Source: Pseudomonas viridiflava | GTDB lineage: Bacteria > Pseudomonadota > Gammaproteobacteria > Pseudomonadales > Pseudomonadaceae | DNA length: 64,000 nt | Reading direction: 5' to 3' | NCBI RefSeq assembly: GCF_900601905.1 | Contig: NZ_UWFA01000175.1 | Span: forward strand, 1-64,000 | In this document: positions 1-64,000 of the stretch, in pieces | Layout: each line of letters opens with the position of its first letter | Numbering within the stretch: position 1 is the first letter of the stretch | Position numbers and translations under genes: made by a program | The notes under the pieces: model-generated | The model's database searches: none | What the model saw: only the letters and a program-made list of their open reading frames with translations | Told to the model about the DNA's origin: nothing

Positions 1-110
1 ACGATGCTGATAATCAGTTGACTTCAGTCTGACAGCGCAAGCACCCACACGAATTGCTTGATTCAATTGTTAAAGAGCGGTTGGTTGATTCTTTCGTCTC
101 AACCGAGGCG
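1..110 (-). promoter_or_regulatory. rRNA operon leader with boxA antiterminator
   Basis: On the minus strand this is the transcribed leader of an rRNA operon whose 16S gene would lie just left of the window. The boxA-like core GCTCTTTAACAA is at 67-78, followed by AATTGAATCAAGCAATTCG and GTGTGGGTGCTTG, the usual Pseudomonas/gamma-proteobacterial pre-16S leader. BoxA recruits Nus antitermination factors. The 16S gene itself is not in the window, so the call rests on the leader and on the promoters next to it. Confidence 0.85.
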
Positions 111-113
111 CGC

Positions 114-141
114 ATTCTACAGCAGCCTCTGTATCTGTCAA
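114..141 (-). promoter_or_regulatory. rRNA promoter, proximal
   Basis: Read on the minus strand, TTGACA (136-141), a 16-bp spacer and TAGAAT (114-119) followed by a GCGCGCCTC discriminator. A consensus -35, a 16-bp spacer and a GC-rich discriminator are typical of growth-rate- and ppGpp-controlled rRNA promoters. Confidence 0.85.
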
Positions 142-232
142 GCGGTTATTTTAAGAAGCTTTCAAAGTTTCCTCTGCAACTTCAACCACTTGCGCTTCGA
201 TCAACTTCACGTTGCTCGTTAGCGGGAGGAGA

Positions 233-260
233 ATTCTACAGCGTTACAACCTGCTGTCAA
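233..260 (-). promoter_or_regulatory. rRNA promoter, middle
   Basis: Minus strand: TTGACA (255-260), 16-bp spacer, TAGAAT (233-238). It has the same architecture as the proximal promoter and lies 119 bp upstream of it. Confidence 0.8.
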
Positions 261-378
261 CCACCTTTTTTCACCGCTTCCGATCAACATCATCGAAACC
301 TCTTCTTCGCCAACTTCATCGTCCAACTCATTGATTATCAAGGAGTTTTTCGTTCTGTCTGCGCCAGAAGAGGTGCGA

Positions 379-406
379 ATTATAGAGAGATTCAGAACGG
401 CGTCAA
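379..406 (-). promoter_or_regulatory. rRNA promoter, distal
   Basis: Minus strand: TTGACG (401-406), 16-bp spacer, TATAAT (379-384). It is the third tandem promoter of the operon. AT-rich sequence (407-440) upstream of its -35 could serve as an UP element. Confidence 0.75.
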
Positions 407-454
407 CCCCTTATTTCACTAAAGTGTCACATATTCATGAAGCGCCCTGAAAAC

Positions 455-484
455 AAAGGGGCGAGCCTTGCGGCTCGCCCCTTT
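455..484. terminator. Hairpin terminator after the mmsA gene
   Basis: A perfect 13-bp inverted repeat (AAAGGGGCGAGCC ... GGCTCGCCCCTTT) lies directly downstream of the minus-strand dehydrogenase gene. On the minus strand it is followed by GTTTTC, a weak U tract. It separates that operon from the rRNA promoters. Confidence 0.75.
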
Positions 485-495
485 CCTGTCAGCCC

Positions 496-1989
496 TTACA
501 AGCTTGGGAACGCGAATTGCGACGCTTCATGGCTTGCCCGCTGCGGCCAGCGCTGGGTAATAGCCTTGCGCCGAGTGTAGAAACGAACGCCATCCGGACC
601 ATAGGCATGCAAGTCGCCAAATAGCGAACGCTTCCAGCCGCCAAAGCTGTGGTACGCAACCGGCACCGGCAGCGGCACGTTGACTCCGACCATGCCCACT
701 TCGATCTCATCACAGAACAACCGCGCCGCCTCACCATCGCGAGTAAAGATACAAGTACCGTTGCCGTACTCGTGATCGTTGATCAATTGCATGGCCGCTT
801 CGAGACTATCAACGCGCACGATGCACAGCACCGGGCCGAAGATCTCTTCTCTATAGATACGCATTTGCGGCGTGACCTGATCGAACAGGCAGCCGCCCAT
901 GAAGAAGCCGTCCTTATTGCCCGCGACACTCAACCCCCGACCATCAACCACCAGCTTCGCGCCTGCCTGAACGCCATCTTCTATATAGCCACTGACTTTA
1001 TCGCGATGCTGACCGGTGACCAGTGGCCCCATGTCCAGCCCGCAGGTCGTGCCCGCGCCGATTTTCAGCGACGCAATTTGTGGCACCAGCCTGGCAACCA
1101 AAGCATCGGCAACCTGGTCGCCGACACATACCGCAACCGAGATCGCCATGCAGCGCTCACCACACGATCCATAAGCAGCCCCCATCAACGCGCTGACCGC
1201 GTTGTCCAGGTCGGCATCCGGCATCAGCACCGCGTGGTTCTTCGCCCCGCCCAGTGCCTGAACGCGCTTGCCACGTGCAGCGCCTTCTTTATAGATGTAC
1301 TCGGCAATCGGGGTCGAGCCGACAAAGCTCAGCGCTTTGACTTCCGGCGCTTCAATCAGCGCGTCCACCGCAGCCTTGTCACCGTGCACGACATTAAGGA
1401 CGCCTTTAGGCAGGCCGGCTTCCTGCAACAACTGAGCAATCAGCAACGTGGAGCTTGGATCGCGTTCCGATGGTTTGAGAATGAAGCAGTTGCCGCACAC
1501 GATCGCCAACGGATACATCCACAGCGGCACCATCGCCGGGAAGTTGAACGGCGTAATGCCAGCCACCACGCCCAGCGGCTGAAAATCTGACCAGGCATCA
1601 ATGTTCGGCCCGACATTACGGCTGTATTCACCCTTGAGGATTTCCGGCGCTGCACAGGCAAACTCGACGTTCTCGATACCGCGCTTCAACTCACCCGCAG
1701 CGTCTTCGAGGGTCTTGCCATGTTCTTCGCTGATCAGCTGTGCAATACGGCCTTCATTCTGCTCCAGCAACTGCTTGAAGCGGAACATGACCTGGGCACG
1801 TTTTGCCGCTGGCGTATTGCGCCACGCAGGAAACGCAGCCTTGGCAGAGTCGATGGCTTGTTGCACGGTTTCGCGACTGGCCAAAGGTACTTTATGGATC
1901 GCCTGGCCGGTCGATGGATTGAAAACGTCGGCAGTGCGGCCCGTATCGGTCACGAACTGGCCATCGATCAGGTGTTGAATAGTGCTCAT
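496..1989 (-). CDS. mmsA: CoA-acylating (methyl)malonate-semialdehyde dehydrogenase
   Basis: Oxidises malonate semialdehyde or methylmalonate semialdehyde with NAD+ and CoA, giving acetyl-CoA or propionyl-CoA plus CO2. This is the last step of beta-alanine (and valine) breakdown. The 497-residue product has the aldehyde dehydrogenase fold with catalytic Cys280 in GERCMA. GGAKNHA (about 247-253) replaces the usual Glu-containing ELGGK motif, a mark of the CoA-acylating branch, and the NPSTG and PFNFPAM segments are also present. The ATG at 1989 has a GGAG ribosome site. It lies 61 bp downstream of bauA on the same strand, so the two are probably co-transcribed. In this context it corresponds to P. 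aeruginosa bauC, and its true substrate here is probably malonate semialdehyde. The gene is full length. Confidence 0.93.
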   Translation of the reverse strand: MSTIQHLIDGQFVTDTGRTADVFNPSTGQAIHKVPLASRETVQQAIDSAKAAFPAWRNTPAAKRAQVMFRFKQLLEQNEGRIAQLISEEHGKTLEDAAGELKRGIENVEFACAAPEILKGEYSRNVGPNIDAWSDFQPLGVVAGITPFNFPAMVPLWMYPLAIVCGNCFILKPSERDPSSTLLIAQLLQEAGLPKGVLNVVHGDKAAVDALIEAPEVKALSFVGSTPIAEYIYKEGAARGKRVQALGGAKNHAVLMPDADLDNAVSALMGAAYGSCGERCMAISVAVCVGDQVADALVARLVPQIASLKIGAGTTCGLDMGPLVTGQHRDKVSGYIEDGVQAGAKLVVDGRGLSVAGNKDGFFMGGCLFDQVTPQMRIYREEIFGPVLCIVRVDSLEAAMQLINDHEYGNGTCIFTRDGEAARLFCDEIEVGMVGVNVPLPVPVAYHSFGGWKRSLFGDLHAYGPDGVRFYTRRKAITQRWPQRASHEASQFAFPSL

Positions 1990-2050
1990 GAAATGACTCC
2001 GAAGCAGGCGCGACCACAGCCGCGCCTGTCATCTATATAGAAGAGGGTTA

Positions 2051-3397
2051 TCAGTCGATCTGATTCAACGCTTCGCCCACAGCGTCAAACAAACGGTCCA
2101 GGTCCTGCGGCTTGCTGTTGAAGGTTGGCCCGAACTGCAGGGTGTCGCCGCCAAAGCGTACATAGAACCCGGCTTTCCACAGTTTCATGCCCGCCTCGAA
2201 GGGACGCACGATTGCATCGCCATCACGTGGGGCAATCTGGATCGCGCCCGCCAGACCATAGTTGCGAATGTCGACGACATTTTTGGTGCCCTTGATACCG
2301 TGCAAGGCGCTTTCGAAATGCGGCGCGACTTCGGCGGCTTGCTGCACCAGATTCTCGCGCTGCAGCAGATCCAGCGCAGCCATACCGGCGGCACAGGCCA
2401 CCGGGTGCGCGGAATAGGTGTAGCCGTGAGGGAATTCAACCGCGTATTCAGGCGTCGGCTGATTCATGAAGGTCTGATAGATCTCGCTGCTGGCAATCAC
2501 CGCGCCCATGGGGATCGCGCCATTGGTGATCTGCTTGGCGATACACATCAGATCAGGCGTCACGCCGAAGCTGTCGGCACCGAACATTGAGCCGGTGCGA
2601 CCAAAGCCGGTGATCACTTCATCAAAGATCAGCAGGATGTTGTGCTGGTCGCAGATTTCGCGAAGGCGCTTGAGATAACCCTGCGGCGGCACAATCACCC
2701 CGGCAGAACCCGCCATGGGCTCCACGATGACTGCTGCAATATTGGAAGCGTCATGCAGCTCGATAAGCTTGAGCATCTCGTCTGCCAGCGCAATACCCCC
2801 CGCTTCCGGCATGCCTTTGGAATACGCATTGCTGGCCAGCAAGGTATGCGGCAGGTGATCGACATCCATCAACTGCCCAAACATTTTGCGATTGCCGTTC
2901 ACGCCGCCCAGGCTGGTACCCGCCACGTTGACACCGTGATAGCCGCGGGCACGACCGATCATTTTGGTCTTGCTCGCCTGCCCCTTGAGGCGCCAGTACG
3001 CGCGCACCATCTTTACCGCTGTATCGGCGCACTCGGAACCGGAGTTGGTATAGAAAACGTGATTCAGATTGCCCGGGGTCAGCTCGGTAATTTTCTCGGC
3101 CAGCTGAAAGGACAACGGGTGACCGAATTGAAACCCTGGGGAGTAATCCAGAATACCCAGCTGCCTGGAGACAGCTTCCTGAATCTCCTTGCGGGTGTGC
3201 CCCGCACCGCAGGTCCACAGGCCAGACAAGGCGTCGTAGATCTTGCGGCCCTTGTCGTCCGTCAGGTAACTGCCACTGGCCGCAACGATCAAACGCGGAT
3301 CGCGCTGGAAATTGCGATTGGCGGTGTAGGGCATCCAATGAGCATCAAGCTTCAATTGGCTGGCGATAGACATGTCGGACGACTCAAAACTGTTCAT
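2051..3397 (-). CDS. bauA: Beta-alanine--pyruvate transaminase
   Basis: PLP-dependent class III (omega) aminotransferase that moves the amino group of beta-alanine to pyruvate, giving malonate semialdehyde for the downstream dehydrogenase. With the ATG at 3397 the product is 448 residues, the length I recall for P. aeruginosa BauA; the upstream ATG at 3439 would add 14 unconserved residues. Visible motifs are LWTCGAGH near the N terminus, FDEVITGFGR with Asp259 contacting the PLP ring nitrogen, and the Schiff-base Lys288 in AKQITNG. An AGG ribosome site precedes 3397. It heads an operon with mmsA and is divergent from a LysR regulator that probably controls it. Confidence 0.93.
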   Translation of the reverse strand: MNSFESSDMSIASQLKLDAHWMPYTANRNFQRDPRLIVAASGSYLTDDKGRKIYDALSGLWTCGAGHTRKEIQEAVSRQLGILDYSPGFQFGHPLSFQLAEKITELTPGNLNHVFYTNSGSECADTAVKMVRAYWRLKGQASKTKMIGRARGYHGVNVAGTSLGGVNGNRKMFGQLMDVDHLPHTLLASNAYSKGMPEAGGIALADEMLKLIELHDASNIAAVIVEPMAGSAGVIVPPQGYLKRLREICDQHNILLIFDEVITGFGRTGSMFGADSFGVTPDLMCIAKQITNGAIPMGAVIASSEIYQTFMNQPTPEYAVEFPHGYTYSAHPVACAAGMAALDLLQRENLVQQAAEVAPHFESALHGIKGTKNVVDIRNYGLAGAIQIAPRDGDAIVRPFEAGMKLWKAGFYVRFGGDTLQFGPTFNSKPQDLDRLFDAVGEALNQID

Positions 3398-3522
3398 CGA
3401 AACGGACCTCGCTGGAGCGCTGGCGGAGAGTGGGAGCAAATTGTTGATGCAGCTAAAGTGCCACGGGGATAAAGTCGGGAAAATCCAACTTTTATGATCT
3501 TCAGTTAGTCGACTACTAAACT

Positions 3523-4440
3523 ATGAGCCGTCGCCCCGATCCTTTGGCACAAGTCAGCGATTTTGATATTCGCTTGCTGCGCATCTTCCGAAGCGTAGTC
3601 GAGTCCGGCGGTTTCTCAGCCGCCGAAAGCGCGTTGGGTATTGGCCGCTCGGCCATCAGCCAGCAGATGAGTGATCTTGAGCAACGCCTGGGCCTGCGTC
3701 TTTGCCAACGCGGGCGAGCCGGTTTTTCGGTCACCGAAGAGGGCCGCGAGGTTTACCAGTCGGCCTTGCAATTGCTGAGCGCTCTGGAAAGCTTTCGCAC
3801 CGAGGTCAACGGGCTGCATCAGCATCTGCGTGGCGAGTTGAATATCGGGCTGACCGATAATCTGGTCACCCTGCCCCACATGCGTATCACTCACGCTTTG
3901 GCGCAGCTCAAGGAACGCGGCCCGGACGTGCACATCAATATCCGCATGATTGCGCCCAATGAAGTGGAGCAAGGCGTGCTTGATGGTCGTTTGCATGTCG
4001 GCGTAGTCCCTCAGGCCAGCGCCTTGTCGGGGCTTGAATATCAGGCGTTGTACAGCGAGCGGTCGCTACTTTATTGCGCGGTGGGCCATCCGCTCTTCTA
4101 TATGGAAGATGGCGCACTGGATGATTCACGGCTGGCCGGGCAGGACGCCATCGCGCCGACCTTCCGCCTGCCCGCTGACATTCAGGCCCATTATCAGGCG
4201 CTCAATTGCACCGCCAGCGCGTCGGATCGCGAAGGCATGGCATTTCTGATTCTGACCGGTCGCTACATCGGCTACCTGCCGGACCATTACGCAAGTTTGT
4301 GGGTGCAGCAGGGGCGCTTGCGGGCGTTGAAACCTTCGTCTCGGTTCTACGACCTGAGCCTGGTCTCGGTCACCCGCAAAGGTCGGCGCCCCCATTTGGT
4401 GCTGGAAAGCTTTCTGCAGACGCTGGCTGCTACGCGGTGA
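3523..4440 (+). CDS. LysR-family regulator, divergent from bauA
   Basis: 305-residue LysR-type regulator. The N-terminal winged helix-turn-helix (about 13-72) has the typical ESGGFSAAESALGIGRSAIS pattern. A periplasmic-binding-protein-like effector domain follows (about 98-300). Its gene starts 125 bp from bauA in the opposite direction, the classic arrangement for a LysR activator of the divergent operon, so beta-alanine or a related amine is a plausible inducer. The role is inferred from position, and no operator was identified. Confidence 0.88.
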   Translation: MSRRPDPLAQVSDFDIRLLRIFRSVVESGGFSAAESALGIGRSAISQQMSDLEQRLGLRLCQRGRAGFSVTEEGREVYQSALQLLSALESFRTEVNGLHQHLRGELNIGLTDNLVTLPHMRITHALAQLKERGPDVHINIRMIAPNEVEQGVLDGRLHVGVVPQASALSGLEYQALYSERSLLYCAVGHPLFYMEDGALDDSRLAGQDAIAPTFRLPADIQAHYQALNCTASASDREGMAFLILTGRYIGYLPDHYASLWVQQGRLRALKPSSRFYDLSLVSVTRKGRRPHLVLESFLQTLAATR

Positions 4441-4462
4441 ATGTAGCCTCGCACGCGGTCCC

Positions 4463-4550
4463 GTAGGAGCGGCTTTAGCCGCGAAGATGCGGGCCTATCC
4501 GCTAGATCTTTGTTTTCAGCACGATCGCTCGCGGCTAAAGCCGCTCCTAC
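4463..4550. repeat. REP pair (REPIN), GTAGGAGCGGCTTTAGCCGCGA type
   Basis: Two REP units in inverted orientation (4463-4486 and 4530-4550), each a short imperfect hairpin (CGGCTTTAGCCG), between the LysR gene and the purine permease. This is a non-autonomous Pseudomonas repeat normally mobilised by a RAYT transposase. Confidence 0.85.
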
Positions 4551-4582
4551 AAATCCTGAACGCGACGCAAAATCCTGAGCAC

Positions 4583-4599
4583 TTGGACAGTTTTTTGCA
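4583..4599 (+). promoter_or_regulatory. Sigma54-type promoter of the purine permease
   Basis: TTGG-N8-TTGCA, with GG and GC exactly 10 bp apart as the -24/-12 elements require, ending 34 bp before the permease ATG. A near-identical sequence precedes the BMP binding-protein gene (16364-16380). It suggests nitrogen-controlled (NtrC/RpoN) expression. Confidence 0.65.
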
Positions 4600-4633
4600 C
4601 AGATATTGATACAAACAATGTCGAGACCTGCAC

Positions 4634-6025
4634 ATGCCGCCCGAAATCACTAACAGCAGCGATCTGATTTACGGTCTGGATGATCGCCCCAAACCGTTAC
4701 CGGCGATCCTCGCAGCGCTGCAGCACGTGCTTGCCAGCTTCGTCGGGATCATCACACCGCCGCTGGTGATCGGCTCGGCGTTGGGGCTGGGCGCGTACAT
4801 GCCTTATCTGATCAGCATGGCGTTGATGGTCTCTGGTGTAGGGACTTTCATCCAGGCGCGTCGGCCATTCGGCATTGGCGCCGGGATGATCTGCCTGCAG
4901 GGCACCAGCTTTGCGTTTCTGGGCGCGGTGTTGTCGGCGGGTTTTCTGGTCAAGCAACGGGGCGGCAGCCCTGAAGACATCCTGGCGATGATCTTCGGCG
5001 TGTGCTTTTTCGGGGCGCTGGTGCAGATCGTATTAAGCCGCTTCATCGGCCAGTTGCGCAGGGTCATCACGCCGCTGGTAACAGGCATCGTGATCACGCT
5101 GATTGGCGTGAGCCTGATCAAGGTCGGCGTGACGGACCTGGGCGGTGGCTTCAACGCGCCGGACTTTGGCGAGCCGCTGAATCTGGCGCTGGGCGGTTTT
5201 GTATTGCTGGTGATCATCCTGCTCAATCGTTCGGACACGCCCTGGATCCGCTTGTCCGCCATTATCATCGGCCTGGCCGTTGGCAGCCTTGCGGCGTGGT
5301 TCAGCGGAAAACTGATCCCGCACTCGGTCAGTGACCTGCCTCTGATCAGCGTGCCCATCCCGTTCAGATTTGGCTTCGCGTTTGACTGGAGCGCTTTTCT
5401 ACCCGTCGCGCTGATTTATCTGATCAGCACCATCGAAACCGTGGGCGACCTGACCGCCAACTGCATGCTTGCCCGCAAGCCCATCAGCGGCCCGAGCTAC
5501 ATCGCGCGGCTAAAGGGCGGCGTGCTGGGCGATGGTGTGAGCTGCATGATCGCCGCGACGTTCAGCGCGTTCCCCAATACAACGTTCGCCCAGAACAACG
5601 GGGTGATCCAACTGACCGGCGTTGCCAGCCGTTATGTCGGCCTGTACATCGGCGCGGTGCTGTTCGTACTCGGTCTGTTCCCGACCATCGGCGCCCTGCT
5701 CCAGCAGATCCCCAAACCGGTGCTGGGCGGCGCAACCCTGGTGATGTTCGGCAGTGTGGCGGCCGCAGGCGTACGCATTCTGTCCCAGGCACCGCTGGAC
5801 CGACGCAGCATGCTGATCATCGCTACCTCGTTTGGTGTTGGGCTGGGGATCGCAGCCCAGCCGGCGTTGTTACATCACATGCCCAGGCTGGTGCAAAACC
5901 TGTTCGACTCGGCGATCACCAGCGGCGGCATCACGGCCATCGTGATGTGCCTGCTGTTGCCGGAGGACAAGGCCCGCGTGGAGGCCGTCGAACCTGCCGC
6001 CGACGTAGAGAGATCGGCTCATTGA
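4634..6025 (+). CDS. NCS2-family purine (xanthine-type) permease
   Basis: Inner-membrane proton symporter for a purine base, most likely xanthine or uric acid. The 463-residue protein is strongly hydrophobic with about 12-14 membrane spans. It has the first-helix LQH motif (about 29-31), FAFDWSAFLPVALIY...ETVGD in the central region, and the NCS2 signature QNNGVIQLTG-ASRYVG (about 318-335), which is closer to XanQ/XanP-type than to uracil (UraA-type) carriers. It is preceded by a sigma54-type promoter and followed by a RutR-like regulator. The substrate is inferred from motif and neighbourhood. Confidence 0.88.
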   Translation: MPPEITNSSDLIYGLDDRPKPLPAILAALQHVLASFVGIITPPLVIGSALGLGAYMPYLISMALMVSGVGTFIQARRPFGIGAGMICLQGTSFAFLGAVLSAGFLVKQRGGSPEDILAMIFGVCFFGALVQIVLSRFIGQLRRVITPLVTGIVITLIGVSLIKVGVTDLGGGFNAPDFGEPLNLALGGFVLLVIILLNRSDTPWIRLSAIIIGLAVGSLAAWFSGKLIPHSVSDLPLISVPIPFRFGFAFDWSAFLPVALIYLISTIETVGDLTANCMLARKPISGPSYIARLKGGVLGDGVSCMIAATFSAFPNTTFAQNNGVIQLTGVASRYVGLYIGAVLFVLGLFPTIGALLQQIPKPVLGGATLVMFGSVAAAGVRILSQAPLDRRSMLIIATSFGVGLGIAAQPALLHHMPRLVQNLFDSAITSGGITAIVMCLLLPEDKARVEAVEPAADVERSAH

Positions 6026-6137
6026 ATGCTCAGGATGCTGAACGGTTAACAGGTTTTGCCCCGCCAACGCTTGTCGGATCGGCGCGGTTACGTTATCTGT
6101 TCTGCGTCGCACCCCATGATCTGTCACGGAACTGCCC

Positions 6138-6800
6138 ATGACCCTTGAAGTCCCTGCGCACAGCACCCTTGGCATCAAGCCTGCCAGCCGTATTCGCCAG
6201 AAGAATGAAGAAGCCATTATCAAAGCCGCCGAAGACGAGTTCGCCCGTCACGGTTTCAAAGGCACCAGCATGAATACCATCGCGCTGAACGCCGGGCTTC
6301 CCAAGGCAAATCTGCATTATTACTTCACCAACAAGCTCGGGCTCTATATCGCCGTGCTAAGCAATATCCTCGAACTGTGGGACAGCACCTTCAACAACTT
6401 GAAGGTCGAGGATGATCCCGCCCAGGCCCTGAGCCGCTACATTCGGGCGAAAATGGAATTCTCCCGACGCCACCCACAGGCGTCGCGGATCTTTGCCATG
6501 GAGATCATCAGCGGCGGCGAATGCCTGAATCAATATTTCAGTCAGGACTACCAGACCTGGTTCCAGGGACGTGCCGGGGTTTTCCAGGCGTGGATCGATG
6601 CGGGAAAAATGGACCCGGTCGACCCCGTGCACCTGATTTTCCTGCTGTGGGGCAGCACCCAGCACTATGCCGACTTCGCCACGCAGATCTGCCAGGTTAC
6701 TGGCCGCACGCGATTAACCAAGCAAGACATGGACGTGGCGAGCGACAATCTGATCCGCATCATTCTCAAGGGATGCGGCCTGGCAGTGCCTGACGCTTGA
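6138..6800 (+). CDS. TetR-family regulator, RutR-like
   Basis: 220-residue TetR-type repressor. The helix-turn-helix is at about 20-66 (FKGTSMNTIALNAGLPKANL followed by HYYF). The ligand-binding domain contains ISGGE, DYQTWFQG and LLWGSTQHYADF, as in RutR (the pyrimidine/purine-sensing regulator of E. coli). It lies 112 bp downstream of the purine permease on the same strand, so control of purine or pyrimidine nitrogen use is likely. The effector cannot be read from the sequence. Confidence 0.85.
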   Translation: MTLEVPAHSTLGIKPASRIRQKNEEAIIKAAEDEFARHGFKGTSMNTIALNAGLPKANLHYYFTNKLGLYIAVLSNILELWDSTFNNLKVEDDPAQALSRYIRAKMEFSRRHPQASRIFAMEIISGGECLNQYFSQDYQTWFQGRAGVFQAWIDAGKMDPVDPVHLIFLLWGSTQHYADFATQICQVTGRTRLTKQDMDVASDNLIRIILKGCGLAVPDA

Positions 6801-6847
6801 TCGATACCTGACGTGACGCAAATCCCGTCGATAGCTGGAACACACGC

Positions 6848-7441
6848 ATGTCCTTTACTCTGGTTGGCCCTTGTGAATATCGCGAAGAAATTCGCAAGAG
6901 CCGCTTCATCACCCTCGCCGCGCCGATCGCCAGCGCCGCCGATGCACAAGCGTTCATCGAGCAGCACAGCGACCTGAACGCGACCCACAATTGCTGGGCC
7001 TGGAAACTGTCCGACCAATACCGCAGTAACGATGACGGCGAACCCGGCGGAACCGCAGGCCGTCCGATCCTTGCGGCCATCGAGGCACAGGATTTCGATC
7101 AGGTCGTGGTCCTTGTGATTCGCTGGTACGGCGGCATTCAGCTAGGTACCGGCGGTCTGGCCCGGGCTTATGGCGGCGGTGCCAATAAATGTTTGCAGCA
7201 AGCCGAGCGTTTGCCGCTGATCAACCGAATCGCGCTGAGCCTGTCATGCAGTTTCAGCGAGCTGGCGCTGGTCAAGCTGCGGGTTGCGGAACTCAATGGG
7301 CTGGTGCAGAACGAAGATTTCACGGCCAACGGCGTCGAGCTGTCGATTGCTGTCGGGCCGGAGCAGGTGGAGATTTTGCGCAGACAGTTGGCGGATTTGA
7401 GTCGTGGGCGGATTGTGCTTCATCTCTTGTCTGACGCCTAG
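6848..7441 (+). CDS. yigZ: YigZ/IMPACT family protein
   Basis: 197-residue member of the conserved YigZ (UPF0029/IMPACT) family. The N-terminal domain carries the family signatures DDGEPGGTAGRPIL (about 59-72) and IRWYGGIQLGTGGLARAYG (about 91-109). A small ferredoxin-like C-terminal domain (DUF1949 type) follows from about 135. The eukaryotic relative IMPACT acts in translation control, but the bacterial role is not settled. It begins 47 bp after the TetR gene and may share its transcript. Confidence 0.88.
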   Translation: MSFTLVGPCEYREEIRKSRFITLAAPIASAADAQAFIEQHSDLNATHNCWAWKLSDQYRSNDDGEPGGTAGRPILAAIEAQDFDQVVVLVIRWYGGIQLGTGGLARAYGGGANKCLQQAERLPLINRIALSLSCSFSELALVKLRVAELNGLVQNEDFTANGVELSIAVGPEQVEILRRQLADLSRGRIVLHLLSDA

Positions 7442-7991
7442 CGCAGACCAGTAGGAGCGAGGCTTTCTCCACCACACTTGCACACATCTACTGTGCATCC
7501 GCCTGTGGATAAGCTGAGCACATGCGCCTGCAGCGCTTACGGACCATGGCTTGCGGCGAATTGATCACTTTCTGTACAGTCGTGTACTCAAATCTGAAAA
7601 ACCAAGACTTAACAGCGTCTTAGCGGCGCTTATTGCCCAAGGAACCAACCCTGCGGTTGTTTATATCGAGGTTTTTCGCTTGCGCACAATTCCTGTGGAC
7701 CAACCTGTGGATAACAGGTGCAACGCTCGCCCCGGCGCTTGGCGTAGCTCGCTCGGCGCAGGCTGGCTATTTTTTGCACAACCAAATGAGCCGTATTGAA
7801 TCAACCGGCTCAAGCTGTGCCCCGATCTGGTGCCTGTTCAATGGTCCGAACAGCCCTCTTCCAGCGGATACCTTCAACAAACCGGCTCGCACCGCCGTTG
7901 CGGCATGCCTGCAAGATAAACCTGCGAAAACCTGACTACTTGGCCAGGAAATTGCTTTATCCACAGGCGATCCATCTGACCTGAGCCTGTC
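7442..7991. other. Long intergenic region with three DnaA boxes
   Basis: 550 bp without a convincing gene; short frames here lack homology and codon bias. It contains three perfect 9-mer DnaA boxes: TGTGGATAA at 7504-7512 and 7706-7714, and TTATCCACA at 7957-7965. A degenerate half REP (GTAGGAGCGAGGC) is at 7451. The ABC ATPase gene starts 27 bp after the last box. Confidence 0.6.
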
Positions 7992-9560
7992 ATGCCAAAC
8001 CCTGCAAACCCTGCACGCCTGCAAATGCGCGCCATCAGCAAACGGTACCCCGGCTGTCTGGCTAACGACGCTATCGACTTGAGCATTGGCGCAGGAGAAA
8101 TCCACGCTCTGCTCGGTGAAAACGGTGCAGGCAAGAGCACCCTGATGAAGATCATCTACGGCGTCACGCAACCTGACTCCGGCGCAATCGTCTGGCAGGG
8201 CGAAACCCTGACCATGCGTAATCCGGCACAAGCCCGAAGCCTGGGCATCGGCATGGTGTTCCAGCATTTTTCCCTGTTCGAAACACTGACCGTCGCCCAG
8301 AACATCGCCCTGGCCATGGGCGGCGCGGCAGGAACGCCGAAACAAATGGAGCCGAAAATTCGCGAAGTCTCACAACGCTACGGCATGGCGGTGGAACCAC
8401 AACGACTGGTCCACAGCCTGTCGATTGGCGAGCGGCAGAAAGTCGAGATCATTCGCTGCCTGATGCAGGACATCCGCCTGTTGATTCTCGATGAGCCTAC
8501 CTCGGTGCTGACGCCGCAGGAAGCCGACGAGTTGTTTGTCACCTTGCGCCGCCTGGCCGAAGAAGGCTGCAGCATTTTGTTCATCAGCCACAAGCTGGGG
8601 GAAGTCCGCGCCCTGTGCCACAGCGCGACGGTGTTGCGCGGCGGTAAAGTTTCCGGGCATTGCATCCCCGCGCACTGCTCGGATCTGGAGTTGGCGCGTT
8701 TGATGGTCGGCGACGCCGAAGGCCTGACCGCGCAGTATCCAAAGGTCGCGGGCCAGGCGCCGTTCCTCAAGGTCGACAACCTCTCGTGGCATAACCCCGA
8801 TCCTTTTGGCTGCTCGCTGGTGAACGTCAATCTGCAGGTGCGCAGCGGTGAAATTGTCGGCATCGCGGGCGTGGCAGGTAACGGTCAGGACGAACTGCTC
8901 GCCCTGCTCAGTGGCGAGCAAACTTTGAGCAACGCGCTGTCGTCGACCATTCGCTTCGTCGATGCGGATGTCGGCCATTTGCGCCCGGATGCGCGACGCA
9001 AGAATGGTCTGGCATTCGTTCCGGCAGAACGTCTGGGTCATGGTGCCGTACCGGAACTGAGCCTGACGGATAACGCACTGCTGACGGCCTTCCAACAGGG
9101 TCTGGTCAGTAACGGCCTGATTCAACGCAGCAAAGTCAGGGCTCTGGCGGACGAAATCATCAAACGCTTCGCGGTGAAGACGCCGGATGCACAAGCACCG
9201 GCGCGCAGCCTCTCCGGCGGTAACCTGCAGAAATTCATCCTCGGCCGCGAAATTCTGCAGAACCCGAAACTGCTAGTCGCCGCGCACCCCACCTGGGGGG
9301 TGGACGTCGGCGCGGCCGCTGCGATCCATCGCGCACTGATCGCCCTGCGCGATGCGGGCGCAGCGATTCTGGTGATTTCCGAGGACCTCGACGAACTGTT
9401 CCAGATCAGCGACCGGCTGGCCGCCCTCAGCAGCGGCAAGCTTTCGACGTTGGTACCCACCGCCCAGACCTCACCGGTTCAGGTCGGTGGCTGGATGGCC
9501 GGCGAGTTCGACGCACCGCATTCTGTTCAACCCCCACTCCAAGCCGTCGCGCTTGATTAA
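7992..9560 (+). CDS. BMP-type purine/nucleoside ABC transporter, ATP-binding protein
   Basis: 522-residue ATPase with two fused nucleotide-binding domains, as in sugar/nucleoside (RbsA/NupO-like) importers. The first domain is canonical: Walker A GENGAGKST (42-50), signature LSIGE (143-147) and Walker B LLILDE (163-168). The second is degenerate (GVAGNGQDE in place of Walker A, LSGGNLQKF signature), which is normal in this family. It drives purine or nucleoside import together with the two permeases that follow (12-bp gap, then a 1-bp overlap). The matching binding protein is encoded at 16440. The ATG at 7992 has only a weak ribosome site, and the next Met is at residue 12. Confidence 0.9.
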   Translation: MPNPANPARLQMRAISKRYPGCLANDAIDLSIGAGEIHALLGENGAGKSTLMKIIYGVTQPDSGAIVWQGETLTMRNPAQARSLGIGMVFQHFSLFETLTVAQNIALAMGGAAGTPKQMEPKIREVSQRYGMAVEPQRLVHSLSIGERQKVEIIRCLMQDIRLLILDEPTSVLTPQEADELFVTLRRLAEEGCSILFISHKLGEVRALCHSATVLRGGKVSGHCIPAHCSDLELARLMVGDAEGLTAQYPKVAGQAPFLKVDNLSWHNPDPFGCSLVNVNLQVRSGEIVGIAGVAGNGQDELLALLSGEQTLSNALSSTIRFVDADVGHLRPDARRKNGLAFVPAERLGHGAVPELSLTDNALLTAFQQGLVSNGLIQRSKVRALADEIIKRFAVKTPDAQAPARSLSGGNLQKFILGREILQNPKLLVAAHPTWGVDVGAAAAIHRALIALRDAGAAILVISEDLDELFQISDRLAALSSGKLSTLVPTAQTSPVQVGGWMAGEFDAPHSVQPPLQAVALD

Positions 9561-9571
9561 CGGAGCTTCCA

Positions 9572-10675
9572 ATGCTGCTTTCTCTGGAACCGCGTGGGCA
9601 ACAGTCGCGGGCCATGCTGTGGTTTTCCCCATTGCTGGCCGCTGTGTTGACCCTTGTCTGCGGCTCGTTGTTGTTTGTCGCCCTCGGCCTGGACCCGCTC
9701 CTGACGTTGCATACGCTACTGATCGCTCCGGTGAGCGACGCGTACGGCGTCTCTGAACTGATGGTCAAGGCATTGCCGATTCTGCTCTGTGCGCTGGGCC
9801 TGGCGGTCGCCTATCAGGCGCGGATCTGGAACATTGGTGCCGAGGGCCAGTTGCTGCTCGGAGCACTGGCCGGTAGCGCGGTTGCCGTGAATATCATCGA
9901 CATCGAAAGCCGCTGGGCACTGGCGCTGATTCTGTTGGTCGGAACCCTCGGCGGCGCTGCGTGGGCCGGGTTGACCGCCTGGCTGCGTACGCATTTCAAC
10001 GCCAATGAAATCCTCACCAGCATCATGCTCAATTACATCGCGCTGAACCTGTTGCTGTTCTTCGTGCATGGCTCATTGAAAGATCCCGCCGGAATGAATT
10101 TCCCGGAGTCCGCGATGTTCGGCGATGCCAGCCGCCTGCCGCTGCTCACCGAAGAAGGCCGCGTACATGCCGGCGTCTACTTCGCTCTGCTCGCGCTGGT
10201 GGTGGTCTGGGTGTTGCTGCAGCGCAGCTTCGTCGGCTTTCAGATCAAAGTGCTGGGGCTGGACAAGCGAGCGGCGGGCTTTGTGGGTTTTCGCGAAAAA
10301 CGCCTGGTCTGGCTGGCGCTGCTGATCAGCGGCGGGCTGGCGGGGCTGGCCGGAGTGTGCGAAGTCACCGGCCCTATCGGGCAACTCGTGCCCCAGGTAT
10401 CGCCGGGTTATGGCTATGCCGCGATTACCGTGGCCTTTCTCGGGCGCTTGAATCCAATCGGCATTCTATTCGCCAGCCTGCTCATGGCCCTGCTGTATCT
10501 GGGTGGCGAGAGCGCACAAATGACCCTGAACCTGCCGCAGGCCATTACCCAATTGTTTCAAGGGATGATGCTGTTCTTCCTGCTGGCCTGCGACGTACTG
10601 ATCCTCTACCGCCCGCGCCTGAAAGCGCGCTGGAAGCAACGCCAGACGGCGCCCGCCGCAACAGGAGCCGTGTGA
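9572..10675 (+). CDS. BMP-type ABC transporter permease 1
   Basis: 367-residue inner-membrane permease of the branched-chain/ribose type used by BMP nucleoside importers. It has about 9-10 hydrophobic spans and the conserved NIGAEGQLLLGALAG (about 87-101) and NANEILTSIMLNYIA segments typical of this subunit. It sits 11 bp after the ATPase gene and its stop overlaps the start of permease 2 (TGATG), so the three genes form one operon. Confidence 0.9.
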   Translation: MLLSLEPRGQQSRAMLWFSPLLAAVLTLVCGSLLFVALGLDPLLTLHTLLIAPVSDAYGVSELMVKALPILLCALGLAVAYQARIWNIGAEGQLLLGALAGSAVAVNIIDIESRWALALILLVGTLGGAAWAGLTAWLRTHFNANEILTSIMLNYIALNLLLFFVHGSLKDPAGMNFPESAMFGDASRLPLLTEEGRVHAGVYFALLALVVVWVLLQRSFVGFQIKVLGLDKRAAGFVGFREKRLVWLALLISGGLAGLAGVCEVTGPIGQLVPQVSPGYGYAAITVAFLGRLNPIGILFASLLMALLYLGGESAQMTLNLPQAITQLFQGMMLFFLLACDVLILYRPRLKARWKQRQTAPAATGAV

Positions 10676-11601
10676 TGGATATCGATCTGCTGAGCAATAT
10701 TCTGTTCGCCATGATTCGCTGCGGCACACCGCTGTTGCTGGTGGCGCTGGGTGAACTGATCTGTGAAAAAAGCGGCGTCCTCAACCTTGGCCAGGAAGGC
10801 ATGATGCTGTTCGGCGCGGTCATCGGCTTCATCATCGCCCTGAGCACCGGCAACCTGTGGCTGGGCGTGCTGTTGGCGATGTTTGCCGGGATGTTGCTGT
10901 CGGGGCTGTTTGCAGTGGTGGCGCTGCTGTTCAACGCCAATCAGGTGGCCACCGGGCTGGCGCTGACCATCTTTGGTGTCGGGCTTTCAAGCTTTGTTGG
11001 CGCGGCCTGGGTGGGCAAGCCATTGCAGGGCTTCGAGCCGGTTCTGATCCCTTACTTGAGTGATATCCCGCTGATCGGGCGGATGTTTTTTGCTCAGGAC
11101 ATTCTGGTGTATCTGTCCTTTGCCCTGTTCGCGCTGGTGGCCTGGGTGCTGCTGAAAAGCCGGGTCGGCCTGATCATCCAGGCAGTCGGTGAAAACCCGG
11201 ATGCCGCCAGTGCCATGGGCTTGCCGGTATTGCGGGTGCGGACCCTGGCAGTGCTGTTCGGCGGCGCCATGGCGGGGTTGGCGGGAGCTTATCTGTCCCT
11301 GGCCTATACGCCGATGTGGGCGGAAAACATGAGCGCCGGCCGTGGCTGGATTGCCCTTGCGCTGGTGGTATTCGCCAGCTGGCGGGTGTGGCGATTGTTG
11401 CTGGGCGCCTATCTGTTTGGTCTGGCCAGCATTCTGCACCTGGTCGCCCAAGGTGTAGGCCTGGCGATCCCGTCCAACTTGCTGGCAATGCTGCCGTACG
11501 TGGCGACCATCGTGGTGCTCGTGCTGCTGTCGCGCAACGCCCTGCGCACCCGGCTGTATGCGCCGGTTTCGCTGGGGCAGCCCTGGCAGGCGGGGCATTG
11601 A
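10675..11601 (+). CDS. BMP-type ABC transporter permease 2
   Basis: 308-residue second permease of the same importer. It starts at the ATG that overlaps the stop of permease 1 by one base. The family segments LGELICEKSGVLNLGQEGMM (about 23-42) and FNANQVATGLALTIFG are clear, with about 8-9 membrane spans. A much longer reading frame exists upstream in the same frame, but it is only a shadow over permease 1. A REP pair follows the stop. Confidence 0.9.
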   Translation: MDIDLLSNILFAMIRCGTPLLLVALGELICEKSGVLNLGQEGMMLFGAVIGFIIALSTGNLWLGVLLAMFAGMLLSGLFAVVALLFNANQVATGLALTIFGVGLSSFVGAAWVGKPLQGFEPVLIPYLSDIPLIGRMFFAQDILVYLSFALFALVAWVLLKSRVGLIIQAVGENPDAASAMGLPVLRVRTLAVLFGGAMAGLAGAYLSLAYTPMWAENMSAGRGWIALALVVFASWRVWRLLLGAYLFGLASILHLVAQGVGLAIPSNLLAMLPYVATIVVLVLLSRNALRTRLYAPVSLGQPWQAGH

Positions 11602-11623
11602 AGATACGACGCAATACATCACC

Positions 11624-11709
11624 GTAGGAGCGGATTTATCCGCGAAGCGTCAGGTGGGCAGATAGATGTGTCATCTGGACATCGCATTCGCGGATAAATC
11701 CGCTCCTAC
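11624..11709. repeat. REP pair, GTAGGAGCGGATTTATCCGCGA type
   Basis: Inverted pair of REP units (11624-11646 and 11689-11709) between the converging permease and DUF genes. It is a sequence variant of the pair at 4463. Confidence 0.85.
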
Positions 11710-11720
11710 GGGGGCGATGT

Positions 11721-12122
11721 TCAGCCTTCTTTGCGCACCGGCCACAACTGCAACGCCGCCCATGTCAGTTCCATGACCAGAAACCCAACCAGCAACTGCG
11801 ATGCGCCCTGCATCAGCGCGTATCCCTGCCAGGCTGCGAACAGCAATCGCCCGGCTGCGTCATAACGTCCGAAGGTCTGCTGCGGATTGCGAATGCGCAG
11901 CACTGACCACACGCAGACAATCGAACCCAGCAAGTTGGCCATCAGCATGTGCATGGGTTCGAAAGGCGGCAAGTCGCCCGGCACATCCCAGGCCTGGCTC
12001 AACGCCAACAGCAGCCCATGCAAGGCGGCAAAACTCCAGGGTGTCACGAAGGCAGCGGTGACGATCAGGTCATACCAACCGCTGGCGCGAACCAGTTGGC
12101 GATAGTGTTGCGGTTGCCACAT
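11721..12122 (-). CDS. Small integral membrane protein of unknown function
   Basis: 133 residues with four likely membrane spans (about 20-42, 57-75, 88-104, 108-125). Charged residues sit mainly at the two ends. I do not recognise a characterised family. It is transcribed towards the ABC operon and divergently from a MerR-family gene 82 bp away. Codon usage matches the host chromosome, so it is probably a genuine core gene. Confidence 0.7.
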   Translation of the reverse strand: MWQPQHYRQLVRASGWYDLIVTAAFVTPWSFAALHGLLLALSQAWDVPGDLPPFEPMHMLMANLLGSIVCVWSVLRIRNPQQTFGRYDAAGRLLFAAWQGYALMQGASQLLVGFLVMELTWAALQLWPVRKEG

Positions 12123-12204
12123 AAAAAGCGCTCCTGCGCATTGGGTGTTTCAACAGGCTAAAGCCTGGAGTACGCTCCAGGGTCAACCCCGGGGACTGCG
12201 GAAC

Positions 12205-12555
12205 ATGCGTATTGGAGAATTGGCCCAGGCCACCGCGGTCAGCCGCGACACTTTGAGGTTCTATGAAGAACGCGGGCTGATCGCCGCACAGCGCAGCGCC
12301 AACGGCTATCGGTACTATCCCGCCGAAATGGTGCAACTGGTGCAACTTATCAAGACAGCGCAGCGTCTGGGTTTCAGCCTGAACGAAATCGGCCACAGCG
12401 TTGCCGAACTCTGGAAGGCACCCTCGCCGGATCTGGCCATCGCCCAGCTGCTGCGCGACAAGCTCGTGCTGATCGAGAACCGCATCGGCGAGCTCGGCCA
12501 ATTACGCACAGAACTGCAAAACCGTCTGGGACAAAGCTGCCCGCTGAGTCCCTGA
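12205..12555 (+). CDS. MerR-family regulator
   Basis: 116-residue MerR-type activator. The winged helix at 1-70 has MRIGELAQATAVSRDTLRFY and GYRYYP. A dimerisation coiled coil follows (about 78-110). I chose the ATG at 12205 because the family always starts with MRIGE/MKIGE; the frame stays open upstream but is not conserved. A single Cys near the C terminus (CPLSP) does not form a clear metal site, so it may sense a redox or organic signal. The short-chain dehydrogenase 27 bp downstream is its likely target. Confidence 0.85.
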   Translation: MRIGELAQATAVSRDTLRFYEERGLIAAQRSANGYRYYPAEMVQLVQLIKTAQRLGFSLNEIGHSVAELWKAPSPDLAIAQLLRDKLVLIENRIGELGQLRTELQNRLGQSCPLSP

Positions 12556-12582
12556 CAGCTCTTTTCTGATGGAGAAATTTCG

Positions 12583-13272
12583 ATGTCTGCTAACAAAACC
12601 GCATTGATCATTGGCGCATCACGTGGCTTGGGCCTTGGTCTGGTCAAGCGCCTGACCGAGCAGAACTGGACCGTGATAGCCACCGTTCGTGACCCGCAGA
12701 AAGCCACCGACCTCAAGGCCGTTCCCGGCGTGCGTATCGAGACCCTCGATATGGATGACATTGCGTCCCTGGATGCGTTGAAAGCCACCCTGCAAGGCCA
12801 GGTTTTCGATGCAATGGTGATCAACGCCGGGGTCATGGGCCCATCACGTCCGCAAAGTGTTGAAGCCGTCACCCATACCGAGCTGACGCAAATCTTCCTG
12901 ACCAACGCCATCGCGCCCATTCGCCTGGCTGAACGGCTGGTGCAACAGATCCGCCCGAACAGCGGCGTGCTGGCGTTCATGAGTTCCCGGTTCGGCAGCG
13001 TGACCTGCCCGGATGGCGCAGATGCGGCGCTCTACAAAGCCAGCAAAGCGGCGCTGAACTCCCTGACCAACACCTTCGTGACGCAACTGCCGGAGCCGCG
13101 CCCGACGGTACTGTCTCTGCATCCGGGCTGGGTGAAAACCGACATGGGGGGTGAGAGCGCCAGCATTGACGTTGAAACCAGTACCCGTGGCATGGTTGAA
13201 CAGCTCAAGGCGCATGCGGGCAAGGGCGGGCATTATTTCGTGGATTACACAGGCGAGACGATTGCCTGGTGA
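12583..13272 (+). CDS. Short-chain dehydrogenase/reductase
   Basis: 229-residue SDR with the NAD(P)-binding GASRGLG motif (about 11-17), the structural NAG motif (NAGVMG, about 86) and the catalytic Ser (SSRFGS) and YKASK. It resembles the C-factor/CsgA-like branch of small SDRs. The substrate is unknown. It is directly downstream of the MerR gene, probably in one transcript, and followed by a degenerate REP pair. Confidence 0.85.
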   Translation: MSANKTALIIGASRGLGLGLVKRLTEQNWTVIATVRDPQKATDLKAVPGVRIETLDMDDIASLDALKATLQGQVFDAMVINAGVMGPSRPQSVEAVTHTELTQIFLTNAIAPIRLAERLVQQIRPNSGVLAFMSSRFGSVTCPDGADAALYKASKAALNSLTNTFVTQLPEPRPTVLSLHPGWVKTDMGGESASIDVETSTRGMVEQLKAHAGKGGHYFVDYTGETIAW

Positions 13273-13296
13273 GGTAGCAGCGGAAAACCCAAACCC

Positions 13297-13388
13297 GTGT
13301 GAGCGAATTCATTCGCGAAGAGGCCAGTACATTCGATGCATCTTCAGAGGCCTTGATATTGCCTTCGCGAACGAATTCGCGCCCACAA
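13297..13388. repeat. REP pair, GTGTGAGCGAATTCATTCGCGA type
   Basis: Inverted REP units at 13297-13320 and 13364-13388 (GCGAATTCATTCGCG hairpins), between the SDR and 8-oxoguanine deaminase genes. Confidence 0.8.
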
Positions 13389-13541
13389 GTCCGAGGTTTA
13401 GCTACAACGATTTCGCGTCGGGACAAATCCAGTTAACATCCCGCCCTCGCCGCTGCTGCACCGCACCGGCGACCCTGGATCAGCAGACAGGGCAACACTG
13501 AGCTGGCGAACCTGAACCCTATTTTCAGAGGAGCCGGCACA

Positions 13542-14897
13542 ATGCCCGCGATCCGTATCTGGTTGAAAAACCCCCTCGCTGTATTCACCGCCAACGACCT
13601 TGATGCCCGAGGTGGTCTGGTGATCGAGAACGGCGTCATCGTTGAAATGCTGGCAAACGGTCAGCAACCCAGCGCACCGTGCGATCAAATCTTCGACGCC
13701 CGCGAGCATGTGCTGCTGCCGGGGCTGATCAATACCCATCACCACTTCTATCAAACCCTGACCCGCGCCTGGGCGCCGGTGGTCAACCAACCTCTGTTCC
13801 CCTGGCTGAAAACCCTGTATCCGGTGTGGGCGCGTCTGACGCCCAAGAAGCTGGCGCTGGCGACGAAAGTCGCGCTGGCCGAATTGCTGCTCTCGGGCTG
13901 CACCACTGCTGCGGACCATCACTACCTGTTTCCGGACGGTCTGGAAAACGCCATCGACGTACAGGTCGAGAGCGTCCGGGAATTGGGGATGCGCGCCATG
14001 CTCACTCGCGGCTCCATGAGCCTGGGTGAAGCAGACGGCGGCTTGCCACCTCAGCAAACCGTGCAGCAAGGCGCAGTGATTCTTGAGGACAGCCAGCGCC
14101 TGATCGAGCGTTATCACCAGCGCGGTGAAGGTGCGCAGATCCAGATCGCCCTGGCACCCTGCTCGCCGTTCTCGGTTACACCGGAAATAATGCGCGAGAG
14201 TGCCGCGCTGGCCGAGAAACTGGATGTGCGCCTGCATACCCATCTGGCCGAAACCCTGGACGAAGAAGACTTCTGCCTGCAGCGTTTCGGCTTGCGTACC
14301 GTGGACTATCTGGACAGCGTCGGCTGGCTGGGCCCGCGCACGTGGCTCGCTCATGGCATCCATTTCAACCCGGACGAGATTGCCCGCCTGGGAGCGGCCA
14401 GGACCGGTGTCTGTCATTGCCCGACTTCCAACATGCGCTTGGCGTCGGGAATTTGTCCGACCCTGGATCTGCTTGCCGCTGGCGCACCACTGGGGCTGGG
14501 CGTCGACGGTTCGGCATCCAATGACGCGTCAAACATGATGCTGGAGGCGCGGCAGGCACTGTATATCCAGCGTTTGCGCTACGGTGCGGAGAAAATCACC
14601 CCGCAGTTGGTGCTCGGCTGGGCCACCAAAGGTTCGGCACACCTGCTGGGGCGTAGCGACATCGGCGAGCTGGCGGTGGGCAAACAGGCGGATCTGGCGC
14701 TGTTCAAACTCGACGAGCTGCGTTTTTCCGGCAGCCACGATCCTGTTTCGGCGCTGCTGTTGTGCGGCGCGGACCGGGCCGATCGGGTAATGATCGGCGG
14801 CCAGTGGCGTGTCGTCGAGGGTCAGGTTGAAGGCCTGGACCTCAAGGGCTTGATTGCCGATCACAGCCAGGCGGCGCGGGAGTTGATTGGCGGGTGA
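13542..14897 (+). CDS. 8-oxoguanine deaminase
   Basis: 451-residue amidohydrolase of the cytosine/guanine deaminase group that converts 8-oxoguanine to uric acid, a purine salvage and detoxification step. Metal and catalytic residues are visible: THHHF (His66 and His68), HTHLAET, the LAHGIHF histidine and GVDGSASNDASN with the catalytic Asp. The DGSASND form is typical of the 8-oxoguanine deaminases, of which P. aeruginosa PA0142 is a characterised member in the same gene neighbourhood. An AGAGGAG ribosome site precedes the ATG. The product would feed the purine catabolic pathway served by the neighbouring transporters. Confidence 0.88.
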   Translation: MPAIRIWLKNPLAVFTANDLDARGGLVIENGVIVEMLANGQQPSAPCDQIFDAREHVLLPGLINTHHHFYQTLTRAWAPVVNQPLFPWLKTLYPVWARLTPKKLALATKVALAELLLSGCTTAADHHYLFPDGLENAIDVQVESVRELGMRAMLTRGSMSLGEADGGLPPQQTVQQGAVILEDSQRLIERYHQRGEGAQIQIALAPCSPFSVTPEIMRESAALAEKLDVRLHTHLAETLDEEDFCLQRFGLRTVDYLDSVGWLGPRTWLAHGIHFNPDEIARLGAARTGVCHCPTSNMRLASGICPTLDLLAAGAPLGLGVDGSASNDASNMMLEARQALYIQRLRYGAEKITPQLVLGWATKGSAHLLGRSDIGELAVGKQADLALFKLDELRFSGSHDPVSALLLCGADRADRVMIGGQWRVVEGQVEGLDLKGLIADHSQAARELIGG

Positions 14898-14927
14898 TGA
14901 ACCCGTCTAAATGAATGGAACACATAG

Positions 14928-15016
14928 GTGGGAGCGAGCTTGCTCGCGAAGAGGCCGGTACATTCGGCACATCAGCATGCCAGATACACCGCCTTCGCGA
15001 GCAAGCTCGCTCCCAC
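14928..15016. repeat. REP pair, GTGGGAGCGAGCTTGCTCGCGA type
   Basis: Perfectly matched inverted REP units between convergent genes. The same subtype recurs at 25783, 29160, 33050 and 35892. Confidence 0.9.
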
Positions 15017-15042
15017 AGGTGACAACCGAAGCTCCCCCTCTT

Positions 15043-16134
15043 CTAAAGCCCCAACAACGACAACATGATGAACGTCGCGAACAGCACGAAGTGGGTCATG
15101 CCTTCGATGGCGTTGGTTTCGCCATCATTGAGGTTGATCGCGCTGACCAGCAAGGTAATGAAGATCATCACCGTCTGTACCGGGGTCATCGCCATCTGGA
15201 ACGGCTGGCCGGTGTACAGCGCCATGGCTTCCATGACAGGTACCGTGAGGATCACCGTCGACAGCGAGGCGCCCAACGCGATGTTCACCACCGACTGCAT
15301 GCGGTTGGCCAAAGCGGCACGCAGAGCCGTCAGAATCTCCGGCGCAGCGGAAATCGCGGCCACCAGAATCGCGGTCATCACCGGCGGCGCACCGGTGCCT
15401 TCAAGGCCCAGGTCCACCGTTTTGGACATCACTTCAGCCAACGCGCCAATCACCACCACGCCCAGCACCAGCGTGCCGATGGACAAGCTCAGATTGACCG
15501 GCTCGCTCTCTGCAGCGGGCTGATCCTTGCGCTTCTTCTTGTCCGGGTAGCTGTAGCTGAAGAAGTAGCTGTGCGGCCCGACCTGCATACGCAGGAATAA
15601 GGTATAGAGCACGATCATCGCGCCGATGGTGAACGCCGAATACAGCTTCCAGTCGCCTTCGGGAATGAACTCCGGGACCACCATCGAGACGCCCATGGCG
15701 GTCAGGATCATCACGCTGTAGGTGCGCGCCGAATCATCGTTATACGACTGCTCACCATGCTTGAGACCGCCCATCAGCGCGGCCAGGCCCAGGATGCCGT
15801 TGATGTCGAGCATCACCGCCGAGTAGATCGTGTCCCGCACAAGCGTCGGCGAAGGCTCGTTGCTCATCATGATCGCCAGGATCACCACTTCAACCAGCAC
15901 CGCCGACAGGGTCAGGATCATGGTGCCGTAGGGGTCGCCGACTTTTTCCGCCAGTTGCTCGGCGTGGTGGGCGACACGCAACGAGGCGCAGACGATGAAC
16001 CCTACCAGCGCAATGCCCGCAGCCAGCGCAACGCCCTGACCGTTGGTGAGGAAAAAGTGCTCGAAGGGATAGGCGAAGCACGTCGCGATGATCGCCAGGA
16101 GAAGAAACTTTTCTTGCTTGAGTATCGAGCCCAT
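15043..16134 (-). CDS. Ca2+/H+ (cation/proton) antiporter, ChaA-like
   Basis: 363-residue inner-membrane antiporter of the CaCA superfamily. There are two homologous repeats of about five spans, each with an acidic alpha-repeat: LTLSAVLVEVVILAIM in the first and AAISAAPEILTALRAA in the second, with the key Glu residues conserved. A charged cytosolic loop (KKKRKDQPAAESE, about 198-212) separates the halves. It probably exports Ca2+ or Na+/K+ in exchange for protons. It sits inside the purine cluster without an obvious functional link. Confidence 0.85.
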   Translation of the reverse strand: MGSILKQEKFLLLAIIATCFAYPFEHFFLTNGQGVALAAGIALVGFIVCASLRVAHHAEQLAEKVGDPYGTMILTLSAVLVEVVILAIMMSNEPSPTLVRDTIYSAVMLDINGILGLAALMGGLKHGEQSYNDDSARTYSVMILTAMGVSMVVPEFIPEGDWKLYSAFTIGAMIVLYTLFLRMQVGPHSYFFSYSYPDKKKRKDQPAAESEPVNLSLSIGTLVLGVVVIGALAEVMSKTVDLGLEGTGAPPVMTAILVAAISAAPEILTALRAALANRMQSVVNIALGASLSTVILTVPVMEAMALYTGQPFQMAMTPVQTVMIFITLLVSAINLNDGETNAIEGMTHFVLFATFIMLSLLGL

Positions 16135-16439
16135 TGGATGCCTTTAAACCTTTACACATGAACCGTCCGGATAACGCGCTCAAGGCGATGAGAGTGTTGA
16201 GTGTAAGCAAAGGTTTCAAAAGTGGTGGGATTCGTGTTCTGGAGTACGGCCATGGTGCGTACACATGATGGTTTGCCGCTAACTGGTGCAGGAACGAGGA
16301 GCTGCTTTTGTGGGCATAGGCGCATACCTCAGGAAACAAACACTCCCAACATTAACTGTCCAGTTGGTCAATTTTTTGCATTACCCCAAGCAACCCGCTA
16401 AGACGGCCGTGGCAAAACGCCCCCAAGGAGCTTGACCCG
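16135..16439. other. Divergent intergenic region
   Basis: 305 bp between the antiporter and the BMP binding-protein gene. Apart from the sigma54-type promoter at 16364-16380, I see no gene, RNA or terminator in it. Confidence 0.5.
16364..16380 (+). promoter_or_regulatory. Sigma54-type promoter of the BMP binding protein
   Basis: TTGG-N8-TTGCA with GG and GC 10 bp apart, nearly identical to the sequence before the NCS2 permease (4583-4599). An imperfect dyad CTGTCCA-GT-TGGTCAA overlaps the -24 element and resembles a RutR half-palindrome. The ATG follows 59 bp downstream. Confidence 0.65.
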
Positions 16440-17537
16440 ATGCATTCCACCATTCACCCGCGTCGCCCCCTGAAAAAACTGCTCTGCGCCATGGCTGCGG
16501 TAGTCGGCTTGAGTTCCAGCCTGATGGCGTCGGCAGCAGACCCGCTTAAAGTCGGCTTCGTGTACATCGGCCCCATTGGTGACCATGGCTGGACTTACCA
16601 GCATGAGCAAGGCCGCAAGGCGATGGTTGAAGCGCTGGGCGACAAGGTCACCACCAGCTTCGTCGAAAACGTACCGGAAGGCGCGGACGCCGAGCGGGTC
16701 ATTCGCAACATGGCCAAAGGTGGCTACGACCTGGTGTTCACCACCTCGTTCGGCTACATGAACCCGACCCTGAAAGTCGCCAAGCAATTCCCCAAGGTCA
16801 CCTTCGAGCACGCCACCGGCTACAAGCAAGACAAGAACATGGGGACTTACCTGGCGCGCACCTATGAAGGTCGCTACGTCGGGGGTTTCCTGGCAGCGAA
16901 GATGACCAAGACCAAAAAAATCGGCTACGTGGCCTCGTTCCCGATCCCGGAAGTGCTGCGTGACATCGACGCCATCCAGCTGGCCCTGAACAAATACAAC
17001 CCAGGCACCGAGATCAAAGTGGTGTGGGTCAACTCGTGGTTCGATCCGGGCAAGGAGGCCGACGCCGCCAACGCGCTGATCGATCAGGGCGTGGACGTAA
17101 TCTTCCAGCACACCGACAGCCCGGCACCCATCCAGACGGCCGAGCGTCGCGGTGTGTATGCAGTCGGTTACGCCTCGGACATGGCGCACTTCGGCCCGAA
17201 GGCGGTCCTGACCTCGATCGTCAACAATTGGGGCCCGCATTACATTCAGGCCACCGAAGGCGTGATCAACGGCACCTGGAAATCCCAGGATTACTGGGGC
17301 GGTTTGAAGGAAGGCACAGTTGAGCTGCCGATCAGCGATATCGTCCCGGCTGATGTGAAAGCCGAAGCACTGAAGATCATCGCTGACATCGAAAGCGGCG
17401 CCTTCCACCCGTTCACCGGGCCGATCAAGGACCAGACCGGCACGGTGAAAATCCCGGCTGGCAAAGTCGCGACCAATGCCGAGCTGGCTTCGATGAACTA
17501 CTACGTCGAAGGCATCAAGGCGGATTTGCCTAAATAA
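16440..17537 (+). CDS. BMP-family purine/nucleoside-binding lipoprotein-like protein
   Basis: 365-residue periplasmic binding protein of the BmpA/Med family. It has an N-terminal signal peptide (RRPLKKLL then a hydrophobic stretch, cleavage near ASA-AD, about residue 33). No lipobox Cys is present, so it is soluble rather than a lipoprotein. Family features include VGFVYIGPIGDHGWTY, HATGYK and VNSWFDPGKEADAANALIDQ. It should deliver substrate to the ABC ATPase and permeases encoded at 7992-11601, although the antiporter and four other genes lie between. A good AAGGAG site precedes the ATG. Confidence 0.9.
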   Translation: MHSTIHPRRPLKKLLCAMAAVVGLSSSLMASAADPLKVGFVYIGPIGDHGWTYQHEQGRKAMVEALGDKVTTSFVENVPEGADAERVIRNMAKGGYDLVFTTSFGYMNPTLKVAKQFPKVTFEHATGYKQDKNMGTYLARTYEGRYVGGFLAAKMTKTKKIGYVASFPIPEVLRDIDAIQLALNKYNPGTEIKVVWVNSWFDPGKEADAANALIDQGVDVIFQHTDSPAPIQTAERRGVYAVGYASDMAHFGPKAVLTSIVNNWGPHYIQATEGVINGTWKSQDYWGGLKEGTVELPISDIVPADVKAEALKIIADIESGAFHPFTGPIKDQTGTVKIPAGKVATNAELASMNYYVEGIKADLPK

Positions 17538-17587
17538 CCAACGTTGCTGAAAAGGATTTAACCCAACCTTTTGGCCCCGAAGATGCT

Positions 17588-17674
17588 GTAGGAGCGCACG
17601 AGCACCGCGAGGCCGCGATAGGGGTCTGTCTGATTCACCGCTATCGCGGCCTCGCAGTGCTCGTGCGCTCCTAC
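17588..17674. repeat. Long inverted repeat of the GTAGGAGCGCACGAGCACCGCGAGG type
   Basis: Two arms of about 33 bp (17588-17621 and 17640-17674) form a nearly perfect hairpin. This is a longer REP-like family than the others; another copy is at 38898-38983. It sits between the binding protein and oxygenase genes and could act as a terminator. Confidence 0.8.
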
Positions 17675-17701
17675 AGGTGAATAATCATTAGGACATACAC
17701 C

Positions 17702-18667
17702 GTGAACCAGCTCCCCATCATCGACATCGCCCCGCTCTACAGCGACGACCAGACCGCCTGGCACGCCATTGCCCGGCACATCGACAAGGCCTGTCGCGAA
17801 TGGGGCTTTTTCTATATCAAGGGCCACCCGATCAGCGCCGAGCGCATCGAACAGGTGCTGGGCACTGCGCAACGGTTCTTCGCCCTGCCGCCAACCGAAA
17901 AGCTCAAAATCGACATCACCCAGACCCGCCATCACCGCGGCTATGGCGCTATTGCCACCGAACAGCTGGACCCCAACTTACCCAGCGACCTCAAGGAAAC
18001 CTTCGACATGGGCTTTCATCTGCCTGCCGATCACCCTGATGTCGTTGCTGAAAAACCTTTGCGCGGCCCCAACCGCCATCCCGACATGCCCGGCTGGCAA
18101 GCGCTGATGGAGCAGCACTACCTGGACATGCAAGCGCTCGGGCAAAAACTGCTGCAAGCGATCACCGTCGCCCTGGGCATCGAGCGTGATTTTTTTGACA
18201 AGCGTTTCATCGAGCCGGTCAGCGTGCTGCGCTTCATCCATTATCCACCGCGCCACACTGCGACCAGTGCCGAGCAACAAGGCGCCGGGGCACACACCGA
18301 TTACGGCTGCATCACGCTGCTGCACCAGGATTCAGCCGGAGGCCTGCAAGTACGCGATGTGCGCGGGCAATGGATTGATGCGCCGCCGATCGAAGGAACG
18401 TTTGTCGTCAACATTGGCGACATGATGGCGCGCTGGAGCAATGATCGTTATGTCTCCACCCCGCACCGGGTCATCAGCCCGCTGGGGGTTGATCGCTATT
18501 CAATGCCGTTCTTCGTCGAGCCCAACCCGGATACCCTTATCGAATGCCTGCCCGGCTGCCAGAGCGACAGCCAGCCCGCGCGCTACCCTGCGACCACTTG
18601 CGCGGAGTTCATGCTGTCGCGTTTCGCCGAGACCTACGCCTACAGGCGAGAGCCGCAAGCGTCGTAA
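17702..18667 (+). CDS. Isopenicillin N synthase-like 2OG-Fe(II) oxygenase
   Basis: 321-residue non-haem iron dioxygenase. An N-terminal DIOX_N domain (PIIDIAPL, GFFYIKGHPI) is followed by the jelly-roll 2OG-Fe(II) domain with HTDYGCITLL (His and Asp metal ligands, about 198-200), TPHRVI (third His ligand) and the downstream Arg/Ser motif for the co-substrate. The GTG at 17702 follows a short A-rich leader. Its place between purine transport and adenine deaminase genes matches P. aeruginosa PA0147 and suggests a purine-related substrate (for example hydroxylation of xanthine), but this is inference. Confidence 0.85.
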   Translation: MNQLPIIDIAPLYSDDQTAWHAIARHIDKACREWGFFYIKGHPISAERIEQVLGTAQRFFALPPTEKLKIDITQTRHHRGYGAIATEQLDPNLPSDLKETFDMGFHLPADHPDVVAEKPLRGPNRHPDMPGWQALMEQHYLDMQALGQKLLQAITVALGIERDFFDKRFIEPVSVLRFIHYPPRHTATSAEQQGAGAHTDYGCITLLHQDSAGGLQVRDVRGQWIDAPPIEGTFVVNIGDMMARWSNDRYVSTPHRVISPLGVDRYSMPFFVEPNPDTLIECLPGCQSDSQPARYPATTCAEFMLSRFAETYAYRREPQAS

Positions 18668-18740
18668 TTGAACCGCTTGGTCAGGTTTTGCCCCTCTGGC
18701 AGTTCGACTCTGTAGAATGCTGGCGATCTGCACCTGATGA

Positions 18741-19703
<963 letters not shown>

Positions 19704-19715
19704 GCTGATTGATCC

Positions 19716-20408
19716 TCAGGCGGCAGCGGCGATCTTGTCGATCTCGCGCTGCCCGCTGGATGAAATCTGCAAGGTATTGGACGCTTCAGTGGCGCGCAGC
19801 CAGCCCATCTGAATGAACAGCTGCAATAAGCCGGCGCCCAGTGCGCCACCCAGATGAGCGGAGCGCTCGTCCCGGTCGGCACAGGCACACACGGTTTCCC
19901 TCTGGCGCAAGGCCAGCGCCGGTATGTAGATACCGCGTTCTGCGAACTTGGCGATACCCACGCTGGTCACTTCGACTCGCTGCTCCTGTTGCTCAATCCA
20001 GCCTGCGCCAAGCAATCGCTGATACAACTCAGCCGCTATCTCACCACCCAGGTGATCGCAACAGATCTGCGCCTGGCGCAATGGCAGGGCAGGCATCGGT
20101 TGAGCCACATTGCGATTGATCTGGGCGACACTGACCTGCGAAGCACTGGCCAGTGCATGCAACACGGCAGCAACCTGCGGACCGGCCAGGCGGAAAAACC
20201 GCTTGCGGCCACGAACCTCTTGCTTGAGCAAGCCACCGGTCGCCAATCGGGCCAGATGCGCCCCCGCTGACGACGTTGTCAGGCCAGCCAGCAGTGCCAG
20301 CTCGTTGGCAGAGCGAGCAGTGCCGTCCATCAGGGCCCAAATCATCGCGCTGCGCTTGGGATCAGCAAGCAGTGACGCAATGTGACTGACGCAAGGTGCA
20401 TATTCCAT
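19716..20408 (-). CDS. ArsR-family transcriptional regulator
   Basis: 230-residue ArsR/SmtB-like regulator, longer than the usual 100-120. The N-terminal winged helix (about 5-80: LLADPKRSAMIWAL, TTSSAGAHLARL, GRKRFFRL) is followed by an extra C-terminal domain of about 140 residues with CCDHLGG and CACADRDERSAHLGG, a layout seen in larger ArsR proteins near transporters. The ATG at 20408 has an AGGGAG ribosome site; the longer upstream frame is unlikely. A CTGTCT-N5-AGACAG dyad at 20435-20451 could be its own operator. Its target is unknown. Confidence 0.82.
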   Translation of the reverse strand: MEYAPCVSHIASLLADPKRSAMIWALMDGTARSANELALLAGLTTSSAGAHLARLATGGLLKQEVRGRKRFFRLAGPQVAAVLHALASASQVSVAQINRNVAQPMPALPLRQAQICCDHLGGEIAAELYQRLLGAGWIEQQEQRVEVTSVGIAKFAERGIYIPALALRQRETVCACADRDERSAHLGGALGAGLLQLFIQMGWLRATEASNTLQISSSGQREIDKIAAAA

Positions 20409-20964
20409 AGGTTCACTCCCTGTCCTAACATCATCTGTCTCCCTGAGACAGCTCGCGGAGTTGCTATCAAGCGTCGATCCAACTCCCGTTGAATAATATA
20501 AGCGATGCACTGAATAACCGGACGCAGCAACAAAGCTGTGACTCTTCTTGAATCATGAGTCAGTTTTGAAACTCGCAACTTCGATCTGCGTTCGAAAACA
20601 CCAGAACTGCTGACAAGCGGCATATTTTCTAGGCTTTAGGCCGCAGCGCCAATAGCCAAAGTCCTGAATCGCGAGACAAATTCATAAAACCAAGCAACAA
20701 AATAAGACAACGGACAAACTGCATATTCGCAGTTCGCCGCAGCTAATGGTATTTAAGGGAATGATTTTCCGAATACTCCGTAGGATAAATCCAAGTTCGA
20801 TGTAGTCGTTTTAACGTATTAACAGCTGTAGCCGCGAAAATGTCGGGGCATGGGCTGGATCTTTATACCGAACTACCGCTCGCGGCTGAAGCCGCTCCTA
20901 CGGATCATCCATGGCCGTACGGATCGTTTGGGACCGTACGGATCGTTCAGGACTGTACGGATCT
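20409..20964. other. Intergenic region with REP fragment and short tandem repeats
   Basis: 556 bp with no convincing gene. It holds the possible ArsR operator dyad (20435-20451), an AT-rich middle, a broken REP unit (TAGCCGCGAA at about 20829 and CGCGGCTGAAGCCGCTCCTAC at 20880-20900), and a run of three CNGTACGGATC repeats at 20914-20963 that abuts the MFS gene. Confidence 0.55.
20914..20963. repeat. Short tandem repeat CNGTACGGATCNTT
   Basis: Three near-identical units spaced 19 bp apart (CCGTACGGATCGTT, again CCGTACGGATCGTT, then CTGTACGGATCTTT). Each contains the palindrome GTAC. They end 1-2 bp from the stop codon of the minus-strand MFS gene. Confidence 0.8.
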
Positions 20965-22161
20965 TTATACCGGTGGCAGCGCCACATCCCGCTTGTGCTG
21001 TAACCGACGGGTCAGCACCGAAAGCGTCACGGCCAGCACACCACACAAGCTGATGACCAACGCCATCGGCACTGCAGTGCCATCGTGCAGTACGCCCACC
21101 AGCGCCGCGGCGGCGGCTGCGACACTGAATTGCAGGCAGCCCAGTAGCGCCGATGCGCTGCCCGCACGCGCCCACTGACCATTCATGGCGCAGGCTGAGG
21201 CGTTGGGGATGATGCAGCCGAGGCTGGCGATGCAAATAAACAAAGGCACCAGCAATGGCCAGAGCTGTGCCGTGCCCAGACCGGCAATCGCCAACAACGT
21301 CAACGCGGCGGCCAGATACACCCAGATAGTTCGGGAAAGCAGGAACGCAGGGCCTTTCTTGCCCACCAGTCGGGCGTTGAGCTGCGCCACCAGAATAAAG
21401 CCTGCGGCGTTGGTGCCGAACAACCAGCCGTAATGCTCGGGCGGCACGCCATACAGTTTGATGAAGACGAACGGCGAACCGGCGATGTAAGAAAACATCC
21501 CGGCCATGGCGATCCCGCCGGTCAGCGCGTGACCCAGAAAGATACGATCCCCCAGCAAGCGCCGGTACTGGGTGAACGCGCCGGACAGCGGCAGGCGCGG
21601 ATGCGTGGCGGGCATGCTTTCCGGCAGGCCCAGGGCCACGGCCAACGACGCCAGTGCGCTAAAGGCCGTCAGGCTGAGGAAGATCGACTGCCAGCCATAG
21701 AGGTTGACCAGCAAGCCGCCGAGCATGGGTGCCAGAATCGGCGCCAGGCCCATCACCAGCATCAGCTGCGAGAAGACTTTGGCCGACTGCACAGCGTCGC
21801 ATTTGTCACTGACAATCGCCCGGGCGATCACCATCCCCGCACAGCCGCCCAGCGCCTGAACAAAGCGCGCCCCGATCAACCATTCCAGATTGGGTGCGAA
21901 TGCACAGGCCAGCGATGCCAGGGTGAACAGCGTGACCCCGAACAGCAACGGGATACGCCGCCCGAAACGGTCCGCCACCGGGCCATAAGCCAGCTGGCCA
22001 ATGGACAGGCCCAGAAAGTACGAGGCCAGGGTCAGCTGGACGTGCTTTTCATCCGTGCCAAAGGCCAGCGCAATGGCCGGGAAGCCAGGCAGATAGAAGT
22101 CGATAGCCAAAGGGCCGAAGGCGCTCAAGGCACCCAGAATGAGGATCGTGCGAAGGTTCAT
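20965..22161 (-). CDS. Bcr/CflA-family multidrug MFS exporter
   Basis: About 398 residues with 12 membrane spans. The family signature after the second span is QLAYGPVADRFGRRIPLL, and the first helix has FGPLAIDFYLPGFPAI, as in Bcr/CflA drug:H+ antiporters. I prefer the ATG at 22161 (MNLRT) over 22176 because family members begin just before the first span. It is a probable drug or toxic-metabolite exporter of the inner membrane; the substrate is not predictable. Confidence 0.87.
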   Translation of the reverse strand: MNLRTILILGALSAFGPLAIDFYLPGFPAIALAFGTDEKHVQLTLASYFLGLSIGQLAYGPVADRFGRRIPLLFGVTLFTLASLACAFAPNLEWLIGARFVQALGGCAGMVIARAIVSDKCDAVQSAKVFSQLMLVMGLAPILAPMLGGLLVNLYGWQSIFLSLTAFSALASLAVALGLPESMPATHPRLPLSGAFTQYRRLLGDRIFLGHALTGGIAMAGMFSYIAGSPFVFIKLYGVPPEHYGWLFGTNAAGFILVAQLNARLVGKKGPAFLLSRTIWVYLAAALTLLAIAGLGTAQLWPLLVPLFICIASLGCIIPNASACAMNGQWARAGSASALLGCLQFSVAAAAAALVGVLHDGTAVPMALVISLCGVLAVTLSVLTRRLQHKRDVALPPV

Positions 22162-22269
22162 CAGGCATCCAGACAATATTCAGTGCAGCCCGATAGTCTA
22201 ACCGGCCTGTACGGACTGAGTGTCGGGGAAGGGTAATTATTCTGTCCAGATCCTGCATTGACTGATCCT

Positions 22270-22356
22270 GTGGGAGCGATGCTTGCCCGCGATAAGGGCA
22301 CAGCAATTCTAAAGTGAACCGCGTCCAGCCTTGTCGCGGGCAAGCCTCGCTCCAAC
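22270..22356. repeat. REP pair, GTGGGAGCGATGCTTGCCCGCGA type
   Basis: Inverted units at 22270-22293 and 22333-22356 (GCCCGCGA / TCGCGGGC), between the MFS and copZ genes. It is a different subtype from the GAGCTTGCTC units. Confidence 0.8.
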
Positions 22357-22365
22357 GGGCCAACC

Positions 22366-22566
22366 TCAACCAACAACCTGCGCCTGATACCCCTCCTCGA
22401 CGATCAGACGGATTATTTGCTGTTCTGCCAGATCGCTTTCCACAATCACTTCGCCCGTGGGCAAGTCGATCTGGACGATGGCGCTCGGGTCTTGTTCGCG
22501 GATTGCGCCGGTGACGGCTTTTACGCAGTGTCCACAGGTCATGCCTTGCACATTGAATCGCTGCAT
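22366..22566 (-). CDS. copZ: Copper chaperone CopZ
   Basis: 66-residue heavy-metal-associated domain with the Cu(I)-binding GMTCGHC motif (residues 8-14) and the usual beta-alpha-beta-beta-alpha-beta pattern, ending EEGYQAQVVG. It binds cytosolic Cu(I) and passes it to the CopA ATPase. The ATG at 22566 is preceded by AAGGAGC; the longer frame upstream is non-coding operator DNA. It is transcribed from a CueR-type promoter (22605-22635). Confidence 0.92.
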   Translation of the reverse strand: MQRFNVQGMTCGHCVKAVTGAIREQDPSAIVQIDLPTGEVIVESDLAEQQIIRLIVEEGYQAQVVG

Positions 22567-22604
22567 GGGGTGCTCCTTTGACAGAGTGAATGGGTACGCA
22601 GAGC

Positions 22605-22635
22605 ATCTTTGACCTTGCCATCGTGGCAAGGTCAA
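22605..22635 (-). promoter_or_regulatory. CueR-type promoter of copZ
   Basis: Minus strand: TTGACC (22630-22635), a 19-bp spacer holding the palindrome CCTTGCCACGATGGCAAGG, and AAAGAT (22605-22610). The overlong 19-bp spacer with a central dyad is the hallmark of MerR/CueR-activated promoters. Confidence 0.88.
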
Positions 22636-22719
22636 GTTTCTCGTTTATCTGCCGGGCTGGTATTCGGCGCAAGGCTCGGCCAAGCTGCAGCATCACCGTC
22701 CACCTCAGGAGTATCAGCG

Positions 22720-23100
22720 ATGCGCTGGTCAGTAGTGAGCCTCTTCGGCATTCTCGGTCTGTTGGCTGCCTCGCCTGGCGTCCAGGCCGATCAGGATTAC
22801 GGCGTCCTGATCATTTCCCGCGAACGGCTGGAAGTCGCCTCGTCCTGCGAAATCGGCATCTATATTCAGGACCAGCTGGCTGGCCGGGTGTTCCAGGAGC
22901 AGTCGGTATCCTTCAACCTGCCAGCGGGCGATGTCTCGGTTCGCCTGCGCACCCTGCCCGGCCAAGTGTTTGGCTGTGACCCCGGCATGGAAGCGCAGAG
23001 CAATACCAAAATCCGCATTCAGGCGGGCGATATCCTCAAGTACCGGATCGCCAGCAACCTCAACGGTTTCTATCTCAAGCGTGCCGACCTGAACTATTGA
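22720..23100 (+). CDS. Small exported protein of the copper locus
   Basis: 126 residues with a clear signal peptide (cleavage near VQA-DQ, about residue 23). The mature domain is all-beta in appearance and holds only two Cys (ASSCEIG and VFGCDPG), possibly a disulfide; there is no Met- or His-rich copper site. The ATG at 22720 has a CAGGAG site. It lies between the divergent copZ and the downstream copA, so it may share copper control, but the function is unknown. It resembles small periplasmic proteins annotated as hypothetical in Pseudomonas. Confidence 0.7.
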   Translation: MRWSVVSLFGILGLLAASPGVQADQDYGVLIISRERLEVASSCEIGIYIQDQLAGRVFQEQSVSFNLPAGDVSVRLRTLPGQVFGCDPGMEAQSNTKIRIQAGDILKYRIASNLNGFYLKRADLNY

Positions 23101-23107
23101 GCTGGAC

Positions 23108-23138
23108 TTGACCTTGACCTCGTGGAAAGGTTGATCCT
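23108..23138 (+). promoter_or_regulatory. CueR-type promoter of copA
   Basis: TTGACC (23108-23113), a 19-bp spacer with the imperfect dyad CCTCGTGGAAAGG, and GATCCT (23133-23138) as a weak -10. It shares the TTGACCTTG start with the copZ promoter. Copper-loaded CueR would untwist it to activate copA-cueR. Confidence 0.75.
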
Positions 23139-23168
23139 TGCAGGCAAACGCCTTCAGGGAGAGTGAAC

Positions 23169-25367
23169 ATGCTCAATCCGCTCAACTTCGATCTGCCGAT
23201 TTCCGGCATGACCTGCGCCAGCTGTGCGGGTCGGGTCGAGCGTGCGCTGAACAAAGTGCCGGGGGTCAAGGCGGTCAGCGTCAACCTCGCCAACGAACGT
23301 GCGCACATTGAAACCAACGGCGAGCCGGACAGCACCGCGCTCATCGCCGCCGTCGCCAAGGCCGGTTATGGTGCGACGCTTGCCCAGGACCCGGCCCTCA
23401 GCGCCGACCAGCAACACAAACGCCTGAGCCGTGAGCGCTGGGCGTTGATCCTGGCCATTGCCCTTGCCTTGCCACTCGTTTTGCCCATGCTGCTGCAACC
23501 TGTGGGCGTGCACTGGATGCTGCCCGCCTGGGTTCAATTCGCGCTGGCCACACCCGTGCAGTTCATTCTTGGTGCACGGTTCTACAGTGCCGCGTGGAAG
23601 GCCGTGAGAGCCGGGGCTGGAAACATGGACCTGTTGGTCGCGCTGGGTACCAGTGCCGGTTACGGCTTGAGTGTCTATCAATGGATCAGTGCACCTGCGG
23701 GCCACATGCCGCATCTGTATTTCGAAGCCTCTGCGGTGGTCATTGCCCTGGTGCTGCTGGGCAAATACCTGGAAAGCCGCGCCAAGCGCCAGACCGCCAG
23801 CGCCATTCGCGCCCTGCAAGCCTTGCGCCCCGAGCGTGCCCTGCAGGTGATCGATGGCCAGGAATTCGACGTAGCGATCAGCGCCCTGAACCTGGGGGAT
23901 CAGGTGCTGGTCAAGCCTGGCGAGCGCTTCCCGGTGGACGGCGAAGTCATCGAGGGACAAAGCCATGCCGATGAAGCGCTGATCAGCGGCGAAAGCCTGC
24001 CGGTGCCGAAACAGGTGGGCGACAAAGTCACGGGTGGCGCCATCAATGGTGAAGGCCGACTGCTGGTGAAAACCACGGCGCTGGGCACTGAAACAGTGCT
24101 GGCGCGGATTATTCGCCTGGTGGAAGACGCTCAGGCCGGCAAGGCGCCTATCCAGAAACTGGTGGACCGGGTCAGCCAGGTGTTCGTGCCCACGGTGCTG
24201 GTAATTGCGCTGTTGACCCTCGGTGGCTGGCTGATGGTCGGGGCGTCGCTGGAGAGCGCCCTGATCAACGCCGTTGCCGTGCTGGTTATCGCGTGCCCCT
24301 GCTCTCTCGGGCTGGCGACCCCGACGGCGATCATGGCCGGCACTGGGGTTGCGGCCCGCTACGGAATCCTGATCAAAGACGCCGAAGCGCTGGAACGCGC
24401 CCATGAAGTCACCACCGTGGTGTTCGACAAGACCGGCACGCTGACTTCGGGCACTCCACAGATCGCCCATTTGAGCGCCAAAGGCGGCAATGAAGAACAA
24501 GTACTGGAATGGGCCGGAGCTCTGCAACGTGGCAGCGAACACCCGCTGGCCAGGGCCGTGCTGAATGCCTGCCGAGAGTGGCGGCTCAACCCGCCGAACG
24601 TGGAGAACAGCCGCGCACTGGCTGGCGTGGGCATCGCCGGTACTCTGCACGGTCGGGATCTGGCGCTGGGCAACCGCAGGCTGCTGGAAGAAAGCGGCCT
24701 GGCCATGGATGAACTGGCCGATGCGGCAGGGGCGTGGGAGGCAGAAGGCCGCACCTTGTCCTGGTTGATCGAGCAGAGCCCCAACCCTGCCGTGCTTGGC
24801 CTGTTCGCGTTCGGCGACACCCTCAAGCCCGGCGCTGAACAAGCGGTGCAACAACTGACGGCCCGGCACATCAGCAGCCATTTGCTGACGGGCGACAATC
24901 AAGGCAGCGCCAACGTGGTGGCCCAGGCCTTGGGTATCGCGGATGTACACGCCGAAGTGCTGCCAGCAGACAAAGCCGCCACCGTCGCCGACCTCAAACG
25001 CTTCGGCGTGGTGGCCATGGTGGGTGATGGCATCAACGATGCCCCGGCGCTGGCAGCGGCTGATATTGGCATCGCCATGGGCGGGGGCACCGATGTGGCC
25101 ATGCATGCGGCGGGCATCACCCTGATGCGCGGCGACCCGGCGTTGATTCCCGCAGCGCTGGACATCAGCCGCCGGACCTACGCCAAGATCCGTCAGAACC
25201 TGTTCTGGGCGTTCGTCTATAACCTGATCGGCATTCCGCTGGCAGCGTTCGGCTTTCTCAATCCGGTGCTGGCCGGGGCGGCGATGGCGCTGTCCAGCGT
25301 CAGCGTGGTCAGCAATGCGTTGCTACTCAAGACATGGAAACCTGAAGATCCGGGAGCCCAGCCATGA
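23169..25367 (+). CDS. copA: Copper-exporting P1B-type ATPase CopA
   Basis: 732-residue Cu(I)-exporting ATPase of the inner membrane. A single N-terminal metal-binding domain (GMTCASC, Cys16 and Cys19) is followed by the eight-helix P1B core with the transmembrane CPC motif (376-378), the phosphorylation Asp420 in DKTGT, TGDN, the P1B-specific HP dipeptide (SEHPLA) and [10 protein letters not shown]. The ATG at 23169 is better spaced from the AGGGAG site than the GTG at 23163. Its stop overlaps the cueR start (ATGA). It exports cytosolic copper to the periplasm. A very long antisense frame here is only a GC-bias shadow. Confidence 0.95.
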
Positions 25368-25765
25368 ATATTGGTCAGGCGGCAAAACAGAGCGGCCTCA
25401 GCGCCAAGATGATCCGCTATTACGAATCCACCGGCTTGCTGCAGGCGGCGCATCGCAGTGACAGTGGTTATCGGCTTTACAGCAAGGACGACCTGCACAC
25501 CCTGGCGTTCATCAAGCGATCCCGGGACCTGGGGTTTTCGCTGGAAGAAGTCGGCAAGCTGCTGACCCTCTGGCAAGACCGGCAACGGGCCAGTGCAGAT
25601 GTCAAAGCCCTGGCCCGCCAGCACATTGGCGAGCTCAATCAGAAGATCGAAGAACTGGCGAGCCTGCGCGATACCTTGCAGGACCTGGTGGACCACTGCC
25701 ACGGCGACGACCGCCCCGACTGCCCGATCCTCAGGGATTTGGCGTCGGGTGGGTGTTGTGGGTAA
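25364..25765 (+). CDS. cueR: Copper-sensing MerR-family regulator CueR
   Basis: 133 residues: MerR winged helix ([20 protein letters not shown]), dimerisation helix, and the Cu(I)-binding loop with Cys112 and Cys120 (CHGDDRPDC) at the positions used in E. coli CueR, plus a CCG tail. Ser77 (RASADV) also matches the +1-ion-sensing group rather than the Zn sensors. Four-base overlap with copA implies coupled translation and autoregulation through the copA promoter. Confidence 0.93.
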
Positions 25766-25782
25766 AGGCATTCGGATAACCC

Positions 25783-25872
25783 GTGGGAGCGAGCTTGCTC
25801 GCGAATAGGCCCCTACATCCGAAACATCTTTGGAGGACTCACTACAGCTTTCGCAAGCAAGCTTGCTCCCAC
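25783..25872. repeat. REP pair, GTGGGAGCGAGCTTGCTCGCGA type
   Basis: Inverted REP units flanking about 45 bp, immediately after cueR. Confidence 0.88.
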
Positions 25873-25906
25873 AGATTTTTTGGCTACCACTACTGCGATC
25901 CATTAC

Positions 25907-25936
25907 AAAAAACCCGGCCGAAGCCGGGTTTCTTTA
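25907..25936 (-). terminator. Rho-independent terminator of the RIO kinase gene
   Basis: The AACCCGGC / GCCGGGTT stem with a 4-base loop (25911-25930) lies 15 bp past the minus-strand stop. On that strand it is followed by TTTTTTG, a good U tract. Confidence 0.88.
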
Positions 25937-25944
25937 ACAACCGA

Positions 25945-26841
25945 TCACTGCATCCAAGGCGGAGGCGGTTCTTCGGTGGTTTTGCCTGGTGGCGCATCGT
26001 CGGCTGCGCGGGCGGCCTGGCGGCGGTCTTCATCCAGGCGCGCCGCTTCGATTTCACGCAGCACGCCGCCGACATCGGCATCGTCTTCCGGCTCATCGAA
26101 CTCGCCAGTCAACACGGTCGCTGGCGACAACGTACCCGCCTCGTAGAACGACCACATTTCCTTGGCGTACTTGGTCGTCTTCAATTCCGGCGCGAAACGA
26201 CCGAAATACGAAGCCATGTTGCCGACATCACGCTCCAGCATGCTGAACGCATGGTTATTGCCTGCTGCATCGACTGCTTGCGGCAGGTCGATGATGACAG
26301 GGCCGGTCGGCGTCAGCAGCACGTTGAACTCGGAAAGGTCACCGTGCACCAAACCGGTACACAACATCAGCACGATCTGCTCGATGAGAAACGCGTGATA
26401 TTCACGCGCCTGATCCGGCTCCAGCGTCACGTCGTTCAGACGCGGCGCGGCATCGCCGTATTCATCGGCAATCATCTCCATCAGCAATACGCCTTCCAGG
26501 AAGTCATACGGCTTGGGAACACGAACGCCTGCGCTGGCCAGCTTGAACAGCGCTGCCACTTCGGCGTTCTGCCAGGCGTCTTCGGTTTCCTTGCGGCCAA
26601 ACTTGGAACCCTTGGCCATGGCACGGGCCTGACGGCTGTTACGAACCTTGCGGCCTTCCTGATACTCCGACGCCTGGCGGAAACTGCGTTTATTCGCCTC
26701 CTTGTAAACCTTGGCACACCGCAGCTCATTGCCACAGCGCACCACATAAACAGCTGCCTCTTTACCGCTCATCAGCGGGCGCAGCACTTCGTCCACCAGA
26801 CCGTCCTCGATCAGGGGTTCAATGCGTTTAGGAGTTTTCAT
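25945..26841 (-). CDS. RIO-type serine/threonine protein kinase
   Basis: 298-residue RIO-family kinase. The ATP-binding segment SGKEAAVY (25-32), Lys44 in CAKVY, catalytic HGDLSEFN (Asp168, Asn173) and metal-binding IIDLPQ (Asp185) are all intact, so it should be active. A C-terminal tail of about 50 residues is rich in Asp, Ala and Pro. Bacterial RIO kinases are conserved in Pseudomonas but their substrates are not established. It is a single-gene unit with its own terminator. Confidence 0.87.
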   Translation of the reverse strand: MKTPKRIEPLIEDGLVDEVLRPLMSGKEAAVYVVRCGNELRCAKVYKEANKRSFRQASEYQEGRKVRNSRQARAMAKGSKFGRKETEDAWQNAEVAALFKLASAGVRVPKPYDFLEGVLLMEMIADEYGDAAPRLNDVTLEPDQAREYHAFLIEQIVLMLCTGLVHGDLSEFNVLLTPTGPVIIDLPQAVDAAGNNHAFSMLERDVGNMASYFGRFAPELKTTKYAKEMWSFYEAGTLSPATVLTGEFDEPEDDADVGGVLREIEAARLDEDRRQAARAADDAPPGKTTEEPPPPWMQ

Positions 26842-27050
26842 CAGCTTTTATTGTGGGTCCTTAGTTGCCAAACACGCGATTGTTGCCCGTTATACGGCAA
26901 TCCTCAGCCAGCGAGTAGGGGTCGCTTACGTTTGATGGCGATAGTTTGTGTCGGAAAATCCCACGACATCCCGGCTCGTAGAGCTTTAAAGCAGCTTTCA
27001 TGCCGCCAGAAGCCCAACACAGCCGATACACGAAAAGCAGGAAATTTCGC

Positions 27051-27833
27051 TCATTGCCTGAATAATTCCCCCGGCGTGAAACCAAACAACCCCTTGAAAG
27101 CGGCAATAAAGGCCGAGGTGGAATCGTAACCGTTGGCCAAGGCGGTGTTGGTCACGCTATCGCCGTTTTCCAGAGCTCCCAGCGATGAGAGCAAACGGGC
27201 ACGCTGGCGCCAACCGCGAAAACTCAAGCCTGTTTCCCGCTGGAACAACCGCATCAGGGTTTTTTCCGATGTTCCAAGGCGCCCTGCCCAATCCTGCAGG
27301 GTAATCAGCTGGCTGGGGTTTTCGATCAGTTCGTTACACAGCTCAAGCAAGCGCGGATGACGAGGCAAAGGCAGCGAGAATCCGACTTCGGGCAAATGCG
27401 CCAGTTGATCCATGAGCACCTGCACCAGCCGTGCTTCGCTGCTGTCACCTTGCGGATAGGTCGCGGGCAACAGGCAAAAGCTTTTGATCAGCTCGCGGGC
27501 CAGCGGCGTGACTTCCAGCACCCGGCAGCGCTGCACCGCCCATTCACAATCTTCCCGGCGGACATAGAGGCTGCGCATTTCGGCGCGCATCGAAGTGACC
27601 ACCTGATGCTCCAGCCCTGCCGGGATCCAGACACCCCACTGCGGCGGGGCGAAAAAACTGCCTTGCGCGGTGTGCACGCCCAGCACGCCACTGATGGCGT
27701 AGGAAAACTGCACCCACTCATGACGATGCGGCGGCGTCCATGAACCGGCGCTCAGGCTCTCGGCCCGGGCGTACAATGGACGCGGCAATTCGCTTAGCTC
27801 CGGTATGTGCCGCTCGCTGCCTTGCCGATGCAT
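27051..27833 (-). CDS. AraC-family regulator with cupin domain
   Basis: 260 residues: an N-terminal cupin sensor (WTPPHRHEWVQFSYAISG, about 31-48) and a C-terminal double helix-turn-helix (about 165-258: LQDWAGRLGTSEKTLMRLF, TALANGYDSTSAFIAAFK). It is divergent from a BASS-type transporter gene 109 bp away, which is its most likely target. The sensed molecule is unknown. Confidence 0.88.
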   Translation of the reverse strand: MHRQGSERHIPELSELPRPLYARAESLSAGSWTPPHRHEWVQFSYAISGVLGVHTAQGSFFAPPQWGVWIPAGLEHQVVTSMRAEMRSLYVRREDCEWAVQRCRVLEVTPLARELIKSFCLLPATYPQGDSSEARLVQVLMDQLAHLPEVGFSLPLPRHPRLLELCNELIENPSQLITLQDWAGRLGTSEKTLMRLFQRETGLSFRGWRQRARLLSSLGALENGDSVTNTALANGYDSTSAFIAAFKGLFGFTPGELFRQ

Positions 27834-27942
27834 AGCATGTTGTCCGTTAGTCGATATGGAATGGCCTTATGTCGCAAGACGGCAGTGTACGAGTGGTTTA
27901 ACCTGCGGACATCTATTTTTACAAACAATCTGCCGAGCGCTT

Positions 27943-28971
27943 ATGTCAGTCCTCAAACATCTCAAACGCGTCGTCACCGACTGGTTCCTGTGCGGCATGG
28001 TGCTGGCAACGGTCCTGGCCTATTTCTTTCCAGGCTTTGGCGCCAACGGCGGCGGCATGCATGCTGAATGGGTCATCAACATTGGCGTGTTCGTGGTGTT
28101 CTTCCTGCACGGGGTGAACCTCTCCAGCGAGCAGATCAGACACGGCCTGAAAAACTGGCGCCTGCACATCATGGTGCAGGCCTTCACCTTCGTGGTGTTC
28201 CCGGTGATCTGGCTGATCTGCAATAAAGCGTTCGGGTCGTATGTGCCGGCGTTGTTGATGCTGGGCTTTTTGTATCTGTGCGCGCTGCCTTCGACAATCT
28301 CTTCATCCGTGGCGCTGACTGGCAGCGCAGGCGGCAACGTCCCGGCGGCGATTCTCAATGCCAGCATGTCGAGCGTGTTCGGGATCTTCATGACCCCCTG
28401 GCTGGTGAGCCTGGTAATTGGCACCGGCTCGGGCGGGATTGATCTGGGTCCAACCTTGCTCAAGCTGAGCCTGATGCTGCTGTTGCCGCTGGTGCTGGGT
28501 CAGCTGCTGCGTCCGCTGATCGGCAAGTTTTTCTCCAAACACAAGAAGTACACCAACCTGATCGACAAGGTGGTGATCCTGCTGCTGGTGTATGCCGCCT
28601 TCTGCAACTCGATGGTCTCGGGCCTGTGGCAAACCCAGGGCAACTCAGTCATCGCCATGGCTTTTGTCGGCAGTGCGGTCTTGCTCGCGGTGATTCTGCT
28701 ACTGACCACCGGCACAGCACGGCTGTTGAAATTCAACCATGCCGACAAGGTTGCAGCGGTGTTCTGTGCCACCAAGAAATCCCTGGCAGCCGGTGCACCC
28801 ATGGCGGCGCTGATCTTCGGCAACAACCCAGGTCTGGGTCTGATCCTGCTGCCGATCATGATCTACCACCCACTGCAGTTGATCATCTGTTCGGTGATGG
28901 CCGAGAACTATGCCAACCGCCACAAGCAGCAGCTGTCGGCCGAGGCGCTGGAAGAAGCTCGCGCTGCCTGA
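27943..28971 (+). CDS. BASS-family (bile acid:Na+ symporter type) transporter
   Basis: 342-residue membrane protein with about 10 spans, of the YocS/SbtA-like 7-TM/10-TM BASS family. It has the LPSTISSSVALTGSAGGNVPAA segment and AVFCATKKSLAAGAPM in the core repeats. The ATG at 27943 is chosen because the upstream extension is polar and unconserved. It probably imports an organic anion with Na+. It is divergent from an AraC regulator. Confidence 0.86.
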   Translation: MSVLKHLKRVVTDWFLCGMVLATVLAYFFPGFGANGGGMHAEWVINIGVFVVFFLHGVNLSSEQIRHGLKNWRLHIMVQAFTFVVFPVIWLICNKAFGSYVPALLMLGFLYLCALPSTISSSVALTGSAGGNVPAAILNASMSSVFGIFMTPWLVSLVIGTGSGGIDLGPTLLKLSLMLLLPLVLGQLLRPLIGKFFSKHKKYTNLIDKVVILLLVYAAFCNSMVSGLWQTQGNSVIAMAFVGSAVLLAVILLLTTGTARLLKFNHADKVAAVFCATKKSLAAGAPMAALIFGNNPGLGLILLPIMIYHPLQLIICSVMAENYANRHKQQLSAEALEEARAA

Positions 28972-28976
28972 ACCCT

Positions 28977-29046
28977 GTAGGAGCTGCCGAAGGCTGCGAA
29001 AGCGGTGTGCCAGGTAAACCGATTCGCAGCTTTCGGCAGCTCCTAC
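28977..29046. repeat. REP pair, GTAGGAGCTGCCGAAGGCTGCGA type
   Basis: Inverted units at 28977-28999 and 29024-29046. A single unit of this subtype is also at 38821. Confidence 0.85.
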
Positions 29047-29159
29047 AATCTGCACAATCCTGTGGGATCTTTGGTGCCTGGACCACTGCCTTCGCAAGCA
29101 AGCTTGCTCCCACAGGTTCTGTGGCTGGTCCGCAGATTCTGTGAATATCCTCACCCCCT

Positions 29160-29249
29160 GTGGGAGCGAGCTTGCTCGCGAAGTGGCAGGTACATCCAGA
29201 ACATCTTTGGAGTCCTGGCCATAGCTTTCGCAAGCAAGCTTGCTCCCAC
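29160..29249. repeat. REP pair, GTGGGAGCGAGCTTGCTCGCGA type
   Basis: Inverted units with internal TACATCCAGAACATCTTTGGAG, which resembles the spacer of the pair at 25783. The whole REPIN, not only its ends, is therefore conserved between copies. Confidence 0.85.
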
Positions 29250-29275
29250 AGAGTTTGGGTCTGGTTTAACTACCT

Positions 29276-30553
29276 CTACCGCTCCAGAATCGCCGTAACC
29301 CCCTGCCCGCCCGCGGCGCAAATCGAGATCAACCCTCGCCCCTGCCCGGCCACGCTCAGCAATTTCGCCAGGTTGGCAACGATGCGCCCACCCGTGGCGG
29401 CAAACGGGTGGCCCGCCGCCAGTGAGCTACCTTTGACGTTCATCTTGCTGCGGTCAATCGAACCCAACGGCGCGTCCAGCCCCAGCCGTGTCTGGCAATA
29501 GTCCGCATCTTCCCAGGCCTTGAGCGTACACAGCACTTGCGCCGCGAAGGCTTCGTGGATTTCGTAGTAATCAAAATCCTGCAGTGTCAGACCATTTCTC
29601 GCCAACAAGCGAGGCACAGCATAGGCAGGCGCCATCAGCAGGCCTTCAGCGCCGTTGACGAAATCCACCGCCGCCGCCTCCCCATCGCGCAGATAAGCCA
29701 GCACCGGCAAACCGCGCTGCGCCGCCCATTCCTCACTGGCCAGCAAGACCATCGACGCGCCGTCGGTCAGCGGTGTGGAGTTGCCTGCGGTCAGGGTGCC
29801 TTTGGCGCTGCGCTCGAATGCCGGTTTCAGGCTGGCAAGTTTGTCCAGGGTCAGGTCGGGGCGCAGGTTGTTGTCGCGGTTGAGGCCGAGGAACGGCGTC
29901 ATCAGGTCGTTCTGCCAGCCTTCGCTGTAGGCCGCCGCCATTTTCAGATGACTCTCCAGCGCCAATTGATCCTGCGCTTCACGGGGGATGCCCCATTGCT
30001 GAGCCATCAGCTCGCAGTGCTGGCCCATGGACAAACCGGTGCGCGGCTCACCATTGCGCGGCAGTTCGGGCTTGAGGTTGTGCGGGCGCAACTTCATCAG
30101 CAGCTTGAGCTTGTCGGCTGTGGATTTGGCACGATTGACCTGCAGCAAGATGTTGCGCAGGTCCTCATTGACGCCAATCGGCGCGTCGGACGTGGTGTCC
30201 ACGCCGCCCGCGATGCCGCATTCGATTTGCCCAAGCGCAATCTTGTTCGCCACCAGCAAGGCGGCTTCGAGGCCAGTGCCGCAGGCCTGCTGTAAATCGT
30301 AAGCGGGTGTTTGCGGCGACAGGCGTGAGCCCAGCACACATTCGCGAGTCAGGTTGAAGTCCCGGGAATGCTTGAGTACCGCACCGGCCACCACTTCACC
30401 CAGGCGCAAACCATGCAGATTGAAGCGTTCGATCAAGCCCTCAAGCGCGGCGGTGAGCATGGCCTGGTTGCTCGCAGTGGCATACGGCCCGTTTGAGCGC
30501 GCGAATGGAATTCGGTTGCCACCGACAATGGCGACCCGGCGTGGCTGATTCAT
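29276..30553 (-). CDS. Acetyl-CoA C-acyltransferase (thiolase), FadI-like
   Basis: 425-residue thiolase. The active residues are visible: Cys91 in QQACGTG, HEAFAAQ, AGHPFAATGG and the C-terminal CAAGGQG Cys. The length and EALEGL/RPHNLKP insert resemble the FadI-type 3-ketoacyl-CoA thiolases. I use the ATG at 30553 (MNQPRRVAIVGG); the 34-residue upstream extension is over the divergent promoter. It is divergent from a FabG-like reductase and a MaoC protein, forming a beta-oxidation or beta-ketoacyl set. Confidence 0.9.
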   Translation of the reverse strand: MNQPRRVAIVGGNRIPFARSNGPYATASNQAMLTAALEGLIERFNLHGLRLGEVVAGAVLKHSRDFNLTRECVLGSRLSPQTPAYDLQQACGTGLEAALLVANKIALGQIECGIAGGVDTTSDAPIGVNEDLRNILLQVNRAKSTADKLKLLMKLRPHNLKPELPRNGEPRTGLSMGQHCELMAQQWGIPREAQDQLALESHLKMAAAYSEGWQNDLMTPFLGLNRDNNLRPDLTLDKLASLKPAFERSAKGTLTAGNSTPLTDGASMVLLASEEWAAQRGLPVLAYLRDGEAAAVDFVNGAEGLLMAPAYAVPRLLARNGLTLQDFDYYEIHEAFAAQVLCTLKAWEDADYCQTRLGLDAPLGSIDRSKMNVKGSSLAAGHPFAATGGRIVANLAKLLSVAGQGRGLISICAAGGQGVTAILER

Positions 30554-30667
30554 TGAAAACTCCCTTTCTGGATGCAAAAGCGCTGATGAACAGCGTAGGA
30601 CTGGCACGAACGATTGTCGTCTGAGTGTGGTCCATTCCTTTGAACCCCGACTCAAGGAGAGTGTTCC

Positions 30668-32023
30668 ATGCCGTCTGATCGCTACATAGATTTTGCCAAT
30701 TCGGACCTGGGCAGCCGCCTGGTCGGGGCGATTGGTCTGCCCAAGCCGGTCAGACTGGAACGCTGGCAGGCAGGACGCCTGCGCCCTGTCGAAGGCACGC
30801 TACTGATCAGCGCTGGCCCCTTGGCCGATCAGGTCCGAGTGTTCGCCCAACGTTTCACCGACTCTCTTTACAGCTTCGGGGCACAAGTGACGGGTGCGAA
30901 TGCCTGGGTCGCTGATCAGGGCCCGAAAATCAAGGCTGTGGTGTTCGATGCAAGCGCGTTTGCCACTACCGGTGACCTCAGGCAGCTGCGCGAATTCTTC
31001 CAGCCATTGCTGAAGAATCTCGACCACAGCGCGCATATCGTGATCCTCGGCCACGCGCCAGCGAGCATTGACGACCCGTTCATCGCCAGCACTCAGCAGG
31101 CCCTCGAAGGTTTCAGCCGGTCACTGGCCAAGGAAATGCGCAACGGCGGCACCGTGCAATTGCTGCAGGTAGACAGCGGTGCAGAAGATCAGCTTGAAGG
31201 TGCGCTGCGGTTTTTCCTGTCGCCGAAAAGCGCGTTTGTTTCCGGCCAGGTCATTCGCCTGAGCCCATGCCCGGCGCAGGTTCAGGACTGGAGTCGGCCG
31301 CTTGCAGGTCGCAAGGCACTGGTGACTGGCGCAGCGCGAGGGATCGGCGCGGCCATTGCCGAAGCCCTGGCCCGTGATGGTGCCGACGTGGTGCTGCTCG
31401 ACGTACCGCAAGCCAAATCCGACCTGGACGCTCTGGCCGCAAGGCTTGGCGGTCAGGCGCTGACCCTGGACATCTGCGCTGCCGACGCCGCCAGCCAGTT
31501 GATCGAACACTTGCCAGACGGCCTCGACATTCTGGTGCATAACGCCGGGATCACTCGCGACAAGACCCTGGCCAACATGTCCCCCGACTTCTGGGATTCG
31601 GTACTGGCGGTCAATCTCAACGCACCTCAGGTGCTGACCCAGGCGCTACTGGACAACGGCACCCTGCACGAGAATGGCCGGGTCATTCTGCTGGCTTCGA
31701 TCAGCGGGATTGCTGGCAATCGTGGGCAAACCAATTACACCACCAGCAAAGCCGGTTTGATCGGCCTGGCGCGGGCCATGGCACCGTCGCTGCACGAGCG
31801 CGGAATCAGCATCAATGCGGTCGCGCCGGGTTTTATCGAAACGAAGATGACCTCAACCATGCCGTTCGCCCTGCGTGAAGCCGGACGGCGCATGAGTTCG
31901 CTGGGTCAGGGTGGCTTGCCGCAAGACGTCGCCGAGGCAGTGGCCTGGCTGGCGCAACCCGGCGCCGGAGCGGTCAGCGGCCAAGTACTGCGGGTGTGTG
32001 GTCAGAGCGTCATCGGCGCCTGA
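30668..32023 (+). CDS. 3-oxoacyl-(ACP/CoA) reductase, long FabG type
   Basis: 451 residues, twice the size of ordinary FabG: an N-terminal degenerate Rossmann half (about 1-205) fused to a canonical SDR domain with GAARGIG (221-227), HNAGITRD, catalytic Ser344 region, and Tyr357/Lys361 in YTTSK. High-molecular-weight FabG4-type enzymes act on acyl-CoA. It starts 114 bp from the divergent thiolase and is followed 33 bp later by a MaoC gene, so the two probably form an operon. Confidence 0.88.
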   Translation: MPSDRYIDFANSDLGSRLVGAIGLPKPVRLERWQAGRLRPVEGTLLISAGPLADQVRVFAQRFTDSLYSFGAQVTGANAWVADQGPKIKAVVFDASAFATTGDLRQLREFFQPLLKNLDHSAHIVILGHAPASIDDPFIASTQQALEGFSRSLAKEMRNGGTVQLLQVDSGAEDQLEGALRFFLSPKSAFVSGQVIRLSPCPAQVQDWSRPLAGRKALVTGAARGIGAAIAEALARDGADVVLLDVPQAKSDLDALAARLGGQALTLDICAADAASQLIEHLPDGLDILVHNAGITRDKTLANMSPDFWDSVLAVNLNAPQVLTQALLDNGTLHENGRVILLASISGIAGNRGQTNYTTSKAGLIGLARAMAPSLHERGISINAVAPGFIETKMTSTMPFALREAGRRMSSLGQGGLPQDVAEAVAWLAQPGAGAVSGQVLRVCGQSVIGA

Positions 32024-32056
32024 TCCGCCCCACCTCATAGAGCAAGGAGAAGCATC

Positions 32057-32914
32057 ATGAGTGCTCACTGGCGTTACCTGGATTCGCTGCCAACACTGCC
32101 CAATCTGTTCATGCATGCGGCATTGAAGCGCAAAGTCACCGGTACCCAATTGCCAGAAATCGGCCTGCGCTGCTGGACGATGGTGGAGCCCGAGAAATTG
32201 GCCAACTACCGCAGCGTCTGCGGCTTCAGCGAAAGCAGCCTGTTACCCCCGACCTTTCTGCACGTGCTGGCGTTTCATCTGCAGATGCAGTTGATGACGG
32301 ACAAGGACTTCCCCTTCCCGCTGCTGGGGCTGGTTCATCTGGGTAACCGGATCAAGGTTCATCGTCCGCTGGGCGGGGTCAATAAAGTGTACGTCGGGGT
32401 GCATGCGCAAAACCTGCAGCCTCATGCCAAGGGTGCAACTTTCAGCTTGATCACTCAGGTGGAAGATTCCCTGGGCATGCTGTGGGAGGAAGAAAGCACC
32501 ATGCTCTGCCGCGACGTTGCACTCGAAGGTGCGCCACCTGACGAGTTCGAACCAGGCACATTGGCAGTCACTGAGGTCGGCCGCTGGCAGGCCCCGGCAG
32601 AAATAGGTCGGCGTTACGCCAAGGTGTCCGGCGACTACAACCCGATCCACTTGAGCGGCCCCAGCGCCAAACTGTTTGGCTTCCCCCAGGCAATTGCTCA
32701 TGGGATGTGGCTCAAGGCGCGGACCTTGTCGGTGCTGGTGAATCACCTGCCGGCGTCGAATCTGGACATCAGCGTGCGCTTTCACAAACCGGTGCGCTTG
32801 CCTGCTGAGGTGGTGTTGTCCGCCAGCACCGCCGGTTCCCACGGCCAACTGCGCCTGGAAGGTGCGCAGGGGCTGGTGCATATGGTGGGGAGTTGGCAGC
32901 CAGCGGTGGAGTGA
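32057..32914 (+). CDS. MaoC-like acyl dehydratase
   Basis: 285-residue hot-dog fold protein. The second half holds the hydratase motif YAKVSGDYNPIHLS (about 189-202) with catalytic Asp and His and the following AIAHGMW. It probably hydrates or dehydrates the acyl-CoA made by the neighbouring thiolase and reductase. An AAGGAGA site precedes the ATG. Confidence 0.87.
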   Translation: MSAHWRYLDSLPTLPNLFMHAALKRKVTGTQLPEIGLRCWTMVEPEKLANYRSVCGFSESSLLPPTFLHVLAFHLQMQLMTDKDFPFPLLGLVHLGNRIKVHRPLGGVNKVYVGVHAQNLQPHAKGATFSLITQVEDSLGMLWEEESTMLCRDVALEGAPPDEFEPGTLAVTEVGRWQAPAEIGRRYAKVSGDYNPIHLSGPSAKLFGFPQAIAHGMWLKARTLSVLVNHLPASNLDISVRFHKPVRLPAEVVLSASTAGSHGQLRLEGAQGLVHMVGSWQPAVE

Positions 32915-32934
32915 TTAAGGACAGACACTTTATT

Positions 32935-33025
32935 GTGGGAGATTCTGTGTTTTTTTGACCAAGCCATCATTCCGAGAGTTATTGATCGCCTGGAATACAG
33001 CCTTCGCAAGCAAGCTTGCTCCCAC
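32935..33025. repeat. Partial REP pair
   Basis: A degenerate left unit (GTGGGAGATTCTG) and an intact right unit (TTCGCAAGCAAGCTTGCTCCCAC). Confidence 0.75.
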
Positions 33026-33049
33026 AAGGTTTGCGGCGTACCCAAATCC

Positions 33050-33139
33050 GCGGGAGCGAGCTTGCTCGCGAAAGGGCCATCATAACCAACACATGGTTGG
33101 TGCTTGAAACACAGCATTCGCGAGCAAGCTCGCTCCCAC
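33050..33139. repeat. REP pair, GCGGGAGCGAGCTTGCTCGCGA type
   Basis: Inverted units 25 bp after the previous element, between the convergent MaoC and rhlE genes. Confidence 0.88.
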
Positions 33140-33161
33140 AGGGCTTGTGGCGGCCTCTAGA

Positions 33162-34496
33162 TCAAGGCTTTTTCTTGCGCGGGCCGGTGTTGAAGACCGG
33201 GACCTTGCGCACTGGCTTGGCTGCCACGGGCTCGGGCGCTGCGTCGCCGCTGTCGACCCACTTGCCCAGGTTGCGTTTACCACCGCCTGAGACCTTGGGT
33301 TTTTTCGGCTTCTTCGGCTTTTTCAGAATCTGACCGGTAGCGTCCGTAGCGGGCACGCGGTGTTCCGGGATGAAATCCGGTTCTTCTTCGCGGCGCAGCG
33401 TCTGGCGGGTCAGGGTTTCAATGGCTGACAGCAGCTCGACTTCATCCGCGCAGACCAGAGAGATAGCCTCGCCCGTCAACCCTGCACGGCCGGTCCGCCC
33501 GATACGGTGAATGTAATCTTCAGCCACGATCGGCAGGTCGAGGTTGACCACGGTTGGCAAGTCGTCAATGTCCAGACCCCGCGCCGCCACGTCGGTGGCA
33601 ACCAGAATCTGTACTTCGCTGGCCTTGAAGCGGTCCAGTGCGCGCTGACGGGTGGCCTGCGGTTTATCACCGTGGATGCCGTCACAGCTGATGCCCAACC
33701 CTTGCAGGCGATCCACCAGTTGATCAACGCCAACGCGGGTCTTGGCAAACACCAGCACCTGAGACCAGCGCATTTTCTTCAACAGGTGGATGAACAGCTC
33801 GGGTTTGCGCTTCTTGTCGACCGTCACCACCCACTGCTTGACCGAAGAAGCCGCTACATTGCGCGGGCTGACTTCGATGGTCAGCGGGTCGTCGAGCATC
33901 TGGCCGGCCAGCTCACGGATGGCGTCGGAGAAGGTGGCGGAGAACAGCAGCGTCTGACGACGCTTGGGCAATGCTTTATAGATATCGCGCAGCTCTTCGG
34001 AGAAGCCCAGATCGAGCATGCGATCGGCTTCGTCGAGAATCAGCGTCTGCAACTGCGAGAATTTCACCGCGTTCTGGCGATACAGATCCAGCAGACGGCC
34101 CGGCGTGGCCACCAGCACATCAACGCCTTTGCGCAGTTTCATCATCTGCGGGTTGATGCTCACGCCGCCATACACCGCGTAAGTGCTCAGAGGCAGATGT
34201 TCGGCGTACTGACGGATGTTCTCGTGAACCTGCTCGGCCAGCTCGCGGGTCGGCACCAGCACCAGCGCGCGCACGGTGTTGGGGGCCACTTTCGGGCCTT
34301 CCAGGGTCAGGCGTTGCAGCAGCGGCAGGGCGAAACCGGCGGTTTTGCCGGTCCCGGTCTGCGCAGCGGCCATCAGGTCGCGCCCGGCCAGCACCGGCGG
34401 GATCGCCTGCGCCTGCACAGGCGTCGGCGTCTGGTAGCCGAGGGTTTCAAGAGCGCGCAGCAGGGGTTCGATCAGGCCGAGTGTGGCGAATGTCAT
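33162..34496 (-). CDS. rhlE: DEAD-box RNA helicase RhlE
   Basis: 444-residue DEAD-box helicase. Q motif (GYQTPTPVQAQAIP), Walker A AAQTGTGKT (about 44-52), PTRELAEQ, DEAD (LILDEADRMLDLGF), SAT, ARGLDI and HRIGRTGR are all intact. The C-terminal tail is lysine-rich (repeated KKPKK), typical of RhlE proteins acting in ribosome assembly and RNA turnover. Confidence 0.92.
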   Translation of the reverse strand: MTFATLGLIEPLLRALETLGYQTPTPVQAQAIPPVLAGRDLMAAAQTGTGKTAGFALPLLQRLTLEGPKVAPNTVRALVLVPTRELAEQVHENIRQYAEHLPLSTYAVYGGVSINPQMMKLRKGVDVLVATPGRLLDLYRQNAVKFSQLQTLILDEADRMLDLGFSEELRDIYKALPKRRQTLLFSATFSDAIRELAGQMLDDPLTIEVSPRNVAASSVKQWVVTVDKKRKPELFIHLLKKMRWSQVLVFAKTRVGVDQLVDRLQGLGISCDGIHGDKPQATRQRALDRFKASEVQILVATDVAARGLDIDDLPTVVNLDLPIVAEDYIHRIGRTGRAGLTGEAISLVCADEVELLSAIETLTRQTLRREEEPDFIPEHRVPATDATGQILKKPKKPKKPKVSGGGKRNLGKWVDSGDAAPEPVAAKPVRKVPVFNTGPRKKKP

Positions 34497-34575
34497 GGGA
34501 GTACCGTAGGGAAAATCAACGCAAGGCGCGGAGTTTACCCTGTCCGCGTCAATCAGTCAGAGCAAACGGGCGGGA

Positions 34576-35190
34576 TTAGAATCCACGCTGGCGCTTGAGG
34601 GCTTCGCTGATTTTCGCCGCCGGCACTTTTTGCAGGGTGCAGAGCAACTGATGAGAGATACCCGCGATGCCGTGGGTCTGACGCAATTCATTAGTCAGGT
34701 GCGCCGTAAGGTTGGCCGCCATCTCGGCGTCGGCCATGGCCCGGTGAGCCTTGCCGGTATTGGGCAGGCGGGCGTAGCTGGTCAGGGTGCCGAGCTTGTG
34801 ATTCGGCGCGCCGGGCATCAGGCGGCGGGCCAGCAGCATCGAACAGGCAAAACTTTGCTGACGGCTGCGCTCGATCAGGGACAGTTCGTGATCCCAGAAT
34901 TTCTGGTCAAAAGACGCGTTATGCGCCACCAGCGGAATGCTGCCGACGAAGTTGGCGACGTCATCCATCACCCGCTCAGCGGACGGAGCCGTGCGAATCA
35001 TGCTGTTGCTGATGCCGGTCAGGGCTTCGATGAAGCCTGGAATACGCACCCCCGCATTCATCAGGCTCTGATAGCGGTCGACAATGCGCCCCTGCTCCAT
35101 GATCACCACGGCAATTTCCGTGGCACGGCAACCCTGGCCGGGGGAGATGCCGGTGGTTTCAAAGTCGATGACAGCTACACGTTCCAACAC
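34576..35190 (-). CDS. DnaQ-like 3'-5' exonuclease
   Basis: 204-residue DEDDh exonuclease with ExoI DFETTG (Asp9, Glu11), ExoII HNASFD and ExoIII HRAMADAEM. It resembles the epsilon-like proofreading family but stands alone, without a polymerase gene. The GTG at 35190 is chosen: it has an AGGG site and leads straight into VLERVAVIDFETTG, whereas the ATG at 35244 would overlap the upstream NYN gene. The two minus-strand genes are 19 bp apart. Confidence 0.85.
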   Translation of the reverse strand: MLERVAVIDFETTGISPGQGCRATEIAVVIMEQGRIVDRYQSLMNAGVRIPGFIEALTGISNSMIRTAPSAERVMDDVANFVGSIPLVAHNASFDQKFWDHELSLIERSRQQSFACSMLLARRLMPGAPNHKLGTLTSYARLPNTGKAHRAMADAEMAANLTAHLTNELRQTHGIAGISHQLLCTLQKVPAAKISEALKRQRGF

Positions 35191-35209
35191 TTGCCGAACC
35201 CTATAAAAA

Positions 35210-35686
35210 TCAACGTAAAAGCAACGCGCCTTCAATCGGCACATAACGGCTGGCGGCGCGGATCAACGAATTGGCAGTCAAGCCCGGCACGCCATAGGCC
35301 ACCGCGTGAACGCCATGCTTGCTGATGATGCGCTCAAGCAACAGGTCGAAATCTCCATCGCCAGACGCCAGCACCACTTCATCCACCTGCGGCGCGACGT
35401 CCATGATATCGATGGTGATGCCCACATCCCAGTCGCCTTTGGCCGAGCCATCGCTGCGCTGGATGTACGGCTTGAGTTTCACGGTAAAACCCAGGTTGCG
35501 CAGGATCTGCTGGAACTGCTGCTGCTTGCTGTCACCACGGTCGATGGCATAGGCATACGCCTCGACAATCTGCCCGCGTTTGCTGATGTCAGCCCACAAT
35601 GCGGCGTAGTTGAAATGACAGCCGTGGGCCTGGCGGACGGTGTAATAGAGGTTCTGCACATCGGCGAACACCGCGATTTTCTTCAC
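35210..35686 (-). CDS. NYN/LabA-like PIN-fold protein (DUF88)
   Basis: 158 residues of the NYN family of predicted ribonucleases. Acidic positions are FADVQNLYY (Asp9, Asn12), DWDVGITID and ASGDGDFDLL, matching the conserved active site. It lies directly upstream of the exonuclease on the same strand. An RNA-processing role is inferred from the fold. Confidence 0.87.
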   Translation of the reverse strand: MKKIAVFADVQNLYYTVRQAHGCHFNYAALWADISKRGQIVEAYAYAIDRGDSKQQQFQQILRNLGFTVKLKPYIQRSDGSAKGDWDVGITIDIMDVAPQVDEVVLASGDGDFDLLLERIISKHGVHAVAYGVPGLTANSLIRAASRYVPIEGALLLR

Positions 35687-36022
35687 CGGAACTCCTCAAG
35701 ACGCGATTCAGAATGAATCGGCGCCCAGTATGCCAGTTCTGACAAGCCGGTGCCGCGTTGCGAATTTGGCCTGTTGGAGCGTGTGGGCGGCATCCCGACT
35801 TGCCCCCGAATTGGACAAATCGGTGAACCAGATACACCGCGTTATCGTTCTTCGCGGACAAGCCTCGCTCCAACGGCAAATGCCATTACCCGTGGGAGCG
35901 AGCTTGCTCGCGAAGGCAATATTGCGGCCCCTGAATTTATTCGGATGTCCCGGCCTCTTCGCGAGCAAGCTCGCTCCCACAGATAATCACCGCTCCCACC
36001 GTCCTAGTCATGAGCTCAGCCT
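35687..36022. other. Intergenic region with two REP-type elements
   Basis: 336 bp between two minus-strand genes. It holds a variant inverted pair (GTTGGAGCGTG ... CGCGGACAAGCCTCGCTCCAAC, 35772-35875) and a standard REP pair (35892-35980). No gene is visible. Confidence 0.75.
35892..35980. repeat. REP pair, GTGGGAGCGAGCTTGCTCGCGA type
   Basis: Perfect inverted units at 35892-35914 and 35958-35980. Confidence 0.9.
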
Positions 36023-36805
36023 TTACACAAACGAATCATCATCCCCGCCATCAAAACCGCCGCCGTCATCCCAGCCGCCGCCTTGATCGTTGTTGTAGGA
36101 ATCATTGCTGGTGACCTGTTCCTGACCACCGTTCCAGCCGCCGCTTTCGTTGTTGCCCTGGTCGGCAACCTGGGCGGGTTCTTCCTTGACCACCTCGACC
36201 ACTTCTTCAGGCTGATTGTGATTGCCAAACATGCTGCTGAGGCCATGCGCCAGCATCACCCCGCCTGCCACGCCAGCTGCTGTCTGCAGCGCACCGCTCA
36301 TGAAGCCGCCACCGCGTGGGGCCGGCTGTTGCGGCTGTTGCGGCGCGGCATAGTTACCACCCTGCGGCGCGTTATAAGGCGGCGGGCTGGACGGACCGGC
36401 GTCGCGCCAGCCACCACCCGATGGAGGGCTGGCCGGACGTTGCTGGGAAAACGACTGCTGAGGTTGCGCCTGCGGCTCTCGGGAACCGCCACCGCCGAAA
36501 ATGCTCGACAGGAAGCCGCCACTGCTCTGGGCTGGTGCGGAAGATGCCTGAGATTTGGCCTGCTGCAACTCGGCCTGGAGTTGCTGAATCTGCTCGTCCC
36601 GCTCCTTGAGCTGTTGACCGAGCTGATTGACTGCCGCTTCCTGCACCACAATCGCCTGCGCCATGTAGTAAGGCGCGGCCGGTTGCTGGGTGAGATGCTC
36701 CTTGATCCTGGCTTCAGCCCCGCTATCACGGGGAGCGGAAGCGGTTTCGGCACTTTTCAACTTGGTGAAAAGACCGTCGATCAGGGTTTGCTCTTCGCTG
36801 TTCAT
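36023..36805 (-). CDS. DUF2076-family periplasmic ligand-binding-like protein
   Basis: 260 residues. The N terminus (MNSEEQTLIDGLFTKLK, about 1-95) is the conserved DUF2076 domain with a predicted coiled coil (QLGQQLKERDEQIQQLQAEL). The middle is rich in Gln, Pro and Gly and the end is Asp/Gly-rich (WDDGGGFDGGDDDSF). One hydrophobic stretch (GALQTAAGVAGGVMLAHG) could anchor it. The ATG at 36805 has a GAGG site. The function of this family is not known. Confidence 0.8.
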   Translation of the reverse strand: MNSEEQTLIDGLFTKLKSAETASAPRDSGAEARIKEHLTQQPAAPYYMAQAIVVQEAAVNQLGQQLKERDEQIQQLQAELQQAKSQASSAPAQSSGGFLSSIFGGGGSREPQAQPQQSFSQQRPASPPSGGGWRDAGPSSPPPYNAPQGGNYAAPQQPQQPAPRGGGFMSGALQTAAGVAGGVMLAHGLSSMFGNHNQPEEVVEVVKEEPAQVADQGNNESGGWNGGQEQVTSNDSYNNDQGGGWDDGGGFDGGDDDSFV

Positions 36806-36984
36806 GGCGACCTCGTTAGATTGCCGTTGGAAATCTTCGCCGGGCACGGTTGCCAGGCACAAGCAAGGTAATGGGGCTGATCCAGGGCGTTTCAATGGCC
36901 TGTCGCAAATGTTAAGAAGGCTCTGGCCCGTGTCTGGTTAGCCAGCTAAAGTGACCGCCTGCTTTTTTCCTGCGACTTTTCCTC

Positions 36985-37644
36985 ATGAACCCGCTGATTA
37001 TTCTCAATGACTCGCTGTACTTTTTCCGACGCAATCTGGCGAGCATTCTGACGCTGTGCCTGCCATTGGTGATGCTTGAAGCCCTCGCCAAGCAGTTGCT
37101 GAGTCATGCACTTCCAGGCAACGGCTCCACGGCCTATGAGTTGGTCGTCGGCCTGCTGTTCTACCCGCTGTACACCGGCGCCTTGATCCTGTTTCTCGAT
37201 GCACGCAGCCGTGGCGAATACCCCGCTGCTCGCAACCTGCTCGCCATGGCGCTGCGCATCTGGCCGACCTTCGCCGTGATGGCGGCGCTGAGCACCCTGC
37301 TGATCATGTTCGGCCTGTCGCTGTTCATCGTTCCAGGCGTCTGGGTGATGGTCAAACTGGTGTTTTCCGAATATTTGCTGGTCCTGCGCGGCATGACGCC
37401 GCTGATGGCAATGCGCGGCAGTTTCGCGATGACCAACGGCCATTTCGCGCGCATTCTGGCCTGCGTGCTGTGCATTTATATTCCGTTGTCATTGCTGGAA
37501 GGCATTGCCATCTACCTGCTGGAGCCGCAGAACGCCGGGGTCAATTTCGTGATCGACACCCTGAGCAGCTTCCTGCAATTGTTTACCAGCGTGGTGATGT
37601 TCCGCCTGTTCATGCTGATCAACGAGCCACCCCAGCCGGAGTAA
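36985..37644 (+). CDS. YciC-like integral membrane protein
   Basis: 219 residues with six likely membrane spans; it resembles the UPF0259/YciC family (NDSLYFFRRNLASIL at the start, LFIVPGVWVMVKL, FAMTNGHFARI). It is found widely in gamma-proteobacteria with no firm biochemical role. Confidence 0.8.
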   Translation: MNPLIILNDSLYFFRRNLASILTLCLPLVMLEALAKQLLSHALPGNGSTAYELVVGLLFYPLYTGALILFLDARSRGEYPAARNLLAMALRIWPTFAVMAALSTLLIMFGLSLFIVPGVWVMVKLVFSEYLLVLRGMTPLMAMRGSFAMTNGHFARILACVLCIYIPLSLLEGIAIYLLEPQNAGVNFVIDTLSSFLQLFTSVVMFRLFMLINEPPQPE

Positions 37645-37714
37645 TCACCAGCCCGTCGGCTATGCTGGTGCGACGCAACCTCTGACTGAACGCCCTGCGT
37701 TCCAAGCCGAACCC

Positions 37715-38803
37715 ATGAATCGATTGACCCGCTTCATCCTGATCATTGCCTTGCTGGGCGGGCTGTTGCTCGCAGCGATCTACACCCTCACCTGGCGCCC
37801 CGTCGCTCGGCAGGAGCTGCCTGTGGCCTGCAACCCGGACGCCAAGGCACCACCGCTGGTGCCGGGGCAGGCACTGAAGGTCATGACCTGGAATATCCAG
37901 TACCTGGCGGGCAAGCGTTACGTGTTCTGGTATGACCTGGCCGATGGCAGCGGCACGGATAATCGTCCCACCGCCGAAGACGTCGCCTACAACCTGGACG
38001 AAGTGGCTCGGGTGATCCGCGATGAGCAGCCGGACATCGTGCTCTTGCAGGAAGTGAACGACGGCGCAAAGAACACTGACTACGACAATCAGCTGGCGCT
38101 GCTGCAAGAGCGCGTGACCGACTTGTACCCGTGCAGCGCCGAGGCGTTTTACTGGAAAGCCGATTTCGTCCCGCACCCGCGCATCGCCGGTAGCGTGGGC
38201 ATGAAGCTGGCGACACTGAGTCGCTACGCCATTGATCGCGCCGAACGGATACAACTGCCGATCCGCAGCGCCAATGCCATCAGCCGTCAGTTCCAGCCAA
38301 AACGCGCTTTGCTGGTGAGCTATCTGCCCCTGCGCGACGGTGGCCACCTGGCGGTGATCAACACCCATCTGGACACCTTCAGCGAAGACGACGACGCCCA
38401 GCAGCGCCAGATTCAAGCGGTCAGCAAGCTGCTCGACTCCTTTGAAGCCCGCGGTACACCCTGGCTGATTGGCGGCGACTTCAACCTGCTGCCGTTGGGG
38501 CAATATCAGCGACTGCAGGCAGAGCTACGCTCGGCGTATCAGGCGGACAGTGCGCTGCATGTGCTGTGGGACAAATACCCGATGATCCCTAACAACACCG
38601 AAGTCGGCGGCATTGATCGGGCGAAGTGGCTGACCTACTTCCCCAACGACCCACGCCTCAGCGGCCCGGACCGGACCGTCGACTACCTGTTTCACAGCCC
38701 GCGAATCAAACGGGTGAGCGCCGCGGTTCGGCAGGAAGATACGCTGTTGATTTCACCGCACCTGCCAGTGGTCGGGCGTTTTTTATTGCCGGTTTTGCCT
38801 TGA
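37715..38803 (+). CDS. Endonuclease/exonuclease/phosphatase-family protein
   Basis: 362 residues with an N-terminal signal anchor (LTRFILIIALLGGLLLAAIY) followed by an EEP (DNase I-like) domain: MTWNIQYL, LQEVND, INTHLDTF, GGDFNLLP and the final TVDYLF. The metal and catalytic residues look intact. It is probably membrane-attached and periplasmic, acting on a phosphodiester substrate (nucleic acid or lipid head group). Confidence 0.85.
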   Translation: MNRLTRFILIIALLGGLLLAAIYTLTWRPVARQELPVACNPDAKAPPLVPGQALKVMTWNIQYLAGKRYVFWYDLADGSGTDNRPTAEDVAYNLDEVARVIRDEQPDIVLLQEVNDGAKNTDYDNQLALLQERVTDLYPCSAEAFYWKADFVPHPRIAGSVGMKLATLSRYAIDRAERIQLPIRSANAISRQFQPKRALLVSYLPLRDGGHLAVINTHLDTFSEDDDAQQRQIQAVSKLLDSFEARGTPWLIGGDFNLLPLGQYQRLQAELRSAYQADSALHVLWDKYPMIPNNTEVGGIDRAKWLTYFPNDPRLSGPDRTVDYLFHSPRIKRVSAAVRQEDTLLISPHLPVVGRFLLPVLP

Positions 38804-38819
38804 AGGGATAAACAATTTC

Positions 38820-38983
38820 TGTAGGAGCTGCCGAAGGCTGCGAATGGCGGTGTATCAGACACATTGAAGTACCTGAAACAATGCAGAACCTGTAGGAGCT
38901 CACTGGGGTTACGAGGCCAGCGATGGCGGTGTGTCAGACGGAACGCCATCGCGGCCTCGCGGTGCTCGTGCGCTCCTACAGAT
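38820..38983. repeat. REP-like cluster
   Basis: A single GTAGGAGCTGCCGAAGGCTGCGA unit (38821) is followed by a GTAGGAGC...GAGGCC / GGCCTCGCGGTGCTCGTGCGCTCCTAC inverted repeat (38898-38983) related to the one at 17588. Confidence 0.75.
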
Positions 38984-39000
38984 GAAAGTGATCCCACCCG

Positions 39001-41153
39001 TTACTTCCTCGGCTTAATCCGCGCCGTCGGTTCGGCAATCAGTGGGTCATCCGGCCAGTAGTGCTTGGGGTATCGCCCCTTCAAATCCTTCTTGACCTCG
39101 GCATAGGTGCTGCGCCAGAAATTGGCCAGGTCCTGCGTCACCTGCACCGGGCGGCGGGCGGGCGACAGCAGGTGCAATTTGACGATCTGTCGGCCATTGG
39201 CGATGCGCGGGGTGTCGGCCAGGCCGAACAGTTCTTGCAGGCGCACCGCCAGAATCGGCGGATGCTCGCTGTAATCAAGGCGCACGGACGAACCCGACGG
39301 CACGCTCAAGTGATGCGGCGCCAGCTCGTCAAGCCGCTGTGGCAGCGGCCAGGGCAGCAGGTTATGCAGAATCGAGGACATATCCAGATTGCTGAAATGG
39401 CTGAGCCGCGAGACCTTGCCCAGATACGGCAGCAGCCAGCTTTCAAGGCGCGCAAGCAAACCGGCATTGCTGACATCCGGCCATTCGCTGCTGTCTTTGT
39501 GCTGCAAATCCAGTTCCCGCAGCAATCCGACGCGTGCCTGCCACTGGCGCAGTTCCGGAGTCCACGGCAGCAGTTCGAGGCCTTTACGCCGCACCAGAGC
39601 CAGCAACGCCTGACCTTTGGCAGACTCATCCAGCCCGGTCAGCGGCTCGCGGCTAAGGATCAGCTCGCCCACCTTGCGCTGGCGCTCGGCGCGGAACACG
39701 CCTTCACGCTCATCCCAGTCCAGTTGATCAAGCTGAGTCACTTGCTCGGCCAGCACCGAATCGAACAGCGCCGGATCAAACTCGGCCGCCAGGTAGATCC
39801 GCTCTTCGCGCTGCCCCTGACGGCTGCCCAAGTCGGCGATCACCAGCCAGGGCTGTTTCATCAGCGCATCAACCTCGGCGAACAGCGCCGCCCGGCCATT
39901 GGCCAAACGGTATTCGGCGCCACCGGGTTTGCGCTGCTGGGCGACACGATCGGGATAGGCCAGGGCCAGCAATGCGCCAAGCCAGCGTGGATGGTCCGCG
40001 TCGCTGACCGGTTTGGCCGCCGCGCCACGCAGATAGCCGCGATATTGACGGGACAGCTGTCTGGCCCGTTGCACACCGCCCTGAGCGCCACGTGCCGCAC
40101 GCTCGGTGCCTTCGAGCAAACTCAAGCGGCTATGCAGATCCGCACCGCCACCACGCAGGATGTCACGCTCGCCCAACAGTGCCGCCACGTCACACGCCAG
40201 GCTACCGAGCCCCAGCGCCTGACCGCGCAACAGCAAATGGCCGATACGCGGATGGGCAGGCAGCTCGGCCATGGCCTGACCGTGAGCAGTGAGGCTGTAA
40301 TCTTCACCCGCCGCGCGACTCAACGCACCCAGCCGCACCAGCAAGTCCTGCGCCTGGGCGTAGGCTGCGGCGGGAGGAACATCGAGCCAGACCAGTTCGC
40401 TCGGCGTCACGCCCCAGCGCGCCAGTTGCAGGCCCAGCCCGGCCAGATCGGCCTGAAGAATTTCCGCCGCACCATAGGCCGCGAGTTGTTCATGCTGGGC
40501 TTCGGACCACAGCCGATAGCACACGCCCGGTTCGAGCCGCCCCGCTCGCCCGGCACGCTGCGTGGCGCTGGCCCGGGAGATGCGCTGAGTATCCAGGCGG
40601 GTCATGCCGCTGCCGGGATCAAAACGCGGCACTCGCGCCAGGCCGGCATCAATCACCACCCGCACGCCATCAATAGTCAGGCTGGTTTCGGCGATGTTGG
40701 TCGCCAGCACCACTTTGCGAGTGCCTTTGGGCGCTGGCTCGATGGCAGCGCGCTGGGCGTTCAGGTCCAGTTCGCCATGCAACGGGCACAGCAGGATGTC
40801 GCTGCGGTTGCCGAGCGCTTCGGCCAGTTGCTGATTGACTCGACGAATCTCCGCCTGCCCCGGCAGAAAGACCAACAGGCTGCCGCTCTGATCATTGATT
40901 GCGTCCAGCACCGTCTGCACGACCCGCGGTTCAATGAACTCGCCGGGCTGAAACGGCCTGCCCCACTGCATCTGCACTGGGAACATACGCCCATCACTGC
41001 GCACCACCGGCGCATCGTTCAGAAGACTGGAAAGCCGCTCGCCTTCCAGCGTCGCCGACATCAGCAGAATCTTCAGGGGCTGCTCATCACGAAACAGCGC
41101 CCGACCGTTGAGGCTGAGTGCCAGGGCCAGATCGGCATCCAGACTGCGCTCGT
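39001..41153 (-). pseudogene. hrpB: hrpB, host copy, 5' end lost to island insertion
   Basis: Host-like GC-rich 3' part of the DExH-box helicase gene hrpB. Frame homology runs from ERSLDADLALAL (directly after the DEFH box) to the stop: SAT motif, GVRVVIDAGL, QRAGRAGR and the HrpB C-terminal domain. Residues equivalent to 1-128 of the complete copy at 57174 are missing, including Walker A and the DEFH box. Homology ends at 41153 (GCGCTCGT on the plus strand), where island DNA begins. An internal ATG at 41061 could give a 686-residue product, but it would lack ATPase motifs I and II and be inactive. Confidence 0.88.
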
Positions 41154-41165
41154 AAAAATTGCCAT
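41145..41165. other. Left junction of the genomic island
   Basis: Host hrpB sequence (GCGCTCGT) changes to AT-richer island sequence (AAAAATTGCC) at 41153/41154, exactly within the codons for the conserved DEFH-ERS segment. The first recombinase frame opens only a few bases inside. The matching right junction is not in the window. Confidence 0.75.
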
Positions 41166-43528
41166 TTGCATTATCTTGTCAACTGCACAACCATCAGCCT
41201 CTACAGGTACCCAAGACTACACCAAACCAGGTAGACGCTTTGACAATCATCAAAAAAACCCTATCGCTAGTGAACTACCCTTACCTGGTGATACCTACGG
41301 AAGTGGTAACCGTTATGCAGCGCTGTCGTGCCCTCGTAACACCCCATGCTAGCGAAAATCTTCTGAAGCTCTTTGAAGCTTACTGCCATGTCACAGGTAC
41401 CGCGGTTAGCTACATCATGCTGTCCTCCCCGTCCTTTCGCGGCATCGTGAGGGGATTTTTGGGAGCGCTTGCAGACGAATCCTTCGTCTCAGGAGGCCAG
41501 GAAACGAGAAATCGCTACGCCCGGGATTTCAACTGCCTGCTGAACGAAATGAGGAAAGAGATACCACTTTTGCCCGCTCTCACTGTGGAGGAAAAACTTC
41601 CTACAAATAATGGCCATATATGGGAGGCACAGAAAGGCACCCTTGATACAGAGATATCTCGCTATTGGAATGGTTGGGAGGTGAAAGGCCGAAAAGGTCA
41701 AAACAGCTATCTACCCATATGCTTGTTATGGAATTCTCACGGGAGAGAATTCGCAGAAAATATTTATGATCGCTATGCTCAGCATGTTGAAAAACATCGA
41801 GCCCCTTCGCACTATGAATTTAAGTTTTTTATAACTTACCTTTCGCAGAACGCCAGCAAATGGACCAGTTCGACATTCAGCAACCCTATAAAACTAAACA
41901 ATTTCTTCATTCAAAACATGGTCGCCAGTTTCAAAGCATCACACGCCAGCGGAGGCGACCTAGCTTCAAAAACTATTAGTTACGCCCAATTCACATACCA
42001 GTTGGAAGAAGCTTTTATTCAGCCAGGATTATGGGCGCGGCCATTCGCCGGAATTCTTCCGCACCCGGTAGTCAGGACCACACCGGGACATCGCACCAAC
42101 TTAACGAAACTGCCTGATGGCACGCTTGTGAAGGAAAAGCTTATCACTCCAATACCTCTAGAGCTTACTGACTCCGAAGCAATTGAAATTATTTTCAAAA
42201 CCATCAAATCAGATAATAAGCTGGTGCTAGAATGGGCTAACAGAAAGCTAAACGACCTAGAGCGCGCTCAAACATCAAGAAGAATGCTAGCAGGATCAGG
42301 AACTCCAATATTTGGTGGCAAAACCAACAGAAATAACGTGAAAGAGGTTGGTATAAATGATTTATGCGCAACATTCGAAAAACTAGGTTTACCACATATC
42401 AGGGCAGGAGGAAGACAAGTATACGGAAGATCTGAAGGCTGCTCTCTCGCGGCATTGCTGGCAATTCCAACCGCTCAACATTTTTTTGCATTGCAGTTAC
42501 TTTTAGTCGCCCGCCACCCATGCCTTACTGAATCATTCTTCGACGGCTTCGAACTCTACGATAAAAGAGGAAATCTGTCAGGTCTCCTAGACTTAGATCC
42601 TGACGGCCATCAATTAGTCGGATACAAAGATAGAATGAGCGGGCACCTTAGCGAGCAGGTGATCAAGCTAAACGCAGAGGAAGAAAAGTGGATAAAATTG
42701 ATCATTTCCGCAACCGAGCCACTAAGAAACGAACTTAAGAGCATCGGCGATGATTCTTGGAGGTTCTTATTCCTCCGCTGTACACGCTATATTGGCCTAC
42801 CCAAGCCCGTAGGTCCGATGAAAACTAACAAACGCAATTATGAACGCAACGATCTTCTGGTTGAATTCCTAAGTATCTCAAAAAAAAGCGAAAAAGAGAC
42901 CCGGCAACTACTCTTAAGGCTCTCCGTCACGACATATCGTGCATCCCGCGCTGTGGAGGTATATTTAGACACTAATAGCGTAGAGGCCATGGCAAAAGCA
43001 CTCGGCCATACTTCATACAACTCTTCGCTCCTGAGCAGGTATCTTCCAGAACCAATACTTGCATTTTTTCAAACTCGCTGGATCAGATTATTCCAGCGGG
43101 GAATTATTTGCGAAGCCATGAAGCAAAGCCCGTATTTACTACGGGCCGCCCATTTCAAAACCATGAATGAACTTCATACCTTCTTGGAAAACCATGCGAT
43201 TCGACCTTTGCCTGCACACCTTCAGACACCAGGATCGCAAGCCAAAACCAGCATCAACAATCAGGAAGAGGAACAGCAGATAATTGTGGCGCTTGATACG
43301 GGGATACTCACTGCACTGATATCATTAAAACTAGCTGTTTCTAATGCTCAAGATGTATCAAATTTAAGTGCTAAAGCCCTGTACTGGTCAAGGTTCACAG
43401 AATTAGTAGTTCAAGAAATAGAGTCAGGTTTCAACAGCGACCTCCAGAAATATCTGAGCAAGGCATACCTTCACGCAGACGCTTCCCAGATGGACTTGAT
43501 AATTTATGAAACTACCGCCAGATCTTGA
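41159..43528 (+). CDS. ginA: Large divergent tyrosine recombinase, first gene of the GInt operon
   Basis: Up to 789 residues; the TTG at 41159 is next to the island end, and TTG 41240, GTG 41270 or ATG 41315 are alternative starts. The C-terminal part has a divergent tyrosine-recombinase core: TTYRASRAVEVYL, then KALGHTSYNSSLLSRYL with the GH and final Tyr; the first catalytic Arg is uncertain. It overlaps the next gene by 23 bp. Three large integrases and one small protein in one operon at an island end is the hallmark of GInt (ginABCD) islands and also resembles Tn554-like recombinase sets. I name the genes by operon order; the mapping to published names is inferred. Confidence 0.8.
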   Translation: MPFALSCQLHNHQPLQVPKTTPNQVDALTIIKKTLSLVNYPYLVIPTEVVTVMQRCRALVTPHASENLLKLFEAYCHVTGTAVSYIMLSSPSFRGIVRGFLGALADESFVSGGQETRNRYARDFNCLLNEMRKEIPLLPALTVEEKLPTNNGHIWEAQKGTLDTEISRYWNGWEVKGRKGQNSYLPICLLWNSHGREFAENIYDRYAQHVEKHRAPSHYEFKFFITYLSQNASKWTSSTFSNPIKLNNFFIQNMVASFKASHASGGDLASKTISYAQFTYQLEEAFIQPGLWARPFAGILPHPVVRTTPGHRTNLTKLPDGTLVKEKLITPIPLELTDSEAIEIIFKTIKSDNKLVLEWANRKLNDLERAQTSRRMLAGSGTPIFGGKTNRNNVKEVGINDLCATFEKLGLPHIRAGGRQVYGRSEGCSLAALLAIPTAQHFFALQLLLVARHPCLTESFFDGFELYDKRGNLSGLLDLDPDGHQLVGYKDRMSGHLSEQVIKLNAEEEKWIKLIISATEPLRNELKSIGDDSWRFLFLRCTRYIGLPKPVGPMKTNKRNYERNDLLVEFLSISKKSEKETRQLLLRLSVTTYRASRAVEVYLDTNSVEAMAKALGHTSYNSSLLSRYLPEPILAFFQTRWIRLFQRGIICEAMKQSPYLLRAAHFKTMNELHTFLENHAIRPLPAHLQTPGSQAKTSINNQEEEQQIIVALDTGILTALISLKLAVSNAQDVSNLSAKALYWSRFTELVVQEIESGFNSDLQKYLSKAYLHADASQMDLIIYETTARS

Positions 43529-45605
43529 TTTTTTATCAGTCTTTTTTTTAGATTCTGAAGCTGAGTTTAGGAAGGCAAGTTGGTTGGTAAATGACTTCGA
43601 AAGCGACACTTGGTTAATCAGCTTCGACAAAAAAACACAAAGGGAACTTTGCTGGAAGGTAATTCTAGATGACGGCACCCTTCTAACATCAAGCAAACAC
43701 CGAAAATTGCTAATTGGCCTAAAATTTTATCTGACCTCGAGTACTCGTGACCATTATGGTCACCTTGCAGAAACAAACTCGCAAACGGCAATGCTAAGAC
43801 AATTCTATCGGACATGCCATGTGATAGACCTACTTCTAATAAACAGCAAAAGATTACAGATCTCAGCCTATGGCCTCGAGGGGCTTACCGAAGGTAACCT
43901 TATCGAGATGCTCGAAATAATTTCGTCAAGCTCAACGCTTGAAGATTCGATTTACCAGTGGACCTCCCGACTCCGTAACTATTGTTTGAAAGTATTAGAC
44001 CGTGCGGACCCGGCAGCGATTCTGGAAGTTCTTGACGCAAAGCCGCAGATGTCAATTATCTCAACTGAACAATCCGACGCTGACGACCTTGACATACCTC
44101 ATATTTTAATCCCAAAAGTCCGTGCTGCCCTACATCTGAACAACATCTACCACAAGCAGGTAAAACACGGTCTCCAGCCCAATACAGCTTTGATATGCAA
44201 AGAGCTGTATAAAGACACGCTCTGGGGCAAACATCAATTAAAACCAATAAAATCAATCCTCAGCTATAACGAAAATCTCAGTATGATAGGTCGCGAGTAT
44301 CCTGCCGCGGCAGTAAAAGGAAACTCTGAAGGTCCGATGAAAGGCCCTACTTTTAAATTATATCGCCGCGCCTTATATAATATAGGGATTTTGCATGAGT
44401 TAAATATTCCTGCTCCTTCTATAGATGCGCTTATCAGAGCGGAGCAATTCTCGCCGAATCTACCACCCGTTGGCCGATTTAGGTCGCTGCCGTCTAGCAT
44501 CGTATTTACAGCGCTCCGGCAGGCTATTGAATTTCATTTCGAGTACGGAGAAGAGTTGACCAGGGCATTTTGTCGAATCGCAATTGAATGCAAAAAGCGC
44601 AGCATTTCTCCAAGCGCCTTAACGAGCGAAGAAGTTTGCAATCTGGTCGGAAAAAAATTGCTTGAACTTGGCGTAACCAGACTTTCGCTATCAACACGAC
44701 TCGTAAACTCACATATTTTTGGAGCAAAAATCAAAGGCGAGCCCAGTCGATATTTTGACAGTCTCAGGGCCAACTTTGGACTCTTAGAGTTGATAGCTAT
44801 CTACGTAGGAAGCGTTCAGCTAACCACAGGAATACTCATGGCAAGGCGCGTGAGCGAGCTGTACTCGCTTCCCGCGCACGGCTGCCTAGATTTTTCAGAG
44901 TCATATTTGATATTCAAGAATGCCAAGAGTACCCGACACCTTTTTGGCTACCGCCGAGAAGAAGCTCGCCCCATAGAGCCTATCGCGACTGACATGATCA
45001 AGACCTTGATAAAAATGCAAAAAACCCTTAAAAGGATTGGGTACATAGATGAACTTCAAACACTTTTTTCAACTCCAAACCTCAAAGGCTCAGCCCAACT
45101 AAATAATTCAAATAAATATACGTTCGACCGCAACCTAGACCTATTTTGTGATTATTTCGAAACACCGTTGAACGCACACGGTGAGCGCCATTATCTGAGA
45201 CAACACCAAATAAGGCGTTTTTTCGCGATGCTTTTTTTCTATTGCGGTAGCTTTGCTAAACTCGATACGCTTCAGTGGATGTTAGGCCATACAGACCCCA
45301 CGCACGTTTACCGGTACATCACCGAATCCACCAATGGTATCGTGCTCGCTGGGGCAAAGGCTCACTACGTAGCGGAGCAACTGCATCAAGGCAACATCGA
45401 AAACTTCGTGGCGCTTGCTGACTTTCTCAAGAAAAAATATGGGACTGATAGCTTTGGTCTTATCGACTCGATTGACCTTGAAGATCAGATTCATGAATTA
45501 ATGAATGAGGGCTGGTTAGAGATCGAGCCCGAGTTTTTCACAGATCAAGAGGGTACGAAGTTTAAGGTCGTCGCTCGTCTTATTCTTCCTGGGGAGGCCA
45601 TATGA
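43506..45605 (+). CDS. ginB: Large tyrosine recombinase, second gene of the GInt operon
   Basis: 699 residues with a complete catalytic set in the last 250: Arg in MARRVSELYSLP, HQIRR (His and Arg of the HxxR box), GHTD, and Tyr in HVYRYI. The long N-terminal half has no motif I can name. It overlaps the first gene by 23 bp and its stop overlaps the third (ATGA), so the proteins are probably made in fixed ratio. Codon use is AT-richer than the host genes. Confidence 0.85.
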   Translation: MKLPPDLDFLSVFFLDSEAEFRKASWLVNDFESDTWLISFDKKTQRELCWKVILDDGTLLTSSKHRKLLIGLKFYLTSSTRDHYGHLAETNSQTAMLRQFYRTCHVIDLLLINSKRLQISAYGLEGLTEGNLIEMLEIISSSSTLEDSIYQWTSRLRNYCLKVLDRADPAAILEVLDAKPQMSIISTEQSDADDLDIPHILIPKVRAALHLNNIYHKQVKHGLQPNTALICKELYKDTLWGKHQLKPIKSILSYNENLSMIGREYPAAAVKGNSEGPMKGPTFKLYRRALYNIGILHELNIPAPSIDALIRAEQFSPNLPPVGRFRSLPSSIVFTALRQAIEFHFEYGEELTRAFCRIAIECKKRSISPSALTSEEVCNLVGKKLLELGVTRLSLSTRLVNSHIFGAKIKGEPSRYFDSLRANFGLLELIAIYVGSVQLTTGILMARRVSELYSLPAHGCLDFSESYLIFKNAKSTRHLFGYRREEARPIEPIATDMIKTLIKMQKTLKRIGYIDELQTLFSTPNLKGSAQLNNSNKYTFDRNLDLFCDYFETPLNAHGERHYLRQHQIRRFFAMLFFYCGSFAKLDTLQWMLGHTDPTHVYRYITESTNGIVLAGAKAHYVAEQLHQGNIENFVALADFLKKKYGTDSFGLIDSIDLEDQIHELMNEGWLEIEPEFFTDQEGTKFKVVARLILPGEAI

Positions 45606-46213
45606 AGAAAACTCCAGCTTTAAACGGCGTAAAAACGCTGCAGGCGTTGCTCACACACATATGTAGACACCCTATCAAATTCACGAAGGACGTTGAGCTA
45701 AGAACCGCTCTAAAAAGTCAGGCAGGTATGGCCTCTCTCAGTCGGGCTGTTGAACTTGAGACGGGGGAGTCATTGACGACGCTCCCGATGAGCTTAAATA
45801 CTTTGAAGACATACGCCAATGAAAACTTGAGCGGTGGCTTTCGGGCACTCAATGACCTGAGAATTGGTGCCTTGGAAAAACTGGATCTCGTAGACAAACG
45901 AGAAAAACATACAAACAAACGAACTAAATCAGGTCTAAACAGGAAAGTTGAACAGCTGGAACGAGAACTTGAGATGCAACGGCAGACCAATATGATACTC
46001 ATGCGTGCACTTTCCGAGTCTATGCATCAGTTGACCAGCATCGGGGACGCCTCCGACGAAAAGTTGAGGGGTAAGAGAATCCAAAACGCCCTCCAGACAC
46101 TTCGCGCCATCGTCAGCATGGCTAGGCCTCCCTTCAACTTTATCCCGTCTACTACAGAGCCAGCAATGCTATCGTTCGAAATAGCCAACATAGATGATTA
46201 CCGGCGGAAATGA
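45602..46213 (+). CDS. ginC: Small coiled-coil protein of the GInt operon
   Basis: 203 residues. A long predicted coiled coil (about 95-145: KRTKSGLNRKVEQLEREL onward, with heptad Leu/Met) lies between a mixed N terminus and a short tail. Similar small accessory proteins accompany recombinase trios (TnpC of Tn554 is comparable). It probably assists synapsis or directionality. ATGA overlap with the previous gene. Confidence 0.78.
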   Translation: MKKTPALNGVKTLQALLTHICRHPIKFTKDVELRTALKSQAGMASLSRAVELETGESLTTLPMSLNTLKTYANENLSGGFRALNDLRIGALEKLDLVDKREKHTNKRTKSGLNRKVEQLERELEMQRQTNMILMRALSESMHQLTSIGDASDEKLRGKRIQNALQTLRAIVSMARPPFNFIPSTTEPAMLSFEIANIDDYRRK

Positions 46214-46217
46214 AATC

Positions 46218-47651
46218 ATGTCTGACCAAAGTACGCGTAAACTGCACCAGTTAATGGGCGATTTCAGGACGTTTAGCCACTTCTCTGTCGACAGGGTGAG
46301 CACTCGCGACGCCACTAACATTCCATTTATGATCTGGCCGAATGGCTCACCCTGCTTAATTGGTAATTTGTATATACTTTCCCTACTGGATCGTTCAGGA
46401 CGAGGCCAGCAGGGTCTTTCTCGAAAAGGAGATAAGGGTGGTTCGATGGGCGATTACGCGTCAAAGCTGGGCCAGTTACTCAGGCGCTGCTATCGGGACG
46501 GTATAGATCCGATAAACCTGACTGACGGCCGATTTACTGATTACATTGAAGAAATCCGAAAAGAGCCGTCCAACTTCAATCCATCTAAACCCAGAAAAAC
46601 CGAAACATCTGTGATCGCGACCGGCAAGGTGTGGTTGAGCTTTTTAGGTTTCGTGGGTAAATTTTATGGATATAATGATTTTGTCTCTACACACGGTACC
46701 ATAAGAGCAAGAGAAGAAAAATTTGTGAAGGCTACACGTACCGGAAAAAAAATTAGTAATACTTCCTTGACTCACCACTCCTTCGGCAAGCCCCATAGGG
46801 AGCACCGTCGAGTACCAATAACTAACGAACAAATTCAGCTTCTAAAGTTAGCAGTTAGGAAGCTCACTGTACCAGCTGCCGTCAAGGTTCGAATGGCCTG
46901 CTTAATTGACCTTCTTACGGACACCGGCGCCAGGCGAACAGAGCTAGCGAACCTGAAAGTTTCCGACGTGCTCTGTGCCATGGAGATGAAACATCCACTT
47001 CTTCGCCTTGAAACCCTAAAGAGAGAGGAAGGTGCAGAGCGTTACGTTCCAGTCTTTCTCACCGCACTGAAGAAACTTCGCCAATACATCGAAATTGAAC
47101 GTCGCAAAATCATGCGAAGCGTTTACAAAGGAGGCAAAGATCATGGATATTTTTTTGTGTCTTCCGCGACCGGCAAGCCTCTCACAAGTTCTGTAATATC
47201 CAATGAAATTTTGAAGCTTCGCAGGCTCGCCGGTATCAAGTCCCAAGTAACTCCTCATATGTTTCGTCACGCGTTTATCACAAACCTATTCGTACTATTC
47301 ATTCAGCGGCATCAACTCTCAAACCCTGACGAGTTTCGGCAAGCTTTGCTGGACAGTCGGACTTTCACTGCAGAAATCACCAGCTGGACGGGTCACCTCG
47401 AACCTATGGCGGTGGAGTACTATATAAACCTAGCCTTCCGCGACTTATCCATCTACGGCGAGACCGTGGGATCAGTGCATTTGGTCAGGGCGATCGACAA
47501 GTACTTTTCTGAAGAGAATGAGTTGCTCTCCATGCTTGAAGAAGGCATGCCAGTGGAGGAATACAAGAATCAACTACTGTCCCTAAGAGACATGGCACAG
47601 AAGGACTTTGCGATAGCCAAGGAGCGTGGGCCAATGCTAGTCAACAAGTAA
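46218..47651 (+). CDS. ginD: Tyrosine recombinase, fourth gene of the GInt operon
   Basis: About 477 residues from the ATG at 46218 (five bases after the previous stop; an ATG at 46194 would overlap it). A canonical phage-integrase catalytic domain is visible: Arg in TGARRTELANL, HMFRH, TGHLEP and Tyr in VEYYINLAF. It is the most standard of the three recombinases. No terminator is evident after it, and cargo DNA follows. Confidence 0.87.
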   Translation: MSDQSTRKLHQLMGDFRTFSHFSVDRVSTRDATNIPFMIWPNGSPCLIGNLYILSLLDRSGRGQQGLSRKGDKGGSMGDYASKLGQLLRRCYRDGIDPINLTDGRFTDYIEEIRKEPSNFNPSKPRKTETSVIATGKVWLSFLGFVGKFYGYNDFVSTHGTIRAREEKFVKATRTGKKISNTSLTHHSFGKPHREHRRVPITNEQIQLLKLAVRKLTVPAAVKVRMACLIDLLTDTGARRTELANLKVSDVLCAMEMKHPLLRLETLKREEGAERYVPVFLTALKKLRQYIEIERRKIMRSVYKGGKDHGYFFVSSATGKPLTSSVISNEILKLRRLAGIKSQVTPHMFRHAFITNLFVLFIQRHQLSNPDEFRQALLDSRTFTAEITSWTGHLEPMAVEYYINLAFRDLSIYGETVGSVHLVRAIDKYFSEENELLSMLEEGMPVEEYKNQLLSLRDMAQKDFAIAKERGPMLVNK

Positions 47652-48054
47652 AGGCCATGCTCTAAAGAGCAACCCAGGTCCCTACCATCGATTTTGCTAC
47701 CTTTTAATCGTCTGGCAAAAGCTGGTTCGAGTATTTGCTTTTCAGCTTTAAGTTCACTCCTAGTGATAAGCTCTTGGCAACCAAGAAGGTTATTACGATG
47801 CTCATTAGTTCGCTGGTAGTCCTTAACGATGCAGTCTGACAACGATCCAGACAGGCGGGGCCTAAAAAGGGTCCTGCATCTGTTTCACGAATGTCACTCG
47901 CCGGAGAGTCTGGACCACCGCCCGGCTTATTTACTGCCGAGCGCCGTGTGCATGGCAACTAGGCTTGTGATGAATGCTAAACAATGATCCAGGAAACTGT
48001 CCCGGCGCAAATTATTGATAAGGGGATCCCGACTGCCGGTCTAATGCCGACGTT
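47652..48054. other. Non-coding stretch after the recombinase operon
   Basis: 403 bp with no gene I can support on either strand. Composition is mixed, with no clear repeats or hairpins. It probably marks the boundary between the recombinase module and the cargo. Confidence 0.5.
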
Positions 48055-48546
48055 ATGACCGCCAAGTTTGCCGACCACCTGCCGTTCAACCTGTCCCCAC
48101 ACATGATTACGTTGCAGAACGTCATTAAAGGGCTGATCAGCTTACGCAAAGTGCCGAGTGACGAAGCTGTCGAAAGGGGTCAGGGGTTACTGGCCTTGGT
48201 TGGGTTATCCGAGAAGACAGCTACCCCGGCCAAACTATCCGGTGGACAAAAGCGGTGCGTCGCCATTGCTCGTGGCCTGGCAATGGATCCGGAAATAATT
48301 TTCTTCGACGAGCCGACATCAGCGCTGGACCTGGAACAGAGGGAAGAAGTGCTGAGCGTTATGCTTGAACTGGCCAACGCTGGCATGACCATGCTGGCAG
48401 TGACCCACAAATTGCGCTTCGCCCGTGAAGCAGCTGATCGCATCGTATTTGTGAAGAAAGGTGTAATCGTTAAAGACTGCGTTACTGATGAGTTCTTTGG
48501 AAATGGCAGCGGAGAAATGATTCAGCAGTTTCTTCATCGTTATTGA
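48055..48546 (+). pseudogene. Amino-acid ABC transporter ATPase (GlnQ-like), 5'-truncated
   Basis: Homology to polar amino-acid importer ATPases starts at FNLSPHMITLQNV, past the point where Walker A should be. It then covers the signature (LSGGQKRCVAIARGLA), Walker B (IIFFDEPTSALD) and switch His (AVTHKL) to a natural stop. About 85 N-terminal residues including the P-loop are missing, and no permease genes accompany it. It is a non-functional relic on the island. Confidence 0.8.
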
Positions 48547-48563
48547 TAAAGGAAAACGAATTG

Positions 48564-48670
48564 TCACCCGTCGGCACCGCCTGCCGATCAGGGTGGCAGC
48601 CGCATTGAGCCATTTGCCTTCTTAGGGCTCAGACGGCGACCGCTCTAACGGTCTGAATCGCCTCTCCCCG
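48564..48670. repeat. 105-bp hairpin repeat, copy 1
   Basis: Starts with CACCCGTCGGCACCGCC, which folds as a hairpin with TGCCGA-TYA-GGGTG, followed by a conserved CGCATTGAGCC block and TGAATCGCCT. About 80% identical by eye to copy 2 at 51204-51309, in the same orientation. Confidence 0.75.
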
Positions 48671-48799
48671 CGATCCCAGTAAGCGCAAATCTACACCAGA
48701 GAAAACCGGATGCAATGCAGCCACCGCACATGGCTGCAATCGGCCAGAAGCGGTCATTGATGGACTTTCGCTCTCCTCGATTACGTGGGCTCAGACGAG

Positions 48800-48899
48800 T
48801 TCGGTGAAAGCGCATATGCTCCACTACGACTACCGTTTTTACTTTGTTGAGGTCTTCAACTACAAGAGCCGAAGGGCCCACATTGCTGTGGATAGCTGA
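48800..48899 (+). pseudogene. Possible IS3-type transposase C-terminal remnant
   Basis: A 28-codon open stretch from 48813 reads HYDYRFYFVEVFNYKSRRAH then a short tail and stop at 48897. The FVEVFNY-KSRRAH pattern resembles the end of IS3-family orfB transposases. The match is too short to assign a family, and the rest of the element is gone. Confidence 0.35.
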
Positions 48900-48930
48900 G
48901 GCGAGCAACCCGCTCAGCATCCCGACCAAA

Positions 48931-48962
48931 GGTGTCCAGATAGACCTCGTCTATCTGGACAC
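48931..48962. repeat. Perfect inverted repeat GTGTCCAGATAGAC
   Basis: Arms GTGTCCAGATAGAC and GTCTATCTGGACAC are separated by CTC and one more base. It lies about 55 bp past the stop of the minus-strand fusion gene and could be its terminator (no U tract) or an insertion-sequence end. Confidence 0.6.
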
Positions 48963-49017
48963 CATGGCTAACCTCCCAATGGAACTCAGGACGCTCTGGA
49001 CACGATGCAAGCCAGCA

Positions 49018-50865
49018 TTACTGAGCGCGGTGGAACGGGAATCCTCCGAACAACACCCCTCCTACCAACAACGCCAGGCTCGCAAGCACTGCCCACTTCA
49101 GGGCAAATTTCTGGTGGTCACCGAGATCTACCTTGGCAAGCGCGACCAAAAGATAGAGCGAGGGCACCAATGGGCTCAGCAAATGCACGGGCTGGCCAAC
49201 GATCGATGCGCGGGCAATTTCCAGTGTTGTAAACCCGTAAGTGGTAGCCGTTTGAGCCAGGACCGGCAGAATGCCGAAGTAGAAAGCATCGTTCGACATG
49301 AAGAAAGTAAACGGCAAGCTCACCAACGCTGTAAATACCGCGAGGTATGGCCCGAAGCTGTCAGGTATGACATGCAGCAAGCTTTGCGCCATCGCATCGA
49401 CCATGCCGGTGCCCGAAAGAATGCCAGTGAAAATACCAGCGGCAAAAATCACGGACGTTACGGCCAATACGTTCGCGGAGTGTGAAGCAATGCGCTCCTT
49501 CTGTTGCTGCAGATGTGGGTAATTCAAAGTCACGCCGATACCGAAAGCGACCATGAATAGCACTTGAATAGGCATGAGCCCAGCCGCGCCAGCAGGTTTA
49601 GCAGTGACTGGGTACAACTCTTCAAGCTGACCCTTGCTCTTGGCGTAGCCGCCGCTCTTGGCATCCTGAACCATGACCTCATCGAACCGGCGCGCAAGCC
49701 CGGTGAGGTCAACGCGATCCTGAGGACGCTTGGGGCCGGATACACACGGAACAATCTGATCGAGGTTGATCGTGATCACGGTCGAGTAATCAACACTGCC
49801 AGCAGCAGGTGTGCCGAACATGTCCTGGGCTTCAAAGTACTTGCGGATCAGCTCAACCTGCTCAGCACTACGCCCGGTCTGGCGGTAGTAGTCGAGCGTC
49901 TTGTCGTCGACCGGGAAGAAGCCAGTCGTTGCGCCATACTCAGGCGCCATGTTGGCGATAGTTGCACGGTCAGTCGCACTCAGGGAGCTTGCTCCCTCGC
50001 CAAAGAACTCGACAAGCTTGCCGACCACTTTGGCAGCACGCAGCGTCTGGGTGATCTGCAGCACAGCATCTGTCGCCGTGACGCCAGGACGCAGACTGCC
50101 TTTGAGCTCAACCCCGACAACGTCCGGCATCAACATGTAAACAGGCTGACCGAGCATGCCGGCTTCGGCTTCGATACCACCCACACCCCAACCCAGCACG
50201 CCGATGCCATTGATCATCGTCGTGTGGCTATCGGTGCCCACGAGCGTATCGGGGTATACGACTGAGTCCTTCTCGATCACACCTTGAGCCAGATACTCCA
50301 GATTGATCTGGTGGCAGATACCGATGCCTGGCGGAATGACCTTGAATGTCTCGAACGCTTGCATGCCCCACTTCATCAGCTCATAGCGTTCACGGTTACG
50401 CTGGAATTCGACCTCCATGTTCTTGCGAAGCGCGCCAGGCACGTTCGAAAACTCTGTCTGTACAGAATGATCTACCACCATGTGAACGGGTACGAGCGGC
50501 TCGATAGCTTTCGGGTTACCACCACGTTTCTTTGCCTGGCTGCGCATGGCGGCCAGGTCGGTCAATAACGGGATGCCCGTGAAGTCCTGAAGAAGGACGC
50601 GACCGACTACAAACGGAATTTCCCGTTCCCTGCTGCCGTGTGGCTGCCAGTTTGCGAGATCTTCGATATGAGATTGGAGCACCTTGCTGCCATCGCAGTT
50701 GCGCAATACCGACTCCAACAGGATCCGAATCACTACAGGAAGACGGCTCAAGTTCGGATAGGCCGCTGTCTGGAGCGCAGGCAATGAATAGTAGTGGTGT
50801 TCACGGCCATCGGACGTCTTGAACGACCGCAGACTTGTTTTGGAAAGCTTGTTGGCGTCGGTCAT
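49018..50865 (-). CDS. In-frame fusion of aconitase N-terminus and CitMHS citrate transporter C-terminus
   Basis: 615 residues from the ATG at 50865. Residues 1 to about 415 match AcnA/IRP-type aconitase ([13 protein letters not shown] region, [45 protein letters not shown]). From about 430 on the sequence is the last part of a CitMHS-family citrate transporter ([47 protein letters not shown]) with about five membrane spans. All three aconitase Fe-S cysteines lie beyond the fusion point and are absent, and the transporter lacks its first half, so neither activity is expected. An internal deletion between neighbouring genes is the simplest origin. The frame is intact, so a product may still be made. 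Confidence 0.8.
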
Positions 50866-50900
50866 GTGGTTCTCTCTAGGGCAACTCATCAGGTGTGCGT

Positions 50901-51203
50901 TTAGAACTGGAACAATTCGGTCGGAGTGTCCACCAGCACTTTTTTTCGGTCAGCGACATCCGGCAGCCAGCGCTCCAGATGCGCCAGCTGGGTTGAATTA
51001 TGCTGAGTGCTTTCATGTTGGATAAAAGGCCAGTCGCTGGCCCAAAGCAGGCGTTCAGGGCCGGAGGCCGATGACAGCAACGGAGCTGCGATGCTCACGG
51101 CGTTCAGTTCAGCTCTGTCTGTGGCGTGGATGTCGAGTTTGTCGATAAAAGACTCGTACGCTGTATCGGACGCAGGTGTGAGTCTGCGGCTTTCGATGAA
51201 GGG
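50901..51203 (-). pseudogene. Amidohydrolase (PDC hydrolase-like), 5'-truncated
   Basis: About 100 residues matching the C-terminal end of TIM-barrel amidohydrolases of the 2-pyrone-4,6-dicarboxylate hydrolase type (GPERLLWASDWPFIQHE with the metal Asp). The homology is cut at its 5' end exactly where the 105-bp repeat begins (51204). It lies upstream of the aconitase-transporter fusion on the same strand, which suggests a former citrate or tricarboxylate operon. Confidence 0.7.
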
Positions 51204-51309
51204 CACCCGTCGGCACCGCCTGCCGATTAGGGTGACTGTCGCATTGAGCCGTTTGCATTGTCAGGACTCACGCGACAACCGCTCCCATGTTTTGAATCGC
51301 CTTTACCTG
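51204..51309. repeat. 105-bp hairpin repeat, copy 2
   Basis: Same orientation and layout as copy 1 at 48564: CACCCGTCGGCACCGCC and matching arm, CGCATTGAGCC block, TTGAATCGCCT. It truncates the amidohydrolase gene on its left and borders a broken response-regulator gene on its right. Confidence 0.75.
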
Positions 51310-51344
51310 TAATACCGCCGAATGCTGCAGATCGATCCGCTAGA

Positions 51345-51640
51345 CCTAGTGAATCGCTGCACGAATAGAGTCCGGCGGCTGCTCGTAAAGGACACCCCAG
51401 AACATTCCGAGGTCTGCCACCGCCTGCATCATTTCCTTCAATGCAATTGGCTTGATCACGAACGCATTCACGCCGAATTCATAGGCCCGAGCCAGATTAG
51501 AATTCATCTATGAGCTGGTGAGCATGACTATAGGGATGCTTTGAAGGAGTGGGTCAGCGCGGACAGCCTGCAAGACATCCAGCCCGTCGACCTTGGGCAA
51601 TTACAAATCGAGCAGAACGATCTCCGGGTTACCTTCAGGG
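51345..51640 (-). pseudogene. Response-regulator receiver domain with stop codons
   Basis: On the minus strand the translation reads EIVLLDL-stop-LPKVDGLDVLQAVRADP, then PIVMLTSS-stop-MNSNLARAYEFGVNAFVIKPI, which is a CheY/Rcp1-type receiver domain with the phospho-accepting region, the Thr/Ser position and KPI Lys. In-frame stops at 51601-51603 (TAA) and 51508-51510 (TAG) kill it. Confidence 0.75.
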
Positions 51641-51720
51641 CGATCAGACCAGCACGTAGCGTACATTGCCGCCTCGAGCATGACGCCCAGGGTTTCTTCC
51701 TGGATACCTTGGGGCAAGAT

Positions 51721-52105
51721 TAAGCCAAGTTCCTGATCCGGTCGGTAAACTCACTGACCTGCTCGGGCGACAGACAGTTCAAGTTTCCGAAGGTCTCCAG
51801 GTGCTGGATCATGGCGTCCAGGCTACCGGGTTGGCCCGCCACGATTCGTCGGCAGGTCTTCTCCAGAATCAACCGGGCCAGCTGCGGGTTTTCGATGTTG
51901 GACGCATCAAACGCCAGGGCGCGATCGACGTGGCCAAGTCGCCTAGCTCACGGGCGGTGCGTTGCAGTGCTCGCAAGGCGTTGAGTTGCCGGGCAGTGAT
52001 GGGTAACGACACGACCTCCTGGAGAGCCGGTACGACGGCGAACCCTGCGTATTCGTTTCGAGCGCGAGCGCACCTGTAGACTCGAACTAAAGCGGCAAAC
52101 GTCAT
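51721..52105 (-). pseudogene. Frameshifted gene fragment next to the response regulator
   Basis: Minus-strand reading starts MTFAALVRVYRCA then EYAGFAVVPALQEVVSLP; after about residue 58 the coding signal shifts frame and continues as RALAFDASNIENPQLARLIL to ETFGNLNCLSPEQVSEF and a stop at 51721. A +1 frameshift therefore splits one ancestral gene. The family is not recognised; its position suggests a two-component partner, but no kinase motifs are seen. Confidence 0.55.
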
Positions 52106-52387
52106 GCGTTTGGGTCGATTTATTCGTAGCCTACAGGTGCATGTTCCACCCTCGCTGACAGCTACCTGCCAACCGTTACCATTATCGGTTCTCTACGTTC
52201 TTCCGGGTTCGGGGTGGCTTAGTGACCTAAGGATAGCTTTAATCACATCGCGCTTACAGCGTCCTCAGCATTAGGAAATGCGAGAGAACAAAGTTTAGCA
52301 TTAGGCCAGACTAAATCCGACTGCGAAAAATAGCTTATACTGGTCAACCAAATCCCCGCATATAACAGGACAAAAAGATATAAACCT

Positions 52388-53296
52388 ATGAAAACAGTAA
52401 TATCCTCAATAGAGTCTACCGTTGATAGTTTCATTAAGCTTGCTACCGGCATTTTCAAACTAAGCATCAGCGTGGGAAGCATCTGCGTAGTAATGTACGC
52501 GCTGAAAATAGGCCATTTCCCTCGAGGACTTGCATTGGGAGATGGTCTTTTATTTCTCATAGCAGCTGCATGCTTTGGGTTCGTATACGTAATGTTCGCT
52601 ATATGCATGGGCTCTATAGGAATTGTCTTTTCCCCCGTCATTCGATTGGTTATTCACGGCTTAACATGGTTAGCATGCAAGGTAACTAAAAGCCAAAAGG
52701 ATATTAGATATCAACTAGCACCATTCCACTGGATATCGATTCCTTTTGCATGCATAGGGGGCTTGTTAATTTTCTGGATGGGTAAACGTGATCCCATAAC
52801 CTATATAAACCTGCTGCCACTCCCCGTAGCTATATATCTATTCTACTCTATCGCACGCTCCGCCGGGGCTGACTACCGGCGAGAAGACCGATTGGCTCGC
52901 GCGACTATCGTCACGACAGAATCAGAAAGGCTTACGCACGCAAATAGCGCCGACGGTCACAAGACTGCGTATTTCGTTAGTGCATCTATTCTCATTATTC
53001 TTCCATTACTATTTGGAGGTGTAACCGGACAATTGGCCGATGGCGCAATGCGCCTTGCGCAGGTGCGTGTTGAAAAAGCGGTGATTTATGTGAAAGTACC
53101 GTTTAGCACCCTTCTTCCGGCAGAGTTGTATGCTGCAGATCTTCAGACCCCTGAAGGCTACCAGGCGTTCCGAGATGTCACTGTGTTGTTCCAAGGATTC
53201 GGCACTTCGACAGCCATTGGTTTCAGGGACAGTGATCGCAGCCGCCAACTGGATCTGCCTAATGAGAGTCTTATCGTAGAGAAAGAGCGAAAGTAG
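52388..53296 (+). CDS. Island membrane protein of unknown function
   Basis: 302 residues with about six hydrophobic spans (around 20-40, 48-68, 70-90, 117-133, 138-153, 195-215) and a C-terminal soluble tail of about 85 residues. I recognise no family. Codon use is AT-rich, unlike the host. A TATACT box at about 52343-52348 could be its -10. It is the first intact gene after the relic zone. It is probably cargo, perhaps part of the neighbouring defence-like genes, but no link is demonstrated. Confidence 0.65.
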   Translation: MKTVISSIESTVDSFIKLATGIFKLSISVGSICVVMYALKIGHFPRGLALGDGLLFLIAAACFGFVYVMFAICMGSIGIVFSPVIRLVIHGLTWLACKVTKSQKDIRYQLAPFHWISIPFACIGGLLIFWMGKRDPITYINLLPLPVAIYLFYSIARSAGADYRREDRLARATIVTTESERLTHANSADGHKTAYFVSASILIILPLLFGGVTGQLADGAMRLAQVRVEKAVIYVKVPFSTLLPAELYAADLQTPEGYQAFRDVTVLFQGFGTSTAIGFRDSDRSRQLDLPNESLIVEKERK

Positions 53297-53318
53297 CCCA
53301 TCTAGCGACGATGGGTGA

Positions 53319-53975
53319 TCAGCCGTGCATCACCTCGCCGTCTACCTCTTCGAGCGCTGCAACCAGAACGCGCTCGGGGGCAATTTGCAATAAATCTTTG
53401 GGGCGTCTGCCACCAAGAAAGTTATTAGGGGAGGCGAACCAAAAAGCCATCCCCCAGCCATCATTTTGGGCTTTCAACACTGAAATTACTGCTTGTAAAC
53501 AGACGAGCGGTTGATGGGTAGCATCATCAAAAGCATAAGCAGGAATGTAATTTATACCCTCATAAGACAGTACGAAAATGCGATCAGTCCGCAGCCAATC
53601 GCGCAAGTTCCTTTCATCAAGGTCTTCTGCTACGTGCTGGGAGTTTTCTGCGAAGGGAATCAAATCTCCGCTGCGTATAATTTCAGCTTTCGCGTTGCCC
53701 TTCATTCGCAGCTGCCTGAGGAAGGTTGAGGAATCTGGTGGGGAAAGGACTTGGGCCTCTGAAATCTCCTCCACCATTTCAGCTCTGGCAGCATGCAGGC
53801 CCTTTTCAAACTCCCGATTGAAAAGCTCCAGACAACGTAAATATGTGGCTACGGTCAAGGAAGAGTCCGCGCTGATGTCGATCAAAATTTGGAGCGGCTG
53901 CCCCCCAGGCGATGTGCCACCGGAGTCCTCAATTGTGTTCTTGTGAACTGTCAGTATTGCGAATGGTGATGCCAT
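53319..53975 (-). CDS. Xre/MbcA/ParS-domain-like protein
   Basis: 218 residues from the ATG at 53975 (GAGG site). The C-terminal 90 residues (INYIPAYAFDD, WGMAFWFASPNNFLGGRRPKDLL, APERVLVAA) resemble the DUF2384 / MbcA-ParS-Xre toxin-binding domain. The N-terminal part (about 1-110) is unassigned, and no RES-type toxin gene is adjacent. It sits 171 bp downstream of a second ParS-like gene on the same strand and may be an antitoxin-like or adaptor protein. Confidence 0.6.
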   Translation of the reverse strand: MASPFAILTVHKNTIEDSGGTSPGGQPLQILIDISADSSLTVATYLRCLELFNREFEKGLHAARAEMVEEISEAQVLSPPDSSTFLRQLRMKGNAKAEIIRSGDLIPFAENSQHVAEDLDERNLRDWLRTDRIFVLSYEGINYIPAYAFDDATHQPLVCLQAVISVLKAQNDGWGMAFWFASPNNFLGGRRPKDLLQIAPERVLVAALEEVDGEVMHG

Positions 53976-54146
53976 GACTACCTCATGATTGATCGCTCTA
54001 TTGCATGGATGGAGCTTGAGCAAGCTAACCACCTAAAGTGCAACGGCTAGTCCCGCTAATTTCGCATGGCAGCCACCGCACCTATCGTGGAGATTTTCCT
54101 ACTAGCCGGACTTCGAGCACTCACAATAGGAGTAGCGGTGCAGGGT

Positions 54147-54590
54147 TCAGAATCCATCAGCAACCTGCATTAGTAACTCCTCTACTTGCCACGTACCTAC
54201 CGAGGTTGACAGCATGGCGGCAGGGCATTTACCGGAAAGACGTTCTTGAGGTTTTTTTAGCCAACACTTTGATTTATCGAAGCTGTCGAACAGGGCCGCT
54301 GCCATCGCCATTATGTGAACGAAACGATATAGACGATCGCTTTCTCCAACGGATAGTCGCTGACCGCGGGCCAACCTCCACCGGAGCGTTCGGAGAGGAA
54401 TAATCAGGTCCCGTGACTGTGGATCGAGTATCCCGAGACCTCTGAGCGTTTTGATTACAGAGGCCGGAAAACCTATCTCTATCAGTCCGTGAACATCTTG
54501 ATTTGTAGAGTGGATAGGTATCTGCAGCATGAGTTCCAGCTTGGCGCGATATGCACCATAGGCGCCCGTACGCATAACGGCTAGCAACAT
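54147..54590 (-). CDS. Xre/ParS-type antitoxin-like protein (DUF2384)
   Basis: 147 residues. RTLRWRLARGQRLSVGESDRLYRF (about 67-90) and the following MAAALF, CWLKKPQERLSGKCPAAML, GTWQVEELLMQV match the Xre/MbcA/ParS antitoxin family of RES and related type II toxin-antitoxin systems. The usual GGRTPLELL is degenerate (SGKCPAAML). An AAAGGTG site precedes the ATG. No RES toxin is present nearby, so it is an orphan or has an unusual partner. Confidence 0.75.
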   Translation of the reverse strand: MLLAVMRTGAYGAYRAKLELMLQIPIHSTNQDVHGLIEIGFPASVIKTLRGLGILDPQSRDLIIPLRTLRWRLARGQRLSVGESDRLYRFVHIMAMAAALFDSFDKSKCWLKKPQERLSGKCPAAMLSTSVGTWQVEELLMQVADGF

Positions 54591-54791
54591 GATTCACCTT
54601 TATTAAAGTCGACATCGACAGGTGTAGCCGATAAATGTCGTTTGGAAATGTCAGCTCCGTGAGCGAGTTACACTGTTAGCACCATCATGACTGATCAGCT
54701 AACAGCTCCAACTCCAGTGAGCAAAAAACATAGCAAATCTTCTGAGGAACTTGTTGTCCAAAATTACCCGGTGCTATGAACTGTTCAGGGT

Positions 54792-56192
54792 TCAGCATAT
54801 TCGAAGCAGCTGGGTGCGATAGTGTTGCGAGAAACTGAGTTGATAGCCTGGACCCATTTTATAATCATTGATCTGCCCTGAAGTTTTCTGACCATCATCA
54901 TCCGAATGCCTCAGACCTAAAGGGGCGTACAACCCCGTTCCTAGCCCTTCATCACGGACATTAGCTGAACTACTGTCAATGGGACTAGAAACACCATGCA
55001 CCAAGCCGATGACGGCATGGTCGTCAGGCAGATCATCAGCAACGCGCTCAGAAAACTGCTGCAGCGAAGGTTCGGCCAAAACGTACAGCCAAGCTTCGGG
55101 ATCATGATTAACATTAACGGAACGACGTAGAATCCGCCCTAGGACCTGCCTGTAATAGAGTTCAGTCCTTATTCTACTCAGATGACAGCACACCTGAAGC
55201 CGCGGAATATCTGTGCCTTCACTGATCATCCCGACGGCCACAATCCAAGGAGAACTACTGCGCCGAAAGTCGTCGATCACCTGCTGAGCATTGGGCGTTT
55301 TATTCGTTACAACTTCGCATATCTCGCCCTCATGCAGTAGCATGGCCGCGATCTGGTGGGCATGTTCGATATTCGTCGCCACCACAAGTCCGCCTGCATC
55401 CGCTTTGACCTCACGGATCTCCTTTAGCTTGCGACAGCCTAATACCAACAGTTGTCTCAAAACATCCTCGTGGAGTAATAAGCTCTCGTAGGACACTGGC
55501 GAGCCTGTGAGAAGGCTGGCGATATTTGGAAACATGGTGACAGTGTTGTCGCTCGCTAGTGCCTCTGTCAGACTAACCATTTGGTTGTCCAAGATGACTA
55601 TGCGCGGAGACCGACATACCTGATCTGAGATTGCCTCCGCGAGCCCGTATTGATAGTCGCAAATAAGATTCCCCTCAGGGGTTGAGTATCTTGCTAGGAC
55701 GATTGCTTTTTGATCTGAGCGCCAAGGCGTCCCAGAAAGCGCAAGCGTGCACTCAGCCCTGTCCTGTACGCGCTGAATTATGCGTTGTCCCCAGGCATTA
55801 CTAAGCAGAGCATCATGACCCGCGCAGTGGTGGATCTCATCAAAAATAGCGAAAACACGATAGTCATCAAAGAGCTTCCAGAACGCCTCATCCCTGTACT
55901 CCATACCTTGGTAGGTACATGCTGCACCGACCGCGCCTATCAGCCCGTCCATCCGTCGGCCCAGTACCCCAAAGAAAGTCCGGCGGAAGCCCTCCACCAC
56001 TTGGCGCGACGGAGCGAAGCATAAAACGAGATCGATTAGGTCCTGCTCTAGCAGATCTTTGGCAAGCTCCGCTGCCATTCGTGTTTTTCCGGAACCAGGA
56101 GTTGCCTGGCAGAAAAAATGAGGGTTCGTGCGGTAGTGTGTCAACGCAGCCTCTTTGCATAGATGCTGCCATTTTCGAAGTGAGTGACTCAT
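54792..56192 (-). CDS. SF2 DEAD/DEAH-type helicase, candidate defence effector
   Basis: 466-residue superfamily 2 helicase: Walker A ATPGSGKTRMA (about 30-40), DEIH box (IFDEIHHCAG), motif III SGTPWR, and motifs V-VI in MISEGTDIPRL and RQVLGRILRR. It is shorter than restriction or Rad-type helicases and has no nuclease domain that I can see. It overlaps the upstream winged-helix gene by four bases (ATGA), so translation is coupled. With the divergent Xre regulator it forms a compact, self-regulated module of the sort seen for phage-defence systems, but it does not match one that I can name. Confidence 0.75.
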   Translation of the reverse strand: MSHSLRKWQHLCKEAALTHYRTNPHFFCQATPGSGKTRMAAELAKDLLEQDLIDLVLCFAPSRQVVEGFRRTFFGVLGRRMDGLIGAVGAACTYQGMEYRDEAFWKLFDDYRVFAIFDEIHHCAGHDALLSNAWGQRIIQRVQDRAECTLALSGTPWRSDQKAIVLARYSTPEGNLICDYQYGLAEAISDQVCRSPRIVILDNQMVSLTEALASDNTVTMFPNIASLLTGSPVSYESLLLHEDVLRQLLVLGCRKLKEIREVKADAGGLVVATNIEHAHQIAAMLLHEGEICEVVTNKTPNAQQVIDDFRRSSSPWIVAVGMISEGTDIPRLQVCCHLSRIRTELYYRQVLGRILRRSVNVNHDPEAWLYVLAEPSLQQFSERVADDLPDDHAVIGLVHGVSSPIDSSSANVRDEGLGTGLYAPLGLRHSDDDGQKTSGQINDYKMGPGYQLSFSQHYRTQLLRIC

Positions 56193-56779
56193 ACGATAGC
56201 GATTGCTTTGAGCGTCGTTTCAAGGGCTCGCAGGTGACCCAACAACCGCGAGCTCCGGTCTCGGACTTCGTGGTAATCATTTTCTAACCGGCTTTTCAAA
56301 TGAGGGATTTCCTCAAAGAGCTGTTTGTAGCGCTCGGTCTCTCCCATAGAAGAAAGCAGATCGAGGCGGGTCTCCTTAAGCATTTCCTCGATACGACCGT
56401 GGTCAGCCGTACTAGCGGGAGCTACGGGATGTGCAATCACATCCTCAAGACTTCGGGAGCTCTCAGTCAGCTCGGTAGAGGGTTTAGCTGACTGCGGACA
56501 TCGTGAATCCACGAGTACTAATTTGATGCTTGCTGGCTTTTCCATGAGACGAAACACCTGTCCACGCTTACGCAGACCAGCCGACTTTGAAACCCATCCG
56601 GCGCGGATGAGTCGGCGAATCTGTTCGTAGACATAAATTCTGACCACCCCCAGTTCATAGCCCGGTCCGAGGATTGCCGAGTAAGCATCTCGGAGTTGAC
56701 GAGTCGTAAACTCCTGATGCTGCTCTTGGCAAAGCAGTTCATAAAGCTGCCTGTCGAATTCGAATGAATCATGTCTCAT
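56189..56779 (-). CDS. Winged-helix/coiled-coil partner of the helicase
   Basis: 196 residues from the ATG at 56779 (AGG site; GTG 56788 is the alternative). The N-terminal about 85 residues form a predicted winged helix (TTRQLRDAYSAILGPGYELG, YEQIRRLIRAGWVSK, KRGQVFRLM). The C-terminal part is helical with coiled-coil heptads (MLKETRLDLLSSMGETERYKQL). It overlaps the helicase start and probably acts with it as DNA sensor or loader. No known family is recognised. Confidence 0.65.
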   Translation of the reverse strand: MRHDSFEFDRQLYELLCQEQHQEFTTRQLRDAYSAILGPGYELGVVRIYVYEQIRRLIRAGWVSKSAGLRKRGQVFRLMEKPASIKLVLVDSRCPQSAKPSTELTESSRSLEDVIAHPVAPASTADHGRIEEMLKETRLDLLSSMGETERYKQLFEEIPHLKSRLENDYHEVRDRSSRLLGHLRALETTLKAIAIV

Positions 56780-56807
56780 AACAGGCACCTAGTCTTCCGC
56801 AAAAAAT

Positions 56808-56840
56808 ACGGATTATAGTCCGTGGCCGATCCTTCCGCAA
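56808..56840 (-). promoter_or_regulatory. Promoter and operator of the helicase operon
   Basis: Minus strand: TTGCGG (56835-56840), 17-bp spacer, TATAAT (56812-56817). The -10 box is wrapped by the dyad ACGGA-N6-TCCGT (56808-56823), and a direct repeat CTTCCGCAAA (56794-56803 and 56832-56841) brackets the promoter. These are probable binding sites of the adjacent Xre repressor. Confidence 0.65.
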
Positions 56841-56852
56841 ACGCCCGATAGT

Positions 56853-56877
56853 GCTGCCTCAAGCGGGTTGAGGCAGC
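56853..56877 (+). promoter_or_regulatory. Hairpin covering the ribosome site of the Xre gene
   Basis: A perfect 10-bp inverted repeat GCTGCCTCAA / TTGAGGCAGC with a 5-base loop ends one base before the ATG at 56879. The only Shine-Dalgarno-like GAGG (56870-56873) is inside the 3' arm, so the hairpin would hide it in mRNA; as DNA it is also a good operator dyad. Confidence 0.65.
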
Positions 56878-56878
56878 T

Positions 56879-57091
56879 ATGAGTGAATTGGCGAAGGCCC
56901 TGGGGAAAAATATCAGGGAGGCGAGAAGGGCGAAGGGGGTGTCGCAGGACGTGTTTGCTCTAATATGTAAGCTAGATCGTAGCTATATGGGGCGCATCGA
57001 ACGCGGAGAGGTAAATATAACGATAGAAAAGCTTTATCAAATTGCTGAGTGCCTAGAATGTGAGCCATCTAGCCTGCTGCCTCAGATTTAG
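56879..57091 (+). CDS. Xre-family repressor of the helicase module
   Basis: 70-residue single-domain helix-turn-helix protein (IREARRAKGVSQDVFALICKLDRSYMGRIERGE). It is divergent from the winged-helix/helicase operon with a shared 99-bp control region that contains dyads, the layout of C proteins of restriction-modification systems and of other self-regulated defence modules. It probably represses the operon and its own gene. Confidence 0.8.
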   Translation: MSELAKALGKNIREARRAKGVSQDVFALICKLDRSYMGRIERGEVNITIEKLYQIAECLECEPSSLLPQI

Positions 57092-57173
57092 GTCATGGGA
57101 TAGAGCACAACGGTCCAAATATCGACACATAAATGTTGGTTGCGCTTCTGCTACTGATCTGCGTCACCCAGCA

Positions 57174-59699
57174 TCAAGTGCCCCTAGGTTTGGCTCTAGA
57201 TGTAGCCTCAGCTTCCAATGGGTCATCCGGCCAAAAATGTTTTGGGTACCGCCCCTTAAGATCTTTCTTGACCTCGACGTAAGTGGTTTTCCAGAAATTT
57301 GCTAAGTCCTGTGTAACCTGCACCGGCCGGCGAGCTGGCGATAGCAAATGAAGTTTTAGCAATTGCCTGCCATTAGCGATGCGTGGGGTATCTCTCAGCC
57401 CGAATAGCTCTTGAAGTCGTACTGCCAGGATCGGGGGCCTTTCACTGTAGTCGATTCGAATATTTGATCCTGATGGCACCTGAATCGTCTGAGGTGCTTG
57501 AGTCTCCAGTTGTTGGGGCAGAGGCCATGGCAGAAGGGCACGGAGTATCGTTGGCAGATCAATTTGGCCGATGTGACTGAGCCTGGTGATCTTCCCAATG
57601 TAGGGAGCAAGCCATACATCCAAGGTCTTTAGGAGCACTTGATCACTTAGATCGGGCCACTCGGTTTCACTCCTCTCTTCTAACTCCATAGACCTAAGGA
57701 GCTCTACGCGAGCCTGCCAATGGCGAAGGTCCTCAGTCCAAGGCAACAGCTCAATCCCCTTGCGCCGGATGTAGTTGATCAAGGCTTTAGCGCGCAGATC
57801 ATCATCAAGGTTTGATAGCGGCGTAGAAGAAAGCACGAGTTCTCCAAGCCTTTGCTGTCGCTCTGCTCTAAGCACTCCCTCTCGCTCATCCCAGTCCAAC
57901 TCATCGACCTGACGAACCTGCTCCTGCAGAATCGAATTGAGCAATGCTGGGTCGAAATCTACAGCAAGATAGATGCGCTCTTCACGTTGTCCAAGGCGGC
58001 TCCCTAAATCGGCGATCACTAGCCACTGGTTTTTCATCAGTGCATCTGTATCAATGAATACAGCGGCACGGCCGTTAGCGAGGCGGTATTCTGCCCCGCC
58101 AGCGCGTCGCTGCTGAGCGATCCGATCTGGATAGGCGAAAGCCAACAAACCACCCACCCACCGAAAATGTTCCGGATCACTCACGGGATTAGCAGCGGGG
58201 TAGCGTAGAAATGAGCGGTATTGGCTAGAGAGTCGCCGAGCGCGTTGCACAGCTCCCTGTTCGCTGCGTTGAACACGCTGCTCTCCGGCAAGTAATTCAA
58301 GACGACTATGGATGTCTGCGCCTGCACCACGTTGTATGTCCCGCTCCCCTAATAGTGCCGCTATGTCACATGCAAGCTTTCCAAGCCCAAGTGCATGACC
58401 ACGAAGGAGAAGATGCGCAATTCGTGGATGCGCTGGCAATTCCGCCATATCCAAACCGTGCTTCGTGAGCTTCCAATCCTTTCCCAAAGCACCTAGACGG
58501 ACGAGTAAGTCACAGGCCTGCGAATAAGAAGCACTAGGAGGAGCATCCAGCCACCGGAGGTCATCAGGTGACACGCCCCACCTAGCTAACTGTAACGCCA
58601 GCCCTGAAAGGTCGGCTTGTTGTATCTCAGGGGCACTGAAGCCAGGCAATTGCTCGTGCTGTGTCTCTGACCAAAGTCGATAACAAATGCCTGACTCGAG
58701 ACGGCCTGCGCGTCCGGCTCGTTGGGTCGCACTGGATTTCGAGATACGTTGGGTGTACAGCCTTGTCATACCGCTTCTTGGATCGAATCGTGGGACACGC
58801 TCCAAACCCGAGTCGATAACAACCCGCACCCCCTCAATAGTGACACTAGTCTCGGCAATGTTGGTCGCTAGCACTACCTTCCGCTTACCTGCAGGAGGTG
58901 GTTCTATGGCCGCTCGCTGCGCCGCTATATCGAGCTCGCCATGCAATGGACATAGCAAAACATCTTCGCGATCACCCAGATGATCCTTTAGGTTTTGAAG
59001 CAATCGCCGTATTTCGGCTTGACCAGGAAGAAAAACCAAGAGGCTCCCATCCTGAACTTCTAGTGCGTCGACGCAAGCAGAGGTGATGGCCTGGTCCATA
59101 TGATCAGTCGGTCGATGTGGCTTTCCCCATACAGTGGTGACAGGGAACATACGGCCTTCGCTGGTAACAATAGGGGCATCATCAAGCATTCGAGAAAGCC
59201 GTTCGCCCTCCAGCGTTGCAGACATGAGCAGTATCTTAAGAGGTACATCATCTCGAAGCATTTCACGGCCACTGAGCGTGAGCGCCAGAGCCAAGTCCGC
59301 ATCCAAATTGCGAAGATGAAACTCGTCGAAAATGACCAAGCCTACCCCTTCAAGAGATGGGTCACTTTGGAGTCTGCGCGCAAGAATCCCTTCAGTGACG
59401 ACTTCGATCCTTGTTCTAGGACCCACTTTGCTCTCTAGTCGAATGCGATATCCGACCGTCTCACCCACGGCCTCCCCAAGCTCAGTCGCCATGCGTTCGG
59501 CAGCCGCCCTTGCTGCGAGTCGGCGAGGTTCAAGCATCACAATGGTCTGACCTTGCAACCATTGCTCTTCAAGAAGCGCAAGCGGCACACGAGTCGTTTT
59601 GCCAGCACCAGGAGGTGCTTGAAGAACAACCTCATCACGAGAGTTTAAAGCACGCAGAAGAGCTGGCAACGCGGCATCAATAGGCAAACTCATAGACAC
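57174..59699 (-). CDS. hrpB: Complete island-borne HrpB helicase (replacement copy)
   Basis: 841-residue DExH-box helicase of normal HrpB length: Walker A APPGAGKT (28-35), DEFH box (125-128), SAT (160-162), QRAGRAGR, and the HrpB C-terminal domain to PRGT. It is about three-quarters identical by eye to the disrupted host copy at 39001-41153 but clearly less GC-rich throughout, so it came with the island rather than by duplication. Residues 129-131 read LRN where the host copy has ERS, the site of the island insertion. It probably restores HrpB function after integration. Confidence 0.88.
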   Translation of the reverse strand: MSMSLPIDAALPALLRALNSRDEVVLQAPPGAGKTTRVPLALLEEQWLQGQTIVMLEPRRLAARAAAERMATELGEAVGETVGYRIRLESKVGPRTRIEVVTEGILARRLQSDPSLEGVGLVIFDEFHLRNLDADLALALTLSGREMLRDDVPLKILLMSATLEGERLSRMLDDAPIVTSEGRMFPVTTVWGKPHRPTDHMDQAITSACVDALEVQDGSLLVFLPGQAEIRRLLQNLKDHLGDREDVLLCPLHGELDIAAQRAAIEPPPAGKRKVVLATNIAETSVTIEGVRVVIDSGLERVPRFDPRSGMTRLYTQRISKSSATQRAGRAGRLESGICYRLWSETQHEQLPGFSAPEIQQADLSGLALQLARWGVSPDDLRWLDAPPSASYSQACDLLVRLGALGKDWKLTKHGLDMAELPAHPRIAHLLLRGHALGLGKLACDIAALLGERDIQRGAGADIHSRLELLAGEQRVQRSEQGAVQRARRLSSQYRSFLRYPAANPVSDPEHFRWVGGLLAFAYPDRIAQQRRAGGAEYRLANGRAAVFIDTDALMKNQWLVIADLGSRLGQREERIYLAVDFDPALLNSILQEQVRQVDELDWDEREGVLRAERQQRLGELVLSSTPLSNLDDDLRAKALINYIRRKGIELLPWTEDLRHWQARVELLRSMELEERSETEWPDLSDQVLLKTLDVWLAPYIGKITRLSHIGQIDLPTILRALLPWPLPQQLETQAPQTIQVPSGSNIRIDYSERPPILAVRLQELFGLRDTPRIANGRQLLKLHLLSPARRPVQVTQDLANFWKTTYVEVKKDLKGRYPKHFWPDDPLEAEATSRAKPRGT

Positions 59700-60007
59700 T
59701 CCGGACTCAATAGCAAGAGTATAAAGCGTTTAGCACAACCCCCTTGTGTATCGGCCACCAAATCCACCCACTGGCCATACACGCAGTGGAGGACTACCCC
59801 AAGCAGAGGGTTTGATGACGGAAGCTGGTTATGCCTAATTTGAGATCGACCAGGACAGCACCGTGAGAACATTTGATCAGAGGATCGAGCTGAAAACTGG
59901 TCTAAAAAAATCATAACGCTCAGACCCACTGATGAGCCAACAAGGTGAGCACAGCAGTCGCAATGCCCTGAATATCAGTCGTTACTCTAACAAGACAAGG
60001 AGTTCAC
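59700..60007. other. Non-coding gap in cargo
   Basis: 308 bp upstream of hrpB. No gene is supported. It presumably contains the hrpB promoter on the minus strand and a weak leader for the kinase fragment. Confidence 0.45.
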
Positions 60008-60265
60008 ATGACGATCCAAGAGAAGTGGTCAGATTCCGTAAATTGGACTGATAATTGGAATGTTGAGCATGAGATCGAGGGAGGTGCTCAAGCGGCAGTA
60101 AAGAAAGTCAAGCATAAAAAAACCGGCCTGGTTGCATTTCTAAAAATTCTCAATAGGCAAACCAATACTGAGCGTCGATCACGTTTTTTTCGCGAGGCAG
60201 GTGCATATGCGACGGTGAGTCATGCGGGTATACCAAGCTTGATTGAAAGTAACGCTCACCACTAG
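60008..60265 (+). pseudogene. Ser/Thr protein kinase, N-lobe only
   Basis: 85 residues: VEHEIEGGAQAAVKKVKHKKTGLVAFLKIL (Gly-rich loop and catalytic Lys region) and REAGAYATVSHAGIPSL look like the start of a bacterial Ser/Thr kinase. Homology ends at SNAHH followed by a stop, without the catalytic loop. It is probably truncated by a cargo junction just after 60260. Confidence 0.7.
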
Positions 60266-60398
60266 AGCGAGTATTTATACTGGTTTAATGCGTTACTTCC
60301 ACTATCTTCAAATCAGGCATGAATGGATTATCTTTCTGCCGTCCCAAATCTTTCACATTTTACGCAGCCGCTAATGTTTTATGTGATTTGATAGGCAG

Positions 60399-61247
60399 TC
60401 AGAGTTGACGCATCAGCTCTCGCACCAGCCGCTCGAATTCCTCCACCGAGGAGGCCTTGGCATCCAGAGGCCGAATGCGTATCAGCTTGGTGTTGGCTGC
60501 GCGGAAAATGGCGTCCTTCAACAGGTCATTCGCTTGCGCCTGGGGATCATCGTGGAAGCTGCTGTCCAGCTCAATGAAGTACTTCGGCACATAGCCACTG
60601 CCCACGTCGAACACGACGCTGTCGACTATTCCCCGGAAGAAGTATGACCGGGCCTTCTCCGACAGCTGATCCTTGATGGCCTGATAATCCAAAACGCAGC
60701 TTAAGGCAACGTTGGGGTATGGGTGGAAAGTCGGGAAGACCCGCCGCACCGCCTCGTAGAAATTTTCTTCCTGCTTGGACTTAAACAGCCGGATGGTCTT
60801 GGGCTCTCCCGGTGTCACTTCCGTTGCACGGACGGTCATATTCGTCCGTAGGCTCGCTGAAACCGCTTCCGGCTTGGCACGAAGGAAAGACTGGATAATT
60901 TCTTTGGCCAGCGGGCGGTGCTGGTGCGTTTGAGCATAGTTGAGCAGGGCTGTGTGCTTGGTCTCTTGCATCAGCTTCAGTCGTTCATCAACGAAGCGAT
61001 CCACAAAGCCCTGGCTGAAGCCATGCTGGTTCAGCTCAATGATCAGATTGGTGTATTCGAATTGCCTGGAGCGCTCAGCAGGTGGCAGTGGCTCAGCGAA
61101 AGTGAAGAATTCCGACTCAAAGAAGCCGGTCATTTGTGTCAAAAAGGGATCCTGCACCTTGGCTTTCTTCTTCTGGTAGATGATTTTGCCAATCGCCTCC
61201 CAGTCCTTCTGCGCCAACAACGTAAACCATTGCTCTCTGTCTTCCAT
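60399..61247 (-). CDS. DUF2726-type protein (possible PD-(D/E)XK nuclease)
   Basis: 282 residues. The C-terminal 130 residues (SKQEENFYEAVRRVFP, GIVDSVVFD, KYFIELDSSFHDDP, DAIFRAANTKLIRIR) match the DUF2726 pattern, a restriction-endonuclease-like fold with the D...ExD core. The N-terminal about 140 residues are helical and unassigned. It lies between the kinase fragment and an integrase remnant. A nuclease role in defence or DNA transfer is plausible but not shown. Confidence 0.7.
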   Translation of the reverse strand: MEDREQWFTLLAQKDWEAIGKIIYQKKKAKVQDPFLTQMTGFFESEFFTFAEPLPPAERSRQFEYTNLIIELNQHGFSQGFVDRFVDERLKLMQETKHTALLNYAQTHQHRPLAKEIIQSFLRAKPEAVSASLRTNMTVRATEVTPGEPKTIRLFKSKQEENFYEAVRRVFPTFHPYPNVALSCVLDYQAIKDQLSEKARSYFFRGIVDSVVFDVGSGYVPKYFIELDSSFHDDPQAQANDLLKDAIFRAANTKLIRIRPLDAKASSVEEFERLVRELMRQL

Positions 61248-61284
61248 GGCTGCGCTCCACGCTTGATGCCGGACATCGAGCTAG

Positions 61285-61564
61285 GATATTCATACCATTG
61301 CGCGGCAAGCTGACCGGTGCCGGCATTACGGCCAACGGCATCTACACCGTGGTGGCGGCCTACGCAAAGATGGCTGGGATTGAGGTTGCCGGTTTGGGGG
61401 TGCATGGACTCAGGGCTACTGCGGCGACCAATGCCCTGGAGCATGAGGCCGATATCGCCAAGGTTCAGGCCTGGCTAGGACATGCCAATATCAGTACCAC
61501 CAAGATCTACGACCGGCGAGAGAACCGGCCGGAGGATTCACCGACCTATAAGGTGAAGTATTAA
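61285..61564 (+). pseudogene. Tyrosine recombinase, C-terminal fragment
   Basis: Homology covers the catalytic end of an XerC/phage-integrase type recombinase: VHGLRATAATNALEHEADI (HxxR), VQAWLGHANISTT and IYDRRENRPEDSP with the Tyr nucleophile. The rest of the gene (first catalytic Arg and core-binding domain) is missing. It is a relic of a separate mobile element and marks a cargo junction near 61285. Confidence 0.75.
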
Positions 61565-61695
61565 CCACCATTTGGCGGCTTAGTTAATGCTCAACCTGAC
61601 TTTTTTGTAACCCTCAACTCAGCCAACTGAAAGCCTCTACTCGTTACCTTGGGCCCAGCGGCATGTGCCGCCTTCCCTATACAAGGTGACTCGTT

Positions 61696-61887
61696 ATGAA
61701 CCTTTCCAAAGCCGTACTCCTTACCCTCGCATTCAGTATTTCCTCGGTCGCCTTTGCTGAAGGTGGTGCCGACCGTGTGTTCGCTCGGATGATGGATGCG
61801 CAACAGACAACCCTAAGCAAAAAAGCTGAGGCGCAACTGGCTTCTGCAGATACTAAAAAAACTCAAAGCTCTAAGGCATGTTGCTAA
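61696..61887 (+). CDS. PtrA-like small periplasmic copper-locus protein
   Basis: 63 residues: signal peptide (SKAVLLTLAFSISSVAFA, cleavage near residue 21), then GGADRVFARMMDAQQ, which resembles the N-terminal domain of the PtrA co-regulatory family, and a Cys-Cys C terminus (KACC) suited to metal binding. It precedes the pcoAB operon, as ptrA-type genes do next to copper-resistance genes in Pseudomonas. Confidence 0.7.
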   Translation: MNLSKAVLLTLAFSISSVAFAEGGADRVFARMMDAQQTTLSKKAEAQLASADTKKTQSSKACC

Positions 61888-61905
61888 CCAACGCGGGTTT
61901 TCAAG

Positions 61906-61922
61906 CTTACAGAAATGTAATC
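61906..61922. promoter_or_regulatory. CopR-type cop box
   Basis: CTTACAGAAATGTAATC matches the CopR/PcoR-type box described upstream of Pseudomonas copper-resistance operons, and lies 94 bp before the pcoA start. It implies control by a CopRS two-component system, which is not encoded in the window. Confidence 0.65.
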
Positions 61923-62015
61923 GCGCCGCTTACGATGCTGTGACATCGTCCACTCCAGTACCTTAAACCCAGTACACGGCTTAAATGCCGTCCTTGCCTA
62001 CCTGGACCCGCGCGT

Positions 62016-63854
62016 ATGGAATCAAGAACTTCTCGACGTATTTTCGTCAAAGGCCTCGCGGCTGCCGGCGTGCTAGGTGGGCTAGGCTTGTGGCGTTCGC
62101 CCAGCTGGGCGGCGTCCGGCTCGCCGGCGCTCAGCGTGTTGAGCGGTACGGAGTTCGACCTGTCTATTGGCGAGATGCCGGTAAACATCACCGGCAGGCG
62201 TCGCACAGCGATGGCGATCAATGGCGGGCTGCCGGGCCCCCTGCTGCGCTGGAAAGAGGGTGACACTGTCACGCTCCGGGTACGCAACCGGCTCGACGCT
62301 GCAACCTCCATACACTGGCACGGCATTATCCTGCCGCCGAACATGGACGGCGTTCCAGGACTGAGCTTCGCGGGCATCGAGCCGGGTGGCGTGTACGTCT
62401 ACCAGTTCAAGGTCCAACAGAACGGGACGTACTGGTACCACAGCCACTCCGGATTTCAGGAGCAGGTGGGGGTGTATGGCCCGCTCGTCATCGAGGCGAA
62501 AGAGCCCGAGCCTTTCAAGTACGACAGTGAACATGTGGTGATGCTGACCGACTGGACGGATGAAGATCCCGTCTCGCTGATGCGTACCCTCAAAAAGCAG
62601 TCCGATTACTACAACTTCCACAAGCGCACAGTCGGTGACTTCGTCAACGATGTGGCTGATAAGGGCTGGGCCGCAACCGTCGCGGATCGCAAGATGTGGG
62701 CCGAGATGAAGATGAACCCCACGGACCTTGCGGACGTGAGCGGGGCCACCTACACGTACCTGCTCAATGGTCAGGCCCCCAATATGAACTGGACCGGCTT
62801 GTTCCGTCCTGGCGAAAAGCTGCGCCTGCGGTTCATCAACGGCTCGGCTATGACGTACTTCGACATCCGTATTCCAGGCCTGAAAATGACCGTGGTAGCT
62901 TCGGATGGCCAGTTCGTGAACCCGGTTGAGGTCGATGAATTACGCATTGCCGTGGCCGAAACCTTCGATGTGATCGTTGAGCCCACTGCCGAGGCGTACA
63001 CGGTCTTTGCTCAATCCATGGATCGCACGGGCTACGCCCGCGGCACCCTAGCCGTGCGGGAAGGCTTGGTAGCCCAGGTCCCCCCCCTTGATCCTCGTCC
63101 GCTGGTCACGATGGACGATATGGGCATGGGTGGTATGGACCATGGCAGCATGGATGGCATGAGCGGCATGGATTCGGGTGCCGACGACGGCATGCAGACC
63201 ATGAGCAGCATGGGGGGCGACTCCATGCCCGCCATGGACCATAGCAAAATGTCTACCATGCAGGGTATGGAACATGGCGCTATGTCGGGCATGGACCATG
63301 GTGCGATGGGCGGCATGGGCGGCATGGTGATGCAGAGCCACCCTGCCAGCGAGAACGACAACCCGCTGGTGGACATGCAGGCCATGAGCCCTACCGCCAA
63401 GCTGAACGATCCTGGCTTGGGCCTGCGTAATAACGGGCGCAAGGTGCTCACCTATGCCGACCTTAAAAGCACCTTCGAAGACCCTGACGGGCGTGAGCCG
63501 AGCCGGACCATTGAGCTGCACCTGACCGGGCACATGGAAAAATTTGCATGGTCGTTTGACGGCATCAAATTCGCGGACGCCCAACCTCTGATACTCAAAT
63601 ACGGCGAACGGGTAAGAATCGTGCTGGTGAATGACACGATGATGACTCACCCGATCCATCTGCATGGGATGTGGAGTGACTTGGAGGACGAGGACGGAAA
63701 CTTCAGGGTGCGCAAGCACACCATTGATATGCCGCCAGGCTCCAAGCGCAGCTACCGTGTCACCGCTGATGCCCTGGGGCGCTGGGCCTATCACTGTCAC
63801 CTGCTCTACCACATGGAGATGGGTATGTTCCGCGAAGTTCGGGTAGAGGAGTGA
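62016..63854 (+). CDS. pcoA: Periplasmic multicopper oxidase (copper-resistance PcoA/CopA)
   Basis: 612 residues: Tat signal with twin Arg (TSRRIFVKG), three cupredoxin domains, and four copper-binding groups: [20 protein letters not shown] and [13 protein letters not shown] Met/His-rich insert of about 70 residues (about 368-440; repeated [10 protein letters not shown]-like units) is typical of CopA/PcoA and binds extra Cu. It oxidises Cu(I) and sequesters copper in the periplasm. It is less GC-rich than host genes and is island cargo. Confidence 0.92.
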
Positions 63855-63859
63855 GGCCA

Positions 63860-64000
63860 ATGACTGTTTTGAATAGACTCCACGTTTGTTCACTGCTCGC
63901 GGTCAGCAGCCTGGGAATGCTCCCAGTGGGCGTGTTTGCGGCAGAGGCCGCTATGCCGGGCGTGGACCACAGCCAGATGCAAGGCATGGATCATTCCAAA
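63860..64000 (+). CDS. pcoB: Start of outer-membrane copper-resistance protein (PcoB/CopB)
   Basis: First 47 residues only: a signal peptide ([21 protein letters not shown]) followed by Met/His-rich [14 protein letters not shown]. It follows pcoA by 5 bp and is cut by the window edge. The Met/His-rich start and gene order fit PcoB/CopB, which forms a copper-binding outer-membrane beta barrel. Confidence 0.82.

What the first reader, a model, noticed from the sequence alone, without database searches (positions are those of the whole stretch)
41145..47651. GInt-type island inserted in the DEFH motif of host hrpB
A four-gene operon of three tyrosine recombinases and one coiled-coil protein begins within about 10 bp of the point where host hrpB homology stops, between the codons for DEFH and ERS. 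The gene set fits GInt islands, and a target inside a universally conserved helicase motif would give a portable integration site in many bacteria.
Basis: partly seen in the sequence, partly recalled or inferred. Interest (0 to 1): 0.75.

Follow-up and report, generated by a model that had tools for sequence, protein, structure and literature searches.

The report
Island that breaks and replaces hrpB
A mobile DNA island in Pseudomonas cuts a conserved helicase gene in two and brings its own spare copy of that gene, in which the insertion site has been altered, so it looks like a natural version of the engineered "break it and rescue it" gene drives.

Summary
The reported junction is real. Host hrpB is split at DEFH|ERS by a 48.6-kb island (contig 41151-89712) with 12-bp terminal inverted repeats and a four-gene recombinase operon. 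The main feature was missed: the island carries its own full-length hrpB (57174-59699), where DEFHERS reads DEFHLRN.

In 398 Pseudomonas genomes, 87 were checked for hrpB fragments; 21 have hrpB split there, and all 21 carry a full-length hrpB (20 intact). The ordinary site occurs in 354 of 398 genomes but in none of the 21. Glu129, 55 of 55 in other genera, is lost in 20 of 20 island copies aligned; no other of 84 invariant columns behaves so. Recoded copies lie in at least three parts of the tree. Against: a plasmid-borne copy keeps the Glu, and 14 unsplit genomes have a Glu-less hrpB as their only one.

Best reading: an island that replaces its target with an integrase-resistant copy. Target replacement is known (Vibrio recA element; SE-6283 in bcp); hrpB as target and the repeated site loss seem new. 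Gene order matches the recA element, not GInts. Immunity is inferred.

The parts
39001..41150 (-). C-terminal part of the host hrpB, cut at DEFH|ERS (codon 129/130 to the stop)
   Evidence: tblastn with the island hrpB: contig 39007-41160, 70%, query 126-839; HrpB_C and Helicase_C domains; junction read
41151..41156 (.). 6-nt spacer at the left junction, island-borne (TTTACG on the hrpB strand; host site TTCACG)
   Evidence: comparison of 20 islands
41159..41170 (.). left terminal inverted repeat TTGCCATTTGCA; its mirror image is at the right end next to contig 89712
41240..43528 (+). Q1, probable tyrosine-recombinase-like protein (762 aa from TTG 41240; listed as 789 aa from 41159); K490, R594, H617, Y628 conserved, first Arg not seen
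   Evidence: structure inconclusive
43506..45605 (+). Q2, large tyrosine recombinase with conserved R-K-H-R-H-Y
45602..46213 (+). Q3, small protein with a weak coiled-coil match
46194..47651 (+). Q4, ordinary tyrosine recombinase (PF00589)
57174..59699 (-). rescue hrpB: full-length island-borne HrpB, 70% identical to the host fragment; likely start ATG 59693 behind GGAG
59307..59327 (-). altered target site in the rescue hrpB: DEFHLRN in place of DEFHERS
41151..64000 (.). part of the island inside the window; it goes on to contig 89712 (48.6 kb in all), where the host hrpB 5' fragment (codons 3-128, contig 89714-90091, minus strand) follows
   Evidence: G+C 52.3% against 61.3% and 60.0% in the flanks

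Best explanation
This is a site-specific integrative island whose recombinase operon inserts it at one point of hrpB, inside motif II (DEFH|ERS). Insertion breaks the host gene, and the island supplies a complete HrpB from its own cargo. The spare gene has lost the target: the Glu codon that straddles the spacer and the right arm is replaced (CTN, TTG, ATT or TCN), and the Ser codon two further on is usually changed too. Glu has only GAA and GAG, so the first two bases cannot be changed silently; losing the site costs a residue that is otherwise kept in all other genera examined. Expected effects (inferred): the rescue gene is not hit by further copies of the island and does not recombine with the island's own ends. 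Later, homologous recombination between the leftover host 5' fragment and the rescue gene can remove the island and leave a chimeric, site-less hrpB at the native locus. Shown: insertion point, 6-nt spacer, inverted repeats, co-occurrence, orientation, loss of the site, purifying selection, chimeric genes.
For: Window genome: one full-length hrpB, on the island. 21 genomes have hrpB split at this point (20, G197); all 21 carry a full-length hrpB on the strand of the host fragment it shares a contig with (20 intact; G358 has a frameshift, its 5' piece reads DEYHLRN). All 56 genomes with any Q1 match were examined for fragments: no split hrpB without a full copy among them. Ordinary-site DNA pattern: 354 of 398 genomes, 0 of the 21. 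With columns judged only on 55 HrpBs of other genera, Glu129 (55 of 55) is the only one of 84 invariant columns changed in 20 of 20 aligned chromosomal island copies; next are 9 and 7 of 20. All three bases of the codon differ from the island's own host site in 19 of 19 islands, the Ser codon in 18 of 19. On a tree without the site columns at least 3 changes are needed and a single clade is rejected (AU p=0.002, group named after seeing the tree). Q1 and rescue trees conflict on starred branches, so the pairing persists while partners are swapped. Rescue omega 0.06 (35 of 190 pairs usable). Control: related genes inserted in an antiporter gene bring no copy of it (2 of 2 genomes). Chimeric native genes, e.g. 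L068: first 110 residues 0.98 host-like against 0.89, next window 0.73 against 0.97.
Against: A plasmid-borne relative (pPA1609-475) carries an hrpB that keeps the Glu; its changes lie to the left (F to M, F to Y), and F to Y alone does not block insertion, since a used target in G085 is DEYH. Glu-less hrpB is the only hrpB in 14 of 398 genomes with no split gene (7, 7) and in 16 of 42 remaining Pseudomonas rows of the alignment, so a site-less allele may have been captured rather than shaped on the island, and E129 is not strictly needed. It is a protein change, so a functional reason is not excluded. G063 has the quartet and a Glu-less hrpB side by side but an intact ordinary hrpB elsewhere. 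The plasmid insertion lies in a terD-family gene, so target choice is not absolute. No experiment shows immunity, rescue or mobility.
Confidence: 0.76

Rival explanations
1. Captured resistance allele: hosts first evolved a site-less hrpB (or had one by chance) and the island picked it up as cargo; the altered site is host defence that the island borrowed, not something shaped on the island.
For: 14 of 398 genomes have a Glu-less hrpB as their only one; G143, G314 and G003 branch next to the rest of the main Glu-less clade and are not clear chimeras; many site-less copies sit beside the usual neighbour fieF.
Against: At least two further Glu-less groups (G242; G064/G254/G063) lie elsewhere on the tree; L068, L073, L074, L077, L079, L085 and L092 have a host-like 5' end and an island-like remainder, which points from island to host.
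Confidence: 0.38
2. Canonical GInt, with hrpB as one more target.
For: Recombinase-like genes plus a small gene at one end, 6-nt spacer, imperfect repeats, large variable cargo.
Against: Gene order differs (small gene third); no BLASTP similarity below E=0.01 to the GInt-ordered quartet at hrpB codon 820, and by profile only Q4 resembles its first gene (hhalign E 5e-5); order and sizes match the recA element.
Confidence: 0.3
3. Ordinary xenologous cargo: the extra hrpB is a chance passenger and the E-to-L change is drift or adaptation of a divergent helicase.
For: GInt-type islands collect varied cargo (PMC5385486); the rescue tree is not congruent with the recombinase tree.
Against: 21 of 21 split-hrpB genomes have it, in one orientation; the only always-lost invariant residue is the one at the insertion point; strong purifying selection.
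Confidence: 0.07
4. Native duplicate: the two hrpB copies are an old paralogue pair and the island is younger and unrelated to it.
For: Both are 70% alike within one genus.
Against: In the 17 islands with both halves on one contig the full copy lies between the halves; in the window it has island-like G+C (53.6% against 64.7%); its nearest relatives are other island copies and site-less genes.
Confidence: 0.02

Closest known systems
recA mobile element (RME) of Vibrio cholerae S24 (PMC4405046, passages read) and of V. parahaemolyticus 090-96 (PMC4334540, passages with Table 3 read)
   Same: Island of about 30 kb splits a housekeeping gene internally and carries a divergent full copy; in 090-96 the four genes beside the truncated recA are 650-674-243-435 codons by the printed coordinates, the same order as here, the halves overlap by 6 bp, and the full recA lies about 175 bp behind the truncated one, like 8 of 19 islands here.
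   Different: Target is recA, genus Vibrio; loss of the site in the carried copy is not mentioned in the passages I read; homology of the recombinases could not be tested.
SE-6283/Tn6283 (strand-biased circularizing element) in bcp (PMC9345347, PMC5991714, passages read)
   Same: Inserts into bcp and carries a bcp homologue 'as if it complements'; 6-bp spacer; multi-gene recombinase operon.
   Different: Gene order intA-CDS2(tfp)-intB-CDS4(srap); no statement on loss of the site in the carried bcp in the passages read.
GInts, ginABCD (PMC5385486: Results, Discussion and figure legends read)
   Same: Three recombinase-like genes and a small gene at one end, 6-nt staggered cuts, imperfect att repeats, variable cargo, common in Pseudomonas.
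   Different: Small gene last; targets named there are an ABC transporter 5' end, ssb and the end of a ribonucleotide reductase gene; no carried target gene mentioned in the sections read.
Tn552-II with tgl (PMC12486829, passages read)
   Same: Tn554-like transposon carrying a 'target-gene-like' gene that 'may provide a rescue mechanism'.
   Different: The carried tgl keeps an att copy, the opposite of what is seen here; Staphylococcus.
Engineered home-and-rescue gene drive, HomeR (PMC7968924, search listing and start of abstract only)
   Same: Element built against an essential gene, with a rescue; that the rescue is recoded is recalled, with the word 'recoded' counted in the listing.
   Different: Synthetic, CRISPR/Cas9-based, in Drosophila.

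Membership tests
GInt | three recombinase-like genes plus one small gene, operon at one end | tested here: met
   (Q1 as recombinase by motif only)
GInt | gene order ginA-ginB-ginC-ginD with the small gene last | tested here: not met
   order is 789-699-203-485, small gene third, in the window, in relatives and on a Providencia plasmid
GInt | sequence homology to GinABCD of reference GInts | not testable with these tools
   no reference sequence reached; a GInt-ordered quartet found here (S1-S4) matches only Q4/S1
GInt | 6-nt staggered exchange and imperfect att repeats | tested here: met
   6-nt spacer pattern read in 20 islands
recA mobile element type (target-replacing island) | internal insertion in a housekeeping gene plus divergent full copy on the island | tested here: met
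   21 of 21 split genomes have a full copy; in 17 islands both halves and the copy are on one contig
recA mobile element type (target-replacing island) | large-large-small-integrase gene order beside the 3' fragment | tested here: met
   compared with printed coordinates only
recA mobile element type (target-replacing island) | homology of the recombinases | not testable with these tools
   no Vibrio RME sequence reached; the class search found only the window genome (1 of 369)
SE (strand-biased circularizing element) | order intA-tfp-intB-srap | tested here: not met
   against PMC9345347 and PMC10214605
SE (strand-biased circularizing element) | strand-biased circle without empty site | not testable with these tools
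   needs PCR
Gamma-mobile-trio | GmtY family (NF040693) over cut-off | tested here: not met
   0 of 2 genomes over cut-off and no match in the island; no Gmt family among the NCBIfam hits of the quartet

The most novel reading that the evidence does not exclude
A natural home-and-rescue system: islands repeatedly capture hrpB from different Pseudomonas, each time lose the integrase site at the price of an invariant residue, swap these rescue genes among distant recombinase lineages, and leave site-less, often chimeric hrpB alleles behind in the population, which are then immune to the whole class. A second, different quartet inserting at hrpB codon 820 draws on the same pool of rescue genes.
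Probability: 0.52. Interest if true: 0.82.

Novelty: new variant of a known kind. Interest (0 to 1): 0.72.

Why it matters
Target-replacing islands are known from a few cases (recA, bcp). Here the pattern is seen in 21 genomes of one genus, with losses of the site in several separate lines, which turns an anecdote into a rule that can be tested: an element that damages a costly gene should bring a copy its own recombinase cannot hit. It gives a natural counterpart to engineered rescue drives, including the resistant alleles they are feared to leave behind, and offers a reason why an otherwise invariant Glu of a DEAH helicase is missing in some Pseudomonas. It also marks hrpB as a hotspot that carries copper-resistance and TIR-type genes, and warns that hrpB phylogenies in Pseudomonas are mixed.

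Tried and rejected
Structure of Q1 (3-row alignment) gave pLDDT 50.7 and no PDB match at E<=0.001; not used. Pfam and NCBIfam do not name Q1 or Q2 and give Q3 only weak hits. CP109682.1, a 'plasmid' with hrpB, looks like a chromosomal piece and was set aside. Second-site recoding (codon 822; Tyr lost in 6 of 7 site-2 rescues) is left as a lead: Phe is the residue in 54 of 54 other-genus HrpBs counted and in 3 of 22 native Pseudomonas copies. Co-inheritance of one rescue gene per recombinase line was rejected (Mantel r=0.16, p=0.03, conflicting starred branches). Gamma-mobile-trio rejected.

My first conservation count picked its 80 ordinary copies by their motif, so '80 of 80 Glu' there is circular; it was redone with 55 other-genus copies chosen by organism and with a DNA pattern over 398 genomes. 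The same check raised the number of unsplit genomes with only a Glu-less hrpB from 7 to 14, so I moved the captured-allele rival from 0.35 to 0.38 and the novel case from 0.55 to 0.52.

The 44 of 398 genomes without the ordinary site: 21 split; 14 with a Glu-less hrpB only (G003, G026, G037, G091, G141, G143, G256, G275, G310, G314, G339, G344, G356, G396); G394 (host 5' fragment ending in an island end, plus a Glu-less copy, no 3' fragment); G082 (host hrpB with a short frameshift at the site, site-2-like gene and DEFHLRT copy); G076 (Glu-less copy and fragments, draft); G283 (ordinary DEFHERS that the pattern missed); G205 (5' part off the contig); G080, G191, G317, G365 (broken, lost or incomplete). 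G317 shows only codons 4-132, so a split without a seen rescue cannot be excluded there. 87 genomes were examined for fragments (37+12+13+25), the other 311 only by pattern and best match. Rows left out: L088 from the AU test; G358 and G197 from the rescue alignments; the plasmid copy from the 20-row set; G234 from the distances; 155 of 190 rescue pairs from omega (dS outside 0.05-1.5). Searches listed no paper on an island in hrpB or on site loss in a carried target gene; I saw only the rows listed, and only open-licence PMC papers were searched.
Full report
1. The junction. The window is bases 1-64000 of a 105.8-kb contig; relatives and neighbours are those of Pseudomonas. hrpB (minus strand) is cut in two: its 3' part lies at 39001-41150, codons 3-128 at contig 89714-90091, and what lies between is foreign: G+C 52.3% against 61.3% and 60.0% in the flanks. 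Read along hrpB, the 5' fragment ends GATGAGTTTCACG and runs into TTTTGCCATTTGCA; the 3' fragment is preceded by ..TGCAAATGGCAATTTTTACGAGCGCAG. So the island has 12-bp terminal inverted repeats (TTGCCATTTGCA) and a 6-nt spacer: the right end keeps the host spacer TTCACG, the left end has TTTACG brought by the island. The island is 41151-89712, 48.6 kb.

2. The operon. Four overlapping genes follow the left end. The first probably starts at 41240, where relatives begin with a similar MTIxK peptide. Q4 is an ordinary tyrosine recombinase, Q2 has a complete conserved catalytic set, Q1 keeps K, R, H and Y but no first Arg that I could see, Q3 is small. Q1's fold could not be settled.

3. The rescue gene. 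At 57174-59699, on the strand of the host gene, lies a complete hrpB (841 codons as listed; HrpB_C, connector and helicase domains), 70% identical to the host part. It is the only full-length hrpB in the genome; the remaining match is 37% identical over half the length. Its motif II region reads DEFHLRN instead of DEFHERS.

4. Recurrence. Q1 was searched in 398 Pseudomonas genomes, 56 with a match. All hrpB pieces were then listed in 87 genomes, among them all 56. In 21, window included, hrpB is split at codon 126-130; 20 have Q1 beside the 3' part and G197 a decayed piece of it. All 21 also have a full-length hrpB, 20 in one frame and one (G358) with a frameshift, each on the strand of the host fragment with which it shares a contig. 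In 25 further genomes with weaker Q1 matches hrpB is single and unsplit in all 25. Island sizes on one contig are 33.8-109.5 kb, median 46.0 (17 islands). In 8 of 19 measured cases the rescue begins 120-302 bp behind the 5' fragment, where it could use the host promoter (inference). In the window's island it lies 30 kb away; one promoter-like match lies near its start, not evidence in itself.

5. The lost site. A DNA pattern for the ordinary site (DE[F/Y]HERxLDA) occurs in 354 of 398 genomes and in 0 of the 21 split ones, although each of these has a full hrpB. In 55 HrpBs of other genera, chosen by organism, 84 columns are invariant. Twenty intact chromosomal island copies (19 from split genes plus G063) differ in all 20 rows at exactly one of these, Glu129 (17 L, 2 S, 1 I); next are L381 (9 of 20) and D825 (7 of 20). 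It is also lost in 7 of 7 copies next to the second quartet and in 16 of 42 other Pseudomonas rows, which are mostly unsplit genes discussed below. Against the empty site rebuilt from each island's own flanks, all three bases of that codon differ in 19 of 19 and the Ser codon in 18 of 19. A plasmid-borne copy is the exception: Glu kept, changes further left.

6. More than one origin. On a tree without the site columns, Glu-less copies form a main clade (38 rows), a separate clade with G064, G254 (two copies) and G063, and a single row (G242, DEFHSRN) inside a group of ordinary genes. Three changes are needed at least; one clade is rejected (p=0.002; the group was named after seeing the tree). 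The plasmid copy stands next to P. aeruginosa PA7, a further capture. Q1 and rescue trees conflict on starred branches: G234's Q1 groups with G255, G216 and others (100), its rescue with the window's (98-99).

7. Selection. Rescue omega is 0.059 (35 of 190 pairs usable) against 0.087 for ordinary copies (152 of 153). In X. citri an hrpB deletion is viable but forms less biofilm and adheres less (PMC4804567 abstract). In the sample G191 has only a short hrpB remnant. Relatives of Q1 and Q2 inserted in a Na+/H+ antiporter gene (G005, G050) come without a second copy of that gene, searched with its C-terminal 133 residues, so a carried copy is not automatic.

8. Movement. pPA1609-475, a P. aeruginosa megaplasmid, has the same quartet (Q4 78%) and a full hrpB at the two ends of a ~43-kb insert in a terD-family gene. 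117 plasmid records match each flank, and in records such as NZ_CP027170.1 the two flank matches are contiguous with a 7-base overlap. So hrpB travels with the element even when it is not in hrpB, and a plasmid can be the vehicle (inference).

9. After-effects and the main rival. 14 of 398 genomes have a Glu-less hrpB as the only one and no split gene. Where flanks were read, many such copies sit beside the usual neighbour fieF. Some are chimeras: first 110 residues host-like, rest island-like (L068, L073, L074, L077, L079, L085, L092). L088 and G394 still have the host 5' fragment and a full Glu-less copy but no 3' fragment. G082 has a short frameshift exactly at the site, like an imperfect excision (inference). 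The simplest account is recombination between the 5' fragment and the rescue gene. Others (G003, G143, G314) look native, so capture of a pre-existing site-less allele is the main rival.

10. A second site. In seven distinct loci a different quartet (506-629-681-142 codons in L159, the GInt order) sits after hrpB codon 820 and is followed at once by a Glu-less hrpB. G216 and G254 carry both elements.

11. Known relatives. The recA mobile elements of Vibrio are the closest kind: internal insertion, divergent full copy, and in V. parahaemolyticus the same gene order and a 6-bp overlap. SE-6283 carries bcp into bcp. Tn552-II carries a target-like gene that keeps its att. In the passages read none of these reports loss of the site in the carried copy. 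Ten searches listed no paper on islands in hrpB.

12. Verdict. Immunity and rescue remain to be shown.

Noticed in passing
L159 4605-10481 (also L160, L161, L162, L170, L172, L094): A second, GInt-ordered recombinase quartet inserted after hrpB codon 820 and followed directly by a Glu-less hrpB; Tyr822 near that site is changed in 6 of 7 of these rescue genes, but Phe is common in other genera.
   Followed up: partly
L214 (NZ_CP090650.1 139000-188500): P. aeruginosa megaplasmid with the same quartet and a full hrpB in a terD-family gene; related plasmids are empty there. Its hrpB keeps ERS but has IMDEYH.
   Followed up: partly
L272 (G082), site read: Host hrpB with a short frameshifting change exactly at the DEFH site and no island there, like a scar of imperfect excision; a Glu-less hrpB lies just downstream.
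   Followed up: partly
L218 15768-16169 and L219 11426-11821: Relatives of the quartet inserted inside a CPA1-type Na+/H+ antiporter gene; no second copy of that gene in either genome.
   Followed up: partly
window 49018-50889: One open frame with an aconitase N-terminal part fused to the end of a citrate transporter (CitMHS); looks like a deletion fusion.
   Followed up: partly
window 61298-61564 and contig 69106-70119 (L007 5106-6119): A truncated and a full copy of what looks like the same tyrosine recombinase gene flank the multicopper oxidase and other copper genes, as if the copper module were a nested element.
   Followed up: no
contig 84439-89238 (L008 439-5238): Four TIR/ThsB-like genes and a SLOG gene at the right end of the island; a candidate defence cluster.
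   Followed up: partly
window 53319-56788: Helicase (ResIII) with three small neighbours; only weak hits in the defence library (best PbeA).
   Followed up: partly
L253 (Providencia plasmid pPROV073-3): A quartet of the same order (786-707-192-468 codons) just before an umuD gene, with a class A beta-lactamase gene close by.
   Followed up: no
L068, L085, L092 and others: hrpB genes beside fieF that are host-like in the first 110 residues and island-like after that; hrpB is a poor species marker in Pseudomonas.
   Followed up: partly
L081 2400-9800: About 7 kb of other genes between fieF and an ordinary hrpB in P. caricapapayae; another possible insertion near this locus.
   Followed up: no
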